Source of the DNA: a virus
Direction: 5' to 3' (one strand)
Length of the DNA: 51,206 bases
IMG/VR virus record: IMGVR_UViG_3300037153_000206
Coordinates: 1 to 51,206 of that record
The position numbers were made by a program, and so were the translations under genes. The notes beneath the pieces were generated by a model. That model was not told the origin of the DNA. It made no database searches and was given only the letters and a program-made list of their open reading frames with translations. Of this stretch, positions 1-51,206 are shown piece after piece. How positions within the stretch are numbered: the first letter of the stretch is position 1; each line of letters opens with the position of its first letter.

Positions 1-4
1 CCTT

Positions 5-178
5 TCAGCCAGCGAAGCTGTGGGTCTGACGCATGAGCGAGCCGAACTCGCGCATCCGCTTGGCGTGCTCGATGGCCTCAAGCTCCTCGCTGTAGTCATT
101 GACTACACGGTCGGCGGATGCCGAGTAGACGAGGATGGCGTTGCCATCGCCTTCATTGGGATCGAAGATACGGTCCAT
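5..178 (-). CDS. Small hypothetical protein, 57 aa
   Basis: A complete short reading frame (58 codons with stop) on the reverse strand. An excellent AAGGAG ribosome site lies 5 nt before its ATG. The product begins MDRIFDPNEGDGNAILVYS and ends in a charged helix-like stretch (EELEAIEHAKRMREFGSLMRQ). I recognise no domain. It starts 9 nt after the stop of the HNH gene, so the two are probably co-transcribed leftward. The ribosome site and tight spacing make it likely to be real; the function is unknown. Confidence 0.6.
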   Translation of the reverse strand: MDRIFDPNEGDGNAILVYSASADRVVNDYSEELEAIEHAKRMREFGSLMRQTHSFAG

Positions 179-187
179 GGTTTCTCC

Positions 188-565
188 TTAGGAGCCGGAC
201 TTGACGGAAACAGTGATGCCACGCGCAACCAACCGACGCGCCAGCTTGGGAGCGAAGCTCCACAGCGACGTATCGCCGCGCCGGGAATTGCAGACCCGGC
301 AAGCCGGAATCAGATTCGAGCGCTTGTAGTCGCCACCCTGAGCGCCGGGAATGATCCGGTCGGCCTCAATAGCCTCGAAGGACAAGTCCTTCTGGCAGTA
401 CGAACAGGGGACGGTGACGCCATTGCCCCCGAACCCAGCGCTCGGGGAGAGCATGTGGCGCTTGTTGGAACGACGCTGGTGAGAGTTGGGACGAGTCCCA
501 CCGTTCCCAGCACGCGCCTTCCCAGTGGCCAAGCGACGTTCGAAGGACTTGGAAAAAGCGACCAT
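188..565 (-). CDS. HNH endonuclease
   Basis: A 125-residue protein with a C-terminal HNH nuclease fold. A zinc pair C54/C57 is followed by EADRIIPGAQGG, then SNLIPACRVCN with the second zinc pair C89/C92 and the final Asn/Arg-Gly-Asp motif. The usual first His is replaced by Arg (DR instead of DH), a variant I know from other phage HNH proteins. The N-terminal half is basic and probably contacts DNA. I chose the ATG at 565 because AAAGGGG lies 6 nt upstream; an in-frame ATG at 664 would add 33 residues but has a poor ribosome site and would run across operator-like repeats. Phage HNH proteins act in DNA nicking, packaging or homing; which applies here is not visible. Confidence 0.82.
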   Translation of the reverse strand: MVAFSKSFERRLATGKARAGNGGTRPNSHQRRSNKRHMLSPSAGFGGNGVTVPCSYCQKDLSFEAIEADRIIPGAQGGDYKRSNLIPACRVCNSRRGDTSLWSFAPKLARRLVARGITVSVKSGS

Positions 566-598
566 TTCCAGCCCCTTTCTGACTGCTAACGCAGTCAC

Positions 599-649
599 CA
601 TGTTGACATTGGAATGAAACGGCGGCAGAGCAATGTTGACATTCAACAT
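599..649. repeat. Two TGTTGACATT operator-like elements
   Basis: TGTTGACATT occurs at 601-610 and again at 634-643, 33 bp apart, just upstream of the chosen HNH start. The second copy sits inside a perfect 17-bp dyad, ATGTTGACATTCAACAT (633-649). They match the TGTTGACA motif found throughout the window. A protein-binding role is inference. Confidence 0.5.
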
Positions 650-713
650 GCTTGACTCTGCCATCCCGACCTACACGATCTCCCCGCATTCCTTCTTGCG
701 CGAGGGAGTCGTG

Positions 714-760
714 TGTCAAGAATAGCGACACAGTGACAGGGAAGACGAAGTGTCAACACT
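714..760 (-). promoter_or_regulatory. Leftward promoter between paired TTGACA sites
   Basis: Read on the reverse strand, the 12-bp dyad AGTGTTGACACT (760-749) is followed by a -10-like TATTCT (724-719) that runs directly into a second TTGACA (719-714). The two TTGACA cores are exactly 37 bp apart. The same 12-mer, spacing and order recur at 2969-3015 around TATAAT. No good -35 lies 17 bp upstream of the -10, so the TTGACA sites look like repressor operators rather than -35 boxes. The downstream gene is the HNH endonuclease. Confidence 0.5.
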
Positions 761-795
761 GTCACTGTGTCACAAAATGGCCTCTGGACTGTCAG

Positions 796-1158
796 CTATG
801 CTGCAATCCGGCCCTCGATGCGAGCGCGGCGGTTGGACGCCTCGACCATTGACAGCTTGCGAGCCGATCCGGCCTTCAGGCCGTGCTCGATGTGCCAGCG
901 CACCTGGCCGGGGGTGGCCGTTCCGGCGTCGGCCTTCATCGGCTTGCCGTTCCAGTTGAGGGCCATGGTGGCAGAGCCACTGCCCGCAGCCGGGTCGGCC
1001 ACGCGCTCCACCGGCTTTGCCGGGGCGGCAGGGGTGTTGTCAGCCGAGTCGATGGCACGGATGATCTCAGCGACTACCTCGCCCTGCTCCGCAGGGGAGG
1101 CGTCCGGACGGGCGGTGACGACGGCGTTGACGATGGCGTCAAGGGTGACAGCAGACAT
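796..1158 (-). CDS. Hypothetical protein, 120 aa
   Basis: I start this at the ATG at 1158 because AAAGGAG lies 8 nt upstream; the longer frame to 1293 lacks such a site. The product begins MSAVTLDAIVNAVVTARPDAS, has an Ala/Pro-rich linker near residues 45-65, and ends in a basic helical tail (VEASNRRARIEGRIAA). The middle contains GQVRWHIEHGLKAG. No family is recognised. It belongs to the leftward cluster of small genes, with about 65 nt to the next gene upstream. Confidence 0.6.
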   Translation of the reverse strand: MSAVTLDAIVNAVVTARPDASPAEQGEVVAEIIRAIDSADNTPAAPAKPVERVADPAAGSGSATMALNWNGKPMKADAGTATPGQVRWHIEHGLKAGSARKLSMVEASNRRARIEGRIAA

Positions 1159-1222
1159 GGCAGGTTCTCCTTTGGAGAGGTGATTTACGGTGAACTTCGG
1201 TTGGTCGCAGCGAAGCTGCGTG

Positions 1223-1444
1223 CTACGCGCTCTTGCGAGCGTGGTGGCGCGGCTTGCGCTCGCGCTTGAGGCGCTTGCGGAGGGCCTTGGCATCCTCGCG
1301 CTGCACCCTACGGGTCAGTTGGCCAACCGTCACTAGTGACAGGTCAACCTCACCTCCGGTGACACGGCAGACGCCGACGCCACGGATGAGCGATGCATCC
1401 TCCGGATGCAGGCGATTTTCGCCAGTGTTGCGTGAGTAGAGCAT
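1223..1444 (-). CDS. Small basic hypothetical protein, 73 aa
   Basis: The ATG at 1444 follows GGGGAGG with a spacing of 7 nt. The C-terminal third is very basic (KALRKRLKRERKPRHHARK), which suggests nucleic-acid contact. The N-terminal part has no recognised domain. Its leader and ribosome site are nearly identical to those of the gene at 1496-1672. Confidence 0.55.
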   Translation of the reverse strand: MLYSRNTGENRLHPEDASLIRGVGVCRVTGGEVDLSLVTVGQLTRRVQREDAKALRKRLKRERKPRHHARKSA

Positions 1445-1693
1445 GGTGGGGCCTCCCCGTAGGGGTCGTGTGTGAGCGTGCGGGCGATGGTGGCGCTAGT
1501 AGCGACTAGCAGCGCCACCCGTAGGGTCGGCGTCGTAGACGCTGCGCTCGTGGGCGAGCGTGGCCGCGCTGATGAGCGCGCCCGTCCCGATGGTGGGATC
1601 GAACTCAGACCAGTCCATCTCAGCTTCGCTGAGGTCGGTGTCGGCGGTGACGTAGGGGTCGAAATTGAACATGGTGGGGCCTCTCCGTAGGAG
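1443..1693 (-). repeat. Duplicated leader/ribosome-site element
   Basis: The start regions of two adjacent leftward genes share about 22 bp with one mismatch: CATGGTGGGGCCTCCCCGTA from 1443 and CATGGTGGGGCCTCTCCGTA from 1670. The conserved part covers the start codon and ribosome site, while the encoded proteins are unrelated. It looks like a re-used translation-initiation cassette. Confidence 0.6.
1496..1672 (-). CDS. Small acidic hypothetical protein, 58 aa
   Basis: The ATG at 1672 follows GGAGAGG at 7 nt. The first half is strikingly acidic (DPYVTADTDLSEAEMDWSEFD). The rest is a short helical segment (GALISAATLAHERSVYDAD). Small acidic phage proteins often bind a host DNA-binding protein or mimic DNA, but nothing here proves that. 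It appears to be the most upstream clear gene of the leftward set. Confidence 0.55.
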   Translation of the reverse strand: MFNFDPYVTADTDLSEAEMDWSEFDPTIGTGALISAATLAHERSVYDADPTGGAASRY

Positions 1694-2250
1694 TGTGTGG
1701 GCGAATGGTGGGGCGTAAAGGGTGGCGGCGCATCGAAGCAGCCGCGTTCCAGCCTTGCGCTCGTGTGTGTGAGCGCGTCCGGGCACCTTCAAACGTTTTA
1801 CGGCAGGGGTAATTCAAGCCCTATTGGGCATCCGGTTCACATACGGGCGGGCGCATCCTGCGCTCGCGGGCGGTACTGGGCGGGCGCTCGCCATGGATAC
1901 CCATGGGTCAACACGCTTGCCTGTCCACATCCCGCGAGCGCCGTTGCGTATCGCACTCGCAACGCTGCGCCGTTCGGCATGATCGGCGGACACTGCACGC
2001 GCCCTTGCGGGAGCGCTCGCAGACGGCAGGCCATCGCGGGCTGTGCGCAGTGCAAGGGATGTGGCATCCCATTCACGCACAGGCACCGTGATCGGCTCGT
2101 CTGCTCCACCCGCTCGCACCTTGCACTGTGCGTTGAGCGGGACCCGAGTGAGTATGTGTGCTGCCGCAGCCTGCTGTGCGTCTGGCCCTATGAGCGACCG
2201 GTCGGGACCGGCGGGGCGCTGCGTTCCTGCTGCCAATATGTTCGGCACAG
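1694..2250. other. Stretch with no convincing gene
   Basis: Long open frames exist on both strands, but neither has a ribosome site or a natural composition. One forward frame (1697-2302) contains a zinc-ribbon-like segment CKGCGIPFTHRHRDR near 2056-2100, which may be chance or a remnant. GCGCTCGC-type octamers recur several times. I see no clear promoter. Confidence 0.4.
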
Positions 2251-2251
2251 C

Positions 2252-2421
2252 CCTCAAACCCGCATTCCAGAGCCTTTCTCTAGTTTCTTGCTTGAGGCTT
2301 GAGAACATAAAATCCCTGCAAAATCCAATAACTAGATTCCGGAGTCAACGGTTCGGAATCGCCACCCTTGACACCGAACATTTAGCTTCCCTTTAGCAAG
2401 TGGTCCTCAAACCCGCATTCC
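2252..2421. repeat. 17-bp direct repeat CCTCAAACCCGCATTCC
   Basis: CCTCAAACCCGCATTCC occurs at 2252-2268 and 2405-2421. Its ACCCGCATTCC core recurs at 2873-2883. All copies have the same orientation and lie in the gene-free control region. The role is unknown; protein-binding sites or origin elements are possible. Confidence 0.6.
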
Positions 2422-2504
2422 TACGTCGAGATGCCGCCTCTATTTACAGGTTTCTTGTAGGGCTTGATCCCAGTAAGAAATCCGGTCTATCGTTTCTAAA
2501 GATC

Positions 2505-2584
2505 CGCAAATTGCGAGGTTTTCTGCCAGCACGATTCCCGCAAATTGCGACAATTTCCAGGGAGGCAAAAACCCGCAATTTGCG
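2505..2584. repeat. Three CGCAAATTGCG near-palindromes at 34-35 bp spacing
   Basis: CGCAAATTGCG lies at 2505-2515 and 2539-2549, and its reverse complement CGCAATTTGCG at 2574-2584. The starts are 34 and 35 bp apart, close to a whole number of helical turns, so all three sites present a similar DNA face. This is typical of operators or iterons bound by a dimeric protein. The binding protein is unknown. Confidence 0.7.
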
Positions 2585-2596
2585 ACCCTCGAAAAT

Positions 2597-2738
2597 GTCA
2601 CTATTACCGACACATTTCGCACGGTGAAAGTGTGTCGTGAATGTTGACTGTGAAGCTGAGGTGAAATGTGTCATCACACTTCACTATTTCGGTGAAAGGG
2701 GGCACCCTATTTCCTCACTATTAGTGACACATTCACCC
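2597..2738. repeat. GGTGAAATGTGTCA and TCACTATT element cluster
   Basis: Related 14-mers lie at 2609-2622 (reverse), 2623-2636, 2660-2673 and 2725-2738 (reverse), all variants of GGTGAAATGTGTCA. The first two meet head to head; the third forms a dyad with ACACTTCAC at 2676-2684. TCACTATT occurs at 2598, 2681 and 2715. The density in 140 bp of AT-richer DNA argues for a regulatory or origin array. Confidence 0.6.
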
Positions 2739-2754
2739 GAATGCGGATGTACGG

Positions 2755-2819
2755 CAGTCTGCCACGTCAGCCAGATATCGACATGTCAATACAGTCTGCC
2801 ACCCGGTGGAGATATCGAC
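2755..2819. repeat. Two 28-bp iterons with a 37-bp period
   Basis: CAGTCTGCCAC, 7 variable bases, then AGATATCGAC occurs at 2755-2782 and again at 2792-2819. The two conserved blocks are identical in both copies while the 7 bases between them differ, so each copy looks like a bipartite binding site. The 37-bp period equals the spacing of the paired TTGACA sites. A TGTCAA lies between the copies at 2784-2789. Confidence 0.7.
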
Positions 2820-2896
2820 GCCTGATGTCATCAGTGCTGGTCGCCCCCTGGGGAGGCCGTTTCCCCCTAAGGACCCGCATTCCCGAGTTGTGCCCT

Positions 2897-2926
2897 CGTC
2901 CCAACTGCCCGCGTGGGACGGTTGGG
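2897..2926. other. Overlapping alternative hairpins
   Basis: CGTCCCA (2897-2903) pairs with TGGGACG (2914-2920). CCCAAC (2900-2905) can instead pair with GTTGGG (2921-2926). The two helices exclude each other. No T-run follows, so a simple terminator is unlikely. Confidence 0.35.
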
Positions 2927-2968
2927 GCCTGCGGAGCCTCCCTGGCTCGTTCCCCTACGGGCTTCGCT

Positions 2969-3015
2969 AGTGTTGACACTATGGAAGATAGTATACTAGC
3001 TGTATAATGTTGACA
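2969..3015 (+). promoter_or_regulatory. Rightward promoter between paired TTGACA operators
   Basis: AGTGTTGACACT (2969-2980) is followed by the palindrome TAGTATACTA (2989-2998), a perfect TATAAT (3003-3008) and a second TTGACA (3010-3015). The TTGACA cores are 37 bp apart. The TATAAT is 24 bp from the first TTGACA, too far for a standard -35, and the second site would lie over the start of transcription. This fits a repressed early promoter serving the gene at 3068. Confidence 0.6.
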
Positions 3016-3067
3016 ACTCGCTGTGGCTCCGCTAGGCTGCGCGGCTCCGACGACAAGGAGGTTCCTC

Positions 3068-3301
3068 ATGGCTGAGGGAAAGAAGGCACCGCAGGTGGCG
3101 GGGCGTCAGCCTCGCGCGCTCGTGCCCGTAGTACGCAAGACTGGCGAGATCGACTGGGCCGGGGCCGGGAGACTGTGCCGACATCGGCTCGACTGCTTCG
3201 TGCCCGACCAGAAGCGCAACCAGGGCAACTACCGCACGATGGTGGTCACGCCTGAGATCATTGCCGCGTTCAGGCGCTGCGAGATCTGCGGGGGCGAGTG
3301 A
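3068..3301 (+). CDS. Hypothetical Cys-containing protein, 77 aa
   Basis: First rightward gene after the control region. The ATG at 3068 follows AAGGAGG by 6 nt, so I reject the GTG at 3023. The N-terminus is basic (MAEGKKAPQVAGRQPRALVP). Cysteines at CRHRLDC and CEIC near the C-terminus could bind a metal. No family is recognised. Its position directly behind the operator-flanked promoter makes it a candidate early or regulatory protein. Confidence 0.6.
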   Translation: MAEGKKAPQVAGRQPRALVPVVRKTGEIDWAGAGRLCRHRLDCFVPDQKRNQGNYRTMVVTPEIIAAFRRCEICGGE

Positions 3302-3336
3302 TGTAAATACTCTTGAAAGTAATCGCTGTCGTAGGC

Positions 3337-3353
3337 GTAACGCTGCGCGTTAC
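3337..3353. other. Perfect 7-bp inverted repeat
   Basis: GTAACGC and GCGTTAC are separated by TGC. It lies between the genes at 3068 and 3431, about 35 bp before the TGGTAAGCT promoter element. No T-run follows; an operator is as likely as an RNA hairpin. Confidence 0.35.
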
Positions 3354-3387
3354 TTAGCCTTACGCGGGAAGCGGGGGCGCGCGGGTG

Positions 3388-3396
3388 TGGTAAGCT
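3388..3396 (+). promoter_or_regulatory. Extended -10 element TGGTAAGCT
   Basis: Matches the recurrent TGnTAnnnT form seen before other transcription units in this window. It lies 34 nt before the GTG start of the secreted protein. No obvious -35. Confidence 0.4.
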
Positions 3397-3430
3397 CGCG
3401 CGCATTCTGCGTCTGGAGGGAAGGAGGAGC

Positions 3431-4216
3431 GTGCGTCTACGAATCCTGTTTGTGAGCGTCAGTGCCGGGATGGCGCTGACGTTCATGAGCGCGCTGCCAG
3501 CGGTGACCGGTGGCCAGCCGGTGTCAGATCACGGTCATCACGGCAAGCACCACAAGAAGAAGGTGACGATCTGCCACCGGCCTCCCGGCAATCCGGGCAA
3601 CGCGCACACGATCCGGGTGAGCAAGAAGGCGCTAAAGGCGCACCTGGCTCATGGTGACACTCTTGGCAAGTGTCCGAAGCCGCATCCGACGCCGACGCCC
3701 ACCCCCACGCCGAGTCCTACCCCGACTCCGACGCCGACAGCTACGCCGACACCGACTCCCACGGCAACGCCGACGCCAACAGTGACGCCAACTCCGACGC
3801 CGGTCGTGGGACCGCCAGGGCCTCCCGGTCCTCCTGGCCCACCCGGACCTCCCGGACCTGCTGGACCTCCGGGACCGCCTGGCCCTCCTGGCGCTGACGC
3901 TCCGGTGTCGTGCCCGAAGGGATCGGTTCGCGTGGCGCGGTGGCGCGTTGTTGTCAAGCGTGGTCACAGGGTGACTTCGTTCAAGGCGACGTTCAATGGC
4001 GAGAAGGCTCAGGTCCGCAAGACGCGCACGAAGGGCGGGCGGCGAATGTTCGTCATCCGTATTGACATGCGTGGGCTGACGAAGGGCATCTACAACGCCC
4101 GCATCCGCTACCGGCTCGCCGGAGAGCACCGCAAGTTCCCGCACAGCAAGGTCCATCTGTACCGGGCCTGCGGCGGCAAGGACTCGCTCAACGCAGAGAC
4201 GATCATCACGATCTAA
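3431..4216 (+). CDS. Secreted collagen-like surface protein
   Basis: A 261-residue modular secreted protein. A signal peptide covers about residues 1-28 (basic start, then a hydrophobic run). Residues 45-81 contain a CHRPPGNPGNAHTI module found in bacterial secreted proteins. Residues 86-124 are a Pro-Thr repeat and 127-154 a Gly-Pro-Pro collagen-like repeat. A C-terminal domain of about 90 residues (160-250) follows, with cysteines near each end. The GTG at 3431 is preceded by AAGGAGG. Secreted proteins of Solirubrobacterales often end in similar domains (from memory, not searched). A strong terminator follows. It is not an obvious virion gene; it may be cargo that alters the host surface. 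Confidence 0.75.
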   Translation: MRLRILFVSVSAGMALTFMSALPAVTGGQPVSDHGHHGKHHKKKVTICHRPPGNPGNAHTIRVSKKALKAHLAHGDTLGKCPKPHPTPTPTPTPSPTPTPTPTATPTPTPTATPTPTVTPTPTPVVGPPGPPGPPGPPGPPGPAGPPGPPGPPGADAPVSCPKGSVRVARWRVVVKRGHRVTSFKATFNGEKAQVRKTRTKGGRRMFVIRIDMRGLTKGIYNARIRYRLAGEHRKFPHSKVHLYRACGGKDSLNAETIITI

Positions 4217-4240
4217 TACTGCTGACATACCAACTCCGGG

Positions 4241-4274
4241 AAGGCCCTGCTTCGGCGGGGCTTTCTCGTTTCTG
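4241..4274 (+). terminator. Intrinsic terminator
   Basis: GGCCCTGC and GCGGGGCTT pair around a TTCG loop, followed by TTTCTCGTTT. It ends the secreted-protein transcript. Its stem closely resembles the one at 6886-6907. Confidence 0.85.
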
Positions 4275-4281
4275 GTAGGAT
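4273..4281 (+). promoter_or_regulatory. Extended -10 element TGGTAGGAT
   Basis: TG-G-TAGGAT directly behind the terminator. Transcription should start near 4288, which excludes the ATG at 4283 and supports the ATG at 4313. The identical 9-mer occurs at 16575-16583 and 48754-48762 on the reverse strand. Confidence 0.55.
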
Positions 4282-4312
4282 CATGCCCGACAACGACGAC
4301 GACGGAGGCTCC

Positions 4313-4576
4313 ATGCCCGCACGCAGAGTAGTACCGCACGAGATGGTGATCGGCTCAGACGGCTCGGCCTGGCAGGTGTTCCGCATCCGCCACGACGACG
4401 GTGCCTACACGGCGATCACCGTGCTCCAGAGCGCTCCGGCTGAGCGCGGCCCGAAGGCGACCGAGGAGCGCCGGGTCGGCTACTCGTCGGCGCTCAACGT
4501 CAGTACGGTTGTCACTGAGCCGTTGGCGTGGATCGAGGACTACGCGCGGCGGCACATGCCAGCCAAGGCTGCATAG
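4313..4576 (+). CDS. Hypothetical protein, 87 aa
   Basis: The start is the ATG at 4313 with GGAGG 4 nt upstream; the in-frame ATG at 4283 overlaps the promoter. The product has a beta-rich first half (EMVIGSDGSAWQVFRI, GAYTAITVLQ) and ends with an amphipathic segment (LAWIEDYARRHMP). No family is recognised. It is a single-gene unit with its own promoter and terminator, a layout common for phage accessory genes. Confidence 0.6.
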   Translation: MPARRVVPHEMVIGSDGSAWQVFRIRHDDGAYTAITVLQSAPAERGPKATEERRVGYSSALNVSTVVTEPLAWIEDYARRHMPAKAA

Positions 4577-4611
4577 CTTCCAGACAGACGACAAGGATGT
4601 TGTCGGATTGG

Positions 4612-4650
4612 ACCCCCGGTTTCACTCGCTGGCCGGGGGTCTTCTCTTTG
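4612..4650 (+). terminator. Intrinsic terminator
   Basis: ACCCCCGG and CCGGGGGT form an 8-bp stem around a 13-nt loop, followed by CTTCTCTTT. It closes the 4313-4576 unit. Confidence 0.8.
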
Positions 4651-4815
4651 TCAGGAAGATTACCGCCAGTTTTGGGTAGGCCCTGCGTTAGAGCCAAATG
4701 AGGGCCGCAGATGCGGCGGCGAGCTATACCCCGCGCTCGCCAGCCGGTGGGCAGGACGCCTGCTGCACACGGACGCCAGCAGCCAGCGGCAGGGACGCCG
4801 CGCCGGTTCCTCAAG

Positions 4816-5023
4816 GTGGAACACCCGGATGTTCCACTTCATGTAAGATGCGCGCCGCCGCTCCGGTTCTTGTCCGCTCACCTCGGATCGAGCCGGGGCG
4901 GTACCCACACATAGCACCCGCCGCTGTGACCCCTGCCTGGCGAGTGCGCTTAGCCTGCGGCCCCCGTTGGACTTCGCTCGTTGAGAGACAGGGTTGAAGG
5001 GACACCAGCGGGGGTCGTCCTTT
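4816..5023 (+). ncRNA. Candidate small RNA unit with dyad operator
   Basis: About 480 bp (4577-5056) holds no convincing gene but is organised. A perfect 8-bp inverted repeat (GTGGAACA/TGTTCCAC, 4816-4837) is followed by a -10-like TAAGAT (4844-4849). A strong stem, CCCCCGTTGG (4961-4970) with CCAGCGGGGG (5005-5014), then precedes TCGTCCTTTGTC. Together these could make an RNA of about 165 nt with its own terminator. This is inference from signals only; the stem could instead be a stand-alone terminator. Confidence 0.3.
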
Positions 5024-5056
5024 GTCTACAGTGCTGACTATACGAAGGTATAGGAC

Positions 5057-5197
5057 ATGGCCGAGATCGATCTGCTAGGGTCGCCCGCGCTGAGCCGGTG
5101 TAGGTGGCCGTGTCAGAGCGTTCCGGCGAACACGCGACACGACTCTTTACACCTGAGTTTCGGGCCGAGACGAAGGTGGCACCGGCTCAGCACCTAA
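5057..5197 (+). CDS. Possible small protein, 46 aa
   Basis: ATG at 5057 with GAAGG about 8 nt upstream; the frame stops at 5197. The product begins MAEIDLLGSPALSRCRWPCQ. Composition is not clearly protein-like in its second half. A short dyad, CTATAC/GTATAG (5038-5053), lies just before it. Low confidence: it may be chance. Confidence 0.25.
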   Translation: MAEIDLLGSPALSRCRWPCQSVPANTRHDSLHLSFGPRRRWHRLST

Positions 5198-5231
5198 ATC
5201 CCGGTAAAAGCAGCTAATTCGTGAACGGGAC

Positions 5232-5284
5232 TTGACGGGGGATCGAGCGCCCGGATAGGGTGCGCTCGGCGCTGTGGACAGCGC
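5232..5284 (+). promoter_or_regulatory. Promoter with downstream palindrome
   Basis: TTGACG (5232-5237), an 18-bp spacer, then TAGGGT (5256-5261). Just downstream, GCGCTGT and ACAGCGC (5269-5284) form a perfect dyad around GG, positioned like an operator over the transcription start. The next gene is the secreted protein at 5345. Confidence 0.5.
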
Positions 5285-5344
5285 TCCCGGAGGAAGGGAC
5301 GTAACGCCTCCGGACCCCATTCCACACCACAAGGAGGGACGCGC

Positions 5345-6859
5345 ATGAGGATGCGTGTTCGACTCGCGCTCTGCGTGAGTGCCCTGGCTGCCCTGGCCAC
5401 GCCGGTTGCGGCGCAGGCGGCTGTCGGGAACCCGTACAACGACGGCAATGACGCCGCCGTGGACCGGGCTGCGCCGGACAACTTCCGGCTCAACCTCTAC
5501 ACGCTGGAACCGGGATGCTTCCCGGCTCCGCACTTCGCCACCAGTGTGCATTTCGACATCGGTGACGACAACAGGTCGGCGCACGTGAGTGTCAGCAATG
5601 GCGCTCCCCTCAGTGTCGATCAGGTGCTGGTGCCAGGTCGCCACACCGGCTACGCCGTGATCAACACGTTCGACACCGGGACCGTTGACAACGATCCTGA
5701 CATCGATCCCGATCAGACGGGCACGAACCTCGAAGCGCCGCTCGTCGCTGGCAAGCATGACGAGATCGAGATCGATGACGTGTCGCGGTTCGCGAAGATC
5801 ATCGTCTGCGTGAGCGATCACGAGGACAGCGGTCAGAACGAGCCGTATGCACACTCCGACTCGCCTGCGGGCGCGAACGAGGTGTACGCGAAGAACCGGC
5901 CGGTCATTCAGCCGACTGTCGCCAGTCTTGGTCAGGGCGCGCTCAACGGCATCGCCAAGACCTACAAGATGGGCCTCGGCTACGAGATCGAGTCGTGGTA
6001 CGACGAGTACAACTTCGCGGACGTGCCGCCGTTCCAGCTTGACTGGACGGACCCGATGGCGTTCGGTGACAACCCTGATGGCACCAACACGCCGTCGCAT
6101 GTGTCGATTCCGCCCCGCATCGCGGGTCCGGTGTTCGATGCGATGTCAGACGGTCCCGGCGTCCTTCGCGTCAACGACATTGACGTGGCGGGCGAGGAGT
6201 TCGATGACCCGCACTACGAGGCGAGCGACTACGGCCAGACGACCGTGTTCCACGCGGCCGGTGATCCGTTCAGCGCCTGTCTCGGCGGACTCACGTGCTC
6301 GTCCGGTCCCGCGAGCCTGATCTCGTTCGGCACGCAGGGCGATTTGCCCGTCTCATGGTCGCTCAAGCCGTCGCTCGCCAGTGTTGACAGCCTGCGCAGC
6401 GTGGACTTCACGCAGGATGACTTCGAGGCGTGGCAGAACGGTTGGGAGGCGTACTACTGCGGGACCGGCGCGCGCCCGGATCTCCCGCTGACGCCGGGTA
6501 CCAACTCGCCGGACCCGCGCAACACCTGCCCGATCATCGTCAACCCGCCCGTCAGCCAGCCGCCGACGAGCACCGGGACGAACACCACCACTGTTGTCAC
6601 GAAGACGAACACCGTCGTCGTGGACAACTCGTGCTCCGGCAACAAGAACCACCGGGTCACGTTCAAGAAGAAGGCCAAGAAGGGCAAGCTGAGCTACCTC
6701 GGCAAGACCGTCAAGGCCAAGAAGTCCCACGGTCGTCTGCGGGCAACCGCGAGGCTGAAGGGTGTCAAGGGTGCTGCCGGTTCCTACGTCGCCGTCGTCA
6801 AGAAGACGAAGGTCAAGCGCTGGAGCCAGCAGACGCTGCTGTTCAAGCTCTGCGGCTAG
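5345..6859 (+). CDS. Large secreted protein, 504 aa
   Basis: Starts at ATG 5345 with AAGGAGG upstream. A signal peptide spans about residues 1-25 (MRMRVRLALCVSALAALATP, cleavage near AQA-AV). A large acidic ectodomain follows, with paired cysteines suited to an exported protein. A Thr/Asn-rich linker near residues 410-440 leads to a basic C-terminal module of about 65 residues (VTFKKKAKKGKLSYLGKTVK). That ending resembles surface modules of Solirubrobacter-like bacteria, from memory. The enzymatic role is not recognised. It has its own promoter and terminator and lies outside the virion genes, so it is probably host-acquired cargo. Confidence 0.75.
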   Translation: MRMRVRLALCVSALAALATPVAAQAAVGNPYNDGNDAAVDRAAPDNFRLNLYTLEPGCFPAPHFATSVHFDIGDDNRSAHVSVSNGAPLSVDQVLVPGRHTGYAVINTFDTGTVDNDPDIDPDQTGTNLEAPLVAGKHDEIEIDDVSRFAKIIVCVSDHEDSGQNEPYAHSDSPAGANEVYAKNRPVIQPTVASLGQGALNGIAKTYKMGLGYEIESWYDEYNFADVPPFQLDWTDPMAFGDNPDGTNTPSHVSIPPRIAGPVFDAMSDGPGVLRVNDIDVAGEEFDDPHYEASDYGQTTVFHAAGDPFSACLGGLTCSSGPASLISFGTQGDLPVSWSLKPSLASVDSLRSVDFTQDDFEAWQNGWEAYYCGTGARPDLPLTPGTNSPDPRNTCPIIVNPPVSQPPTSTGTNTTTVVTKTNTVVVDNSCSGNKNHRVTFKKKAKKGKLSYLGKTVKAKKSHGRLRATARLKGVKGAAGSYVAVVKKTKVKRWSQQTLLFKLCG

Positions 6860-6885
6860 ACGCGAGCCTAGTCACAGGAAGGGAG

Positions 6886-6913
6886 AGGCCCTGCTGCGGC
6901 GGGGCCTTTCCTT
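6886..6913 (+). terminator. Intrinsic terminator
   Basis: AGGCCCTGC and GCGGGGCCT form a 9-bp stem with a TGCG loop, followed by TTCCTTT. It closes the 5345-6859 transcript. Confidence 0.85.
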
Positions 6914-6951
6914 TGCCCCGACTCAAGCTCGACGGCGGTTCTGCCGATGCC

Positions 6952-6960
6952 TGGTAGAAT
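6952..6960 (+). promoter_or_regulatory. Extended -10 element TGGTAGAAT
   Basis: TG-G-TAGAAT behind the terminator. With a 6-nt gap, transcription would begin at 6967, exactly where the 10-bp leader stem starts. It probably drives the long small-gene operon beginning at 7071. Confidence 0.6.
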
Positions 6961-6966
6961 CGGGGC

Positions 6967-7041
6967 GCTGCCGGTGTTCCAGCGCGTTCTCCTCCGCTCG
7001 CGCCCGATCCAGACACGTCGGACCCCAGGAGCACCGGCAGC
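6967..7041 (+). promoter_or_regulatory. Long 5' leader hairpin
   Basis: GCTGCCGGTG (6967-6976) pairs perfectly with CACCGGCAGC (7032-7041). Inside, CTCCT can pair with AGGAG. The stem begins at the predicted first transcribed base and ends about 20 nt before the ribosome site of the 7071 gene. A 5' stem could protect the message from decay or regulate the operon; this is inference. Confidence 0.5.
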
Positions 7042-7070
7042 ACCGACAACACAGACGACAAGGAGTACCC

Positions 7071-7460
7071 ATGCGACCCATGGTGATCGCCGCAGTGGCT
7101 CTGCTGGCGGTCGGAATCGCGAATATTGACGTTCACCCGACCGAGACACGGACGGTTACCCGCACGGTGGTCAAGCGGCCACCCCCGAAGGTCGTGACGA
7201 AGATCAAGACGGTTTACAGCGAACGGCCAGTTGGTAGCGGCGTGATGACGCGCGCCGACTGCGAGTCGCTGAGCAAGACCGAGATGGACTTCCGCGCCAT
7301 CGTCGCGCGCTGGGGCTGGCCCGCTGGACAGAATGGCGAAGACAGCGGTAGCGACACACTGTACTACAAGCTGACCGATGCCCCCGATGAAGGCGAGTGC
7401 CAGATCGGCTTCTGGAACGGCAAGGTCGATGACGTGGACATCGAGGAGGACTGGCTGTGA
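7071..7460 (+). CDS. Membrane-anchored or exported small protein
   Basis: ATG at 7071 with AAGGAG 5 nt upstream. The first 17 residues (MRPMVIAAVALLAVGIA) form a signal or anchor segment. A Thr/Lys/Pro-rich stretch (TVTRTVVKRPPPKVVTKIKT) follows, and then an acidic globular domain containing FRAIVARWGWPAGQN and ending DVDIEEDWL. Two cysteines are present. No family is recognised. It is the first gene of a tightly coupled operon, and its stop overlaps the next start. Confidence 0.6.
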   Translation: MRPMVIAAVALLAVGIANIDVHPTETRTVTRTVVKRPPPKVVTKIKTVYSERPVGSGVMTRADCESLSKTEMDFRAIVARWGWPAGQNGEDSGSDTLYYKLTDAPDEGECQIGFWNGKVDDVDIEEDWL

Positions 7461-7771
7461 GCTTCAAGAAGGGTGATCTCATCCCGGTCGCGCTCGGCGG
7501 CTACATCCGCGTCATCAATCCTGACTGGCCTGAGGGTGACGAGCCGTTCTGCGAACGCGCCGATCCCAACACCTGGGCGCTCGTCTACCTGCGCCCGGAC
7601 GGCTGGTGGGAGGCAGGACGCGGCTGGGACACGCTGCACGATGCGCGCGAGGACGGCAAGACCCACGCCTGGCACGGAACCTCCTGGGGAATTGTCAACA
7701 TTCCTGAAGACATGCCTCAGATCCAGATGTCGGACGGCGAGGATCTGACGTGGGGAGAGAAGTACGAATGA
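7457..7771 (+). CDS. Hypothetical protein, 104 aa
   Basis: GTG start overlapping the previous stop (GTGA). The protein is Trp-rich (WWEAGRGWDTLHDA, HAWHGTSWGIVN) and acidic at its end. The opening FKKGDLIPVALGGYIRVI resembles a small beta-barrel. Its role is unknown. Overlapping stop/start codons couple it to both neighbours. Confidence 0.6.
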   Translation: MSFKKGDLIPVALGGYIRVINPDWPEGDEPFCERADPNTWALVYLRPDGWWEAGRGWDTLHDAREDGKTHAWHGTSWGIVNIPEDMPQIQMSDGEDLTWGEKYE

Positions 7772-8295
7772 GCGCAGCAATACTGCTGATTGACCCCAAG
7801 TACGGGCACAACATCGGTGCGACCGTGCGAGCGGCGGCAACTCTCGGCGCTCCTGAGGTGCGCTGGACCGGCTATCGCGGCGCGCGTGAGGTGCAGGCAC
7901 GGATTCCTCGTGAGGAGCGTCTGCGCGATTACCGTGCTCGTGTGGACTTCGGTGAGCTTGAGACTGTCGAAGGTGTTGTCAAGCCCATCGACATCTACGT
8001 CGAGCGCGGGTTCACGCCGGTTGCCGTCGAGGTGCTGCCCTCGTCGGAGTCACTGGTCGATTTCGTACATCCTCACAATGCTCTTTACATCTTTGGGCCG
8101 GAAGACGGCTCGTTGACGAAGGGCATCAAGGAGGTGTGCCACCGGTTCGTGTCGATTCCGAGCAAGGGATGCCTCAACCTGGGCGCGGCGGTCAATGTCG
8201 TGCTGTACGACCGGCTGGCGAAGGCGACAGCAAAGGAAACAATCGCGGGACTCCGCGAAACAATAGCGACACTACGAGAGGAAGGTGTGGGATGA
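7768..8295 (+). CDS. SPOUT (SpoU/TrmH-like) RNA methyltransferase
   Basis: A 175-residue protein with the three SpoU signatures: HNIGATVRAA near residues 14-23 (motif 1), LYIFGPEDGSL near 106-116 (motif 2, the SAM-knot glycine loop) and SIPSKGCLNLGAAVNVVLY near 129-147 (motif 3). These proteins transfer a methyl group from S-adenosylmethionine to ribose or bases in tRNA or rRNA. The length equals a bare catalytic domain without an RNA-binding extension. The ATG at 7768 overlaps the previous stop. Such an enzyme is unusual in phages and may modify host tRNA; the substrate cannot be read from the sequence. Confidence 0.85.
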   Translation: MSAAILLIDPKYGHNIGATVRAAATLGAPEVRWTGYRGAREVQARIPREERLRDYRARVDFGELETVEGVVKPIDIYVERGFTPVAVEVLPSSESLVDFVHPHNALYIFGPEDGSLTKGIKEVCHRFVSIPSKGCLNLGAAVNVVLYDRLAKATAKETIAGLRETIATLREEGVG

Positions 8296-8489
8296 AGCGC
8301 GAACGCACAGAGCAGCCGAAGGACGAGAACCAGACGAAGGTGATCGTGAGCTTCGACTTCTACCCGGACGACCCGGACCCGGACGATCCGACCGGCATGG
8401 GCGAGGAGGAGTTCGAGCAACTGACAAGGAACCTGTCAGATCTCGGAGCCGACAACATCGAGTTTGAGGTGGTGAAGCAGCCGTCATGA
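8292..8489 (+). CDS. Small acidic hypothetical protein, 65 aa
   Basis: Starts with an ATGA overlap of the methyltransferase stop. A charged N-terminus (MKRERTEQPKDENQTK) is followed by a beta strand (KVIVSFDFYP), an acidic loop (DDPDPDDPTG) and a helix (EEFEQLTRNLSDLGAD). The layout resembles a small ferredoxin-like fold. No function recognised. Confidence 0.55.
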   Translation: MKRERTEQPKDENQTKVIVSFDFYPDDPDPDDPTGMGEEEFEQLTRNLSDLGADNIEFEVVKQPS

Positions 8490-8767
8490 CTGATGATTCG
8501 AAGCTGGAACTGCTGGAGCGACGGCGCGAGGCCAATGTTGGCAAGCAGGTTGACAATGCTGCGCTGCCTGCTGGCGCATCGATGTACTACTACTGCCATG
8601 GCTGCGGCGTCCAGACCGATGTCAAGCCAGAAGGCTGGTGGCAAGATCCGCCGCCGCCGCGCCACTGCCCGGATTGTGAGGCACTGATCGAGGCGGGTCT
8701 GCTGGACAGCGGCGACACCTACGACCAGTGGCTCCGCGAGCACGACCACCGGCCGGTGCCAAGATGA
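8486..8767 (+). CDS. Zinc-ribbon hypothetical protein, 93 aa
   Basis: ATGA-coupled to its neighbours. CHGCG and CPDCE form a four-cysteine zinc ribbon about 30 residues apart, separated by a Trp/Pro-rich loop (GWWQDPPPPRHC). The N-terminus is helical and charged. One of several small zinc-binding proteins in this operon. Its TTGACAATGCTGC segment (8550-8562) is shared exactly with 13120-13132 in another gene. Confidence 0.6.
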   Translation: MTDDSKLELLERRREANVGKQVDNAALPAGASMYYYCHGCGVQTDVKPEGWWQDPPPPRHCPDCEALIEAGLLDSGDTYDQWLREHDHRPVPR

Positions 8768-9021
8768 TCAGACGATTTGTCTTCATTGCTGACAGCCAGA
8801 AACCAGGCTGGTGGACCCTGTTGGGCTGCCATCTCCTGGCCGTCGCGATCCTACTGCTCGGTCTGTTCGCAGACGGGCCGTGGGTCATCGTCGGGCCGGT
8901 CGTGGTAGCGTTCGCGGGCGGCGGTGCCTTCCTGCTGGGCCGCGCCGACGCCATGGAGCGCCAGCAGGCGGAAAGACCCGCAAAGACCGCGCAGATCGAG
9001 CGCGAGCTAGACATTGGCTGA
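8764..9021 (+). CDS. Small membrane protein, 85 aa
   Basis: ATGA overlap with the previous stop. Two hydrophobic helices are visible (about residues 17-35 and 39-60), followed by a charged cytoplasmic helix (RADAMERQQAERPAKTAQ). The size and topology fit a holin-like or superinfection-exclusion protein, but it lies far from the lysis genes, so I do not assign a role. Confidence 0.6.
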   Translation: MIRRFVFIADSQKPGWWTLLGCHLLAVAILLLGLFADGPWVIVGPVVVAFAGGGAFLLGRADAMERQQAERPAKTAQIERELDIG

Positions 9022-9060
9022 TCCCAGCGTGTAGCCTGAGATCGAGAGACGCGAGAGGGG

Positions 9061-9504
9061 ATGGAGCAGGTGGCAGAGAGCGGAGACAAGCGGGTCTGCC
9101 CGCAGTGCGACTTTGAGGCGTCCAGCGCCGCCGAAGAGGTCGCTCACATGACAGCAGCGCATCCGGACATCATCGCGGAGCGGTTGCGCGAGGCCGGGAT
9201 CGAGACGGTTGATTACCGCAGCGGCCCTGACTTGCCGTCAATCATGACACTTACGGAGTTCCGACAGATGATGGTGTTCATCGAGCACTACGCTGCTCCG
9301 CTGGCGACCGAGGACATCGAGATCGGCATCCTTGTCAGGGACCGTGGGCGCGTTCCGCACGGTGAGACAGGCATCACGGCTTCGTGGATCGAGTTCTCGG
9401 TCGGCAAGCGCCAGTTCGCGATGTGGCGAGCCAACATGGATCTCTACGAGGTCGATCTAGCGACCGGCGCTGTCCATGACGAACCCTTGCACCGTAATGG
9501 GTGA
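9061..9504 (+). CDS. C2H2 zinc-finger hypothetical protein, 147 aa
   Basis: A single classical zinc-finger pattern opens the protein: CPQC, then HMTAAH, spanning about residues 13-35. A mixed alpha/beta domain follows (TLTEFRQMMVFIEHYAAP, ASWIEFSVGKRQFAMW). The ATG at 9061 is preceded by GAGAGG; an in-frame GTG at 9070 is an alternative start. It probably binds nucleic acid through the finger. No family name. Confidence 0.6.
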   Translation: MEQVAESGDKRVCPQCDFEASSAAEEVAHMTAAHPDIIAERLREAGIETVDYRSGPDLPSIMTLTEFRQMMVFIEHYAAPLATEDIEIGILVRDRGRVPHGETGITASWIEFSVGKRQFAMWRANMDLYEVDLATGAVHDEPLHRNG

Positions 9505-9841
9505 TGACAAGACAGAAGCGGAGAAGCTGGACCCGCGCGAGATGATCGATCCCGAAGATCCGCGCTACAAGGGCTTCCGCATCCGTGAGTACTGGGTGGC
9601 GTTGGCTATCGATCCGGACGACATGGAAGCTCCGCTGTTCGTGTCGCCACTGATGGCACACATGTTCAATCTGGCTCCGGGTCCGGCGCTGGCTGCCGAC
9701 GAACGGCGGCTCAAGAACTTGCGCGACTTCGCTGCCTGGTCGGCCACGCAGTTTGGCGTGGTTGTTTACATCAAGCACTTCAAGCCGGAGGGGGAACCGG
9801 AAGTGTTCCTCCCCCAAGCAGGAGGAATAGCCAGTGACTGA
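9497..9841 (+). CDS. Hypothetical protein, 114 aa
   Basis: I start at the ATG at 9497, which overlaps the previous gene's end; an in-frame ATG at 9476 is also possible, and neither has a good ribosome site. The protein is acidic at first (DDKTEAEKLDPREMIDPEDP) and then carries a compact domain (YWVALAIDPDD, LRDFAAWSATQFGVVVYIK). Function unknown. Confidence 0.55.
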   Translation: MGDDKTEAEKLDPREMIDPEDPRYKGFRIREYWVALAIDPDDMEAPLFVSPLMAHMFNLAPGPALAADERRLKNLRDFAAWSATQFGVVVYIKHFKPEGEPEVFLPQAGGIASD

Positions 9842-10097
9842 ACGGTACGGCCTGTATGGCGTGATCCCGACCGAGCGCGATGTCAACGCAACACCGATGA
9901 CGCTGGCAGAGCAGAACGTCGGTGACAGCGGGCAGACGCTGCTGTACGAGACGAGCGATGCCACCGAGGCGCGGGCGATCTACGAGGCTGGCGGCTTCGA
10001 GCGCAACGGCGTCTGGCATGTCGTCACTCGTGTCGAGGATCGCACGAAGCGCGCCCCTGGCACCACGACTGGCGCTCCCGACAAGCGCAATTACTGA
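9834..10097 (+). CDS. Hypothetical protein, 87 aa
   Basis: GTG start with GCAGGAGG 8 nt upstream, overlapping the previous gene by 8 nt. The sequence contains LLYETSDATEARAIYEAGGFE, followed by GVWHVVTRVEDRT, a small alpha/beta layout. No domain is recognised. Confidence 0.55.
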   Translation: MTERYGLYGVIPTERDVNATPMTLAEQNVGDSGQTLLYETSDATEARAIYEAGGFERNGVWHVVTRVEDRTKRAPGTTTGAPDKRNY

Positions 10098-10309
10098 TGG
10101 CAAGACCGGCGTCAGTCGTTGTGTGGGTCTGTGACAACTGTGGCAACTACTTCGGCTCGTCGTCGGCTGAGCTTCTGCATGACCAGTGGAACGAGCACCA
10201 TGGCGTCAGGACGTTCCGGCGCTCGCGCTGTCCCACGAAGACGTGTGCTGAGCAGGGCATCCATCGAATCCCGATCAAACTGGAGTTGCCACGTGGCCGA
10301 AGCAGATGA
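10097..10309 (+). CDS. Zinc-binding hypothetical protein, 70 aa
   Basis: TGATG overlap with the previous stop. CDNCG and a later RCPTKTC, with HDQWNEHHG between them, form a likely zinc finger. The C-terminus is basic. Its end overlaps the start of the AraC-type gene by 17 nt, which couples the two. A nucleic-acid-binding role is likely but unproven. Confidence 0.55.
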   Translation: MARPASVVVWVCDNCGNYFGSSSAELLHDQWNEHHGVRTFRRSRCPTKTCAEQGIHRIPIKLELPRGRSR

Positions 10310-10667
10310 CATCTTTGTTGCCATCAGGACGTACATCGAGGTCAACTACGGCAGGCAGATCCGGCTCGTTGACTTCTGCACCGGCACTGGCGTCTCACAG
10401 AGGGATGCGCAGAACGCGCTCAGCTACATGGCCAAGTCGTGGGGGCGCATGCTGCTGGATGAGCGCATGAAGCGCGCCAAGGAGCTTCTGTCGTACTCCG
10501 GCGAGAGCATCGAGGTGATCGGTTCTCGTGTCGGGTATGACGACACTTCGCAATTCATCCGCACATTCAAGGCCGACGAGGGAAAGGAACCGGAGGAATA
10601 TCGACAGTGGATTCAGAAGCAGCAGCAGCAAGCGGCCTCTCCCCTAGACGGGTCGCCCTCTTCCTGA
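10293..10667 (+). CDS. Stand-alone AraC-type DNA-binding protein
   Basis: A 124-residue protein that is almost entirely an AraC/XylS DNA-binding domain. The first helix-turn-helix lies in RLVDFCTGTGVSQRDAQNAL. The conserved linker RMKRAKELLSYSGESIEVIG follows. The second unit is SRVGYDDTSQFIRTFKADEG, ending EPEEYRQWI. There is no sugar-binding or sensor domain, so it probably acts as a constitutive transcription factor on phage or host promoters. GTG start at 10293 with GGAG upstream. Several other regulators sit in the same operon. Confidence 0.82.
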   Translation: MAEADDIFVAIRTYIEVNYGRQIRLVDFCTGTGVSQRDAQNALSYMAKSWGRMLLDERMKRAKELLSYSGESIEVIGSRVGYDDTSQFIRTFKADEGKEPEEYRQWIQKQQQQAASPLDGSPSS

Positions 10668-10843
10668 CTGGTGTCCAGACTGCTGACGGCGATCTCGATG
10701 GAGTGGTGCAGGCAGTGATCGATGACGCCGAGAGTCGTGGTCTGTTCTTCGAGTGGGCCGCAGTCGGAGAAATGGACATCAGTGATGTCATCCCCAACTC
10801 ACCGCTCCATCAGGCCATGATGGGGCGTCCGCCTGATCGCTGA
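10607..10843 (+). CDS. Hypothetical protein, 78 aa
   Basis: The frame opens with a GTG at 10607 and overlaps the AraC gene by 61 nt, so the true start may lie further in. The later part reads VALFLTGVQTADGDLDGVVQAVIDDAESRG, which looks like a genuine alpha/beta protein. Stop and next start overlap (TGATG). Function unknown. Confidence 0.5.
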   Translation: MDSEAAAASGLSPRRVALFLTGVQTADGDLDGVVQAVIDDAESRGLFFEWAAVGEMDISDVIPNSPLHQAMMGRPPDR

Positions 10844-11172
10844 TGGCGGCTGTCATCGACCGCCTCTCACCGCGCCAGGGCAAGGTGCTGCGGTACCTTT
10901 GCTCGACGCGGCAGCAGCCGGTGACCCCGGATCGCACCATTCGCACGATTGAGTGGAGCGATCTACCGAAGACGGTTCTCCAGGCTCGGAAGGCCCTGGA
11001 GGTATTGCGGCGATTCAAGCTCGTTGAGAAGGTCGGCAAGAATGCTTACACACCGACCGAGGCGGGCAGGGCGATGGTTGCCGTGGCAGACGAGGAGCAC
11101 AGGTGGCAGGAGGCTCCTCCTCCGGCAGTGACAAACGCACACGCCAGATTTCCCAAAAGGAGTAGTTACTGA
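10843..11172 (+). CDS. Winged-helix DNA-binding protein, 109 aa
   Basis: The order of elements fits a winged helix: LSPRQGKVLRYLCS (helix 1), a recognition region around TVLQARKALEVLRRFKLVEK, and a wing at VGKNAYTPTEAGRAMV. This resembles MarR/PadR-like small regulators. The tail after residue 85 is proline-rich and probably disordered. It is coupled to both neighbours by TGATG overlaps. The target is unknown. Confidence 0.65.
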   Translation: MAAVIDRLSPRQGKVLRYLCSTRQQPVTPDRTIRTIEWSDLPKTVLQARKALEVLRRFKLVEKVGKNAYTPTEAGRAMVAVADEEHRWQEAPPPAVTNAHARFPKRSSY

Positions 11173-11450
11173 TGGCATGCACGTTGTTGATTCGTGGCGG
11201 CGAGATCGAGCTTCACGAGTCCGAGAACTTCAACAAGATCCGGCACCGGCTGAACAAGGCGCGCAAGCTGTCGGAGGACTACAAGAACGGGACCATCGAC
11301 GGCAACAGCGAGGGCCAGAAGTTCGACCCGTTCCACGTTCTGACACTGCGCACCTCCGACGACGGTCGGATCGCCGTGGACATCGAGAACTGCATCGGCG
11401 TCCTGTCAGACGAGCCGCGCGATGGCGCAGGGGAGGACGACGAGGAGTAG
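11172..11450 (+). CDS. Hypothetical protein, 92 aa
   Basis: TGATG overlap with the upstream stop and AAAAGGAG nearby. A beta hairpin start (CTLLIRGGEIELHES) is followed by a basic helix (KIRHRLNKARKLSEDYKNG) and a second beta region (FHVLTLRTSDDGRIAVDI). The end is highly acidic (DGAGEDDEE). No family recognised. Confidence 0.6.
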   Translation: MACTLLIRGGEIELHESENFNKIRHRLNKARKLSEDYKNGTIDGNSEGQKFDPFHVLTLRTSDDGRIAVDIENCIGVLSDEPRDGAGEDDEE

Positions 11451-11459
11451 ACTGCGAGC

Positions 11460-11499
11460 GGGTGGGCGATCCCCTTCTTGGCGCATGGGTCGTCCACCC
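11460..11499 (+). terminator. Intergenic hairpin, possible weak terminator
   Basis: GGGTGGGCGA pairs with TCGTCCACCC (10 bp with one G-T) around a 20-nt loop, in the largest gap of this operon. The following GTCCTACTTCTT is only mildly T-rich, so attenuation or RNA processing is as plausible as termination. Confidence 0.4.
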
Positions 11500-11520
11500 G
11501 TCCTACTTCTTGGAGACAAC

Positions 11521-11880
11521 ATGGCTGACAACAAGTACGGAGAAATCTACACCGAGGACGAGCTTGTCGAGGTCGTCCAACTCGCTGTCACGAGCGTGCT
11601 CGAACAAGTCGCCAACAATGTGGACTTCAACGAGATCAAGCTCCGTTTCAACGAGGCCGACATCCGCGAGGTGGCACGAGCCGACATCGAGCGCACGTGG
11701 AAGGTGGGCGAGCCGCTGTTCATTCTGCGTGGCCAGGATCGCAGGGCGCTGGGAGCGGTCAGGTGGTACCGCGATCACCAGTGGCCCAACGCTCCGCGCG
11801 AGCATCTGGAGGCCATCGATGAGGCGGTGGCGCGCTTCGAGGCGTACCGCAACATCGGCAGCATGAAGGAGCCGGATTAG
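11521..11880 (+). CDS. Hypothetical protein, 119 aa
   Basis: ATG at 11521 with TTGGAG 6 nt upstream; the longer frame from 11422 would cross the hairpin. Mostly helical and acidic (YTEDELVEVVQLAVTSVLEQ), with a Trp-containing second half (RALGAVRWYRDHQWPNAP). The sequence suggests a folded helical bundle. No function recognised. Confidence 0.6.
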   Translation: MADNKYGEIYTEDELVEVVQLAVTSVLEQVANNVDFNEIKLRFNEADIREVARADIERTWKVGEPLFILRGQDRRALGAVRWYRDHQWPNAPREHLEAIDEAVARFEAYRNIGSMKEPD

Positions 11881-12129
11881 ATGGACATCAATGGCGACAA
11901 CTTCTACGTGGAGATCAACTACGCGAACGGATCGACGGTCGTGATCGAGAGCGTCGGCCCGAACAGCGTGGTCGGGTTCGTCAAGGATGCTGTCTTCGGG
12001 CACTTCACTGAGTCTCCGAGCCGCGTGGCTGTCCAAGACATCCGCATCGGCACAAAGCTCGCCTCCGGCCCGCGTGTCGCACTGACACAACCAGAAGCTC
12101 GGCTCACCCCTTCGGAAGTGGAGCGGTGA
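11881..12129 (+). CDS. Hypothetical protein, 82 aa
   Basis: Starts at the ATG directly after the preceding stop. Beta-rich opening (NFYVEINYANGSTVVIES) with a hydrophobic core around VVGFVKDAVFGHF. No domain recognised. Confidence 0.55.
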   Translation: MDINGDNFYVEINYANGSTVVIESVGPNSVVGFVKDAVFGHFTESPSRVAVQDIRIGTKLASGPRVALTQPEARLTPSEVER

Positions 12130-12386
12130 TGCCGACCGAGCAGCCAGTAAGCCTGCTGGAACTGCTCAAGTTCTGCGAACGTGAAGGCATTGCTGTCACG
12201 TTCTGGTACAAGCGGCATGAGACACTGACCGGCGTCCCGGAGTACAAGGGCTTCGACATCGACACCGGGGAGCTTTTCGAGGTCAAGGGGCACACTGTCG
12301 CGCTTCATGACTTCCGCTCCATCGTGATCGTCAACCCGGACCATCACCTCTACCGAGAGAGTCATCCCCGTCAAGCGAACAAGTAA
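12129..12386 (+). CDS. Hypothetical protein, 85 aa
   Basis: ATG at 12129 in a TGATG overlap; a GTG one codon earlier is possible. The sequence SLLELLKFCEREGIAVTFWYK, followed by TGELFEVKGHTVALHDFRSI, suggests a small alpha/beta fold. Function unknown. Confidence 0.55.
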   Translation: MPTEQPVSLLELLKFCEREGIAVTFWYKRHETLTGVPEYKGFDIDTGELFEVKGHTVALHDFRSIVIVNPDHHLYRESHPRQANK

Positions 12387-12396
12387 GGAGTGTTGA

Positions 12397-12708
12397 ATGG
12401 CAGACGACGAGACAGATCCGTTCGAGGGCTTCGATCCGCGCCAGTTCTTCGAGACGCTGCGCAAGAGCGCAAGTGTCAAGATGGGTGCCATCGTGTTCGG
12501 AGAGGCGCAGGTGGCCTACTACGAAGTGCTCAAGCAGCACATGGGTGACGAGGAAGCATTCAACATGCTTGCTCACACGACTGAGGTCATCATCAAGGCC
12601 ATTGGCAACGCCGCTGGCCCGGTGGCTGCTGCGTTCCTTCAGGCGTCGTATCTGTGGGAGCGCCTGGGGACGCAGACGACTGAGAAGGAGGTGCCGGGAG
12701 GATCATGA
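12397..12708 (+). CDS. Hypothetical protein, 103 aa
   Basis: AAGGAG lies 6 nt before the ATG. After an acidic start (MADDETDPFEGFDPRQFFETL) come two long helices (KMGAIVFGEAQVAYYEVLKQ and EVIIKAIGNAAGPVAAAFLQ). The second is hydrophobic but borderline for a membrane span. Function unknown. Confidence 0.55.
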   Translation: MADDETDPFEGFDPRQFFETLRKSASVKMGAIVFGEAQVAYYEVLKQHMGDEEAFNMLAHTTEVIIKAIGNAAGPVAAAFLQASYLWERLGTQTTEKEVPGGS

Positions 12709-12839
12709 TGCTTGTCGTAAGGCGTCTGCGGTGGCTGCTGTTCTTCTCGAACAGTGAGCGCTCGCAGATTCGACAGGGGCTACAACGACAACGGTTCGGC
12801 AGTGACGAAGTGAGAGATTTACTCAAGGAGCTTGCATGA
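12705..12839 (+). CDS. Very small basic protein, 44 aa
   Basis: A complete 45-codon frame with ATGA overlaps at both ends, which makes it convincing despite its size. It begins MMLVVRRLRWLLFFS, an Arg-rich amphipathic or membrane-associating helix, and continues with a charged helix (QIRQGLQRQRFGSDEVRDLL). No family recognised. Confidence 0.55.
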   Translation: MMLVVRRLRWLLFFSNSERSQIRQGLQRQRFGSDEVRDLLKELA

Positions 12840-13063
12840 CAACAGAGGATGTAGATCAGGTTCTGGACGAGATGGCGGCTGAGCTTCACGATGCGCTCGT
12901 AGCGTCCGGGGCTGACCCGCGCAACCCGCCGCAGAGTGACGACATGCCGACCGCCACGTTCTTTGCGGAGTACAAGCGCAGGGGTGGCGACAACTATGAC
13001 GACGCTCACTCAGCAGCGGTGGCGCTGATCGAGAGGGTGAAGGCGCGTGCCGGAGCAGGTTGA
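12836..13063 (+). CDS. Hypothetical protein, 75 aa
   Basis: ATGA overlap with the previous gene. Acidic helical start (TEDVDQVLDEMAAELHDALV), then ATFFAEYKRRGGDNYDDAHS and a final helix. It overlaps the next gene by 17 nt. Function unknown. Confidence 0.55.
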   Translation: MTTEDVDQVLDEMAAELHDALVASGADPRNPPQSDDMPTATFFAEYKRRGGDNYDDAHSAAVALIERVKARAGAG

Positions 13064-13502
13064 CTACTACCCGCTGTTCAAGCTGCTGGTGACACAGACG
13101 CGGGTTCTGACGACCGTCGTTGACAATGCTGCGGCTGTGCTCTCGGAGGACTTCGAGGACATGGTGACCGGCCCGCTTGGGATCGTGCAGGCCACGCTCA
13201 AGCAGTGCCCGAGCTTCGATGAGTGGGACGGCAGCTTCAAGGACGATGACATCATCGTTGATGTCTTCCGCCACGATGCGCAGCGGCCTGGCCCTCCGGT
13301 GTCGGTGAAGATCACTCACATCCCGACTGGCATGTCTGTTGAGTCCTACTCCAAGCAGACGGCAGCCGAGAACGAACTGGCTGTCCGGCGAGCGCTGGCC
13401 GAGCGTGTCAGGAATGAGTGGGATCGACGCCAGGCGGCGCAGGAAGGGGTCACGCCAGGGCCTAGACCGGCCAGCGCCCGCCTTTCACGTAGGTCAAGGT
13501 AA
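13047..13502 (+). CDS. Hypothetical protein, 151 aa
   Basis: GTG start at 13047 inside the end of the previous gene, with GGTGAAGG upstream. The first part is helical (PLFKLLVTQTRVLTTVVDNA). A beta region (VSVKITHIPTGMSVESYS) and a basic C-terminal tail (RPASARLSRRSR) follow. It is the last gene of the coupled series before an intergenic control site. Function unknown. Confidence 0.55.
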   Translation: MPEQVDYYPLFKLLVTQTRVLTTVVDNAAAVLSEDFEDMVTGPLGIVQATLKQCPSFDEWDGSFKDDDIIVDVFRHDAQRPGPPVSVKITHIPTGMSVESYSKQTAAENELAVRRALAERVRNEWDRRQAAQEGVTPGPRPASARLSRRSR

Positions 13503-13576
13503 ACCTCCGCTACACTTCACCCATGACTCGCCGTTTCCATCCCTGACGGCTTGAGTCGCGCCTCCTGTCGTCGGAG

Positions 13577-13644
13577 GTGTTGTCAACACTGAAGCTCTCG
13601 GCTAGCCACCGGGGGCTTTAGTGCTTTCAGGGGCTTGTTATGAT
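13577..13644 (+). promoter_or_regulatory. Promoter TGTTATGAT with upstream operator-like site
   Basis: The dyad-like GTGTTGTCAACAC (13577-13589) contains TGTCAACA, the reverse form of the recurrent TGTTGACA. About 50 bp on, TG-T-TATGAT (13636-13644) is an extended -10. The GTG at 13652 lies 7 nt after it, at the expected first transcribed base. Confidence 0.55.
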
Positions 13645-13651
13645 CCTGGCC

Positions 13652-13948
13652 GTGAAGACGCCGCCGACGAACTGTCCGATGTGTGAGGCGCTAGGACCGT
13701 TCCGGCCACGCCATAGGCCCATTTCTGACAACAGAATTGAGGTCTATATCCGCTGTACGACGTGCAATTGGACGCATGTCCTGCGTGTCAGCACGCCGGA
13801 GATCGAGGCCCTGCTCAGGAAACGGGCGCACTGGGAGGCATACGGACGGGCTACTCGTGTCAAGCATGGCGTTCCAAGCTCGCTTGCGGTGGCGCAACTG
13901 AGGAAGATCAGCAGCAAGATTCAGGAGCTAGAGCGTGAGATCGCGTGA
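13652..13948 (+). CDS. Zinc-ribbon protein, probable leaderless mRNA
   Basis: I choose the GTG at 13652 because it coincides with the predicted transcription start; the in-frame ATG at 13640 lies within the -10 element. The 98-residue product has a zinc ribbon, CPMC ... CTTC, in its first 45 residues (pattern as in TFIIS-like ribbons). A basic helical region rich in Arg/Lys and a final coiled-coil-like segment ([15 protein letters not shown]) follow. Its partner gene downstream overlaps its end by 14 nt. Nucleic-acid binding is likely. Confidence 0.6.
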   Translation: MKTPPTNCPMCEALGPFRPRHRPISDNRIEVYIRCTTCNWTHVLRVSTPEIEALLRKRAHWEAYGRATRVKHGVPSSLAVAQLRKISSKIQELEREIA

Positions 13949-14183
13949 TCTCACTCCCTTGCAGTTGGAAATCGTCATGCATCTTGCCAATGGCAGGACG
14001 CTGAACGAGATCGCCAAGACTCTTGATCGCTCGCGCAGCCACATCGGACAGCAGGCTGATCGAGCGCGGCGCAAAGCACAGGCCAGGACGCTGCCGCAGC
14101 TTGTGTCAATCGTGATTGCTTCTGGTCAGCTTGAGTGGCAGGACAATCAGCGCGTGCTCAACGGCGCTACCCCGCCTGCGTGA
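13935..14183 (+). CDS. LuxR-type helix-turn-helix protein, 82 aa
   Basis: The sequence [20 protein letters not shown], followed by [20 protein letters not shown], is a GerE/LuxR-like DNA-binding domain, here without a sensor domain. GTG start at 13935, overlapping the zinc-ribbon gene. Its 3' end overlaps the convergent tail-fibre gene by 17 nt. It may be a transcription activator or a sigma-4-like protein for later genes; that is inference. Confidence 0.7.
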
Positions 14184-15540
14184 TCCACCGCACCGCGTAG
14201 AACGGCGGCAGGTTCTCGTGGTCGCTCGCAGCGCTGGCTGCTGCTGCGGCAGTGACAGTACCGTTGAGGACATGGCCGTGCGCTGGGACGGTGTGCGTGT
14301 GCGCGGCTGAGCGCCCACCTGTGCCGGTGAACTGACCCCACCCGCTGCCGGTAGCTTGCACGAGGTTCCACCCCGCGCCACCGCCGCTGTCGGCCTCCTT
14401 GATGTTGGGGACGGCGTAGCCACCGTTCGTCGCTCGATGGACATTGCCGCCAAAAGCGTGCGTGTGATCGGCGCTCTCAGTTCCTGTCGCAATTGCTGCT
14501 GCATTTGCCACGGCGAAGTCGTCAGTGTGTCCATGCGCTGGTAGGCCAGACTCTGCGCCAGTCAGCTTGACGCGCTCAGCGCCGCCAGTAGCGCCAGGCG
14601 CTCGCGTGCTGCCTGCGCCAATCAGGAACTTGTCGCGCAAGTCAGGCATGTTGGCACCGAACAGAGCGGCAAGCTGCGGGTACTGCGTGGCGTTGATCGC
14701 TTGGCCGTTGAACTCGATGTAACCAGACGGTATTGCTGACACAAGCCAGGGAATCGGTGCGCCGATCAGTCCAGCGCCAGGCGGTCCCTGCGGGCCGACC
14801 GAACCTTGGACGCCCTGTGGACCCGGTAGGCCGTCTGCTCCGTCTTTTCCGGCTGTTCCTTGCGGCCCTTGTGCTCCTGCTGCTCCGGTGTCGCCCTTCG
14901 GGCCGGGGATGCCAGGCTGTCCCTGATCTCCCTGTGCTCCTTGCGGCCCCTGCGGTCCTGGCGGTCCTTGTGCTCCCTGCGGACCTTGCTGTCCTGTCTG
15001 CGCTTCTACGACAAGACTGACTTCAACTCTGGCGTTCTTCACCGGCTGCTGGGTGACCTTTGTCACAGTGCCGGTGATGGTTGAGTAACCGTCAGCACCA
15101 GCGACAGTGGCTTCCACCGTCTCGATAGTCACGTTGACAGTGGACCCCTGCGAGCCACGAGCCATCAGGATGTTGCCTGGTTGGGCGATGCCGCTGCCGC
15201 CACTCCACACCAGTCCGTCGTCGTCGGTGTGAGAGAGGTAGACCGTGAGTTGCTGATCCACCACGATGGGATCGGGCGTCGTGCGGATCTGGCCAGCGCC
15301 TGGCGGTGGGTTCAGGCTCGTGCTGTACTGCCACCACCCTGTCAACAATGCTCCACCAGGCGGACCAGGCGGTCCTTGTAGACCTTGTTCTCCTTGTGGG
15401 CCGACTCCCATCGTCCATTCGGAGCCGGTCCAGACGTGCATGTGCCCGTCAGTTGTGTTGAAGTAGACCTCACCCGGCTGCGGATTAGCCGGAGGAACTG
15501 CCAGGCGGGTAACGCGGAGGCGTCCAGTGAACTCAGGCAT
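14167..15540 (-). CDS. Collagen-like tail fibre with tail-collar domain
   Basis: A 457-residue fibre on the reverse strand. The N-terminal segment (about 1-45) is a short trimerising region seen in phage fibres ([20 protein letters not shown]). Gly-X-Y repeats lie near 48-63 and 185-255, separated by a globular domain. From about 265 comes a phage tail-collar domain ([26 protein letters not shown]), with a His-rich receptor-tip-like region ([25 protein letters not shown]) and the ending [11 protein letters not shown]. Such proteins mediate host adsorption. It is co-oriented with the two genes upstream, opposite to the other tail genes. Confidence 0.85.
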
Positions 15541-16220
15541 CAGCCGATGATGTTGACTCGTTTGGAGTTGGCAGGAGCGGAAGCGGAGAGCATGATGCTG
15601 ACATCACCGTTGGCGGCGATCACGATGCCGGGGATCTCGTAGACGCCGGTCGCTTCGTCCAGCACCATGACGTTCAGGCCACGGCTGGCGCGGAGCCGGT
15701 GCTGGCTCTGTGGGATCAGGATCGTTGTTCCAGCGGCGTGGACAGCCGTCGAGTAGTAGCCCGCCTTCCTATCGACGTAATCCTTGTTGGCTGCGTCATC
15801 ACCAGCGACAGGATCACCTACGCCGAAGATGTTGTTCGAGTGCATGTGCAGGCCGAGCGCGTTGATCATGCCCTGCACCGTGAAGCCGGGACGACCCTTG
15901 ACAACATCAGGGTTCGGGTAGTTGCCGCTGAGATCCCCGCCTGCCGCTCCCGTTGACGGACCCGGTGGTCCTTGTGGGCCATCAGCGCCTACCGGACCTT
16001 GCGGTCCTGCTGGACCGGGAACCGTCGAAGGTTCACCGGGTAGTCCTGGCGGTCCTGCCGGTCCTATGTTCGCTGCTGCGACAATAGGAATGACAGGAGG
16101 AGCGACTTCTACAGACGCTTCCGGCTTGGCGGTGACGGAAACATTGATGACGGGTGGATCAGTGACGCTAACGTCAACAATGTTAGATTCGGGTGACATC
16201 GAGGTTCGATTCGACGGCAC
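15540..16220 (-). CDS. Collagen-like fibre or baseplate-associated protein
   Basis: 226 residues. An N-terminal Val/Pro-rich stretch leads to Gly-X-Y repeats at about residues 52-92. The linker [16 protein letters not shown] follows, a short motif that precedes the globular heads of the rightward fibres at 40742-42518 as well. The remainder (about 115-226) is a compact beta-rich domain. The start is uncertain: GTG at 16220 or ATG at 16199, both inside the preceding gene. Stop and next start overlap at 15540. Probably a receptor-binding or fibre-linking subunit. Confidence 0.7.
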
Positions 16221-16563
16221 CTTGCACCAGTGTTACCGGCGCTCGTCCGGAGTCTGGTGTCCACTGAACGTCCCACACGCCGGTAAAGCGCTCGACCGGC
16301 GGATCTCCATGAAGCGCGGCGGTTTGCGCTCCAGTCAGCGAGATGACGATCAACCCATCGTCCGCGTCCGCGAGATCGACGGCGAAATCCGCAGTTGCAG
16401 CAGGGTTGACACGTGAGGTGCGGATCTGCGCTGCCACATCGCCCGTCAACGGTAGGGGACCGCTGGAACCATTACTGACATTGATCTCTAGCTCGACACC
16501 ATCACCGCCGTACAGCTTGAGATCAACTGATTCCGGGATCAGCGAAATGGTCTTGGAGGCCAT
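16183..16563 (-). CDS. BppU-like baseplate/fibre N-terminal domain protein
   Basis: 126 residues with the pattern LKLYGGDGVELEINVSNGSS ... LTGDVAAQIRTS ... GVWDVQWTPDSG. This is the small immunoglobulin-like beta domain found at the N-terminus of BppU-type baseplate proteins (family from memory). It typically attaches fibres to the tail. It is the first gene of the leftward fibre set, 11 nt after a TGGTAGGAT promoter. No clear ribosome site is present, so initiation would use an almost leaderless message. Confidence 0.65.
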   Translation of the reverse strand: MASKTISLIPESVDLKLYGGDGVELEINVSNGSSGPLPLTGDVAAQIRTSRVNPAATADFAVDLADADDGLIVISLTGAQTAALHGDPPVERFTGVWDVQWTPDSGRAPVTLVQGAVESNLDVTRI

Positions 16564-16574
16564 AGCGCCTTGGA

Positions 16575-16583
16575 ATCCTACCA
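16575..16583 (-). promoter_or_regulatory. Extended -10 element TGGTAGGAT (leftward)
   Basis: Identical 9-mer to the elements at 4273 and 48754. A start 6 nt downstream gives a leader of about 5 nt before the ATG at 16563. It should drive the three-gene fibre operon. Confidence 0.6.
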
Positions 16584-16590
16584 GGGAATG

Positions 16591-16636
16591 TGCGCCCCGG
16601 CCGCAACTCTGGCGGGCGGGCTACAACCGGGGCGCA
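16591..16636 (-). terminator. Stem-loop after the lysin gene
   Basis: TGCGCCCCGG and CCGGGGCGCA (10 bp) are separated by 26 nt. It lies between the lysin stop and the next leftward promoter. No T-run follows on the reverse strand, so termination is plausible but not certain. Confidence 0.5.
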
Positions 16637-16661
16637 AGAGCCATTCTAGCGCTGGCTCAGG

Positions 16662-17222
16662 TCAGCAGTTGGGCCAAGCGTCGTAGGTGACATGACTAGC
16701 GATCTCGTCCTGCACCCACTCCGGCGCATTCCCATACGCGCCGGGTGCTCCTCCATGGGCGACCCACGTCCCGTAGTCGAACTGGTACTTCCCCCAGTAC
16801 GTCCCTGACGGGTCAACCACCTGCGGGTTCCCTCCGCTCTCGCACTGTGGGTTGACCATGGGGTTCGATGATCCGCCGTTGGCAACAGTCCTGGCACTTC
16901 GAACCCCTGCCGGTGGCTGCCTCGGGGGCACATCTTCCTGATGCGCGTAAGGCGGCGCGTACAGCAACTTGACAAGCTGCTTGTTACTGCGGCGGATCTC
17001 ACTGCACACTGCTCTGAACGTCACGCCCTTGAATCGGACTCCGTACTTGCGGATGTTCCTGCCGGGGGCGCGGGTGCCATGTCTCTTGGCAACCATCCGG
17101 TAGTGCTTGCTGTATGACCGCTCCAGCTTGCGCTTGCAGTCGGACATGTCTGCACTGGCCACGCTAGGGACCAGCAGCCCTGCTGCCAAGCTGGCAACAG
17201 TCACAACAAGTAAACGAGGCAT
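16662..17222 (-). CDS. Secreted Rpf-like transglycosylase (lysin)
   Basis: 186 residues. A signal peptide (MPRLLVVTVASLAAGLLVPS, cleavage near ASA) directs export. A basic central region of about 85 residues follows. The C-terminal domain (about 118-186) has the resuscitation-promoting-factor/lysozyme pattern: QCESGGNP with the catalytic Glu, then GTYWGKYQFDYGTWVAHGG and an ending DAWPNC. Such enzymes cut the glycan strands of peptidoglycan. I start at the ATG at 17222, which has AGGGAG 5 nt upstream, rather than at 17315. The export signal means lysis might not need a pore, or it may be a virion-independent host-wall enzyme. Its leader is exceptionally structured. Confidence 0.8.
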   Translation of the reverse strand: MPRLLVVTVASLAAGLLVPSVASADMSDCKRKLERSYSKHYRMVAKRHGTRAPGRNIRKYGVRFKGVTFRAVCSEIRRSNKQLVKLLYAPPYAHQEDVPPRQPPAGVRSARTVANGGSSNPMVNPQCESGGNPQVVDPSGTYWGKYQFDYGTWVAHGGAPGAYGNAPEWVQDEIASHVTYDAWPNC

Positions 17223-17233
17223 GGTGGCTCCCT

Positions 17234-17395
17234 GGCCCACCTCTCCAGCGCTACTGATGGCTCCTCGCCATGCGCTGGCCGTGGGCCGGGGATCACCTCC
17301 TTTCGTTGGGGCCACGCGCCCATCGGTCCCTGCCGGTCGCTCCTCTCGGCAGGAGCAGCCAGTAGACCCTCCGAAAAGGAGCGATTAGCAGGGAC
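17234..17395 (-). promoter_or_regulatory. Structured 5' leader with extended Shine-Dalgarno site
   Basis: On the leftward transcript, GTCCCTGC/GCAGGGAC (17395-17388 with 17333-17326) closes a three-way junction holding CTCC-GGAG and GCTCCT/AGGAGC hairpins. Next comes GAAAGGAGGTGATCC (17304-17290), complementary to 15 bases of the 16S rRNA 3' end. Then a long hairpin follows with three nested perfect stems: GGCCCAC/GTGGGCC, CCAGCGC/GCGCTGG and ATGGC/GCCAT (17287-17234). The start codon lies 11 nt after it. Riboswitch-like control or a ribosome standby site is possible; both are inference. Confidence 0.6.
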
Positions 17396-17427
17396 TTTCA
17401 GGGGTCACAGCGGCGGTTGACCGGATG

Positions 17428-17436
17428 ATCCTATCA
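17428..17436 (-). promoter_or_regulatory. Extended -10 element TGATAGGAT (leftward)
   Basis: TG-A-TAGGAT overlaps the 3' end of the small HTH gene. Transcription from about 17421 would give a leader of about 200 nt for the lysin gene. Confidence 0.5.
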
Positions 17437-17646
17437 ACCGATGCTGCGGTCGGCCACGATCCGGCGAAGGTCAGCCGGGGTCAGGCCGGACGCCTCGGAC
17501 ACATCGTCAACGGTGCAGCCAAGTCGCGTGATCGCTTCGTAGCACGCCTGCTCCAGCCGTGCGCGGGCTTCTAGGCCGCGAACCTCGGCGCGGATGAGGG
17601 CGTTGCTGGTCGAGCGAACGATGTTGAGAGTGTCAAGCGTGGTCAT
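17434..17646 (-). CDS. Small helix-turn-helix protein, 70 aa
   Basis: ATG at 17646. The first half is a charged helix (NALIRAEVRGLEARARLEQA); the second is a typical helix-turn-helix (ITRLGCTVDDVSEASGLTPA, then LRRIVAD). The layout resembles small phage DNA-binding or packaging-associated proteins. A TACACT -10-like sequence lies just upstream on the reverse strand. The role is unknown; a local regulator of the neighbouring lysin promoter is one option. Confidence 0.6.
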   Translation of the reverse strand: MTTLDTLNIVRSTSNALIRAEVRGLEARARLEQACYEAITRLGCTVDDVSEASGLTPADLRRIVADRSIG

Positions 17647-17779
17647 CGCGAGATCCAGTGTACGTGATCGCAGCAAGGTTGTCTATAGGCGTGTAGACGC
17701 TGTTCTCAGGATCTAAACCCCAAGCTGCCAAGTGTGTGCAAAGAATCACTGTTTCGGGTCGCTGATCTGACCGTAGCGC

Positions 17780-17788
17780 TGGTAGGTT
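17780..17788 (+). promoter_or_regulatory. Extended -10 element TGGTAGGTT of the structural operon
   Basis: TG-G-TAGGTT, with the GTG start of the next gene exactly 6 nt downstream. It is the only promoter-like signal between the leftward genes and the capsid operon, so it is a candidate late promoter. Confidence 0.6.
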
Positions 17789-17794
17789 CGCGCG

Positions 17795-18097
17795 GTGGTC
17801 GTGATCGCTCCTGGCCAGGAAGAAACGCCCCGACCGTCGTTGGTCGAGGGGAATCAACTGCGTTGTCCGAAGTGTGAGGAGCTTGGGGATCTCTTCCGGG
17901 ACTTCAGAGCGCTGGAGCGCAACGACAAGTACGCGCATGAACTCAACATGGTTTACAAGCATCGCGGCTGTGGCCATGTCTTCTCCCCTGGTGACCCGCA
18001 GATCATCGCCGCCTACCTGGCCGGTGACCTTGTTCCGCGAGCACTGCTCGATGACGCGAGACGACAACTGAGGGAAGGAGGTGTGAAAGCAGCATGA
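17795..18097 (+). CDS. Zinc-binding protein opening the structural operon, 100 aa
   Basis: The GTG at 17795 falls on the predicted transcription start, with no ribosome site, so translation is probably leaderless. The product has LRCPKCEELGDLFRDFRALE, then HRGCGHVF, a likely zinc ribbon (C-x2-C ... C). It ends in a helix (YLAGDLVPRALLDDARRQLR). It is coupled by ATGA to the head protease gene. Terminase or portal would normally stand here; this protein is too small to be either. Confidence 0.65.
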   Translation: MVVIAPGQEETPRPSLVEGNQLRCPKCEELGDLFRDFRALERNDKYAHELNMVYKHRGCGHVFSPGDPQIIAAYLAGDLVPRALLDDARRQLREGGVKAA

Positions 18098-19362
18098 ACG
18101 AGACGCAGGTGCTCGAACTCTTCTTCGACAGCCGTGGCGAAGTGGTGGAGGGCACCAGTGGTGACAAGAAGGTGCTCTGGAAGGACATCTTGCGCGAGGG
18201 CAAGTTCCCGGTGACGCCGGGGCGCAAGCGCAAGATCCCGTTCCAAGTCGTTCCCACCGGATCGTCATCAGTGACGAAGGATCTGATCACGATCTCGATG
18301 TCGGAACTGATGGCGGGCTACGAGGGCAAGGCGTTTGAGAGCGTGACGATCCCGCTCCGGCATCCCAAGCCGGGTGACGAGGACGACGTGCTCAATAACA
18401 CCGGCTTCGTGGAAGGACTCCGAGTCGTCAAGAAGGGCGACAAGCACTACATGCAGGCGGCGCTCGGCTTCACAGAGCCGGATGTCGCAGGCAAGGTGAG
18501 TCGGGGCACGATTCCGAACGTCTCTTCTGGAGTCTTCTTCAACTACCACAACAAGGCGCAGGACAAGACGTATGGGACTGCGCTGAACCACGTCTGCCTG
18601 ACGAAGCATCCGATCATGGACGATCTGGAGCCGTTCCAGAAGGTCTACGCTTCTGACGACACCATTGACAGCGGTGAGTTCGAGATCGAGGTCATCGAAC
18701 TGGCTGACGACGAGGGTGACGGCGAGGACGCCAAGATCATCTGGAACGAGCAACTGTCAACACGGTGGGTGATCAACGAGATCCGCGCTCAGCTTTCACC
18801 GGATGAGCCGGAGGTCGAGGGCGTCCCCCACATGCCGCGCCCCTACTACGAGGTGCAGGACATCAGCCGTGACGACACGGCGCTCGTGGAGGAGTGGTTC
18901 AAGGGTGATCGCAAGCGCTGGGTCATCCCGTTCGACATCGGTGACAACAAGGTCACCATCGCTCCGGCCACGCGCTGGGTCGAGGTCCGTGAGGCGATGG
19001 TTGCCGCATCGGACGACTTCGAGGGCAAGACGTACAGCGTCCTGCTCGGCAAGCTGACGACCGAGCTTCAGGGCATGCTCGGTGATGTCGGTGAGAAGTT
19101 CGCCGTGCAGAACGTCAGCACTGATGGCAGAGTCGCTGTCACGGATACCACGAACGGGGCCGTCTTCATGGCGGACTACATCGAGGTCCACGACGGCGTG
19201 ATGCTGTCCGTACCGTCGGAGTGGGAGCGCCTGAGCGCGCCCGAACCGCCGAAGCCGCAACCGAAGCCTCAGGAGAAGGTCGTGCCGCTGTTTGACACGA
19301 GCACTCCCGAGGGTCGGGTCGCGGCTGCCCGTCAACAGAGACGACAACTGTTGTCTCGCTAG
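18094..19362 (+). CDS. Predicted head maturation protease
   Basis: 422 residues. The part from about 95 to 190 matches phage head-maturation/scaffold proteases: TGFVEGLRVV, a strand-turn region, FTEPDVAGKVSRGTIPNVSS with a candidate catalytic Ser, and a His-containing LNHVCLTKHPIMDDLEPF. The acidic stretch at about 200-220 and the Pro-rich tail (residues 380-400) suit a scaffold-like extension. AAGGAGG lies upstream, and the ATG overlaps the previous stop. Position directly before the scaffold, decoration and capsid genes supports the assignment. Catalysis is inferred from pattern, not shown. Confidence 0.7.
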   Translation: MNETQVLELFFDSRGEVVEGTSGDKKVLWKDILREGKFPVTPGRKRKIPFQVVPTGSSSVTKDLITISMSELMAGYEGKAFESVTIPLRHPKPGDEDDVLNNTGFVEGLRVVKKGDKHYMQAALGFTEPDVAGKVSRGTIPNVSSGVFFNYHNKAQDKTYGTALNHVCLTKHPIMDDLEPFQKVYASDDTIDSGEFEIEVIELADDEGDGEDAKIIWNEQLSTRWVINEIRAQLSPDEPEVEGVPHMPRPYYEVQDISRDDTALVEEWFKGDRKRWVIPFDIGDNKVTIAPATRWVEVREAMVAASDDFEGKTYSVLLGKLTTELQGMLGDVGEKFAVQNVSTDGRVAVTDTTNGAVFMADYIEVHDGVMLSVPSEWERLSAPEPPKPQPKPQEKVVPLFDTSTPEGRVAAARQQRRQLLSR

Positions 19363-19385
19363 ACCACAAGAAGGAGGTGTAAACC

Positions 19386-19946
19386 GTGGGTTTTGTTGAG
19401 GAGATCGAGAAGCTGGAACTCAGCGACGACGCGAAGGCTGTGCTGTTGCGCGAGCACTCCAGCGAACTCGATCCGCTCAAGTCAGAGAGGGACACCCTCA
19501 AGGCAACGAGCCGCAAGCAGACCGTCGAGGATGAGGTCGGGGCACTCAAGAGTCTTGGCTTCTCCGAGGCACCGGGTCTGCTGAAGTTCTACCGCCGTGC
19601 GCTGCTGTCGCCTGACTCCGAGGAACCCGGTGCGGTGCTGCTGTCTGACACCGAACTGGGCCTCTCCGGGGAGGAGGCAACAGGGGCGACAGGTCGTGAG
19701 GAGATGTCGGTCGCCGGTGCTCTGCGGAAGTTCGTGGAGTTGATGCCCCGCAACAACGAGGGCAAGATCGAACTGTCCGACATGGCCATCACTGACGACC
19801 ACGGCCGTCCCGAAGATGGCGGCACTGGTGACAAGGAGACGACCGACGATCACCGCGCGAACCTCGCCAAGATCACCGGTCGCGAAGTCAAGCGCACCCG
19901 CAGGCGGTACGGCGGGAGCGTCGTCTCTGGAGGGGGTGAGGAGTAG
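19386..19946 (+). CDS. Capsid scaffold-like protein, 186 aa
   Basis: GTG start with GAAGGAGGTG upstream. The first 60 residues are a charged coiled coil (EEIEKLELSDDAKAVLLREH, LKSERDTLKATSRKQ). An acidic middle and a basic C-terminus (KITGREVKRTRRRYGG) complete the usual scaffold layout. It stands between protease and decoration protein, the normal place for a scaffold. It overlaps the next GTG start by one base. Confidence 0.6.
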   Translation: MGFVEEIEKLELSDDAKAVLLREHSSELDPLKSERDTLKATSRKQTVEDEVGALKSLGFSEAPGLLKFYRRALLSPDSEEPGAVLLSDTELGLSGEEATGATGREEMSVAGALRKFVELMPRNNEGKIELSDMAITDDHGRPEDGGTGDKETTDDHRANLAKITGREVKRTRRRYGGSVVSGGGEE

Positions 19947-20335
19947 TGGCGTGGAACATCCGCACGTCCAAGCAAGTCTCCCCGGATCTGGAGATCCTTG
20001 TCAATCAGGTCAACGTCGATGTCGCGGCTTCGGTCGTGCTCGACGCCACCGCTGTCGCGCCTGATGGCACAACCGGCGAGCGCACGCTCGTGGCGGGCAC
20101 GCCGCTCAAGAAGGACGCGGCGTCGAAGCAGTACGTCCGGTGGGTCACTGGAGACACTGACCCGATCCGGGGCATCCTGGCCCACACCGTTCGGTTCCCG
20201 GATGGCACGGCCAAGTCGGACTCCCCGGCCGCGATGTGGAACCACGGCCAGTGGTTCCGGGCCGACCGCATCGTCGGTTGGGCCACCGATCAGGCTGCCA
20301 TCAAGGCAGCGCTGCCCACCTGCAAGTTCTCGTAG
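19946..20335 (+). CDS. Head decoration protein
   Basis: 129 residues, GTG start with GGGGTGAGGAG upstream. Pattern: TLVAGTPLKKDAASKQYVRW, then ILAHTVRFPDGTAKSDSPAA and a closing NHGQWFRADRIVG. This matches the small beta-rich decoration proteins that sit on the capsid and stabilise it (lambda gpD-like role). It stands immediately before the major capsid gene. Confidence 0.7.
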   Translation: MAWNIRTSKQVSPDLEILVNQVNVDVAASVVLDATAVAPDGTTGERTLVAGTPLKKDAASKQYVRWVTGDTDPIRGILAHTVRFPDGTAKSDSPAAMWNHGQWFRADRIVGWATDQAAIKAALPTCKFS

Positions 20336-20352
20336 GAAGGAGGTGAAGACAG

Positions 20353-21414
20353 TTGGCAGTCATTGACGACATCATGGATCAGGCCGCGCTAACCGACAGC
20401 ATTGTTGGCCCGGTCGAGACGGAGATGGAAACGGAGCCGTTCCGAGGCGAGCAGATCGCGCCGATGCAGGACACGGACTCGCAGTACGTCTCCATGCGAG
20501 TCGAAGATCTCCATGCGTTCGGCATTGGCCAGTTCCGTGCCCCTGAGGCGAGCATCCCGCTCATGGACATCACTGGTCGTGAGGAGCGCGAGGAGGTCAT
20601 CGAGCTTGCCTATCTGGACGAGGCGCACCGCATCTCGCCACTGCGTTGGGAGCGTCTGACGCAGGGCGGCGAAGTTCTTGCCGCACGTGAGGCACGGCGT
20701 CTGGTCGAGATCGGTCAGATCCTCGAACGACGCAACGAGCGCCTGACCGAGTGGATGCGCTGGAGCGCGTTCTCAGGACAGGTGACCATCGAGTACCAGC
20801 AGCGGGACACCGCTCTGGTGATCGACTACCCGCTCCCGAGCGGGCACAAGCCGTCCGCAGCAGTTCCGTGGACGGACACGACCAACTCAGATCCCGTCAA
20901 CGACCTGAAGACCTGGCTGAAGACTGTCAGTAATGATGCTGGCAGCCCCGGCAAGTTCGTTCATCTCAGCGACGACGACGCCGAGTTGATCGTGACCAAC
21001 CAGAAGCTCCGCAACTACTTCAACGTGGATGTGGGGCAGCCGTTCATGCCCACGCTGGCCGACGTTCTGAAGCTCCTGCCCGCAGGGGTCGAGTTCGTCC
21101 CGGTCAACGAGGCGTACCGCGACGAGAGCGTCGGCGGCAGCAAGCGCCCGGAGGATCACACGCGCTACCTGCCCATCGGCAACGTCATGGTCACCACTGC
21201 CTACAGCATCGCGGGGTTCGGTGGGATCGCGGAGACGCTGAACGGCCCGGTCGAGATCAAGACCGGCCCGGACTCGACATCATTCCTGCCGGGTCCGCAG
21301 TCCGAGATCATCCTCAAGGGCGAGGGTGTCTACACACGCCTGCTGCGCCAGGGAAGCCGTCGCATCGTGCGGCTGAAGCGGCCGGAGGCGTTCCTCTACG
21401 GCGACGTGCGCTAG
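20353..21414 (+). CDS. Major capsid protein (capsid E family)
   Basis: 353 residues. Start is TTG at 20353, set by AAGGAGGTG 8 nt upstream. The order of elements fits lambda gpE-like capsid proteins: an N-terminal arm, EVIELAYLDEAHRISPLRWE, a helix rich in Arg/Glu (ILERRNERLTEWMRWSAFSG), GTVTIEY-like strands at QVTIEYQQRDTALVID, and a C-terminal domain with GNVMVTTAYSIAGFGG. About 415 copies would form a T=7 shell in relatives; the exact number here is unknown. Flanking genes (decoration protein, connectors) agree. Confidence 0.85.
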   Translation: MAVIDDIMDQAALTDSIVGPVETEMETEPFRGEQIAPMQDTDSQYVSMRVEDLHAFGIGQFRAPEASIPLMDITGREEREEVIELAYLDEAHRISPLRWERLTQGGEVLAAREARRLVEIGQILERRNERLTEWMRWSAFSGQVTIEYQQRDTALVIDYPLPSGHKPSAAVPWTDTTNSDPVNDLKTWLKTVSNDAGSPGKFVHLSDDDAELIVTNQKLRNYFNVDVGQPFMPTLADVLKLLPAGVEFVPVNEAYRDESVGGSKRPEDHTRYLPIGNVMVTTAYSIAGFGGIAETLNGPVEIKTGPDSTSFLPGPQSEIILKGEGVYTRLLRQGSRRIVRLKRPEAFLYGDVR

Positions 21415-21429
21415 AAGGGAGGTGACAAC

Positions 21430-22131
21430 ATGGGTTACAAGGTTCTCGTTGACGAGGTGACCGTTCACGTCACGATCAACAAGCTGCCCCAGCCGGACGG
21501 CTCGGTGATCTACCAGAACGGCCTCGGCCAGACGTACTACCGCGATGAGGTCGTCCCTGACGACAAGATCGCGGAGGACTGGAAGGAAGCGCTGGATTCG
21601 GGCGAAGGCCCGTTGGCCGAAGCGCTCAGCAAGAAGCTGGAGAAGTCCGATGACACCGGTGGTGACACCGGCAAGCGTCTCGGCGCTCCGTTCGCGGGCT
21701 ACGAAGACATGGAAGAGGATGACATCCTCGCTGCCATGAAGGCGTTGCCCTCGGCCGCGATCCAGCGGATCAAGGAGTTCGAGGAGCAGCAGGACGAACC
21801 GCGCGAGCGGATCACCAGCTACAACGTCGGCTACGGGGAGTCCGCAGTGGATCGTCAGGCAGGACTGGTGTCATCTGACGTTCAGGACTCCGATCCGGAC
21901 AAGGCGTCGGCCCGAATCAGCACCCGCGAGGTGCCGGAGGAAGGGCCGGTCGTGCCCGGTGAGGGGATCACTGGGACGGGTGACCCGCAGGTTCCCTACG
22001 GCTCGCGTGCCGACGAGGAGAAGGGCGACATCAAGGGCAGCGGCAGCCCGCGCCGCCGTGGCCGTCGCGACCGGCAGCCCAAGCCCCAGGAGGGCGGGGC
22101 CGCTCCGTCTCTGGACAAGGCCAACGAGTAA
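21430..22131 (+). CDS. Virion-associated hypothetical protein, 233 aa
   Basis: GAAGGGAGGTG precedes the ATG. An N-terminal beta domain of about 60 residues (YKVLVDEVTVHVTINKLPQP) is followed by an acidic helical middle and a long Gly/Pro/Arg-rich tail that looks disordered (SPRRRGRRDRQPKPQ). It stands between capsid and connector genes, so a minor head protein is likely. No family recognised. Confidence 0.6.
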   Translation: MGYKVLVDEVTVHVTINKLPQPDGSVIYQNGLGQTYYRDEVVPDDKIAEDWKEALDSGEGPLAEALSKKLEKSDDTGGDTGKRLGAPFAGYEDMEEDDILAAMKALPSAAIQRIKEFEEQQDEPRERITSYNVGYGESAVDRQAGLVSSDVQDSDPDKASARISTREVPEEGPVVPGEGITGTGDPQVPYGSRADEEKGDIKGSGSPRRRGRRDRQPKPQEGGAAPSLDKANE

Positions 22132-22158
22132 GCAGTACTGACGAAAGGAGGGATTCTC

Positions 22159-22665
22159 ATGGCGTTGACAGATCCGATTGCTCTCGCGGCGAGGGACGAG
22201 CTTCCCGAGACGTGGGACAAGCTGTTGGAGACGCCGACGTTCGGTGAGGAAGCCCTCCAACGTCGCCTCGATGTCCTGCTGTACCGAGCGTTCGGCACTG
22301 TCGAGATTGAGCAGGATGATCTTGATCCTGTTCTTGTCAGTTATCTTGGCAAGCGCCTGGCGCTCGACCTGATCATCCCCGGCATCGACTACTGGTCGAA
22401 GCAGGTGCTCTCGCTCACAGCAGGCGAGCGGGAGACGAAGGCATACAAGGATCGCGCGGAGGACTTGAAGGAACTCCGCAAGATGCTGCTGAACGACACA
22501 GCGCAGATGGCGGTGGAAGTTGGAGCAGTGCTACCTCAGATCCCACGCCCGCAAGGCAACTTCAGCCGCGTGCTGGAATCGGGATTCTCGACAGCACACG
22601 TGACATCTGACCCGCTGACGTTCCCGCCGCTGTATGGCCCGCCCGAGGAGACGACGACAGGATGA
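22159..22665 (+). CDS. Head-tail connector protein
   Basis: 168 residues, AAAGGAGG before the ATG. Helical, with LQRRLDVLLYRAFGTVEIEQ and LGKRLALDLIIPGIDYWSKQ, matching the size and position of adaptor proteins that bind below the portal. ATGA overlap couples it to the next gene. The assignment rests mainly on gene order. Confidence 0.55.
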   Translation: MALTDPIALAARDELPETWDKLLETPTFGEEALQRRLDVLLYRAFGTVEIEQDDLDPVLVSYLGKRLALDLIIPGIDYWSKQVLSLTAGERETKAYKDRAEDLKELRKMLLNDTAQMAVEVGAVLPQIPRPQGNFSRVLESGFSTAHVTSDPLTFPPLYGPPEETTTG

Positions 22666-23294
22666 GTCCGTACCTGTCTGAAGATCTCGTCGGCACCGAG
22701 GAACTGCTCGACTTGATCGAGTCGGCCATCATTCTGAACGTGAACGACGCTCTCAGCGTTGTCTACGAACGGAGGGTGCCGCTGGATCAGGCCAGGGCGG
22801 AACTCCGAGGTGTGCCGTATGAGCCACTGGAGTACGACGAGGTTCCTCCCGGCCACGTGTGGGCCGGGAACTTCCCGTCAACTGTGTTGGAGGAGGTTGG
22901 TCCGGAGGCATACCCGTACATCGCCATCACCCTTGACGATTACGTCCCTGACGCTGAGGATCTGATGCAGGACCACGTGAACGTGTACCGCAACGGTTTC
23001 ACTGTCCACAGTCTTGCTAAGGCCGATCCGGAAGGGGTCGCTGAGGGGCAGGGCATCGATCCTGCGTCGGACAAGGTGCTCCGGCGCGCGATTCGCATGG
23101 CCGAGGCGGTACATCTGGTGGCCTACCAAGATCCCAGCCTGAGTCGCCTCATCAGCGGCTCCTCGAATCCGACACGCGGTCAGCACTCCTTGCCTTGGAG
23201 ATATCAGAAAGACGGAGTAGGCCCGAACCTCTGGTTCCAGGCCGTCGGTACGACATACGCGATCAAGAGCTACACCACAGGCTGGAGTAGCTAG
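22662..23294 (+). CDS. Putative tail terminator or connector protein
   Basis: 210 residues. Helical start (LLDLIESAIILNVNDALSVV), then an alpha/beta core (AYPYIAITLDDYVPDAEDLM, DHVNVYRNGFTVHSLAKADP). The core resembles tail-completion proteins in layout. It overlaps the connector gene by ATGA and precedes the tail tube gene. No specific motif, so the name follows from order. Confidence 0.5.
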   Translation: MSPYLSEDLVGTEELLDLIESAIILNVNDALSVVYERRVPLDQARAELRGVPYEPLEYDEVPPGHVWAGNFPSTVLEEVGPEAYPYIAITLDDYVPDAEDLMQDHVNVYRNGFTVHSLAKADPEGVAEGQGIDPASDKVLRRAIRMAEAVHLVAYQDPSLSRLISGSSNPTRGQHSLPWRYQKDGVGPNLWFQAVGTTYAIKSYTTGWSS

Positions 23295-23320
23295 TAATGA
23301 CACGAGAGGAGGTGAAGTAG

Positions 23321-24007
23321 ATGGGCACGTTCTTCCGGGGTCGTCACCCGATCACCTACGAGCGTGGCTTCGTCCAGGGCGCGGGGCGTATCTTGTACGC
23401 GCCTGGCGGCTCTGCGTGGCCGGAGAGCATTGCTGACATCATCAACGTCGATGCGGCGGATGCCGAGGCATATGATCTCGTCCTGCCATGGGTCGAGATC
23501 GGCTTCACGAAGACCGGCATCAACATCACCCGCAACAACGCCGAGGAGGACTTCGACGTTGATCAGGTCAGCGGGTCGATTCGCCGCCGTCCGACGAACT
23601 GGGAGATGTCAGTCGGCACCCAGCTTGCCGAGGCAACACTGGAGACATTCCAGCTAGCCTGGGAGTTGGGTCCGATCAACGCCGTCACCCCTGGCGCACC
23701 GCAGCTTGCGGAGCGTCACATGGGCATGGGCGCTCCCACGAGCTACAACGAGCGGATGATCGCCGTCCTGTTCCAGTTCCCGCCCGAGCCTTCGGGCGCG
23801 AGTCCTGCGACGGCGGCGCTGATCCGGGCGTGGGTGTTCCGGCGCTGCCTCCGTGCGGCGGCGGAATCGGGCATGACGCTCCAGAAGACCGGCGAGCAGG
23901 TTTCCCTGCCGGTGCGCTGGAACGCGCAGGCCGACACGTCGGTTCCCATCGAGGAACAGTTCGGAGAGATCTTCGAGCAGGTTCCTGACGCAGTGACAGG
24001 TCCGTAG
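23321..24007 (+). CDS. Major tail tube protein
   Basis: 228 residues with AGGAGGTG upstream. An N-terminal segment of strands with Gly (GAGRILYAPGGSAWPESIAD) and a middle DLVLPWVEIGFTKTGINITR, plus the tube-type VSGSIRRRPTNWEMSVGTQL, match siphophage tail tube proteins. Hundreds of copies polymerise into the tail under tape-measure control. The gene is followed by a strong hairpin, which fits high expression. Confidence 0.75.
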   Translation: MGTFFRGRHPITYERGFVQGAGRILYAPGGSAWPESIADIINVDAADAEAYDLVLPWVEIGFTKTGINITRNNAEEDFDVDQVSGSIRRRPTNWEMSVGTQLAEATLETFQLAWELGPINAVTPGAPQLAERHMGMGAPTSYNERMIAVLFQFPPEPSGASPATAALIRAWVFRRCLRAAAESGMTLQKTGEQVSLPVRWNAQADTSVPIEEQFGEIFEQVPDAVTGP

Positions 24008-24097
24008 CAACACCCCTGACGGTTTGAGCGAAGGCCGAACCACTGGACGCGAATCAGCAAAGGCGAAACGCATGCAGGCAGCAACATACATGACAAC

Positions 24098-24129
24098 GGG
24101 CGGAGGCTTCTGAGAAGGGGCTTCCGCCC
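24098..24129 (+). terminator. Strong hairpin after the tail tube gene
   Basis: GGGCGGAGGCTT pairs with GGGCTTCCGCCC (with G-T pairs) around a 7-nt loop. No T-run follows, so it may lower downstream expression or mark an RNA end rather than stop transcription fully. Confidence 0.55.
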
Positions 24130-24138
24130 AGTCGTGCT

Positions 24139-24264
24139 ATGCCGAGCTACGACGGACAACTCTTGACAATCAACTTGACAATCACGCTGTTCAACGTGCC
24201 GATCAGGGTCGAGGGTACCGTCGAAGTGCTAGGCGTCAGACGCAGGATTCAACATGGCTCGTAA
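24139..24264 (+). CDS. Small hypothetical protein, 41 aa
   Basis: A complete frame from ATG 24139 to TAA 24264, overlapping the next gene by 11 nt. It reads MPSYDGQLLTINLTITLFNV and ends RRRIQHGS, plausible as a two- to three-strand beta peptide. Its codons for LTINLTIT form a tandem 12-bp repeat (TTGACAATCAAC, TTGACAATCACG), so the window's TTGACA motif occurs twice here. No good ribosome site; moderate to low confidence. Confidence 0.4.
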   Translation: MPSYDGQLLTINLTITLFNVPIRVEGTVEVLGVRRRIQHGS

Positions 24265-24763
24265 GTTCATCACCATCGAACTCCAAGGCGAGGACAAGAT
24301 CCAAGCCGGACTGCGCATGCAGGAAGCGCGGCAGGAGTTGAACCTGCGTGAACTGGTCGATGATCTCGCGGAGGCGGCAGAGGCGACCCTGATTGCGGTC
24401 GCACCTCGTAGCAGTAACTACATCTTGGAACACATTGCCCGCGAGGGTCCGGTGTTCATGCCCGGTGGCCCTGGCGGTGGTGGCGAATGGAAGGCCATCG
24501 TCGGCGTCAAGGAGGGAACGAGCAGGCACCCGATCTACGTCGATCAGGGCACCGGCATCTACGCCGGTAGGGAGATCATCATCAGGCCGGTCGGTGTCAT
24601 GCCGATCACAAAGAAGTTCGGTGAGGTCGGCCCTGGTGGTGTCACGAAGACGAAGTTCCGGTGGTACGTCCGTGGCCAGCCTGGTCAACACTACTTCTAC
24701 TTGACATGGCGTGCGCTCAACGCGCTCGCAGCATCGAGGATCGCAGCGAAGAGGCTCCTGTAA
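24254..24763 (+). CDS. HK97 gp10-like tail completion protein
   Basis: 169 residues. After a helical N-terminal region come APRSSNYILEHIAREGP and HPIYVDQGTGIYAGREIIIR, then FRWYVRGQPGQHYFYLTWRA. This strand order and the GTG-plus-VRGQ pattern fit HK97 gp10-like proteins, which complete the tail end that joins the head. Placed between tail tube and tail chaperone. Confidence 0.65.
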   Translation: MARKFITIELQGEDKIQAGLRMQEARQELNLRELVDDLAEAAEATLIAVAPRSSNYILEHIAREGPVFMPGGPGGGGEWKAIVGVKEGTSRHPIYVDQGTGIYAGREIIIRPVGVMPITKKFGEVGPGGVTKTKFRWYVRGQPGQHYFYLTWRALNALAASRIAAKRLL

Positions 24764-24787
24764 CCCGCTCATCAAAGGAGAGCAAGA

Positions 24788-25480
24788 ATGGCGACAACAA
24801 AGCAGCGTCCACCCAGCAAGGCCGGATCAGCGCAGCAGAACGGCGCTGGCGTGGATGAGGGCGAAGTCAAGGCAGCCGAAGAGGCTCTGGAGATCCTTGA
24901 GCCGCTGCTCGATGGTAAGCGCTGGATCATCGGCAAGCCGCCCGAGGAAGGTGGCCGGGAGACTGAGTACAGTGTTTACACTCAGCTTCCGCTCGGATAC
25001 ATGGCGCGCAATCGGCTGTTCTCACTGATCGGGCGCACGTTCTCGCTGGCGATCAAGGCAACTGGCGGCAACGTCGGCGGGATGGAGGACATCTTCGGCT
25101 CCGGCGCTGGCACGCTGGTCGAGCGCGGGCGTAGGCTCGGCTCACGCGACTTCCAAGACGCCACGCAGTTCTTCTCGCTGGCGATGGAGTTGATCGGCTA
25201 CGCGCCGGACTTCCTGTCCGACTTCTATGCCATCGTTCTTGACGTTCCGCAAGGAGAGCGTGGCTGGTTCCGCGAGGTGATCGAGCAGCCGCGCAGGCCC
25301 GACGATGACAAGTGGGGTCTGTCAGAAGACGACGGCATCCTGATGATCGAGATCTTCATCGATCAGAACTACGAGGACATCCGGCGTTTTTTCGTGGAGA
25401 AGCTTCCGAGGATCGGCAAGCGCGCCGCGCAGCGGGAGCAGGATCAGAAGACGGGCCGCGAATCCGTGTCACAGCAGTAG
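24788..25480 (+). CDS. Tail assembly chaperone (gpG-like), frameshift upstream product
   Basis: 230 residues, AAGGAGAG upstream. Helical after a disordered N-terminal 30 residues; contains YMARNRLFSLIGRTFSLAIK and DFQDATQFFSLAMELIGYAP. It stands in the conserved chaperone position before the tape measure. Near its end (25387-25393) a slippery T TTT TTC lies in frame, so part of the ribosomes should pass into the -1 frame and make a longer fusion, as lambda gpG/gpGT do. Confidence 0.8.
   Translation: MATTKQRPPSKAGSAQQNGAGVDEGEVKAAEEALEILEPLLDGKRWIIGKPPEEGGRETEYSVYTQLPLGYMARNRLFSLIGRTFSLAIKATGGNVGGMEDIFGSGAGTLVERGRRLGSRDFQDATQFFSLAMELIGYAPDFLSDFYAIVLDVPQGERGWFREVIEQPRRPDDDKWGLSEDDGILMIEIFIDQNYEDIRRFFVEKLPRIGKRAAQREQDQKTGRESVSQQ
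25387..25421 (+). promoter_or_regulatory. Programmed -1 ribosomal frameshift site
   Basis: The heptamer T TTT TTC (25387-25393) is in the correct phase (CGT TTT TTC). Eight nt downstream, GCTTCCGA (25402-25409) pairs with TCGG-c-AAGC (25413-25421), with one bulge and a 3-nt loop. Heptamer, spacing and stem together match -1 frameshift signals. The -1 frame then stays open for 196 codons. Confidence 0.8.
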
Positions 25481-25983
25481 AGGTCGTAGAGAAGATCTGG
25501 TCGAACGGAGGAGGTGACAAGCTAGAAGACATATTGAGATGGCCGGTCAAGCGCGTGGAGGGCATCTACAAGGCGATCATCCAGCGCGAGGCCGTTGAAG
25601 CCATTGAGCGACAGCGCAGTGACATGATTGCTGCGTGTTACTCGAACCCGAACTGGGACGGCAAGGACAACGCACAGAAGCGCAACGACTACCTCAGAGA
25701 CATCAACACTCATTTCAACCGTGCGATCACCGCGATCTACTACCCCGATGGAGCACGCGAGCAGGAGATTGACTGGAGCAATCCCTTCTTCGCGGCTCAC
25801 AAGCGCGAGATGCTGCGCACGAAGAAGCTGTTCGAGGAAGCCACCGGCAGGACGCTGGGTGATGTCATCGAGGACGAAGCCAAGGCTGACGACTCTGGCG
25901 TCGATCAGGTGTCGAGCAACGGTCACCGCAAGCGCGACTACGACCAGATGCCTGATGACGACGAGATCCCGAGGAACAGATGA
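25393..25983 (+). CDS. -1 frame extension of the tail chaperone (gpGT-like)
   Basis: Read only after the shift; no ribosome-site-supported start exists within it (a GGAGGAGGTGA at 25507 has no start codon at a usual distance). The extension carries VTAVEVVEKIWSNGGGDKLE, AIYYPDGAREQEIDWSNPFF and a charged tail, so it is genuine coding. The fusion would have about 398 residues. In lambda-like phages the short and long forms together coat the tape measure before tail assembly. Confidence 0.75.
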   Translation, partial: RGEASEDRQARRAAGAGSEDGPRIRVTAVEVVEKIWSNGGGDKLEDILRWPVKRVEGIYKAIIQREAVEAIERQRSDMIAACYSNPNWDGKDNAQKRNDYLRDINTHFNRAITAIYYPDGAREQEIDWSNPFFAAHKREMLRTKKLFEEATGRTLGDVIEDEAKADDSGVDQVSSNGHRKRDYDQMPDDDEIPRNR

Positions 25984-26005
25984 CAACAGTGAGGAAGGAG
26001 GTGAA

Positions 26006-26266
26006 ATGGTTACCGCCAGGTTCAGGGTCACGCGAGTCACTCCGCAGGGTCTGACAGACGAGCAGATCGCGGAGGGCAAGCAGCCGTGGGCGACCGAGGT
26101 CGAGATGACACCGGATTACGCCAACGGTGCTAACAAGCAGTGGGCTGAGGCCACCCCGCAGGGTGTCTGCCGCCTGCTGATCACGAACATGGCTGCGGTC
26201 GATGCACTGCCGCTGGGCGCGCACTTGCACGTCACGTTCGAGCAGATCGATCCGGCCACGGCCTAG
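26006..26266 (+). CDS. Small tail-module protein, 86 aa
   Basis: GAAGGAGGTG ends 3 nt before the ATG. Pattern: ARFRVTRVTPQGLTDEQI, then EVEMTPDYANGANKQWAEAT and LGAHLHVTFEQID. This small beta protein is often found among phage structural genes (from memory). Its exact role is unknown. Confidence 0.6.
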   Translation: MVTARFRVTRVTPQGLTDEQIAEGKQPWATEVEMTPDYANGANKQWAEATPQGVCRLLITNMAAVDALPLGAHLHVTFEQIDPATA

Positions 26267-26322
26267 CGGTGCGGCTGAGGAAAAGGGTGTCCGGACCCAG
26301 CTAACCGTTTCACACTGTTGAC

Positions 26323-29300
26323 ATGAACGAGATCGAATACATCCTCAGGATCGTCCTCAAGGCGAGGGACGAGTTGGCTACCGCGCTCAAGCGGGCGCGC
26401 GAGGAGCTTCGACTGTTCGCCAACGCGGCTGAGACGAACCAGAACAAGATCAATGCGTTCAACGAGTCGATGGAGAAGCTTAGCAAGAACGCTGACAACA
26501 TTACGGACAAGTTCCGTGAATGGCGAGCGATCTTGCAGGGCACGGCCGATGACTCAGCAAAGACGAAGAAGTCGGTTGACGCGCTCGCCAAGGAAGTGGA
26601 GGAGACTGCCAAGGCGACGAGGAAGCAGGCCGACGCGCAGGAGAAGGCAGCCAAGGCGCAGGATGCACTTCTCAAGTCTGCTGACAAGCTCCGCAACGAG
26701 TACAAGGAGCTTTCGAAGCAAGAGGCGCAGACTGACCGTGACCGCGAGCACATGGTCTTCCGCCTCAAGGAGATCGGGGCCGAGCTAGAGGGCATCCGCA
26801 AGAAGGTCAACGATCCTGACATCAAGCGCTTCTACTTCAACTGGGCGCGCGATGCCAGGGAAGCCTCCGATGCGATCCAGAAGGCGCATGAGGAGGTAAC
26901 GCGGAACCAGGCAGAGGAACTGAAGAAGCAGATCGACGCCGAGAACGCGGCGCTCAAGTTCGCGGAGAAGATGGAGAAGGATCACTTCGCACGGCGAGCG
27001 AGGGAGCGCGATCAACTTGTCAAGACTTATAACAATCTGATCGCCAGGGGTCTTCAGGATCAGATTGCTGCCGAGGAGCGGGCTGCCAGGGAGAGCGTCA
27101 AGATCGAGGAGGAGGCCGCTACCAGGCGGACGGCCATCCGTAAGCGCGAGTCCGATGCGTACAAGGCTTCGGTTGCGCAGCGGGCGCATCTGGATCGCCT
27201 CACTTCCGGCAAGGCGACCTACATCGATATCGGTAGAGCAGAGGAAACCGTCAAGGAACTGCGCAGGGTCGCTCGCGCGTATGACGACACCCACAAGCAG
27301 CAGCGCCGGTTGCTGGACGACGCGATCAGGCTTGAGCACGCGCTTCGCAATGTCGGCAAGGAAGGTGACAAGACTAGTAGCGTATTCAGTAAGCTGAGAG
27401 GAGTGATTGGCGGCAACAGCGATAGCGTCGCCACACTTGATAATAAGCTCCGTGGCCTTGGCCTCCTGCTGGTTGTCGGGTTCGCGCAGCAACTGATCAA
27501 CGTCCTCGGTGGCCTGGCTGGCGCGTTTGTGTCGGTGGGCCTCTCCGCAGGAGCGGCAGGAACGGCAATCGGTGGCATGTTTGTCGCTGGTATTGCCCAA
27601 GCGCTTCCGGCTATTGGCCTGCTTAGCGCGGCACTAGTTCGTGTCAAGAGTGTCATGGATGCTGTCAAGCAAGCGCAGGCAGCGCAGGAGCAGGGCGCTG
27701 TGCAGCAGGCGACGGCGCATCGTCGGGTGGCCGATGCTGCTGACACATTGCGTGAAGCGCAGGAACGGCTCACGCAAGCGCGCAAGGATGCGCGAGAAGA
27801 GATCAAGGAACTGATCGATGCCGAGCGCGATGCCCAGCTTGCTGCGGCTGGCGCGGCGCTATCGCAAGAGGAGGCGCAGGAACGGCTCAGAGAAGCTATC
27901 GCTACTGGTGGCGATGTTGCTCGCGCTCAGCTTGACGTGCTTCAGGCGAATGCGGACGCTGAGGATGCGATTGAGGAAAAGCGGGATGCGCGGCGGAAGT
28001 CACGACAGGCACAGCGCGGTGGCGTTGAGGCGATGCCTGGTGTCGTTCAGGCTCAACAGCAGCTTGAGACAGCCAAGCGTAATGCGCAGGAGGCAGCCGA
28101 GGGTACTGAGACAGCGGTGGCCAAGCTCAATTACCTGTTGTCACAGTTGTCACCTGCTGAGCGGCGGCTGTACGAAGCAGTCACGAACTTCCAGAACCTG
28201 TTCCGATCTGGCGTTTACCGCGAGATTACTGACAACCTTGTAAACAGCTTCGCCCGTAGCGTCGAGAAGATCACGAAGATCATCCAGATGCCGGAGGTCG
28301 TGGGCCTCGCACGGCGCACGTCGAAGACGCTCGCTGACACGATGAACAGTGTCTTCGACCGGCTGACGACGAAGCCGATGATCGACCAGTTGGTTCGGAT
28401 CGGTGAGGCAGGGCGCAAGAACCTCAAACCGCTGGGCGATATTGCGGTTGATGTTGGCAAGTCTCTTGCCAATATTGCTGAGGCGGCTGGACCTTCGTTC
28501 CGGCGCTTCCTGCGCTTTGTGCGCGATCTCGTCGGTCAGTTCGAAGACCTGACGGGCCGCAAGCGGACGATGGTCGATTTCTTCGAGACGGGCGAGAAGC
28601 ACCTTGAGGCGTGGGTCAAGCTCGGTGTCGCGATCATCAGGTTCTTCCTGGCTCTGGCCGGTGCCGGTGGCGCTCGTTCTGGCCTGACCACGATCAAGGA
28701 TGCTACCAAGGCTGTTGACGATCTAACGAAGAAGATTCAGGACAACGGCAAGGGCGTCGGCAAGTTCTTCGAGAACTCGCGTGAGATCCTCTACGAAGTC
28801 GTCGGTGTTGTCGCAGCGTTGGCTGAGGAGTTGTCTGAGGCGTGGACACCGGAGCGCGTGCATGACTTTGCCACGCTGCTCAAGGATGTTGTCATCCCGG
28901 CGCTCGGGGATGTCATTGACTTCCTGGGCGACATTACGCAGAAAATCATCGAGTGGGCCGATACCCCAATCGGCGGGCAGATCATCAGGTTTGGGGTTGC
29001 GGTCCTCCTTGTCTCGAAGATTGTCGCTAGTACTTTCGGTGCGTTCATCGAGTTCGCCCGCACGATAGGGTTCCTCCTAGAGCCGATTGTGGGGATGATT
29101 GAGTGGATCGGTGAAGGCGGGCTGGTGACTATGTTCGAACGCCTCAAGGATGTTGCCAAGTTCTTGAGGGGTGGTGGTGGTGTTGTCAAGGGAGTTGGCA
29201 TCGTTGGCCTTGTCTTGGCGCTGCTCGGCTATCTCGGCCTTCTCGATGATGCCTGGCGAGAAGTCAAGAGTGCTTTCGTAGCATTTTGGGATGAGGTTCA

Positions 29301-32300
29301 GCCGTCGCTCGAAGACTTCTTCAAGCAGATCAAGGATCTGTGGGATGCCGTCGCTGAAGGCAAGGGCGTTTTTGGCCTCCTGAAGACTGTCTTGACTCCG
29401 ATCTTCAAGTTGCTCATCGATATCGGTGGCGTCTTCCTGCGTGTGTTCGGGCGCTGGCTCGGCCGCATCATCGGTGGCGCTATCGATGTGCTTTCCGGCC
29501 TGATCCAGTTCATCACAGGTGTCTTTACTGGTGACTGGGACAAGGCGTGGGAGGGCATCAAGAAGGTCTTCCGTGGGATCTGGCGAGTCATCACGGCTCC
29601 GATCCGTGCGCTGCCGGAACTGATCAGTGGTATCGCCAAGAAGATCCTCCCGGCGCTCAGGGATGGCGTCGAGGCGCTGTGGGAATGGCTCAAGAAGCTG
29701 CCGGGTCGGCTCGGTAATCTCGCTTCTGATGCGGCTGATGCGTTCGTTGACGCCTTCAGCGATGTTGGCAGCCGCATCCTTGATGCCCTGATGGAAGGAC
29801 TCAAGGGTGCTGGCAATATCGCCAAGGATCTTGCCAACGCCTTCATCGATCTGCTCAACTGGATCATCCCTGACAAGATTCCTACCTTCGGGCCGGACAT
29901 CCCGCTGCCCGATGACCCGATCCCGCATCTGGCGTCCGGTGGTGTGATCGGTGGCCGCTACAGCCAGGGCGACAGGTACACGGTCAGGGTCGCTGGTGAG
30001 GAGGTCATCCTCAACCCGCTTCAGCAAGGATTGATCGGCCGCGACAGGATCATGTCAACACTGCGTGCTACTGGTGCGCAGTTCCTGCGGCCTGGTGACT
30101 CATACCAAGGCGGCGCTCAACCTGCGGCTGGTGCTGGCGCTCTGACAGTCAGCTTCGAGGGTGGCAACATGGATGCCTTCCTCGCAATCTGGCGCGTGTT
30201 CTGGAACAACGTGGTCCTGCTTGCCATGCAGGGCAGCAATCGTGTTGCTGAGCAGTTCCGCGACATGCGTGCGATTGCGGTGCGCAACGCGAATCGGATG
30301 TACCGCGAGATCCGCGATGCACTGATCGCGCTTGACAAGTCATTTGAGTTCCGTGGCAACAGGATTGTCGATTCTTGGTCGCGGATGTGGATGTCGCTGA
30401 TGCAGGTCACCCACAAGGGCCTGGTCTACATCGGTCACGAGACGAATCAGGGCCTCAAGGGTCTAGGCGAAAAGCATATTGACTTCGGCTACGCAGAACC
30501 AAAGAAGCCGGATGGCAAGGCTGGCGGCGGCTGGATCGGGATGCAGGGTCAGCGCGGTCGTGATCGCGGCCTCTACCCGCTCGGCGCTGGCGAGGCAGTG
30601 CTGAACTGGCAGCACCAGAAGTACGTCGAACCCGCCATGAATGCTTACTACGGGCATGGTCTGTCCGACATGTTCAAGCGCACGCATGGCTATCACGCTG
30701 GCGGGCCTGAGCAGACTGGCTTCGCAGCCGGTGGCTTCTCACCGATCCCCGGCTTCCCTGGCGAGGAAGCAGCCACCCGCATCATCCCGCTGCTCGTCAA
30801 GCTGATGAAGCAGTACCACTTCATCCCGACCGACGTGTACGACCGTGACCACAGTGCTGGCCACAAGTCGCCTGGCCACAATGTCACTGGTACTGCCTTG
30901 GATGCGGTGCCTAACTTCGGCGCAGGCGGTAGCTGGGAACTGATCGAGGCAATGGGCCGCTGGGCCGTCGCTCAAGGCATGACTGTTGGCTACGGCGCTG
31001 GTGTTCCTGGCTCACAGCCGTGGGCAGGGCACGGACGTGGCAACCATATTCACATCGAACTGGGTGGCAATCCCAGTGTCGCCGGAGCATTCCTGGCATC
31101 GATCACGGAGATCGGTCGGCCGCTCATCAAGGGCGAGGGCAAGCTGGCTGAGATGGCGCAGGCTGCCATCGACATGGTGCTCAAGGCTGCCAATGCGATG
31201 CTGACGGAGACGTTCGATCCTGTCAGTGGCGCTACTACTTTCAGGCTTGGACCCGGTGGACCGGCACAGAAGGTGTTCGACTTCTTCACCGGGCGCGGAC
31301 TCAGTGACGCCATTGCTGCTGGCTTCGTTGGTACGTTCCAGAAGGAGTCTGGCTTCAACACCACGATCCTCAACGCAGCGGGTAGCGGCGCTCAAGGTCT
31401 GGCTCAGTGGCTCGGTGGCCGACTGACAGCACTACAGTCGCACCCGAACTGGCAGAGCCTCCAGACGCAGTTGAACTTCGTGTGGGAAGAGTTGATGGGT
31501 TCGGAGTCGGCAGCGTTCGCGGCGATCAAGAACGCTCGCACTCCGGAGGAAGCTGCGTATCTGATCGACAGTCGGTACGAGCGCTCTGACAACATTCTTT
31601 CTGCTCCGACATACGCACGCCAGGCGTATGATCGGTTCCATCACACCGGCCCGCGCAAGCAGTACGCAGAGGGTGGCGAGATCCCTGGCCCGCTCGGTCA
31701 GGCTGTTGACATCACTGCTCACGCTCGTGAGTGGATCGTCAATCCGCTCCAGCAGGCAAGGCTGGCGGCGCTGACGGGGCTGAGCCGCAGCGGACTGAAG
31801 TCGATGCTCGGCTTCTATGGTGGCAAGGGCAGCTACCAGGGCGGCGGTGATCCGACAGCCGACATCACGCCGCTGACAAGGGCAGATGTTCGTGGTATCG
31901 ATGACCGTCGTTTGCGTCGGCTCGTTGTTGCGCTGCGCAGACTTGGAACGCAGTTGGACAAGATGGCCGAAGCGACTCGACCGGCCGAGCGCTTCTTCAC
32001 TGGCCTTGACAAGACGATGGACACTCTTGGCCGTCTGTCAACGCGCCTCAACCGTGTGAGCGAGAAGGCCGACCGCAGAACCGGCGTGCGTGGCTTCCTC
32101 GAAGCGGTTGAAGGAATGACTGGCGATAATGGCCTCTTTGCCAAGTTGCGAGAGGCGATTGAGCGGCGTACTGCGGTGTTCGCTCGGCGGTTGCAGCGGC
32201 AGCAGTTCACCGTCTCCGGTCGTCGTGGCGCGCGTGTTGTCACTCGGGTGCAAGATGACGTTCAAGTCGCACAGGCCGAGCTTGCTGAGCAGCAGCGACA

Positions 32301-33432
32301 GCGTGGCGAACTGGTGGATGAGCGCAATGCACAGGCGCGTGCTCTCGCGCAGGTTCGTCGGCAGCAGCGCAGAAAGGGCCTCACCGACAAGCAGCGTGAG
32401 CGCCTACAAGCGCAAGAGAACACTCTGCAAGCAGCGCTCGAAGAGTCGCGGCAGCGAGTTGTTGACAACACTCAGGCTATTTTCGATGCGCAGCAGAACG
32501 TTGCTGACGCGGTAGAAGCACAGCAGGAAGCCATCAAGCAGGCACTGGAAGATCTAGTTCAAGGGCTAAGAGATGCTGCTGACAAGATCAACGCTACTGC
32601 ACAACGTCGCCTCGGCGCTCTGGACCTGGCTGGTCGCATGCTTGATGCTTTGGGCGTTGTTGGCCTTAGGGGTGTCTCTGGTGGTGTCAGCCGTGCAAGC
32701 ATCTTTGCGGGACGCGGGGCGGCGCTTGCGGCACAGCAGACACAGCTTCAGGGGGTGCTTGGGCGCGCTCGTGCCACGAAGGGCGCTGAGGAGCTTGTCG
32801 CTGAGCTAGAGGATCAGATCGCTGAGCTTTCGGTCGCGATCAAGGAGAACTCCAGGGCGCTGTTCGATGCGCGCGTCGAAGATGTCAACAGCCGTGCTGG
32901 CTTTGCGCTGAACATCAACGACCTGAACAAGCAACTGATCGAGCTTGACGGGCAGATCGCCGGAAACACGGATCAAGCAGCACTGTTGCTGAAAGCGCAG
33001 GAGCGCGGTGAGATCTTGCTGAAGCAGGGCAACGAGCTTTCCGCGCTATTGGCAGAGACGACTCCTGGCACGCAGCAGTGGCAGGATCTCTCGATAGCGG
33101 TCTTGGAGAACACGATTGCGCAGAAGCAGAACACCATCGCCACGAATGAGCTTACGGGCGCTACAGCAGAGCCGCAGACGTTCACCTCGTCGGCGTGGTC
33201 GCGCTTCCGCGAGGCAATCTTCACCGGCATGGGCCAGGTGCTGCCGCAGTACAACCCGCAGAACATGATGGGTGAGGTCAATACTGGTGCCGTGATCATT
33301 CCGGCCGGTTCTACGACCAACAACACCACTGGCAGCCGAGATGTCAATATTACCCTCAACGAAGCCGGTGGCCCGGTCGATCTGGAAGCCATCGGTGGAG
33401 CCGTGGTATTCGCCAGCAAGACAAGCCAATGA
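26323..33432 (+). CDS. Tape measure protein with peptidase and lysozyme domains
   Basis: 2369 residues, by far the largest gene. Coiled coil dominates residues 1-370. Hydrophobic segments lie near 374-437 and 886-977. An M15-like metallopeptidase pattern, GHNVTGTALDAV with a later GNHIHIEL, spans about 1495-1590. A phage tail lysozyme domain (VGTFQKESGFNTTILNAAGS, GLAQWLGGR) spans about 1645-1775. Coiled coil returns at 1880-2130. It sets tail length (roughly 0.15 nm per residue gives about 350 nm) and carries wall-cutting activities for DNA entry. The ATG directly follows TGTTGAC and has no ribosome site. Confidence 0.9.
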   Translation: MNEIEYILRIVLKARDELATALKRAREELRLFANAAETNQNKINAFNESMEKLSKNADNITDKFREWRAILQGTADDSAKTKKSVDALAKEVEETAKATRKQADAQEKAAKAQDALLKSADKLRNEYKELSKQEAQTDRDREHMVFRLKEIGAELEGIRKKVNDPDIKRFYFNWARDAREASDAIQKAHEEVTRNQAEELKKQIDAENAALKFAEKMEKDHFARRARERDQLVKTYNNLIARGLQDQIAAEERAARESVKIEEEAATRRTAIRKRESDAYKASVAQRAHLDRLTSGKATYIDIGRAEETVKELRRVARAYDDTHKQQRRLLDDAIRLEHALRNVGKEGDKTSSVFSKLRGVIGGNSDSVATLDNKLRGLGLLLVVGFAQQLINVLGGLAGAFVSVGLSAGAAGTAIGGMFVAGIAQALPAIGLLSAALVRVKSVMDAVKQAQAAQEQGAVQQATAHRRVADAADTLREAQERLTQARKDAREEIKELIDAERDAQLAAAGAALSQEEAQERLREAIATGGDVARAQLDVLQANADAEDAIEEKRDARRKSRQAQRGGVEAMPGVVQAQQQLETAKRNAQEAAEGTETAVAKLNYLLSQLSPAERRLYEAVTNFQNLFRSGVYREITDNLVNSFARSVEKITKIIQMPEVVGLARRTSKTLADTMNSVFDRLTTKPMIDQLVRIGEAGRKNLKPLGDIAVDVGKSLANIAEAAGPSFRRFLRFVRDLVGQFEDLTGRKRTMVDFFETGEKHLEAWVKLGVAIIRFFLALAGAGGARSGLTTIKDATKAVDDLTKKIQDNGKGVGKFFENSREILYEVVGVVAALAEELSEAWTPERVHDFATLLKDVVIPALGDVIDFLGDITQKIIEWADTPIGGQIIRFGVAVLLVSKIVASTFGAFIEFARTIGFLLEPIVGMIEWIGEGGLVTMFERLKDVAKFLRGGGGVVKGVGIVGLVLALLGYLGLLDDAWREVKSAFVAFWDEVQPSLEDFFKQIKDLWDAVAEGKGVFGLLKTVLTPIFKLLIDIGGVFLRVFGRWLGRIIGGAIDVLSGLIQFITGVFTGDWDKAWEGIKKVFRGIWRVITAPIRALPELISGIAKKILPALRDGVEALWEWLKKLPGRLGNLASDAADAFVDAFSDVGSRILDALMEGLKGAGNIAKDLANAFIDLLNWIIPDKIPTFGPDIPLPDDPIPHLASGGVIGGRYSQGDRYTVRVAGEEVILNPLQQGLIGRDRIMSTLRATGAQFLRPGDSYQGGAQPAAGAGALTVSFEGGNMDAFLAIWRVFWNNVVLLAMQGSNRVAEQFRDMRAIAVRNANRMYREIRDALIALDKSFEFRGNRIVDSWSRMWMSLMQVTHKGLVYIGHETNQGLKGLGEKHIDFGYAEPKKPDGKAGGGWIGMQGQRGRDRGLYPLGAGEAVLNWQHQKYVEPAMNAYYGHGLSDMFKRTHGYHAGGPEQTGFAAGGFSPIPGFPGEEAATRIIPLLVKLMKQYHFIPTDVYDRDHSAGHKSPGHNVTGTALDAVPNFGAGGSWELIEAMGRWAVAQGMTVGYGAGVPGSQPWAGHGRGNHIHIELGGNPSVAGAFLASITEIGRPLIKGEGKLAEMAQAAIDMVLKAANAMLTETFDPVSGATTFRLGPGGPAQKVFDFFTGRGLSDAIAAGFVGTFQKESGFNTTILNAAGSGAQGLAQWLGGRLTALQSHPNWQSLQTQLNFVWEELMGSESAAFAAIKNARTPEEAAYLIDSRYERSDNILSAPTYARQAYDRFHHTGPRKQYAEGGEIPGPLGQAVDITAHAREWIVNPLQQARLAALTGLSRSGLKSMLGFYGGKGSYQGGGDPTADITPLTRADVRGIDDRRLRRLVVALRRLGTQLDKMAEATRPAERFFTGLDKTMDTLGRLSTRLNRVSEKADRRTGVRGFLEAVEGMTGDNGLFAKLREAIERRTAVFARRLQRQQFTVSGRRGARVVTRVQDDVQVAQAELAEQQRQRGELVDERNAQARALAQVRRQQRRKGLTDKQRERLQAQENTLQAALEESRQRVVDNTQAIFDAQQNVADAVEAQQEAIKQALEDLVQGLRDAADKINATAQRRLGALDLAGRMLDALGVVGLRGVSGGVSRASIFAGRGAALAAQQTQLQGVLGRARATKGAEELVAELEDQIAELSVAIKENSRALFDARVEDVNSRAGFALNINDLNKQLIELDGQIAGNTDQAALLLKAQERGEILLKQGNELSALLAETTPGTQQWQDLSIAVLENTIAQKQNTIATNELTGATAEPQTFTSSAWSRFREAIFTGMGQVLPQYNPQNMMGEVNTGAVIIPAGSTTNNTTGSRDVNITLNEAGGPVDLEAIGGAVVFASKTSQ

Positions 33433-33457
33433 GGAGTACGATGAGCGCAGAAGGTAG

Positions 33458-34567
33458 GTGAGAACGATAGCCAGAGATGCTTTTCAGATGACGGTTGCAA
33501 CTCCGGATGCGCAAGGACTGTTGAAGGCCCTTGCCGGAGTTCAGGTCAGTGTCTACGCACGCGACACGACCAACCCGTTGTCGATCTTCCAGAAGCACGA
33601 TGGGACAGCGCAAGGACCGACTGCTGAGTCCGGTGCGACTGGAGGGCCGAACCCGTTCCTGACCGGTCCCGCAGGCATGGTCGAGTTCTGGTGCAACGGC
33701 CCTTCCGAAGTGGACGTAGCCATCGTTGACACGATTGCGCCTGCTCGGATTGCTCCGCGCACGGTCGGCTGGAACGCCGTGACATCCGCTTCTGGCTCGC
33801 TCCCTGGCGCGATGCTGGCAGATGACGCCAGTATTGGCTTGGCGAAGATGGCCGATGATGTCAAGCGCCAGATGGCACAGATCGGTGAGGTCATCGACTG
33901 GTGGCGTCCGGCCGACTCGGTGCCGCTTCCCAGCGGGTGGGAGGTCTGTGACGGTCATCAGGTTCCGGCTGGCCAGCACGACTTTCCCGGATTGTCAACA
34001 TCAGCGATCAACCTGCCGGATCTGCGCAACGCCATGATCCTCGGTGCTGACAAGGACAAGGCGCGTCTGACGGGAGCCAACCAGGGCAACGCGGTGACTG
34101 ATGGCCCTGGCATCGGTGGTTCTGGCGGAAGCAACGCCGCCAAGGATCTCCGGCACGGCCATGGTGTCCCTGGTGTTGACCATCTGCATAGCGTGCCGGT
34201 GCCGAATCACCTGCACACGCCGGGTTCGTTCTACGCGGCGAACCACAGGCATACGGTGGCTATCAACAGCGGTTCTGCCATCACTGACTCTGCCACTCGT
34301 GCGACGGGCAACTTCTTCGTCCCCAATACCGAGCACTACCACTCGGTCTTCGGAAGCTCGGAGTACGGTGGCAACAATGCTGTTGGCGGTACCTCTGGCG
34401 GCGCGGATCGGTCGCTGACCGTGAACAGCGGCGTTGCTGACCGTTCCCTCAACACTGCTACCAACTCGCTGACGTGGACGACAGATCCGGGCAGCGGTGG
34501 TGCGATAGTCGATGTACGGCCAAAGTTCGTCGGCCTGCTCAAGCTCATGAAGGTGAGGCGTTCATGA
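33458..34567 (+). CDS. Tail fibre / collar-like protein, 369 aa
   Basis: GTG start preceded by AGAAGG. A beta N-terminal domain (FQMTVATPDAQGLLKALAGV) leads to IGEVIDWWRPADSVPLPSGW and LPDLRNAMILGADKDKARLT, the tail-collar pattern. A His-rich tip region follows (HGHGVPGVDHLHSVPVPNHL). A 6-codon reading frame (33441-33461, MSAEGR) with its own ribosome site ends in the GTG start and may couple translation. Probable receptor-binding or fibre protein. Confidence 0.7.
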   Translation: MRTIARDAFQMTVATPDAQGLLKALAGVQVSVYARDTTNPLSIFQKHDGTAQGPTAESGATGGPNPFLTGPAGMVEFWCNGPSEVDVAIVDTIAPARIAPRTVGWNAVTSASGSLPGAMLADDASIGLAKMADDVKRQMAQIGEVIDWWRPADSVPLPSGWEVCDGHQVPAGQHDFPGLSTSAINLPDLRNAMILGADKDKARLTGANQGNAVTDGPGIGGSGGSNAAKDLRHGHGVPGVDHLHSVPVPNHLHTPGSFYAANHRHTVAINSGSAITDSATRATGNFFVPNTEHYHSVFGSSEYGGNNAVGGTSGGADRSLTVNSGVADRSLNTATNSLTWTTDPGSGGAIVDVRPKFVGLLKLMKVRRS

Positions 34568-34896
34568 CACCAGAAGAACTGCCGGTGAACGAGACTCCGA
34601 CTGTTCCTGCTTCCAAGAAGGAGGTCCAGAAGTCCGAGCGCGAGCAGATTGAGGCGCTGATGGCTGAGAGCAGGGCTGAGCAGGAAGCGCAAGAAGCCGC
34701 TATTGCTGCTGGAGCGGCAGAAGCGCAGCGGGAGATGGAGGCCAGTGAGGAGGAGCGACGGGCGCTAGCCAACGATCACGCGGCGATCATCAATGAGAAC
34801 AATGTTGACGCCAGGCAGGCGGTGGAGGCGCTGAAGACGGGGGAACCGATCACCGATGTCGAATCCACGTGGGTAGGAGAAGATGGCAGTAGCTAG
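34564..34896 (+). CDS. Coiled-coil protein, 110 aa
   Basis: ATGA overlap with the previous stop. Almost entirely charged helix (KSEREQIEALMAESRAEQEA), ending TDVESTWVGEDGSS. It overlaps the distal tail gene by 14 nt. Likely a small structural linker or assembly helper; no family. Confidence 0.55.
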   Translation: MTPEELPVNETPTVPASKKEVQKSEREQIEALMAESRAEQEAQEAAIAAGAAEAQREMEASEEERRALANDHAAIINENNVDARQAVEALKTGEPITDVESTWVGEDGSS

Positions 34897-37684
34897 CGCA
34901 TCTGGCTTCAGCACGACAACACTGCTCGGCGCGACGGCTGGGCTTGCGGTTGGCGATCCGGCGAAGGCTCTCCCCGGTAGCCGCAAGTCTGGCCCTGGCG
35001 GCGTCGAGTCGGTGCTGGAGTACAACGGCATCTATCTCAATGTCCGTGAGTGGATCGATACGTTCCTCGTCACGACTATTGGCGGGATCGATGATGCCGA
35101 CGTGCGCGACAGTCGTGAGGTCAACCCTGGCTACCACGGAGAGACGCCGTTCGCTGGTTTCTACGGTGGTCGCACGATCACGCTGAGCGGCAAGGTCTAC
35201 GCGCACACGCTGTTCAAGCTGCGTGACATGCAGAAGGGACTCAGGCAGGCGTTCGCGCAGCTTGACCACGAGCTTCCACTGGTCTTCCGGACACCTGACC
35301 CGAATCTTGACATGCTGATCAACTGCAAGAAGTCGCAGGCGATCCAGATGGCCGAGGAGCAGCGGACGGCCAACCACTTCGAGCGCGCGTTTCTGATCAC
35401 GCTGCGAGCGAGCAACCCACGCTTCCTGAGCGTCGTCAAGGTGCATTCCCCGTCCAGCTTCTCGAACCTCTACGACTTCTCCATGCTCGCGCCGCCGATC
35501 ACGAAGGAGACGTTCGACAGCAGCGATGTCCTCAATCTTTACAACGCCAAGGGTGATGGCTACAAGGTTGACACCGGCAAGCTGATCAGCAACGGCAAGC
35601 CAAACCGCTACAACTACTTCGTAGACCCCGACTTCGAGTCTCCGTCAACGGTGTCAGGGATCTCCTTGTCGGGTTGCACGCTCTCTCGTTCGACTTCTGG
35701 TGGCGCAGTGGACGGGAATGGTTATGGCATTGTCTCTGTAAACAGTGACAACTGCTACGTTCAGTACGATCTGCCAATCGGCGCTCCGTATAGCCCGATC
35801 CCTGCGGGCGGCATGTTCTTCTCGATGTCGTTCATGGCGCGCTCGCCTGGCTTGCCGTGTAACGCGATGATGCAGGTTCAGTGGCGCGATGCATCGTCGG
35901 GCTTCCTTCCGACGATCACAACGCCAATAGCGTTGACGAGTAGCCAGTGGCAAGAGGTCAAGCTGGAGAACTTCTACGCGCCGCCAGGGGCAATCTCTGC
36001 TCGCGTTATGATCATCTTCTCCGGCACCGGCCCTGGCAATGTTCATCATATTGACAAGCTGATGCTGAGCAACGGGGCTACGCTGCCTATCGGCGGGTAC
36101 TTCGACGGCGACCACCCATTGGCGAAGTGGGAGGGCGCGCAGTTCACGAGCAAGTCGATCATGTACCCGTACACAATCTTGACGACTAACCGCTCGCTGA
36201 CGAAGCCGATGATGACCTTCAAGGTGAATACGGTGGCGGTTGATGCTTCGCATCCGTGGGGCAATCCTGATATCAGGCCGGAGGGCTTCAGAATCGTCCT
36301 TGCCTACATTGATGACGGAAATCAGGTCTACGTCACGTTCAAGGACAAGCCGTCCTCGAATGCGTGGGACGCCATTCTTGTCATCTGGAGGAACGGTGAG
36401 CGTGAGCGCTACTCCGTAGGCGGTTTGATGAACATGACGTTCGGCGCTAACACCATGACTACCGACACGTGGTTCCGCGCGATCATGAAGAACGGCGAGG
36501 TCGTCTTCGAGCGGTGGAAGGTCGATCCGTACTCCGGCGCGACTGACAACAACAAGGAGTGGGAGTACTGGCAACTCACTCCGGAGCAGTCAACAACGTT
36601 TGAGAAGCCGTGGCCGATGCAGTTGGTCGTGTTCGATGAGAACTACGGGACGAACACGACTGGGCCTCCCACGCTGCCGCTCTATCAGGACACTTGGCGC
36701 TTCGATGACTTCACGTACCAGTCGGTCGATGACTTGCCTGAGTGGGATTACGTGGCCTCGACCGGTGGCATTCTCAACCCTTCTGTGGTCAACTACTCCA
36801 AGTCCTCGGTCTACGTCAGGAACAACAGGCTTTACAGTCTGTGGGACAATAGCTCGTTCCTTCTCAGAAACGATCTGCCTTATCTCATGGGTGACGGCAC
36901 GATCACGATGAAGGTCCGATTCGATGATCCAATTGGAACTTTGGGGATTAGCCTCGGGATCATCGGCAAGTACGTTGACAGCAATAGCTTCATCTACGCG
37001 GGCTTGAACATCAGCAGCGCTACGAACATGACGATCTACATCGCTACCTCCAATTCAGTGGTGGCGAGTGGTGGCTTTAGCAACTATCTCGACTTCGTGA
37101 AGACGGACTGGCCGGAAGACGCAGACCGGTGGCTGCGCCTCGTCATGAATGGCAACACGTTCACGGTGGAGTGGTGGACGACAGATCCGGTGCTGGGTGG
37201 CGCAGCGGCGCGCACGCGCTCTGGTACGTTGACCGGCGCTGCGGCTACCAAGCTTGGCGCTGGTGTCAAGGGCCGCGTGGGCATGGTGCGCGCTTCCATG
37301 ATCCCGTCTGCGTCAATTGACGACTACTCGGTTGTCCAGGCTTCCTTCGGTGATATCTCGCATATCGTCACTAATGACGGTAACTTCCGAGCGCAGCCGG
37401 TCTTCGAACTGGTTGGGCCGTTGACAAACTTGGCTCTGACGAACGAGACGAACGACGAATGGATGTCGATTCCGACGACGATCCCCAACGGCGAGACATG
37501 GGTGATTGACATCGAAGATCGGCGGATGTACCGCAAGAGTGATGACGCAAACCGTTTCCAGTATCTCGACGTGAACTCGGACTGGATGGAGCTTGAGCCT
37601 GGCGAGAACCAGATCAGCGCGTCGGCAACCGGGATGACGGCGACATCTCAGGTCAACATCGACTTTCACCATACCGTGATGTAG
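34883..37684 (+). CDS. Distal tail protein with carbohydrate-binding insertion
   Basis: 933 residues. Residues 1-185 match the N-terminal ring domain of Dit proteins (YNGIYLNVREWIDTFLVTTI, GRTITLSGKVYAHTLFKLRD). About 830-933 form the usual C-terminal galectin-like part (FELVGPLTNLALTNETNDEW). Between them lie about 640 residues with two or three jelly-roll carbohydrate-binding-like modules (for example GYGIVSVNSDNCYVQYDLPI and later WRFDDFTYQSVDDLPEW). Such evolved Dits help bind host glycans. Ribosome site GTAGGAG before the ATG. Confidence 0.75.
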   Translation: MAVASASGFSTTTLLGATAGLAVGDPAKALPGSRKSGPGGVESVLEYNGIYLNVREWIDTFLVTTIGGIDDADVRDSREVNPGYHGETPFAGFYGGRTITLSGKVYAHTLFKLRDMQKGLRQAFAQLDHELPLVFRTPDPNLDMLINCKKSQAIQMAEEQRTANHFERAFLITLRASNPRFLSVVKVHSPSSFSNLYDFSMLAPPITKETFDSSDVLNLYNAKGDGYKVDTGKLISNGKPNRYNYFVDPDFESPSTVSGISLSGCTLSRSTSGGAVDGNGYGIVSVNSDNCYVQYDLPIGAPYSPIPAGGMFFSMSFMARSPGLPCNAMMQVQWRDASSGFLPTITTPIALTSSQWQEVKLENFYAPPGAISARVMIIFSGTGPGNVHHIDKLMLSNGATLPIGGYFDGDHPLAKWEGAQFTSKSIMYPYTILTTNRSLTKPMMTFKVNTVAVDASHPWGNPDIRPEGFRIVLAYIDDGNQVYVTFKDKPSSNAWDAILVIWRNGERERYSVGGLMNMTFGANTMTTDTWFRAIMKNGEVVFERWKVDPYSGATDNNKEWEYWQLTPEQSTTFEKPWPMQLVVFDENYGTNTTGPPTLPLYQDTWRFDDFTYQSVDDLPEWDYVASTGGILNPSVVNYSKSSVYVRNNRLYSLWDNSSFLLRNDLPYLMGDGTITMKVRFDDPIGTLGISLGIIGKYVDSNSFIYAGLNISSATNMTIYIATSNSVVASGGFSNYLDFVKTDWPEDADRWLRLVMNGNTFTVEWWTTDPVLGGAAARTRSGTLTGAAATKLGAGVKGRVGMVRASMIPSASIDDYSVVQASFGDISHIVTNDGNFRAQPVFELVGPLTNLALTNETNDEWMSIPTTIPNGETWVIDIEDRRMYRKSDDANRFQYLDVNSDWMELEPGENQISASATGMTATSQVNIDFHHTVM

Positions 37685-38839
37685 ATGCTGTGGAAGTTCA
37701 TCCTGGTAAATAGTAACGACTTGTCACACATCGGGGAGCTTTCCCAGGCGCGTGGCAAGAAGGTCGAGGTCGTGCTCGGGAAGCCGGGGGCAGCGAACTT
37801 CACCTACCCGATGAATGCCCGCTATGCCGAACTGATCCAGGCGTACAAGAGCGGCATCAAGGCGATGCGCTGGAATCGTAAGGCGTCGGCGCTCGCTGGC
37901 CATGACGTATGGGACTGCATGTGGTCGGGCTTCGTCATGCCGATTGGCGAGACTGTTGACGCAAACCACATGGCGGTGTCGTGCGTTGGGTGGCAACACC
38001 GGCTGGCCAAGCGCTTCGTCCGGCGTGACAAGATCTACAACGCGCAGGACGATGGCGCAATCGTGCAGGATCTGCTGGTCGAGATGAACACGGACCCATC
38101 TCCTGGCGACGGCTACCCGATTGTTACCCCGGCTGGCTCCAACCCTAATACGCCAACATGGCTGACATGGGGAGGTACGCAACCAAACGAGGGCGTCGGT
38201 GGGGCGACGGCCTACGTGGCACAGAACCGCAACAAGACGGTGCAGAAGTACACCTACGTCGGCGCGACCATCGAGGAGTTGCAGGGGATCGAGAACGGTG
38301 GCGATATTGTTGTCAATCCTCTGACGAGAGAAGTGACGTGGCACCGTAAGTACCGGCGCGTCAGGGACGATGTGGTGCTCGGATTCCAGTGGGGTCCGCG
38401 TAATGTTCGGGCGTTCGGGCGCAACTTGGAGTCGGATTCCCAGGTCAACTACCTTGTCACTTCAGGAGCACCGGGGACGACACCGCAGTACGCGCATGAC
38501 ACGACTCAGCAGAGCACTATCGGGCTGCTTGAAGAGAGCGTCGTGCTCGCTGATGTCAAGGATAACAACGTGCTTCTGGCGTACTCCGGTGGCGAGATCC
38601 TGATCCGCAACAACGGCCTGATCACGTACACCGTGCAGCCGTTCCCGCTGCCCTACGACCGGCCAAGCAACGTGCCGGAGGCGTTCCTCGATTTCCGTGT
38701 CGGTGATCAGGTCCGGCTCACGGCAGTTCACCCTCCGCGCGTTGGCATCCGTGGGCAGGCAGTGCGGATCTTCGGCATGAGCGTAGACATTGATGACAAC
38801 GGAGTGGCTGCGCTCGGGCCACTACAGGTGGCACCATGA
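37685..38839 (+). CDS. Tail-associated baseplate hub protein, 384 aa
   Basis: The ATG follows directly on the Dit stop. The fold order (LWKFILVNSNDLSHIGELSQ, a central DLLVEMNTDPSPGDGYPIVT, and DFRVGDQVRLTAVHPPRVGI near the end) fits Tal/gp27-like hub proteins, which close the tail tip below Dit. The length corresponds to the bare hub without a C-terminal enzyme. Confidence 0.65.
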   Translation: MLWKFILVNSNDLSHIGELSQARGKKVEVVLGKPGAANFTYPMNARYAELIQAYKSGIKAMRWNRKASALAGHDVWDCMWSGFVMPIGETVDANHMAVSCVGWQHRLAKRFVRRDKIYNAQDDGAIVQDLLVEMNTDPSPGDGYPIVTPAGSNPNTPTWLTWGGTQPNEGVGGATAYVAQNRNKTVQKYTYVGATIEELQGIENGGDIVVNPLTREVTWHRKYRRVRDDVVLGFQWGPRNVRAFGRNLESDSQVNYLVTSGAPGTTPQYAHDTTQQSTIGLLEESVVLADVKDNNVLLAYSGGEILIRNNGLITYTVQPFPLPYDRPSNVPEAFLDFRVGDQVRLTAVHPPRVGIRGQAVRIFGMSVDIDDNGVAALGPLQVAP

Positions 38840-40188
38840 CCGACATCACCACACCTGAGCATACGCTCGTCGTCCGTCCTGACAAGATGGCGATGCTGAC
38901 GGAGGGGGATCGCGTTCCTGAGCGTCTGGACCGCCTTGAGCGCGCAGCAGCCGGTGGCCTGCTTGGCGGCGGTGGTAGTGGCGCTCCGACGCCTGGTGAC
39001 ACGTGGCAGAGCTTTGCCTACGGGGCGGGCATTGCGGCGGTCGTGGGCTGGAAGCTTCTGCCGATCAACGCCGATGCATCATTTACCAAGACTGGTGACC
39101 CTGCGGCATTCACACGCAATGCCAACGGCTCTCTCACTATTCGTGATGCGGGCGTCTTCGAAATCAACGCGGTCATCCAGATTGCTGGTACGGCGACTGT
39201 CGATCTGAAGGGTGCGCTGCTACAGAAGGGTGCGGCCGATGCCACTCCGACCGACGCAAGCACTTTCCTGACGCAGCAGTCGGCTTCGCTTGGCTCGACG
39301 TACTACGCGCCTCTCTCGTTCGTCGGCTACCTTCCAGCAGGACAAGTCATCTCGATCCTGAGCTATGGCGCAGGCTCGTATACGCGACAGTGTTTGCACT
39401 TCGAGATCTCTCGTATCGGTGCTGGTGCAAAGGGTGCTGACGGTGCTCAGGGAGCCATCGGCCCTGCTGGTCCGCAAGGCATCCAGGGCAACCCTGGCGC
39501 ACAGGGTCCGGCAGGAGCGACGGGAGCTACTGGCGCTCCGGGACCGGCAACACTGGAGACATATATCGGTACAGCGCAGCCGGTTCCGCGCGGTGACTAC
39601 ACCGTCTGGATCGACACTGACGAGGCGGGTCCGGATTGGCCACCGCGTCTGGTCGATACGCTCCCGGCCTCTCCTGTCGTTGACGGCACTGAGGTCTACT
39701 ACCTCGCTGATGGCACGGATGTGGTGTGGCATCTGCGCTACGACGCACTTATCGCCAGTGGTGACGGATATGGCTGGGTCTTCATCGGCGGTGGGCCGAT
39801 AGCGCGCGAGCGGTTGGTTGATGAGGCGGCGTCGTTCGGCGGGCCGAGCACTTGGGGAACCTTCAACGCCAACGATCCGCAGATTACGCTCCCGCTCCCT
39901 GGCTACTACCGCGCTCAGAGCGTCGTCGGCGTTCAAGTAACGAATGCGACGACGATGGGGCACGGTTTGAACATCGGCGGCACAGCGCCTGTCAGCAATC
40001 AGAACGGAGTTTTCCAAGTGGTTGTTGCGGGATCGTCATGCATACTGCCACTTTCCCGTGCGCTTCCGCTGGTTCCTGCTGTCCCTTCGATCATTCGGCA
40101 AGCCTATTGGCAGAATGCCGCAACGCAGAACCTGACCATGCGGATGCGGCGACTTGAGATCTGGCCGGTGAGGGTGAAGAAGGCATGA
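38836..40188 (+). CDS. Collagen-like tail fibre protein, 450 aa
   Basis: ATGA overlap. Residues 1-45 include a short coiled region (ERLDRLERAA). A C1q/TNF-like beta domain (about 55-190; WQSFAYGAGIAAVVGWKLLP) comes next. Gly-X-Y repeats at about 198-235 and a linker PATLETYIGTAQPVPRGDYT lead to a C-terminal beta domain. The linker is nearly repeated in the next gene (PATLETYIGTAAPSPRGDYT), pointing to shuffled fibre modules. Confidence 0.7.
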   Translation: MTDITTPEHTLVVRPDKMAMLTEGDRVPERLDRLERAAAGGLLGGGGSGAPTPGDTWQSFAYGAGIAAVVGWKLLPINADASFTKTGDPAAFTRNANGSLTIRDAGVFEINAVIQIAGTATVDLKGALLQKGAADATPTDASTFLTQQSASLGSTYYAPLSFVGYLPAGQVISILSYGAGSYTRQCLHFEISRIGAGAKGADGAQGAIGPAGPQGIQGNPGAQGPAGATGATGAPGPATLETYIGTAQPVPRGDYTVWIDTDEAGPDWPPRLVDTLPASPVVDGTEVYYLADGTDVVWHLRYDALIASGDGYGWVFIGGGPIARERLVDEAASFGGPSTWGTFNANDPQITLPLPGYYRAQSVVGVQVTNATTMGHGLNIGGTAPVSNQNGVFQVVVAGSSCILPLSRALPLVPAVPSIIRQAYWQNAATQNLTMRMRRLEIWPVRVKKA

Positions 40189-40745
40189 CCGCGCTCAAGT
40201 ACTGGGACGCCGCTACCGGCACGTGGAAGTTCATCGGCAACGTGCAGGGTCCGACTGGCCTGACAGGAGCACAGGGGCCGCAGGGCATTCAGGGCATTCC
40301 TGGGCCAGCAACACTAGAGACATATATCGGTACAGCCGCTCCTTCACCGCGTGGCGATTACACGGTGTGGGTGGACACCGATGAGCCAGATCCTGATCCG
40401 TTGGCAGTCGAGGCCACGCATCTTGTCGGCACTGCTGGTGAGCCTGGTTTGGGGGCTGGCTACAGCTTGTACGCAGCAGGCTGGCAGGCCATCGGCTTCT
40501 ACAAGAACAATCAGAGCCAGGTGTTTCTTCAGGGAATGCTCAAGAAGTCGAGTGCTGTCGTGTCTGGTGACGTGTTGTGGACGTTGCCGGTTGGCTACCG
40601 GCCGCTTGCTCAGACGCTGTTCGCGATCATCAGCAATGCCGCCATAGGCCGCGTTGACGTGTACCCGGATGGCCGCGTGGCGGTGCTGACCGGTAACGCG
40701 GCTTGGATCAGCTTGGCTGGACTCAACTTCAGGGCAGAGCAATGA
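40185..40745 (+). CDS. Short collagen-like fibre protein, 186 aa
   Basis: ATGA overlap. N-terminal motif KYWDAATGTWKFIGNVQGP, then short Gly-X-Y repeats and the PATLETYIGTAAPSPRGDYT linker shared with the preceding gene. The C-terminal domain (about 85-186) is beta-rich (GYSLYAAGWQAIGFYKNNQS). Probable receptor-binding fibre tip. Confidence 0.65.
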   Translation: MTALKYWDAATGTWKFIGNVQGPTGLTGAQGPQGIQGIPGPATLETYIGTAAPSPRGDYTVWVDTDEPDPDPLAVEATHLVGTAGEPGLGAGYSLYAAGWQAIGFYKNNQSQVFLQGMLKKSSAVVSGDVLWTLPVGYRPLAQTLFAIISNAAIGRVDVYPDGRVAVLTGNAAWISLAGLNFRAEQ

Positions 40746-41347
40746 CTGTTGCTACTTACTGGGATGGTGCAGCCTGGAAAGAGATCAGCGGTATTGTCGG
40801 CCCGCCTGGTCCGCAGGGGCCGATGGCTGCTGCTCAGGCTCCCAGTGGTGCAGCAGGAGGCGCGCTGACTGGCACGTATCCGAACCCTGGTGTGGACAAG
40901 AACAAAGTCGGTGGCTTGATCAACGTGCAGCGCCTCTACGGCGCAGTCAATGGCTACCGCGCCATTGCCAATGGCCAGAAGTTCTTCATCAATGCCGGGG
41001 TTACGCCGCTACAGTTGTCATATACGCCGCCTGTGGACTGCTGGTGGGAAGTTGAGAGTCAGGTCGGGATCATTCAGGCGCTGACTGCCGCCTACAACCC
41101 CTACTTTGTCACGCTTTTCCTCAACACGCCGGATCTGCTCGGGAGGGACGCGAGTCAGAATGTCGAGACGGGGCGCTCGGACGTGATGACATACACGTTC
41201 TCTGCTCGCAAAGCCACATGGCGACTCAGAGCCGCTACTGCTTACACCTGCTGGGCGCAGTTCGACCAGCTAGCCACTGCTGGAACCTGGCAGCACCATC
41301 AACTCAATACGCTGCTCAGCATCGAGGGACGAGCATGGGCGGCTTGA
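40742..41347 (+). CDS. Fibre paralogue 1, 201 aa
   Basis: ATGA overlap. Built as a YWDGAAWKEI cap, Gly-X-Y repeats, GALTGTYPNPGVDKNKVGG and a beta head with VDCWWEVESQVG and a final SIEGRAWAA. The same plan and many residues recur in the next two genes, so this is a tandemly amplified fibre cassette. Confidence 0.65.
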   Translation: MTVATYWDGAAWKEISGIVGPPGPQGPMAAAQAPSGAAGGALTGTYPNPGVDKNKVGGLINVQRLYGAVNGYRAIANGQKFFINAGVTPLQLSYTPPVDCWWEVESQVGIIQALTAAYNPYFVTLFLNTPDLLGRDASQNVETGRSDVMTYTFSARKATWRLRAATAYTCWAQFDQLATAGTWQHHQLNTLLSIEGRAWAA

Positions 41348-41919
41348 AGGTTTGGGATGGCACGCAGTGGGTGCTGGTCAGTCGTCAGCCGGGTCCACAA
41401 GGGCCGGTCGGTGATGTAGCAACCTTATTGACTCCTGCTGGCATTGCTGGTGGCGATTTGCAGGGGCGCTATCCGAATCCGGAGGTCAAGCGGGTTCCGG
41501 CAGGCACACTGCTTGACGTGCAGCGCGACATTTCGACGCTCGCTGCGAACTGGTACGCGATCACCAACGGTGCTTACTTCGACCCGGCGCTCACCTACAG
41601 GCCCGAAGTCAACGTCTGGTGGGACGTGTATGCCTCGTGCTGGTTCAACAAGCAAGATGCCGTCTATAACTACAGCTACTTGCGCCTGGAACTCTCGCCT
41701 GCCGACATGGACGGCCTAAATCAAGGCTACTGTATCGACACGCAACATTCAACAGTGCAGACAAACTCCTGGCGAATCGTCAGACGCCTCTTCCGGCTGG
41801 CGGCTGGGACCACCTACACAGCCAAAATGCAAGCTGTGTTGACTGGTACCTCTACCTCTTGGCAATACCACACCGCAGCACATGCGCTGTTCATCGAAGG
41901 CAAGGTGTGGGCGCAATGA
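41335..41919 (+). CDS. Fibre paralogue 2, 194 aa
   Basis: Starts at ATG 41335 inside the end of paralogue 1. Shares KVWDGTQWVLVSRQPGPQGP, GDLQGRYPNPEVKRVPAG, VNVWWDVYAS and a final FIEGKVWAQ with its neighbours. The head surface loops differ, as expected for receptor-binding variation. Confidence 0.65.
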   Translation: MGGLKVWDGTQWVLVSRQPGPQGPVGDVATLLTPAGIAGGDLQGRYPNPEVKRVPAGTLLDVQRDISTLAANWYAITNGAYFDPALTYRPEVNVWWDVYASCWFNKQDAVYNYSYLRLELSPADMDGLNQGYCIDTQHSTVQTNSWRIVRRLFRLAAGTTYTAKMQAVLTGTSTSWQYHTAAHALFIEGKVWAQ

Positions 41920-42518
41920 CTCTTGCCAAGGTGTGGGACGGTACGCAGTGGAAGAATGTTCGCGCTCTTGTCGGCCCGCAGGGGCCGAAGGGACCGCAGG
42001 GCGTTGGAGCACCGCCTAATGGTCCGGCCGGTGGGGCGCTAGGTGGTAACTATCCTGACCCGACAATCAGCAAGGTGAGTGCTGGTGGTCTGCTCGCTGT
42101 GCAGCGCATTTGGGGTCAGAACTCCGCCTATCGGACGATTACGACCGGGCAGAACTTCACAATCGATTCGGCGGGCGCAGTGCCACTGCGAATCAGCTAC
42201 ACGCCGAGCGTGCCGGTGTGGTGGGAAGTTGAAGCCAGCATGTACTTCTACAAGATCGATGCTGCTTACAACTACGGCTATGCGTATCTCCTTCTTGCAC
42301 CTGCCGATGCGGACGGGATGACAACGGCGGGCCAGTCTATCCAGATGCAGCACAACGATGTGCAGACCTTCGTGTTTCGCTACTGTTCACACTGGTACAA
42401 GCTGAATGCCGGGATCGCTTATACCTGCACCTTGCAGTGCGCGTTGTCGGCTGGCACCTGGCAGTTCAACCAAGACCCGGCACATTTGTGGATGAGCGGG
42501 AAGGTGTTCCCGCAATGA
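41916..42518 (+). CDS. Fibre paralogue 3, 200 aa
   Basis: ATGA overlap. Same plan: KVWDGTQWKNVRALVGPQGP, GALGGNYPDPTISKVSAGG, VPVWWEVEASMYFYKIDAAY and a final WMSGKVFPQ. It completes the run of fibre genes; a GAGGAGG ribosome site for the next gene follows its stop. Confidence 0.65.
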   Translation: MTLAKVWDGTQWKNVRALVGPQGPKGPQGVGAPPNGPAGGALGGNYPDPTISKVSAGGLLAVQRIWGQNSAYRTITTGQNFTIDSAGAVPLRISYTPSVPVWWEVEASMYFYKIDAAYNYGYAYLLLAPADADGMTTAGQSIQMQHNDVQTFVFRYCSHWYKLNAGIAYTCTLQCALSAGTWQFNQDPAHLWMSGKVFPQ

Positions 42519-42528
42519 GGAGGTGTGG

Positions 42529-42855
42529 ATGCCGCTAGAGGACTTGAACTCGCTCGGGTACGAGGTCGCTCGGCCGCTCCCGGACATGCTGATAACCGAG
42601 ACGACGGTTTGGGGGCACGGTAAACAGTGGTGGCTGAAGGAAGGCGACGATGAGGAAGCGCTTGTCGTCAAGATCCGCAACTACCAGAAGCTGGCCGACA
42701 AGCTGGAGCAGGCGCAGCAGTACTTCACTGACAACTATGTGAACTGGCCGACGATGAGCGCGGCTCAGAAGGATGCGGCAAACCGGAACGCGCAACGAGC
42801 GCTGGCGAATCTGGTCCGGTATGTCCGGGACGATCTGACTTCTGAAGGTGTCTGA
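42529..42855 (+). CDS. Hypothetical protein after the fibres, 108 aa
   Basis: ATG at 42529 with GAGGAGG 5 nt upstream (GTG at 42523 less likely). Beta start (ITETTVWGHGKQWWLKEGDD), then a long charged helix (YQKLADKLEQAQQYFTDNYV). No family recognised; probably a minor tail or fibre-assembly protein. Confidence 0.55.
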   Translation: MPLEDLNSLGYEVARPLPDMLITETTVWGHGKQWWLKEGDDEEALVVKIRNYQKLADKLEQAQQYFTDNYVNWPTMSAAQKDAANRNAQRALANLVRYVRDDLTSEGV

Positions 42856-42866
42856 GGTTGCGATGA

Positions 42867-43214
42867 ATGTTGACTACTCTTGCGATTGTCGAATGGGCAC
42901 AGATCGTCCCGCTTGCCATTGGCATCTTCGGCCTCGGCGGGCTGATCTTCACTGCCCTGCGATTCCGGCGCGACGACACGACAGCCATCGTGAATCAACA
43001 GTCAACAATCTTGAACGACATGAAGAAGCTCAACGAGGAGCTTCGGACGACAGCAGACGGATTGCGAGTCGAGCGCGATGGACTGCGGGAGCAGGTGGCG
43101 AACCTGTCGGGCCAGGTGGAAGCCCTGAGAGGCGAACTGAAAGAGGCACGAGAGCACATCGGTGGCCAGGTGGAAAGGCTGGAGAGGAAAATTGACAACG
43201 GACAGAACGAGTGA
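42867..43214 (+). CDS. One-span membrane protein with coiled coil (holin/spanin candidate)
   Basis: 115 residues. Residues 6-31 form a membrane helix (VEWAQIVPLAIGIFGLGGLI); the rest is coiled coil (LNEELRTTADGLRVERDGLR). A short anchor with an extended coil is typical of phage i-spanins and of some holins. It is the first of three adjacent membrane proteins after the tail genes, the usual place for lysis functions. No clear ribosome site. Confidence 0.55.
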   Translation: MLTTLAIVEWAQIVPLAIGIFGLGGLIFTALRFRRDDTTAIVNQQSTILNDMKKLNEELRTTADGLRVERDGLREQVANLSGQVEALRGELKEAREHIGGQVERLERKIDNGQNE

Positions 43215-43947
43215 CATCGATATTGTCACTGAACATATCGACAACCAAGGCCGGACGGTGTTGCAGTACAGCCGTCAGCGGTTTCTCGGTACGTGGTGTG
43301 CGATTGCGTTGTTGGCGATCCTCACCGCGCTCGCGCTGTGGCTGGGCGTGCGTGGCTTCAACTACGACAACGCGCAGAACTACACACTGGCGACGCAGGC
43401 TGGCGATACGGCTGACACCGCCAATACCAAGAGCAATGACATCTATCTGTTCCTGCGGGGTCAGCGTGGCCTCCCCGGTGTGCCGGGAGCAGACGGCAAG
43501 GACGGTAGCCCCGGACAGCCTGGCTCGAATCCGGCGCTGCTGCCGCCAGGCCCAAAAGGCGCTACTGGCAATACCGGCCCTACTGGGCCTGCTGGTCCTG
43601 CGGGACCGGTCGGCCAGACTGGCACTGCGGGTCCGTCCGGCTCTGCGGGAGTCAAGGGTGATGTCGGTGCGACCGGAGCTACCGGTGCTCAAGGTGACGC
43701 CGGAGCGCCTGGTGCTGACTCGACTGTTCCTGGCCCCGAAGGTGCGAAGGGGGAGACGGGTGCGGAAGGGCCTGCTGGGATTCAAGGTCCAGAGGGTCCG
43801 GCTGGGCCACAAGGACCGCAAGGCCCGGAGGGACCGGCAGGACCGGCTTGTCCGGCTGGATCAACACTCACGCAGATCAACGTCCACGAGCGATTCCCGG
43901 AAGGCACAGCCGTGATTCTCGTGTGTCTGGTGAGTAGATCGCCATGA
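43192..43947 (+). CDS. Membrane-anchored collagen-like protein, 251 aa
   Basis: TTG start at 43192 with GAGAGG upstream, overlapping the previous gene; GTG at 43162 is the alternative. After a short cytoplasmic part comes a membrane helix (about 35-55; CAIALLAILTALALWLGV), then from about residue 90 a Gly-X-Y repeat of about 130 residues, and a C-terminal stub. Its motif YSRQRFLGTW is shared with the next gene (YSRKRFLWTW). A collagen-like rod held in the membrane is unusual for a phage. Confidence 0.6.
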   Translation: MTTDRTSDIDIVTEHIDNQGRTVLQYSRQRFLGTWCAIALLAILTALALWLGVRGFNYDNAQNYTLATQAGDTADTANTKSNDIYLFLRGQRGLPGVPGADGKDGSPGQPGSNPALLPPGPKGATGNTGPTGPAGPAGPVGQTGTAGPSGSAGVKGDVGATGATGAQGDAGAPGADSTVPGPEGAKGETGAEGPAGIQGPEGPAGPQGPQGPEGPAGPACPAGSTLTQINVHERFPEGTAVILVCLVSRSP

Positions 43948-44285
43948 GTGTTGATCCATTCGCAGTTGCGCTGACGAATGTGCTGGAGTATTCGCGCAAG
44001 CGTTTCTTGTGGACGTGGGTTGTCATCTGTCTTGGCGCTGCTTTCACCGGCTACACGTTGTTCTTTGCGGCGCAGCAGAGAAACATCAATACTGAGAACA
44101 CGAAGAAGCTGTCGATCTCGACTGGCGTACTGTGCGAAGCGATCCTTGCCACTCCAGACGAGGATGAGGAGGAGATCCTGGGCAAGCTCGCGCTGTCAAC
44201 TGCGTACACATCTAATGATCCGACCGGCGATATCACAAACCCGCTGTGTATCAATATCGTCAATAGGCTTTCCAATGGCGACTAA
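43944..44285 (+). CDS. Membrane protein, paralogous N-terminus, 113 aa
   Basis: ATGA overlap. VLEYSRKRFLWTWVVICLGA begins a single membrane helix (about 22-44). A soluble part with an acidic helix (ATPDEDEEEILGKLALSTAY) follows. The N-terminal half resembles that of the preceding protein. Candidate holin partner or membrane scaffold. Confidence 0.55.
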   Translation: MSVDPFAVALTNVLEYSRKRFLWTWVVICLGAAFTGYTLFFAAQQRNINTENTKKLSISTGVLCEAILATPDEDEEEILGKLALSTAYTSNDPTGDITNPLCINIVNRLSNGD

Positions 44286-44295
44286 AGTGTCAAAA

Positions 44296-44383
44296 GCCTG
44301 GGACGCCACCTCCCAGGCGTGCGCCCGTCAGAGCGCTCCGCAAGGGAATCGCCACCCTTACGTTGCCAGCGCTCCGGGCGCAC
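44296..44383 (+). ncRNA. Highly structured RNA element
   Basis: Two adjoining structures follow the membrane genes. GCCTGGGA/TCCCAGGC (8 bp, 44296-44318) is a clean hairpin. Directly after it GTGCGCCCG (44319-44327) pairs with CGGGCGCAC (44375-44383), and GAGCGCT (44331-44337) with AGCGCTC (44368-44374). That gives 16 bp broken only by a 3-nt bulge, and inside it AAGGG/CCCTT forms a third stem. No T-run follows. It could be a processed end, a dual terminator or a functional RNA. Confidence 0.5.
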
Positions 44384-44449
44384 GATATGCTTGCCGATCC
44401 GGTTGCTAGAGACACCGAGAAGGGATGAACCCACGATGCGTACACAATC

Positions 44450-44677
44450 ATGACGGTTCTAACGCCGTCAGCCGAAGCACGACAGGTCTACGGCATGATG
44501 GTCAGTCGTGCTGACAACAACGATGGCGAACTACATTTGACACTTGCCAACTCGATTGCGCTGAGTTGCACGCTTCGGCGCAAGGGCGAGGACGGCCAGG
44601 CGATGACGGCTGTGACCGAGCTATGCGAGGCCAACTGGATAGCTCCGGTGGCCGATGGCGGCTGGCGCGTAGGCTAG
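44450..44677 (+). CDS. Hypothetical protein, 75 aa
   Basis: ATG at 44450; GAAGGG lies about 20 nt upstream, so initiation is unclear. The sequence (VLTPSAEARQVYGMMVSRAD, then ALSCTLRRKGEDGQAMTAVT, WIAPVADGGWRVG) looks like a small winged-helix-like or alpha/beta domain. No confident family. Confidence 0.5.
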   Translation: MTVLTPSAEARQVYGMMVSRADNNDGELHLTLANSIALSCTLRRKGEDGQAMTAVTELCEANWIAPVADGGWRVG

Positions 44678-44699
44678 CTCGCTGGGATCATACTGGGCG

Positions 44700-44708
44700 T
44701 GATATCCT
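44700..44708 (+). promoter_or_regulatory. Extended -10 element TGATATCCT
   Basis: TG-A-TATCCT, with the GTG start of the next gene exactly 6 nt downstream, the same geometry as at 17780 and 49866. Confidence 0.5.
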
Positions 44709-44714
44709 GTCGGC

Positions 44715-45122
44715 GTGCCGCCGAACACGATCCACACGTTCCCGATCAACGACCTGATCGATCATCTCACTGGCGAAGGCGAGGAGTGCCCCTGCGGGCC
44801 GACTGTGGTGCCCGTTGAGCGCGTTGACGGCTCGATTGGCTACCACTACCAGCACCACTCGCTCGATGGCCGCGAGTTCCAAGAGTTCTTCGAGTGCCCG
44901 GTCTGCAAGATGAAGTCCTACCACCCGCAGGACATCGCCTTCGGCTACTGTGGCAACTGTCATGCGTTCACGAAGGGAGAGGTCAGCGTGGATCAAGATC
45001 CAGTCGTGATTGCTGACAACGTGTGGAATCATCTGCCATGGCCAGCGCAGGTGATCGCCGTCGTGGTTCTGGTTCTGGTGGCGCTCGGTCTGCTCTGGCT
45101 GCTGATCTTCGGGGAGATTTGA
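44715..45122 (+). CDS. Zinc-ribbon protein with C-terminal membrane anchor
   Basis: 135 residues. The GTG falls on the predicted transcription start, with no ribosome site, so the message is probably leaderless. Cysteine pairs CPCG, CPVC and CGNC suggest one or two zinc sites in the first 90 residues. A single membrane span (AQVIAVVVLVLVALGLLWLL) ends the protein, giving a tail-anchored topology. The combination is unfamiliar to me. The next gene overlaps the stop (TGATG). Confidence 0.6.
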   Translation: MPPNTIHTFPINDLIDHLTGEGEECPCGPTVVPVERVDGSIGYHYQHHSLDGREFQEFFECPVCKMKSYHPQDIAFGYCGNCHAFTKGEVSVDQDPVVIADNVWNHLPWPAQVIAVVVLVLVALGLLWLLIFGEI

Positions 45123-45388
45123 TGGTCTACACGCACTGGAGCGAGAAGCCGAAGCGCAAGCCGCCGCGTTACTACAAGTTTCGCTGGCTGTCATCATTGC
45201 TTCCAAACTGGGTACTGAATCGGCTGATCCGGTACTGGAAGCTCGACTACGACCCGGCTGACGGGTGGACGTTCTGGCTCGATGCCAGCTACGTGAAGTG
45301 GTGCCGCTGGGACAAGCGACGGAACTGGTTCAAGCGGCGGGTCGGCTGGCATGAGGCCGAAGGCGACCCACTGCACAGAGATCCGTGA
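45122..45388 (+). CDS. Basic Trp-rich hypothetical protein, 88 aa
   Basis: ATG in a TGATG overlap. Strongly basic and aromatic (SEKPKRKPPRYYKFRWLSSL, CRWDKRRNWFKRRVGW). It may bind membranes or nucleic acid. It overlaps the helicase start by 4 nt, which couples the two. Confidence 0.55.
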   Translation: MVYTHWSEKPKRKPPRYYKFRWLSSLLPNWVLNRLIRYWKLDYDPADGWTFWLDASYVKWCRWDKRRNWFKRRVGWHEAEGDPLHRDP

Positions 45389-46905
45389 GAACCGTTCCCG
45401 TCATAGTTGACAGCCATCTCAGGCTCGACGGAAATCTCATTGGCCATGACATCGCCAATGACATCTTTGACGACCTGACGATTCACAACCACGCGAAGGA
45501 TGTGGCTGAGCGGATGAACCGCTGGGGCTGGCAGGATCTCCCCGACGACTTCCAGCTTGGCGATCTTGACGGTGACACTGTTGTCATGCCGCGTGGCTAC
45601 GCGCTGGCGCTGAAGGAGATGCTGCGCGACGAGAACATCCGCGTGCAGTGGGTGGAGCGGCGTCAGTGGCAGCGCGGCTCCCAGCTTGGCAACGGTGCGC
45701 TCGATCTCAAGCCGCACCAGGCGCTGGCCGTGCGCCACATGATCAAGCACCAGCAGGGGATGTACGAGGCTCCCACCGGTTCTGGCAAGACTGTTGCATG
45801 CATCGGGTTCATTGCGCGAGTGCAGCCGATGTGGACGATCATTCTCGTTGACAAGCTCGATCTGCTGCACCAGTGGCGCAAGCAACTTGCCAAGTTCCTC
45901 GGCGTAGGCATCGACAACGGAGTCATCGGCCAGATCGGTGACGGCAAGTGGGAATTGGGGAGCCGCATCACTGTTGCCACCGTGCAGACGCTGACGAAGA
46001 TGCTGCGCGAAGGAGAGCTTCCTGAGGCGTTCTTCGAGGTGTGGGATGCCGTGATCCTCGATGAGTGCCATCACGTGACCGCAGAGACGATCAGGGAGCT
46101 TCTGAGCCGCTTCTACGCCAAGTACCGGCTCGGTGTGTCGGCCACCACGGATCGCCAGGACGAGAAGTTCCCGTTCGCCCTGAATGTGCTGGGCGAGGTG
46201 TTCTACAAGGACGACGAGGAGGAACTGCGTGAGTCAGGACTGTTGATGCGCCCTCGGGTGCAGGTGGTTCGCACTGGGTTCGAGCACCCGTACTGGCCGG
46301 ATCACGAGTCCGACGAGGATGACAAGTGTCAGGTTCCCGGATGCAAGCTGAGTGGCAAGCGTCCGCACTGGCACCGCAACAACTACCATCAGGTGAAAGC
46401 TTCCCTGATCGAGAATAAAGACCGCAACAGGATTGTCATCGGTACGCTGCTCCAACAGGTCAAGAATGGCGACCATCATCATCTGATCGTGTCCAATGAG
46501 GTGAAGCATCTCGGCTTTCTGATGGACATGCTGATCGAGGAGTCCACGGCTGGGCTGGTGGCGATCCCTGAGGTCTATGTGATGACTGGCCAGGTGCGTG
46601 GCGTCAAGCGCTCGGAGATGAAGGCAGAGATCGAGCGCGCTTCGGCCGCGATCATCTTTGCCACGGTGGCAAAGGAGGGGCTTGATATCCCTCCTGTTGA
46701 CAGGATCTACCTACCGTTCCCCGAATCCAACCCGAAGGCGACTCAGCAGAAGATCGGCCGGGGTACGCGGATTCACGAGGGAAAGGTAGACACTGTTGTC
46801 TTCGACTTCTTCGATATCCTGATTGACGTGTTCCGCAAGCAGTTTCGCAACCGGCGCTTCAAGTGCTACGACCAGATGAACATGGAGGTGGATCTTGGCG
46901 ATTGA
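45385..46905 (+). CDS. Superfamily 2 DNA/RNA helicase
   Basis: 506 residues. Walker A APTGSGKT near residue 126, the DECHH box near 224, SATTDR near 252 and a motif VI region QQKIGRGTR near 455 define an SF2 helicase of the XPB/UvsW type. An N-terminal accessory domain (1-105) precedes it. Between the two RecA lobes a CQVPGC segment with His residues suggests a zinc insertion (about 313-330). Such phage helicases act in replication-fork or recombination remodelling. GTG start overlapping the previous gene. Confidence 0.88.
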   Translation: MRTVPVIVDSHLRLDGNLIGHDIANDIFDDLTIHNHAKDVAERMNRWGWQDLPDDFQLGDLDGDTVVMPRGYALALKEMLRDENIRVQWVERRQWQRGSQLGNGALDLKPHQALAVRHMIKHQQGMYEAPTGSGKTVACIGFIARVQPMWTIILVDKLDLLHQWRKQLAKFLGVGIDNGVIGQIGDGKWELGSRITVATVQTLTKMLREGELPEAFFEVWDAVILDECHHVTAETIRELLSRFYAKYRLGVSATTDRQDEKFPFALNVLGEVFYKDDEEELRESGLLMRPRVQVVRTGFEHPYWPDHESDEDDKCQVPGCKLSGKRPHWHRNNYHQVKASLIENKDRNRIVIGTLLQQVKNGDHHHLIVSNEVKHLGFLMDMLIEESTAGLVAIPEVYVMTGQVRGVKRSEMKAEIERASAAIIFATVAKEGLDIPPVDRIYLPFPESNPKATQQKIGRGTRIHEGKVDTVVFDFFDILIDVFRKQFRNRRFKCYDQMNMEVDLGD

Positions 46906-47185
46906 TGACAACGAGACTGACATGCTGATCACAGACACCGAGCGCGCTGTGATTGAGGCGATGCGCGGCGGCGAGGAGTTTCAGCGCTGCCAGCGAACGA
47001 TCTTGGACATCGAGAGCACGCTGACGCTCTATGACGTGCCGATCATGGCTCCGCTGGCGGATTCGGTACTGCGGGTGTGCGAGCACAATGAGCGGCTGCG
47101 TGATCTGCTGAACGCCTGCAAGGTCGTCGTCGCTAATGACGACTTGCACCGGCAGATCGAGGAGGCCCTGAATGATCTGCCCTAG
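46895..47185 (+). CDS. Helical hypothetical protein, 96 aa
   Basis: TTG start set by GGAGGTGG 3-4 nt upstream, overlapping the helicase end. Predominantly helical and acidic (ITDTERAVIEAMRGGEEFQR, LADSVLRVCEHNERLRDLLN). Could assist the helicase, since both are translated from one message. No family recognised. Confidence 0.55.
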   Translation: MAIDDNETDMLITDTERAVIEAMRGGEEFQRCQRTILDIESTLTLYDVPIMAPLADSVLRVCEHNERLRDLLNACKVVVANDDLHRQIEEALNDLP

Positions 47186-47372
47186 ATGCGGGCTGCCGAT
47201 GAGGTGCAGCCAGTCGCGGACTCACGACGCCGATGGCAATGAGATCGCCTACTGCTCTCCGATTCGTTCGCCGGACTGCTGGAAGATCGTCGGCAAGGCG
47301 ACGGCTCCCCACCCGCTCACCGGAGCGCAGCACATGCTCACGGTGATCGAGGGTGGAAAGACTGATGACTAA
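47172..47372 (+). CDS. Zinc-ribbon protein, 66 aa
   Basis: ATG inside the end of the previous gene. CPRCG, then CS and CSPIRSPDC, form a likely zinc ribbon in 40 residues. Last gene of this rightward unit. Small nucleic-acid-binding protein by inference. Confidence 0.55.
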   Translation: MICPRCGLPMRCSQSRTHDADGNEIAYCSPIRSPDCWKIVGKATAPHPLTGAQHMLTVIEGGKTDD

Positions 47373-47406
47373 CGCTGGGCGGCTTTCGCCGGTCGTCACC
47401 CCAGCG
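47373..47406. terminator. Hairpin between convergent genes
   Basis: CGCTGGG and CCCAGCG enclose an inner CGGC-TTTC-GCCG hairpin. It lies exactly between a rightward and a leftward gene, so it could terminate both, though no long T-run is present. Confidence 0.6.
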
Positions 47407-47419
47407 TAATCAATGTTGC

Positions 47420-47929
47420 TTAGTAGGGGAACTCGCGGAGTACGTTGTTCACGAGAGCGCGAGCTTTGTCGTAGTCGTCGGTCCCACGCAGTAGCCGCAC
47501 TGCGTTCGAGAGGTCGGCGCGCATGTCCTCACAGTCGGCGTACAGGCGCTGCGCTGCGGCGGTTCGCTTGTCGCAGTGCCGGTAGTGGTTGAACTTAGAC
47601 CCGGCGATTCTGGCAAGACGGTTGATGTTCTCGATGTGCTCGCGTTGTGCGACGTGAGCTTCGAGGGTCAACATGTCGCCACTGATCCTGTATCCCTCGT
47701 AGGAGAGGATGACGCCAGGCTCACGCCCGCGCAGTAGCGTCAGTCCGATGCCAAGCTCAGGATGCTCCCTGATCTTGCGAATCGTCCGGTCCACTCGCCA
47801 GGTTTCCCAGTCGAGGTAGTCAGCGATCTCCTGGCGCGTGATTCTCAGGCCCTCATGAGCACTGTTGTCAGCTAGGAACTGAACCAGTTCCTCGATCTCA
47901 TCGATCTGCCTGTCTGTCAGTTCACTCAT
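47420..47929 (-). CDS. DNA-binding protein with N-terminal HTH, 169 aa
   Basis: ATG at 47929 overlaps the end of the upstream gene. ITRQEIADYLDWETWRVDRT near residues 27-46 is a helix-turn-helix. The remainder is helical, with a His/Arg-rich middle (AGSKFNHYRHCDKRTAAAQR) and a C-terminal bundle. It is the second gene of a reverse-strand pair in an otherwise rightward region, which suggests regulation. Repressor or replication initiator are both possible. Confidence 0.6.
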   Translation of the reverse strand: MSELTDRQIDEIEELVQFLADNSAHEGLRITRQEIADYLDWETWRVDRTIRKIREHPELGIGLTLLRGREPGVILSYEGYRISGDMLTLEAHVAQREHIENINRLARIAGSKFNHYRHCDKRTAAAQRLYADCEDMRADLSNAVRLLRGTDDYDKARALVNNVLREFPY

Positions 47930-48692
47930 GCGGGTCTTCCTCAGCCGCCAGGAGTTGGGCGAACTCGTCAGCAATGTCGCTGCCTTGCGCCAACGCGAAC
48001 GCCATTTCAGTCAGACCTTGCTCCTCTTCGAGAGTGTTGAGCATGATGTCACCCAACGTGTCGCTCTCCTCTGTTGAGCGCAGAGAGCCGTTCTCCTCCA
48101 GCCACTCCGGCACACGCTTGAGCATGGCGCGCAGTCTCAACGCAGTGAGAGCGATGTCGTTCGGGAGCGTCTTGCGGGCAAGCTCGGCGTCGATCTCAGC
48201 CAGATCGATCTCGTGCCTACCACCACTCCTGATATGAACTCGTTCTCGCGGCAGCCTCGCCTTCGCTGCCCTGATCTGCTCCTCTTCGGTGACTTCGCGA
48301 CCTTCTGCCTTGGCCTCCTTCTCGACCTTGCGAACAGCCTTGGCGCGAGCCTTCACCTCATCGCGCTTGGTCGTCTTGTCAAGAATGGCGTCTTGAACTG
48401 CCTCAGGCAGAGTGGCCACGGCTGTAGCTGCGGACACGCTCACAGTTGCGCCGCCGTCGCAACTGAGGCGCTTGAGGACTGGCAGCGCTTGGATCGTGTG
48501 GGCCACGGTGTTCTGGCTCATGCCCCACTGCTCCTTGCAGTAGGTGCTCCAGGCGTCCGTCTCCCCGGCGCGGGGATACAGTCTCTCGTCGCGGATCGCC
48601 TGCATCTCCTCCGCGAACTGGATGATCCCTTCGCGCGCACGTTGTTCACGCAGCGCGAGCTTGTCCGCCTTGGTAGGATGGGTACTGCTCAC
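47922..48692 (-). CDS. ParB/KorB-like DNA-binding protein, 256 aa
   Basis: GTG start with AGGAGG 7 nt upstream. A helix-turn-helix lies in TDAWSTYCKEQWGMSQNTVA, a pattern seen in partition-like and phage DNA-binding proteins. Then come LPEAVQDAILDKTTKRDEVK, a long charged coiled region (about 118-155) and an acidic C-terminus. No N-terminal nuclease-like ParB domain is present. Together with the following gene it may control lysogeny, copy number or replication. Assignment is by pattern only. Confidence 0.6.
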   Translation of the reverse strand: MSSTHPTKADKLALREQRAREGIIQFAEEMQAIRDERLYPRAGETDAWSTYCKEQWGMSQNTVAHTIQALPVLKRLSCDGGATVSVSAATAVATLPEAVQDAILDKTTKRDEVKARAKAVRKVEKEAKAEGREVTEEEQIRAAKARLPRERVHIRSGGRHEIDLAEIDAELARKTLPNDIALTALRLRAMLKRVPEWLEENGSLRSTEESDTLGDIMLNTLEEEQGLTEMAFALAQGSDIADEFAQLLAAEEDPHE

Positions 48693-48746
48693 TGGCTAAC
48701 CTCCTATGAGCCGCGCCGCCTCCGGTCCAGTCCGGGGGCGGTCGCG

Positions 48747-48762
48747 TATTATGATCCTACCA
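48747..48762. promoter_or_regulatory. Overlapping divergent promoters
   Basis: Rightward TATTATGAT (48747-48755) and leftward TGGTAGGAT (reverse strand 48762-48754) share two bases. One serves the rightward SLOG/RNase H unit, the other the leftward pair of DNA-binding genes. Only one polymerase can occupy the site, so the units should exclude each other. Confidence 0.6.
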
Positions 48763-48786
48763 TGGCCGCGCAAACGAGGGGCAAAG

Positions 48787-49251
48787 GTGCCGAAGAAGCC
48801 TGATCGCGAGTACCCTGATCTCGGCCATCAGGACAGAGGGCTTGACAAGATTATTGTCGGATTTACTGGGACGCGCGAGGGTATGACTACCTACCAGAAG
48901 AACGCGATCCGGCAGATGATGATCGATGTCAACGTGCTGATGGGTCACCACGGCGACTGCATCGGTGGTGACGAGGAGTTCGACTACATCTGCCACGACT
49001 TCGAGGTGCCGGTCCACCTGCACCCGCCAGACGATCCCAGGTACCGGGCGTTCTGCATGGACTTCTACCGTACGGAGGAGCCACGCCCGTACCTCGTCCG
49101 CAACCGAGTTATCGTCAACAGTGTGAACTTACTGATCGCCGCGCCCAAGGAGACGTTCGAGCCGATGGCGGCTCGTGGTCAGGGCACGTGGTCAACCATC
49201 CGCTATGCGCGCCAGGTAGGGCGACTGCTGCGGATCGTGTGGCCGGAGTGA
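48787..49251 (+). CDS. SLOG-family Rossmann protein
   Basis: 154 residues, GTG at 48787 preceded by GAGGGG. The pattern IIVGFTGTREGMTTYQKNAI, then HHGDCIGGDEEFDYICHDF, HPPDDPRYRAF, RNRVIVNSVNLLIAAPKE and GTWSTIRYARQVGR, is that of SLOG (LOG/DprA-like) nucleotide-binding proteins. The family is thought to bind or process nucleotides or nucleotide signals, and some members serve in defence. Here it is coupled to RNase H, so a role in nucleotide or nucleic-acid handling is reasonable. Confidence 0.75.
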   Translation: MPKKPDREYPDLGHQDRGLDKIIVGFTGTREGMTTYQKNAIRQMMIDVNVLMGHHGDCIGGDEEFDYICHDFEVPVHLHPPDDPRYRAFCMDFYRTEEPRPYLVRNRVIVNSVNLLIAAPKETFEPMAARGQGTWSTIRYARQVGRLLRIVWPE

Positions 49252-49751
49252 ACACGGCGCTGGCGCACATTGACGGTGGAGCGCGGCCGACCACGCCTGG
49301 CCATGCCGGTATCGGTATTGTCATCGAGCTTGACGGGGAGGAGTTCATCCTCAGCCGCTATCTCGGATGGCGCTCCCACAACGTTGCCGAGTTCACGGCC
49401 CTCATCGTGTGTGTCAAGTATGCTGCTCACCTCGGAGCCGAGGCGCTGGAAGTAGTGAGTGATTCGAAGCTTGTTGTTGAGCAGACGCATGGTCGTTGGC
49501 GTCTTCGCTCGAAGGAGTTGAAGCCTCTGGTGCTTGAGGCCCGCGATCTTCTGTTCCGACATTTCCCCCACCGTTGGGATTTGGTATGGCAAGGCCGAGA
49601 CAACAACGTCAAGGCTGACTACTACTGCACGCTCGCGATTCAGGCGGGTCGCTACGCAAACCCCTGGCTTCGCAAACACCTCAAGGATCAAGATCCTGGC
49701 AAGATTATTGATCCCTTCTCCCGCACTGAGGCTAGTGTATCAGGGAAGTAA
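49248..49751 (+). CDS. Ribonuclease H (RNase HI type)
   Basis: 167 residues, GTG start overlapping the previous stop. The four acidic residues of RNase H are visible: D9 in HIDGG, E48 in NVAEFTAL, D72 in SDSKLVVEQ and D124 in DNNVKADYY. These enzymes remove RNA from RNA-DNA hybrids, for example replication primers. The C-terminal 35 residues extend beyond the core. The gene stands just before the replication genes. Confidence 0.82.
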   Translation: MNTALAHIDGGARPTTPGHAGIGIVIELDGEEFILSRYLGWRSHNVAEFTALIVCVKYAAHLGAEALEVVSDSKLVVEQTHGRWRLRSKELKPLVLEARDLLFRHFPHRWDLVWQGRDNNVKADYYCTLAIQAGRYANPWLRKHLKDQDPGKIIDPFSRTEASVSGK

Positions 49752-49865
49752 GTCCCATACTCTTCCCTCCTTGGCAAGCAAGAAAAACCTGATCCCCACC
49801 CTCCCTGGCCAAAGCCTGCCCTTAGCCTACTGCGGAAGTCAAACTCCCTGCTCCCTCCGAGCTTC

Positions 49866-49874
49866 TGGTATGAT
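49866..49874 (+). promoter_or_regulatory. Extended -10 element TGGTATGAT
   Basis: TG-G-TATGAT in a 129-bp gap, 6 nt before the ATG of the next gene. Same geometry as at 17780 and 44700, predicting a leaderless message for the replication genes. Confidence 0.6.
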
Positions 49875-49880
49875 CACATT

Positions 49881-50510
49881 ATGGCCCACCGAGTAAAAAT
49901 CCGCAGCGTACCTGAACGACCGGCTACGAGAGAAGTCGGGCGTGTTTACATCGATGAGCTTGCCAAGATCGTTGACAGGGAGATGGGCACGATCCGCAAG
50001 TGGGAACGCACGGTGCTTCCAAAGCGCCTGCATAGCAAGCGTGGTTACAGGGGCTGGCGGTACTGGACGGACAAGCAGGTGTGGGGCGACAAGGGCATGA
50101 TCGCCTGGATGAACGAGAATGACATGCGTCCTGGCAACTTGGTCAGTGATCCGGCCAAGGAGGCGCAGCACGTCAGGAACTTGCGAAAGCCCAAGTATCT
50201 TGACGGGTACCACATTCGGTCGGCCCGGACGTTCGCTGAGGCGGGCAAGTCCAGAGACGAGATCATCAGGACGCTCTATCCGCGCACTCGCTACGCTCGG
50301 CCGGAGAACCTTGAAGCGGCCCTCGTCAAGCTGTTCAAGCAGGAAGGGTGGTACTTTCCGCCCTCGCTCGGCAAGATCCAGATCCTGCCTGATAGGGTCG
50401 AGCGGAATCTGAAGAAGGTCGAGCACCGGATCAGCAAGTTCGAAGCCAGGCAAGAAGCTCGCGAGCGGACACGACGCTCACGAGTCAGGATCAAGTCAGC
50501 GTCAGCATAG
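49881..50510 (+). CDS. MerR-like DNA-binding protein, 209 aa
   Basis: ATG at the predicted transcription start, without a ribosome site. VYIDELAKIVDREMGTIRKW, then ERTVLPKRLHSKRGYRGWRY and WTDKQV, match a MerR/excisionase-type winged helix (about 22-72). A second helical domain (ARTFAEAGKSRDEIIRTLYP) and a basic tail (RERTRRSRVRIKSASA) follow. First gene of the replication unit; origin binding or regulation are plausible. Confidence 0.7.
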   Translation: MAHRVKIRSVPERPATREVGRVYIDELAKIVDREMGTIRKWERTVLPKRLHSKRGYRGWRYWTDKQVWGDKGMIAWMNENDMRPGNLVSDPAKEAQHVRNLRKPKYLDGYHIRSARTFAEAGKSRDEIIRTLYPRTRYARPENLEAALVKLFKQEGWYFPPSLGKIQILPDRVERNLKKVEHRISKFEARQEARERTRRSRVRIKSASA

Positions 50511-50522
50511 GAGACACAAGGG

Positions 50523-50972
50523 ATGGCTACAGTTCCGAAGCCGCGTGTCAAGCGGCGAGTGGAGGACACCGAGGCAGCGAGTGCGGCCACGAAGCCCGCT
50601 GATCATCGAGGTACAGCAACAGTGATGTCAAACGGTGATCTGGAGATCGCCGTACAGATGTCCGAACTGGTGCCGGTGGCGCAATACGCGAACGTGACAG
50701 TCGGGCCGGTGCTGCTGCGCTGGCGTGTGGAGAATCCCGGCATCGAGAAGCTGGGTGCGGTGGACTGGGACGCCGACGATCTCACCACCGAACAGCAGGA
50801 GATCTACGACATGGTGCGCGGGTGGCTGCGCGCAACGTCGAAGCTGATCGAGCACAGCATCGCGGAGGATCGCGAACTGATCGAGGAGTCGGTGCGGCTC
50901 CACAACGAGCGCGAGGCAGAGGAAGCCAAGGCGACGGCGAAGAAGCCGTCTTCGCGCCGCCGTCGGTCGTAA
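50523..50972 (+). CDS. Hypothetical protein beside the replicative helicase, 149 aa
   Basis: Basic N-terminus, then a beta stretch (DLEIAVQMSELVPVAQYANV, TVGPVLLRW), an acidic middle and a long helix (TSKLIEHSIAEDRELIEESV), ending in a basic tail (KKPSSRRRRS). Proteins of this plan often precede DnaB in actinophage genomes, from memory. Function unknown; a replication accessory role is inference. Confidence 0.55.
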   Translation: MATVPKPRVKRRVEDTEAASAATKPADHRGTATVMSNGDLEIAVQMSELVPVAQYANVTVGPVLLRWRVENPGIEKLGAVDWDADDLTTEQQEIYDMVRGWLRATSKLIEHSIAEDRELIEESVRLHNEREAEEAKATAKKPSSRRRRS

Positions 50973-50978
50973 ACACAG

Positions 50979-51206
50979 TGGACATCGAGAGAGCACTGCT
51001 CTCCAAGGCGCTCGCTACCGGAGAGCTAGCGGAACTGGTCGGTCGTGGGATCGAGCCGGATCACTTCGCTGACGAGGATCTGGCCGACCTGTACGACTGG
51101 GCTACCGATGTCATGGCTAAGCACGCGCAGCCGCCGTCGATGGCTGCTGCCCGCGAGGAGTTCCGCGACTTTCATCCACTGTTGACAAAAGATCCGCTGA
51201 CCTGGC
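50979..51206 (+). CDS. DnaB-like replicative helicase, N-terminal part
   Basis: Only the first 76 residues lie in the window. IERALLSKALATGELAELVG, IEPDHFADEDLADLYDWATD and PPSMAAAREEFRDFHPL form the helical N-terminal domain of DnaB-type helicases, which binds primase or loader. GTG start at 50979 without a ribosome site, 6 nt after the previous stop. The gene continues past the end, so the ATPase core cannot be checked. Confidence 0.72.

Follow-up and report, generated by a model that had tools for sequence, protein, structure and literature searches.

The window, by which we mean the whole 51,206-bp IMG/VR record analyzed here (61% GC), has in its first 5 kb a control region with genes pointing outward on both sides. 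To the left lie a leftward gene to which no family could be assigned (796-1158) and, next in that direction, an HNH endonuclease gene (188-565) that was not found in the colinear relative G001. The HNH gene sits between the left dyad unit discussed below and a small gene at 5-178, and its copy in another relative, G002, is 63% identical. To the right, the first rightward gene (3068-3301) encodes a 77-aa protein of no known family, for which a search of viral contigs returned no homologue. The most AT-rich stretch contains three iterons, CGCAAATTGCG / CGCAATTTGCG, at 2503-2586 with spacings of 34 and 35, and G001 has three CGCTATTTGCG iterons at 89702, 89728, and 89763. This AT-rich iteron stretch is a probable replication origin, judging from its composition and repeats, and no sharp GC-skew switch marks it. 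In both genomes it is flanked by copies of a short dyad, AGTGT-N2-ACACT, which is the subject of this work.

Matches to G001 (IMGVR_UViG_3300041956_000050, 108,063 bp) run along the window, with window positions 1-5 kb corresponding to about 87.9-91.5 kb of G001. From this colinearity with a 108-kb record, the window probably makes up about half of a genome of ~110 kb; no end repeats were found in its 51,206 bp, and among its structural proteins are a tape-measure protein of 2369 aa and a major head protein. Seven further relatives (G002-G008) have the head protein in common at 67-83%. In the annotated phage collection, window positions 1-8000 found no similar DNA and the head protein found one weak match only, and a search of bacterial genomes with the major capsid protein turned up no prophage. 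We note that the final 1.26 kb of G001 (106801-108063) shows 100% protein identity to window 21430-22692 in the two genes checked, and that the copies of these genes at the beginning of the G001 record (111-1328) show 82-86% identity to the window; the terminal segment is possibly a chimeric assembly end. Two further observations concern short words elsewhere in these genomes. TGTNNACA is very rare in G004 and G005 (4 counts in 66 and 94 kb vs 60 in the 51-kb window), a scarcity that may reflect site avoidance or composition, and the palindrome GTGTTGACAACAC at window 13581-13588, in the gap 5' of gene 13640, is kept at the matching place in G001 (98978-98985).

The window has exactly two copies of the 12-bp dyad AGTGTTGACACT, one at 749-760 on the minus strand and one at 2969-2980 on the plus strand (O1), and in both cases a same-strand TTGACA starts 37 bp downstream of the one within the dyad (756->719 and 2973->3010). 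Both the repeated dyad and the 37-bp core-to-core distance thus stand as the original prediction had described them, and the two units are the sole 37-bp TTGACA pairs in 51 kb. The chance expectation for the exact 12-mer is about 0.005-0.02 per window, and 17 matches with two or fewer mismatches are present against 3.3 expected. A repeated dyad with 5-bp arms and an N2 centre appears in 0.55% of control-region shuffles. TTGACA itself occurs 8 times in the control region vs 0.95 in shuffles, and a repeated TTGACA spacing arose in 0/2000 shuffles; given three TTGACA pairs within 60 bp (33, 37, and 37), equal spacing has about a 5% chance. Two tandem 37-bp units with CAGTCTGCCAC and AGATATCGAC in common also lie at 2755-2828, and the equality of their step with the dyad-TTGACA step is probably coincidental. 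The flanks of O1 extend the dyad to TAGTGT-TG-ACACTA (2968-2981). Variant dyads stand at 632-643 (AATGTTGACATT) and 599-610 (CATGTTGACATT), both on the plus strand, and the change in AATGTTGACATT is symmetric, affecting both arms, as an operator would predict. A literature search for the 12-mer found no paper.

The comparison with G001 identifies which part of this arrangement is conserved. We scanned the non-coding control regions of both genomes, with boundaries of our own choosing, for all 5-bp arms with spacers of 0-8, using mononucleotide shuffles as the null. AGTGT-N2-ACACT was the sole arm/spacer combination common to the two, with two copies in each; shuffles gave 0.04 shared combinations on average. 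The G001 copies, at 88018 (AGTGTAAACACT) and 91143 (AGTGTTGACACT), are the only two in its 108 kb, the single additional window copy (24971) falls inside a gene, and the seven other family records (about 520 kb) have none. The left G001 dyad extends to 8-bp arms, GACAGTGTAAACACTGTC, directly 5' of a leftward ATG, and the window sites that line up with it are the variants, with 599 as its aligned counterpart, just 5' of the next leftward gene. AGTGTTGACACA occurs at G001 90091, 5' of the first rightward gene. The window module AGTGTTGACACTA..GAAGA..TATA recurs at G001 91143, and the pattern AGTGTTGACACTA-N0..3-GAAGA was found in IMG/VR only in G001 and three unrelated contexts. A block at 689-736 is also conserved with G001 88113-88158 (83%); its pattern, TTCCTTCTTGCGCGAG, has 12 IMG/VR matches besides G001, all chance or unrelated. 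It is the dyad arms that are conserved; one G001 copy has AA/TT at its centre, so the central TG, and hence TTGACA, is not. The positions of the dyads relative to promoters also differ between the window and G001. Because the dyad is present in these two genomes only, its conservation rests on one comparison.

The AT-rich regions of G002, G003, and G006 contain other motifs and no AGTGT-N2-ACACT dyad. In G003 (101485-103445; L084 1485-3445) and G006 (L085 2224-3386) we observed 1-2 kb arrays of alternating AGCGAGCCA/GAGAGCACCA boxes about 18 bp apart, with a full period of 36-37 bp and unrelated spacers. Such a period does not divide by 3, which makes a coding repeat unlikely, and the arrays are absent from the window, G001, G002, G004, G005, G007, and G008. 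An AT-rich, control-like region of G002 (43400-45200; L075 3400-5200) holds many dispersed copies of AATCAGGT/ACCTGATT, which may be a different candidate operator or iteron.

On the right side, the second TTGACA (3010-3015) is most likely the -35 of a real promoter, TTGACA-N17-TAGGCT (3010-3038, plus strand, with TAGGCT at 3033-3038), downstream of which come AAGGAGG and the ATG at 3068. The elements of a sigma-70-group promoter (TTGACA, a 16-18 bp spacing, TANNNT, a Shine-Dalgarno sequence, and a start codon) are all found here. This is the sole exact TTGACA-N16..18-TANNNT match in the whole window; as chance alone would supply about 0.6 of them in 51 kb, the number of matches is no evidence in itself, and the argument is carried by position. 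The G001 counterpart, TTGCTG-N17-TAGCCT, precedes a similar leader and likewise lies 5' of the first rightward gene. The mapped Streptomyces consensus has TANNNT with a -35 of nTGACn at about 17 bp, which the 3010-3038 promoter fits, although the phage host is not known to be an actinobacterium (PMC8079986). The TATAAT at 3003-3008, originally taken as the -10, was rejected, as it stands 24 bp from the dyad TTGACA vs the 16-18 bp needed. A weaker dyad-like site, O2 (AATGTTGACAAC, core TGTTGACA; 3006-3017, plus strand), lies on the -35 of the rightward promoter, and would, we infer, be bound by the protein that binds O1. On the minus strand, a possible promoter, TTGTCA-N17-TACTAT (2988-3016), stands back to back with the rightward one and shares its -35 region; it is a weak candidate, matching the consensus at 9/12 positions, with 2 such promoters found vs 0.6 in shuffles. 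A second palindrome, TAGTATACTA, lies at 2989-2998, 19 bp from the centre of O1.

The left side is built differently. Here a 15-bp inverted repeat (726-774) takes in the exact dyad copy at 749-760, which extends from the end of its 5' arm into its loop. On the leftward transcript this repeat gives an RNA fold of -30.5 kcal/mol (z -6.5), 22 nt past the stop codon of 796-1158. Its G001 counterpart, at 88146-88217, has a 12-bp stem (z -5.2) 6 nt past the corresponding stop and contains no dyad. Between the two genomes one stem pair has changed in a compensatory manner (C-G to A-U), and the loops differ. A GC-rich stem after a stop codon, as in an intrinsic terminator, is thus present; the U-tract that follows is weak (GCUAUUCUU in the window, CUAAUGCU in G001). 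We therefore describe this element as terminator- or attenuator-like rather than as a promoter, and termination is what its form would predict. A search of window 1-5400 against Rfam returned nothing. The segment TATTCTTGACA (714-724, minus strand), originally read as the -10 and second TTGACA, has no TANNNT 16-18 bp downstream and reads CTGACAC in G001. No -35/-10 pair at 16-18 bp was found on the minus strand of 560-800, and TATTCT (724-719) was rejected as a -10 because it is 26 bp from the dyad TTGACA where 16-18 bp is needed.

These data change the original picture of two equivalent, outward-facing promoters. The units do point outward, but the left one lies inside a series of leftward genes (796-1158 and 188-565), and only the right has a consensus promoter, formed with its second TTGACA; the left is a conserved inverted repeat after a stop. 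The supposedly identical arrangement of -10 and second TTGACA does not hold either: on the left, TATTCT and the second TTGACA have 1 bp in common, and on the right, 1 bp separates TATAAT from the second TTGACA, which puts the two units in different registers. What survives of the proposed shared dimeric repressor is the dyad itself, which behaves like a conserved protein-binding site near the starts of outward genes; the twin promoters it was to control do not.

None of the four proteins originally named as binders fits this role well. For the products of 3068, 47420, and 47922, G001 offers no homologue despite carrying the dyads, and the 17434 product, which gives a weak HTH match and is kept in G001 at 81%, is also present in relatives without the dyad. 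Window 47420-48692 comprises two leftward genes of no clear family, inserted between replication genes that run rightward; neither G001 nor the other relatives have them. No HTH gene, and no cognate repressor gene next to the dyads, was found within window 1-5 kb, where the flanking proteins match no regulator family, and HTH_3 was not detected in the window. G001 does encode an HTH_3 protein (64302-64565), 24 kb from its dyads and in the genome half missing from the window. We rejected it as an autoregulated repressor, given that the nearby TGTTGACA words lie inside coding frames. No tyrosine-family integrase (PF00589) was found in the window, itself half a genome, or in four related records, so this search gives no indication of a lysogeny repressor.

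The dyad is a known kind of element with a new sequence. The repressor gp33 of mycobacteriophage BPs (cluster G) has operators with a 12-bp palindrome, CGACATATGTCG, at several loci, including the divergent PR and Prep (PMC4557955). Like these operators, the sites described here are 12-bp palindromes at several non-coding loci near early promoters, with paired half sites at variable spacing and one site at a divergent promoter region (PMC4557955). Unlike them, AGTGT-N2-ACACT has a 2-bp centre and another sequence, its copies flank an origin-like region, and neither a repressor gene beside the sites nor a tyrosine integrase was found. The stoperators of cluster A mycobacteriophages (L5) are asymmetric 13-mers bound by a monomer (PMC9283540). 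There, as here, several related sites are present and some overlap a TTGACA -35 (PMC9283540), whereas stoperators are asymmetric, occur in many copies in short intergenic gaps, and are oriented with transcription, and the present dyad is symmetric. The sites also resemble lambda OR/OL as dimer-type dyads around back-to-back promoters, but differ from them in having no tripartite arrays and no CI/Cro gene beside them. The L5-type stoperator 13-mer is GGTGG(A/C)TGTCAAG. It has no exact copy in the window or G001; the sole hit below two mismatches in either is one single-mismatch site in G001, and the window has three 2-mismatch matches; with no exact 13-mer and a symmetric site, the stoperator reading was rejected.

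The palindromic site is repeated in non-coding DNA at early promoters, as in phage-repressor operators. From this, and from the arms and spacing kept on both sides of the origin-like region in two genomes, we conclude, with slightly better than even confidence, that AGTGT-N2-ACACT is an operator-type site of a dimeric DNA-binding protein, phage- or host-made, around the probable origin. The dyads might instead be sites of a replication or segregation protein of the origin, their flanking positions reflecting origin architecture. That they bracket the iteron-bearing, most AT-rich stretch in both genomes, and that TGACAC/TGTCAC motifs recur in the origin region, is consistent with this; we nevertheless judge it unlikely, as the dyads adjoin gene starts (G001 88018 at an ATG, window 2969-3017 at a promoter), lie 0.4-1.8 kb from the iterons, and surround an origin that is itself deduced and lacks a sharp skew switch. 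It is distinctly less likely that the left copy simply belongs to an intrinsic terminator or attenuator hairpin, with an unrelated right copy and a partly coincidental 12-mer identity. The strength and conservation of the 15-bp and 12-bp stems, which directly follow stops, their compensatory change, and the dyad-free G001 hairpin favor this explanation, but the low expectation for the exact 12-mer, the variants at 599 and 632 outside the hairpin, and the separate left dyad kept by G001 all speak against it.

Twin promoters repressed by one dimer, each with the dyad, a -10, and a second TTGACA at a fixed 37 bp, would account for the exact spacing in both units, which no shuffle repeated. We consider this very improbable: the supposed -10s stand 24-26 bp from the dyad TTGACA, the left unit forms a hairpin downstream of a stop codon, and the 37-bp step and second TTGACA are missing from every G001 dyad, in which TTGACA is not the conserved element. 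The 37-bp distance as a functional design is accordingly not supported. An artefact of composition, in which TGTTGACA is simply common and nearby repeats arise by chance, is extremely unlikely. The word does have 18 copies in the window and is frequent in coding sequence too, yet 5/18 lie in the control region, at about 8x the density of the remainder, in G001 the extended form AGTGT-N2-ACACT occurs in control regions only, and the unbiased two-genome scan disfavors a chance origin.

If the dyads are operators, their placement suggests how they would act. O1 would lie about 70 bp upstream of the early-promoter start while O2 would cover the promoter -35, and O1 would also fall on the start point of the possible leftward promoter, at about +1 to +12. 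With O2 on the -35 and O1 on the leftward start, a protein bound here, presumably as a repressor, would control transcription to the right and perhaps also to the left. On the left, the variants at 599 and 632 lie just upstream of the next leftward gene, with the exact copy at 749 in the terminator-like inverted repeat. A more elaborate proposal, which we regard as rather improbable, is that a regulator of a new family, specific to a sub-lineage of uncultured ~110-kb phages, binds dyads on either side of the origin and ties the start of replication to outward early transcription via an operator-promoter-hairpin unit.

Our results highlight that a spacing equal in two cassettes, judged by eye to be design, can fail once a relative is examined. 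They also show where the control and origin region probably lies in an uncultured ~110-kb phage family without a close relative in the annotated phage collection; there, the 12-bp candidate operator, together with its promoter, provides a testable handle for finding the regulator.

Follow-up and report, generated by a model that had tools for sequence, protein, structure and literature searches.

Position and layout of the divergent region

The window analysed here is an entire virus record of 51,206 bp, in which no end repeats were found. Its gene products include a Phage_cap_E-type siphovirus coat protein (20353-21414), a tape-measure protein of 2,369 residues, tail fibres, a Dit-like tail protein and a helicase. 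Among large relatives, G001 (108,063 bp) is the nearest; it was the only close relative available for comparison, and the host is uncultured. Since G001 is for the most part colinear with the window and extends beyond it, the window probably represents about half of a siphovirus genome of ~107 kb. The other half of G001 encodes DnaB, primase, a single-strand-binding protein, a DNA polymerase and a portal-like protein. Two further relatives, G005 (112,874 bp) and G004 (112,325 bp), have end overlaps of ~125 bp, as in circular assemblies. A search of viral contigs with the coat protein returned 26 related loci, which were 67-96% identical.

Neither Phage_integrase (PF00589, tyrosine integrase) nor ParB_N (PF02195) was found in the window, G001, G004, G005 or G008, whereas the positive controls were matched; serine integrases lay outside this search. 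Judged on tyrosine integrase and ParB, with serine integrases outside the search, the virus family apparently is virulent.

Genes were called with a simple home-made codon-usage caller, not a published program, and the following layout was obtained.

1673-3067, no strand assigned: gene-free divergent region, flanked by the starts of the leftward arm (1672) and of the rightward arm (3068)
1496-1672, minus strand: first leftward gene, 58 aa, no Pfam match
3068-3301, plus strand: first rightward gene, 77 aa, no Pfam match, with a ribosome-binding-like AAGGAGG at 3055-3061

In the gene strand map, this region is the main divergent point between the leftward and rightward gene arms of the window. 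The first-pass annotation had described about 750 bp without genes; the absence of genes was borne out, and the extent proved to be larger. The leftward arm of G001 spans 88,857 to 59,438 with 83 genes, mostly small. Its rightward arm, which carries regulators and structural, replication and packaging genes, starts at 90,277 and, on the circular map, reaches as far as 59,050. The gene-free gaps of G001 were 1,419 bp at the divergent point (88858-90276) and 387 bp at the convergent point. The two-arm layout was also observed in G005 (divergent gap of 807 bp, 99635-100441) and G004 (2,707 bp, 43000-45706). Small opposite-strand cassettes lie inside the arms, so that the region is the major, not the sole, divergent point.

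The GC content of 2252-2998 was 51.5%, compared to 61% for the whole contig, in agreement with the earlier statement that this stretch is AT-richer than its surroundings. In 300-bp windows the region was the AT-richest zone of the first 21 kb, and in 1-kb windows it was, together with 36-37 kb, the AT-richest of the contig. In G001, the AT-richest 400 bp of the genome lie at the matching region (rank 1 of 2154).

Several other features were noted in the vicinity. Leftward genes share a leader consisting of a small hairpin and CCCCACC before the ATG (CCCCTACGGGGAGGCCCCACC-ATG), seen on the minus strand of the window at 1444-1470 and 1672-1695 and in G001 at 88553, 88989, 89129 and 90166. A gene for a collagen-like protein with Pro-Thr and Gly-Pro-Pro repeats (3431-4216) lies near the region; its homologue is elsewhere in G001 (58236-58771), indicating that the gene has moved. 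A SpoU-type RNA methyltransferase gene (7768-8295) has its G001 homologue in the leftward arm (62904-63352). A noncoding stretch of ~375 nt on the plus strand (4888-5262) is a candidate structured RNA. Its mean column identity to G001 (L035:5006-5378) was 84%, and the wider gap around it folded better than shuffles in the window and in G001 (z of -4.4 and -6.7, respectively), with few compensatory changes between the two sequences compared. It had no Rfam match, and its conserved blocks were not found in G004, G005 or G008.

Repeat families, half-sites and dyads

The elements of the region are as follows.

2252-2268, plus strand: CCTCAAACCCGCATTCC, copy 1; CAAACCCGCATTCYAGAGCC is common to the relative G005
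2313-2323, minus strand: TTTTGCAGGGA; the word is also in the control regions of G001, G005 (TTGCAGGGAA) and G004
2405-2421, plus strand: CCTCAAACCCGCATTCC, copy 2
2503-2517, no strand assigned: dyad 1, TCCGCAAATTGCGAG (CGC-W5-GCG)
2537-2551, no strand assigned: dyad 2, CCCGCAAATTGCGAC
2572-2586, no strand assigned: dyad 3, CCCGCAATTTGCGAC
2584-2737, no strand assigned: GTGA/TCAC half-site cluster, 11 sites in 150 bp, the contig maximum
2703-2714, plus strand: CACCCTATTTCC; a conserved degenerate form (CACCC then TT.CC) precedes the core by 41-44 bp in four genomes
2745-2763, plus strand: core GGATG-N6-AGTCTGCC, one copy each in the searched sequence of four family members
2755-2819, plus strand: 37-bp-period pair, CAGTCTGCCAC at 2755 and 2792, AGATATCGAC at 2773 and 2810
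2873-2887, plus strand: ACCCGCATTCCCGAG, a shorter version of CCTCAAACCCGCATTCC
2970-3008, plus strand: possible rightward promoter zone, GTGTTGACAC at 2970-2979 (kept in G001) and TATAAT at 3003-3008, with a spacing that is not the sigma-70 standard

The stretch 2252-2998 contains 61 repeated 9-mers, compared to 5.9 +/- 4.5 (maximum 34) in 500 dinucleotide-preserving shuffles. Five further 747-bp windows of the contig match or exceed this count, and all of them lie immediately to the left, with starts at 1001-1401; the stretch 1001-2147 is richer still in repeated 9-mers. The repeat families proposed in the first-pass annotation are thus real and denser than chance, and most of them were recovered: the CCTCAAACCCGCATTCC repeats at 2252 and 2405 with the shorter copy at 2873, TCACTATT at 2598, 2681 and 2715, the three dyads at their 34-35-bp distance, and the pair in which CAGTCTGCCAC and AGATATCGAC each occur twice, 37 bp apart. 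Conversely, GTGAAATGTGTC was present as a single copy, at 2661, and GGTGAAATGTGTCA and TCACTATT were for the most part not separate families.

Elsewhere in the contig, TCACTATT has one other copy, at 39134, and CCCGCATTCC occurs once more outside the region, at 683. The latter belongs to a second small cluster (680-770) upstream of an HNH gene, which also contains an inverted repeat (GTGACACAGTGACAG / CTGTCACTGTGTCGC in the minus-strand reading); a similar arrangement was seen in G001 (L035 about 2140-2220). Relative to a second-order Markov model, the words TGTTGACA and TGTTGTCA were 9- to 12-fold enriched in the window and 6- to 8-fold in G001, and most of their copies in the window lie inside genes. 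As a phage-wide operator, TGTTGACA was rejected: it is enriched in the contig, yet 12 of its 18 copies are inside genes.

The four GGTGAAATGTGTCA copies and those of TCACTATT can be better summarised as a single GTGA/TCAC half-site cluster. On average the contig has 1.3 such sites per 150 bp, and the second-best place has 6, compared to 11 in the region; for 2584-2733 alone, the 10 sites were matched by none of 2000 shuffles. The genome maximum of G001 (10) lies at the matching place, and the count in G005 (7) ties for the highest there. The sites at 2623, 2636, 2649 and 2660 align one to one with those at 89811, 89824, 89837 and 89849 in G001, at a spacing of ~13 bp.

The dyads start at 2503, 2537 and 2572 and are therefore spaced by 34 and 35 bp, the third reading CGCAATTTGCG, the same word on the opposite strand. 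G001 also has three dyads (89702, 89728 and 89763), spaced by 26 and 35 bp, and the dyad core is CGCTATTTGCG in all three of them, in contrast to CGCAAATTGCG in the window. RNA around the dyads folded better than shuffles in the window and in G001, but the two structures differ, which argues for the local DNA dyads as the conserved feature; RNA hairpins were rejected on this ground. Intrinsic terminators were also rejected, as a T-tract follows only one of the three dyads in each of the two genomes.

Conservation among relatives and noncoding arrays

The window and G001 were 71% identical over 2621-2765 (145 bp) at the same position, with perfect blocks alternating with changed stretches. The two are homologous in the region and therefore count partly as one observation. 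Among the shared words, TTGCAGGGA occurs in G001, G005 and G004 and is reversed in the window, and the CCCGCATTC element has two copies in G005, 98 bp apart. At the matching place, G004 and G005 have dense repeats specific to each; in the divergent gap of G004, 17 AATCAGGTT-like words were counted, compared to about 2 expected and 0-2 in shuffles. A comparison with relatives had been suggested as a check of the repeats, and it upheld the architecture and not the exact words.

The core GGATG-N6-AGTCTGCC was found once each in the window (2745), G001 (89,935), G005 (100,364) and the first 19.4 kb of G008, the part scanned (95), always in this region and on the plus strand. It was absent from G004 and from the parts read of G006 and G007. 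The chance expectation was 0.001-0.005 per sequence, a post hoc figure, since the core was spotted by eye; after a generous post hoc correction, a chance origin is unlikely (about 0.004, our own estimate rather than one computed by a tool).

BLASTN of 1-8000 against phages and plasmids gave low-complexity matches only, and the region itself had no match among phages. Three DNA patterns from the region, searched against viral contigs, returned only G001 or only G005, and protein scans with the neighbouring genes returned no further control region. Nothing exceeded the Rfam threshold.

In G005 and G008, 1-3 kb downstream of the core, units of 36-37 bp are repeated about 52 and 29 times, respectively, in noncoding arrays.

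G005 101276-103720 (L037:8276-10720): noncoding array of 36-37-bp units
G008, L040:2160-3480: noncoding array of 36-37-bp units

Searched against viral contigs, the array pattern returned at least 120 stretches (from L065 on), in contigs of 48-69% GC. Among the matches listed, 81 of 120 loci had at least 5 units, up to 49 strong units occurred in a single locus (L184), and the consensus was GAGCGAGCCA-N8-GAGAGCACCA-N8, with a half-period of 18 bp and spacers almost without information. In bacterial genomes, the pattern was found in eight stretches, in MAG contigs of Acidobacteriota and Gemmatimonadetes. A limited literature search yielded no description of these arrays.

The window contains none of the GAGCGAGCCA-N8-GAGAGCACCA-N8 units, but the 10-8-10-9 geometry of the arrays recurs in its 37-bp pair, with different words. 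The pair might be a two-unit version of the arrays, within an uncharacterised phage origin or control hub made up of the core, the three CGC-W5-GCG iterons and the GTGA array, a reading that we consider improbable.

Proposed two-way early control and possible replication origin

We propose, with a probability of about 0.6, that early genes in both directions are controlled centrally from this region, to which at least one phage protein binds. Being at the divergent point, it must serve both arms. The multi-protein switch raised in the first-pass annotation gained support from this place at the major divergent point and from the conservation of position and part of the sequence in relatives. 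The region would most likely hold the first promoters of the leftward and rightward arms, so that early transcription in both directions would be switched from a single place. The clustering of GTGA/TCAC half-sites at about one helical turn suggests cooperative binding by one or more phage-encoded DNA-binding proteins, and another phage protein may bind the three CGC-W5-GCG dyads. The core would mark the rightward side, and rightward transcription may start or be controlled at it. Promoter activity and protein binding are what we infer from these features, as are the proteins' identity and the timing.

A standard sigma-70 promoter scan of the region gave no rightward match and a single 9-of-12 match, which is at chance level. 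For the genes adjoining the region, no recognisable regulator and no Pfam match were found; proteins with HTH motifs are encoded 7-11 kb away. Candidate regulators in the early rightward arm are an AraC-type HTH_18 protein (10293-10667) and a weak sigma-70-region-4/GerE-like protein (13935-14183). Two further candidate DNA-binding proteins are encoded at 10843-11172 and 17434-17646. The lambda operators are the type of a divergent early control region in a double-stranded DNA phage. As there, a gene-free gap lies between divergent gene sets and contains clustered operator-like repeats; in contrast to lambda, no adjacent repressor was recognised, no tyrosine integrase was found and the region is larger (about 1.4 kb). 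We know of no described phage with the GTGA/TCAC half-sites and the single-copy 19-bp core.

The same elements can be read as a replication origin, in which the dyads would be iterons for a phage initiator, the AT-rich stretch 2270-2500 would melt, and the core and the GTGA cluster would be accessory. We regard this reading as the main alternative, less likely than two-way control; an origin co-located with the control region is compatible with two-way control, the two not being exclusive. The conserved elements occur only at this locus and not at other operons, which counts against a control region and is equally expected of an origin. An origin is also favoured by the regular spacing of the three semi-palindromic repeats next to an AT-rich stretch and by the concerted change of the three dyad cores between the window and G001, as in origin/initiator pairs. 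Iterons of the lambda origin lie within the initiator gene O; iteron-like repeats adjoin an AT-rich stretch in both cases, and the region here is noncoding. The dyads also resemble the origin of PLE1, which consists of three semi-palindromic iterons of ~30 bp (PMC8263062). Both sets of repeats are regularly spaced and intergenic, whereas PLE1 is a satellite element with a RepA initiator and here no initiator was recognised and extra repeat families are present.

Other observations argue against an origin. No adjoining gene resembles an initiator, most of the small genes having no known family; DnaA-box-like words, with one mismatch each, are restricted to the margins (1921 and 3008), strong DnaA boxes being absent; and DnaB, primase and polymerase are tens of kb away on the map. 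GC skew had been proposed as a check of the origin, and the turn of the cumulative skew was explained by gene orientation, which it follows. In G001, leftward genes had a four-fold-site GC skew between -0.14 and -0.25 in the leftward arm and between -0.16 and -0.33 in the cassettes of the rightward arm, with noise in bins that have few sites. The skew of leftward genes is thus similar on the two sides, indicating no replication-type flip at the region, which counts only against a symmetric bidirectional origin; the top strand is richer in G throughout, consistent with one-directional or mixed replication.

Three further explanations carry little weight. The core reads ATG-NNN-NNN-AGT-CTG-CC in all four genomes (MYGSLP, MYESLP, MVMSLP and MVLSLP), as if a leader peptide M-x-x-S-L-P, whose translation controls the downstream genes, were encoded within an otherwise ordinary spacer. 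This is very unlikely: the third positions of the AGT and CTG codons are invariant in all four genomes, which indicates a DNA or RNA constraint, the leader frames end at differing lengths and have no consistent ribosome-binding site, the G001 frame is interrupted in the window by an indel in a conserved stretch upstream, and no RNA fold at the core was better than shuffles. Either a prophage attachment site or a partition centromere of plasmid type would account for a gene-free, repeat-rich site present once per genome; this is even harder to credit, given the five records with neither Phage_integrase nor ParB_N (serine integrases being outside the search) and a coat protein that found no match in the bacterial genome collection. 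Finally, several of the words claimed earlier are just 8-11 bp long, as might arise by chance in AT-rich DNA. We give this almost no credence, because of the excess of repeated 9-mers over shuffles, the homologous architecture of G001 and the core common to four genomes; for the whole region, chance was ruled out by the shuffles and the relatives.

Overall, in this family of uncultivated siphoviruses of ~107-113 kb, four members have the core GGATG-N6-AGTCTGCC as a marker of where the rightward arm begins, and the sequence of the repeats changes between relatives while the layout stays. The analysis also brought to light a 36-bp noncoding array that is common in environmental phages. The region, a probable central two-way early control region, provides a defined, testable set of cis elements, by which the binding proteins and the mode of replication would become findable with simple assays.

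Follow-up and report, generated by a model that had tools for sequence, protein, structure and literature searches.

A conserved hairpin between a distant Shine-Dalgarno sequence and the start codon of a phage Rpf-like enzyme gene: a candidate split ribosome-binding site

The enzyme gene and its leader

The DNA analysed here, referred to in its entirety as the window, is a virus record of 51,206 bases that carries phage head, tail and tail-lysozyme genes. Its minus strand encodes, at 16662..17222 (ATG at 17222-17220), a 186-aa protein with a C-terminal Rpf-like transglycosylase domain (Pfam PF06737 match, E=2e-10). The protein also matches M. tuberculosis Rpf domains of solved structure and, judged by eye, has an apparent signal peptide. 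Many cellular homologues of the enzyme occur in an actinobacterial class (59/299), which suggests that the host of the phage is an actinobacterium. Among cultured phages, we found no relative of the leader of this gene, nor of the enzyme at the thresholds used.

Upstream of the enzyme gene and on the same strand lie a gene for a 69-aa HTH protein (17434..17643, minus; PHROG 686 HTH, E=0.0014) and, upstream of that small gene, a sigma-70-like promoter, TAGACA-17-TACACT (17657..17685, minus; one found versus 0.0 expected in shuffles), so the enzyme leader is probably intercistronic, although a transcript might also begin within it. An inverted repeat, GGTTGA-TAGGATCATCCGG-TCAACC (~17439-17415, minus), spans the stop codon of the HTH gene and is conserved with the closest relative, L003; it may serve as an operator or form an RNA hairpin. 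Exactly two copies of the 18-nt sequence CCGCCGCTGTGACCCCTG are present in the window (4918-4935, plus; 17399-17416, minus), with 0.13 occurrences expected when up to 3 mismatches are allowed. The minus-strand copy sits just 5' of a long hairpin in the enzyme leader, and the plus-strand copy lies in a long intergenic stretch near 4.9 kb and is followed by a GC-rich inverted repeat (CCCCCG...CGGGGG); a role as phage promoter or as processing signal is possible. Elsewhere, the window encodes a SpoU-family RNA methyltransferase (7750-8295, plus; PF00588, E=2e-13) and proteins with collagen-like repeats (14167-15540, minus; 3431-4216, 38836-40188 and 43162-43947, plus), which are probably tail fibres or surface proteins.

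The leader contains a distal Shine-Dalgarno (SD) sequence, GAAAGGAGGTGATCC (17290..17304, minus), that is complementary over 15 nt to the 3' end of 16S rRNA. A preliminary description of this DNA had pointed to the complementarity, which proved to be the longest anti-SD match of the window (15 nt versus 10 nt for the next longest). Its GGAGG core (17300-17296, minus) lies 73 nt from the ATG, beyond the normal distance to a start codon: GGAGG-led genes of the same phage (those at 18094, 19386, 20353, 21430, 22159, 23321 and 5345, from which the norm was taken) have a spacing of 7-12 nt.

Between this SD and the ATG, the RNA is predicted to fold into a hairpin (17287-17234, minus) with three nested perfect stems of 7, 7 and 5 bp that ends 11 nt before the ATG at 17222, in agreement with the preliminary description. 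The lowest of these stems, P1, pairs GGCCCAC (17281..17287, minus) with GTGGGCC (17234..17240, minus). An internal loop, with GG on its 5' side (17279..17280, minus) and AGAG on its 3' side (17241..17244, minus), leads to P2, in which CCAGCGC (17272..17278, minus) pairs with GCGCTGG (17245..17251, minus). The predicted fold continues past an asymmetric bulge on the 3' side, CAGTA (17252..17256, minus), to P3, ATGGC/GCCAT (17257..17271, minus; strands 17271-17267 and 17261-17257), which is closed by the apical pentaloop GAGGA (17262..17266, minus). We also identified an outer helix, P0, absent from the preliminary description, in which UCCC (17289..17292, minus) pairs with GGGA (17229..17232, minus). 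P0 overlaps the 'GATCC' end of the 15-nt complementarity, and its 3' strand lies within a proximal SD-like sequence, AGGGAG (17233-17228, minus). The 85-nt piece from SD to ATG has a predicted folding energy of -50.6 kcal/mol (z = -6.0), and none of 200 shuffles was as good.

Further upstream (17326..17395, minus), the preliminary description had placed a closed three-way junction. Although the outer stem of this junction is real, a fold that includes its two inner hairpins reaches at best -35.4 kcal/mol versus -43.6 kcal/mol for a long hairpin (the MFE fold, 8 kcal/mol better), and those inner hairpins have pair probabilities of 0.00; we therefore rejected the junction as the main fold. The long hairpin is shared only with L003, which has the outer stem in common with the window and also folds as a long hairpin. 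At this position, three other related phages (L005, L006 and L010) form different strong hairpins, the one in L006 being terminator-like, and inspection by eye revealed none in L004 or L007. Because the relatives differ here, the upstream structure lies outside the conserved element described below.

Conservation of the hairpin among related phages

Relatives were collected by scanning IMG/VR with the enzyme (37-90% identity). Six other uncultivated phages with a homologous enzyme (L003, L004, L005, L006, L007 and L010) share the plan of the leader: GGAGG, 2-3 nt, a hairpin, a few nt and the ATG. The GGAGG is kept in all seven leaders (as GGAAGG in L007), and its distance to the ATG is 70-80 nt throughout. 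The full 15-nt complementarity is particular to the window phage; its relatives keep the SD core, mostly without the extension, and the intact 15-nt match was accordingly rejected as a conserved feature. Five leaders form subtype 1, and the other two, L004 and L007 (subtype 2), differ in the interior while retaining the SD, P0 and P1. The subtype-2 interiors share GAAGUCACGUA(C/G)CGACAA, a long motif that sits within otherwise diverged stems and whose first G differs in fold position, not in sequence.

A covariance model (R1) was built from L003, L006 and L010 only, with the window left out. It matched the window (E=2.3e-15), L005 (6.7e-5), L004 (1.8e-4) and L007 (3e-3), each time at the start of the enzyme gene. 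In the fitted alignment (A6), 95% of cells were paired and 13 of 20 pairs had changed on both sides, compared to 31-40% of cells and 1-5 two-sided pairs in slid controls. A fitted alignment leans towards its own structure, and the count was repeated on a structure-blind MAFFT alignment of five sequences (A3). Here, 94% of cells were paired and 5 of 13 pairs were two-sided (slid versions, 31-51% and 1-2 pairs). RNAalifold, run on A3, independently predicted P0, P1, P2 and P3, with 10 two-sided pairs. P1 exhibited two-sided changes in all 7 pairs in A6 and in 5 of 7 in A3, and P2 in 3 of 7 in A6. The pairs of P0 are kept in 7 leaders with compensatory changes, its core varying mainly by C-G/U-G wobble, and the AGG of its 3' strand is kept in 7/7. 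A search for compensatory changes in related phages, which the preliminary description had proposed as a check, thus supported the hairpin.

Among the window, L003, L006 and L010, the strands of P1 and P2 are identical at 12-24 of 28 positions (43-86%), whereas the three loops are identical at 10-11 of 11. The conserved loops are the internal GG/AGAG and the apical GAGRA. The GG is invariant in the five subtype-1 leaders, the pentaloop reads GAGGA or GAGAA in four, and an A-rich bulge occupies the place equivalent to CAGTA in L003, L006 and L010. L005 keeps the stems and the GG, with AGAG changed and a different apical loop. The unpaired bases among the covarying stems are conserved in four leaders, changed in L005 and replaced in L004 and L007. 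Comparison of the leaders supports the hairpin well, though from only seven sequences, two of which have a replaced inner part.

Distribution of the element

Each phage record contains at most one match to the element, located at the enzyme start codon only. An upstream ORF or an N-terminal extension running through the element was rejected, since in five relatives in-frame stops occur 3-45 nt before the ATG; because these stops interrupt the reading frames, the comparison indicates that the element is non-coding. Pattern scans of all IMG/VR for both subtypes returned only the phages already known. The DNA pattern AGGAGGTGATCYACYGG gave 12 matches in viral contigs, which were dismissed as unrelated and mostly coding, and the subtype-2 motif AAGTCACGTANCGACAA was real in L004 and L007 only, the remaining matches being other sequences.

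In samples of actinobacterial genomes (396 from the phylum and 399 from the class to which an actinobacterial MAG belongs), three weak matches were found and judged by their context to be due to chance. The single match returned by a bacterial pattern search was also judged a chance one. The searches of large genome sets used stricter filters, under which weak matches are lost and remote bacterial versions could be missed. The element was absent from 12 fetched cellular enzyme loci of the actinobacterial class and from the more distant viral homologues L008, L030 and L032-L035. In two of the latter, L030 (~920-1005) and L034 (~1350-1435), an SD-like GGAGGTG lies upstream, accompanied by a GC-rich stretch and by a second SD at normal distance. 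This may be a relative of the arrangement or a degenerate version of it; both phages were excluded from the member count. A separate sequence, ACAAGACGCTCATAGT.TAAAT, occurs before the enzyme in L010 (~2520-2545) and after it in L009 (~150-175), two records from the same sample (3300001686). A strong hairpin follows each copy, and the sequence looks like a repeated phage promoter.

The preliminary description had also raised the idea of a c-di-AMP (ydaO) riboswitch. An Rfam scan gave this no support: the ydaO/yuaA riboswitch (RF00379) was found neither at gathering nor up to E=10 on 17100-17850. Rfam covariance models run on the relatives gave nothing up to E=1, and the element matches no Rfam family. 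It resembles actinobacterial rpf leaders (the rpfA ydaO riboswitch and the M. tuberculosis rpfB attenuator) in being a structured leader of an Rpf-type enzyme. The M. tuberculosis rpfB element acts through an intrinsic terminator with a U-tract (PMC6009663); in contrast, no terminator-like site (stem and U-tract) is present at 17215-17433.

Possible modes of action

We propose, with about an even chance of being right, that the element is a structure-dependent split ribosome-binding site (RBS). The only strong SD of the gene (GGAGG, 17300-17296), at 73 nt from the ATG, would lie outside the working range. The RNA between the two would fold as one hairpin, P0-P1-P2-P3, with P0 clamping its base, such that the hairpin would be looped out and, for the 30S subunit, only ~9 nt would separate SD and start codon. 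Folding would turn translation on, and the conserved loops may be the contact site of a factor that tunes the timing of the cell-wall-cutting enzyme. According to the preliminary description, only folding of the hairpin would bring the long complementarity close enough to the ATG, and the spacing bears this out: the P0 helix begins 3 nt downstream of GGAGG and closes 6 nt short of the start codon, so that with P0 formed 3+6=9 nt would be left in the window, which is inside the working range. In the other leaders the folded spacing is 5-12 nt (~5 in L004), by hand counts on the P0 core that depend on the extent of P0. The split RBS is favoured by the much greater strength of the distal SD compared with the proximal one (duplex energies of -13.6 to -25.7 versus -4.9 to -8.0 kcal/mol), and co-folding with the anti-SD leaves P1 and P2 folded in the subtype-1 leaders. 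In most leaders, however, the distal SD is predicted to be accessible to a low or moderate degree.

In T4 genes 38 and 25, a hairpin cuts the spacing from 22 to 5 and from 27 to 11 nt, respectively, and initiation drops when the hairpin is weakened by mutation (PMC3014915). Like these split ('accommodated') RBSs, the present element combines a distant SD with a hairpin that would restore a working spacing, in a phage gene and with conservation among relatives (PMC3014915). All the features of a T4-type split RBS that can be read from sequence are present here. The T4 sites have spacers of 22-27 nt; the spacer here is 70-80 nt, with three or four stacked helices. In addition, its internal and apical loops are conserved, its clamp helix includes an SD-like sequence, and the element belongs to another phage lineage and another type of gene.

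This limited accessibility, the mainly wobble variation of the P0 core, the short folded spacing in L004 and the small number of leaders (seven, two with the inner part replaced) count against a split RBS, and so do two properties of the clamp helix. The 15-nt duplex with the anti-SD and the P0 helix are in competition in the window: P0 comes apart on co-folding, which would leave an unpaired spacer of ~19 nt. Moreover, the 3' strand of P0 holds the invariant SD-like AGG, which lies 3-10 nt from the ATG and is paired by P0 in 7/7 leaders, as expected if P0 hides a proximal SD. Both speak for a different arrangement, in which P0 would sequester AGGGAG (17233-17228) and the distal SD would serve as a standby site: the 30S subunit would wait there, pairing with GGTGATCC would pull the P0 strand off and free the proximal SD, and initiation would be slow, late or conditional. 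The proximal SD is indeed paired in the predicted resting fold (mean unpaired probability 0.25-0.54), and there is precedent in T4 gene e and homing endonuclease genes, whose RBSs are hidden in hairpins (PMC3014915), and in tisB, with a standby site ~100 nt upstream of a sequestered RBS (PMC7708055). We nevertheless consider sequestration with standby rather unlikely. The proximal SDs are weak (-4.9 to -8.0 kcal/mol), and the one in L004, at 3 nt from the ATG, is too near it. Only the leaders of the window and L003 retain the whole stretch of distal complementarity needed to invade P0, and the P0 core comprises just 3-4 bp. T4 gene e (lysozyme) and I-TevI/mobE resemble the present case in having structure at phage gene starts, one of them that of a cell-wall-cutting enzyme, but their hairpins hide the RBS (PMC3014915), whereas here the strong SD is 5' of the hairpin and the AUG lies outside the conserved helices. 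In tisB, too, the 30S subunit lands upstream and the start region is structured; the tisB standby site is single-stranded, rather than a strong SD, and is accompanied by a pseudoknot needed for S1 and 30S binding (PMC7708055), unlike the 15-nt SD directly beside the hairpin here. Sequence alone is compatible with either folding that switches translation on or SD sequestration with standby.

A ligand- or protein-responsive switch, with the loops (GG/AGAG and GAGRA; GAAGUCACGUA(C/G)CGACAA in subtype 2) as binding sites and P0 plus the SD as output, overlaps both of these models and may act through either. Compensating stems around unchanging loops are what we would expect of an RNA recognised by something, and stems of 43-86% identity beside nearly invariant loops in four leaders, like the long motif common to L004 and L007 inside diverged stems, argue for such a role. 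By its sequence, the GAGRA loop also appears to fit the GNR(N)A-type pentaloop shape of boxB RNA of lambdoid phages, with a U-A closing pair in L003 and L006. Against a switch stand the lack of a ligand and of an Rfam family match, the loss of the apical loop in L005 (a difference from boxB as well) despite its retained stems, and the occurrence of the element in 7 phages only and not in the samples of 396 and 399 actinobacterial genomes. This distribution argues in particular against a host metabolite riboswitch, and a factor contacting the loops would more likely be a phage or host protein than a metabolite; it could act on a split RBS or on a sequestered SD. A switch of some kind thus has a tentative place among the readings, at somewhat less than an even chance. 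Its most specific version, with one output module (SD plus P0/P1 clamp), interchangeable sensors (GG/AGAG with GAGRA, or the subtype-2 motif) and a factor-stabilised fold that turns enzyme translation on, seems to us quite unlikely. The preliminary description had suggested a standby site or a switch; the former stays a rival and the latter a possibility. Finally, the hairpin might be a chance structure of a GC-rich leader, with nothing functional beyond an ordinary proximal SD. GC-rich leaders fold readily, and the individual folds of L005, L010, L004 and L007 are modest or no better than shuffles (z -0.5 to -2.4). However, the covariation already contradicts this very improbable reading, with compensatory changes far above those of controls and a window match of E=2e-15 to a model lacking the window.

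Together, these results describe a structured RNA family without an Rfam match, whose covariation is good for seven sequences. As a split RBS, the element would be a new, larger version of the type known from phage T4, differing in size, conserved loops and gene context. Its hairpin would lie within a ribosome-binding site and, at >50 nt, is over twice as long as those of T4; in every case the gene concerned encodes a phage cell-wall-cutting enzyme. If folding does turn translation on, the element would be a naturally occurring ON switch with an uncommon design and would hint at how these phages control the timing of such an enzyme.
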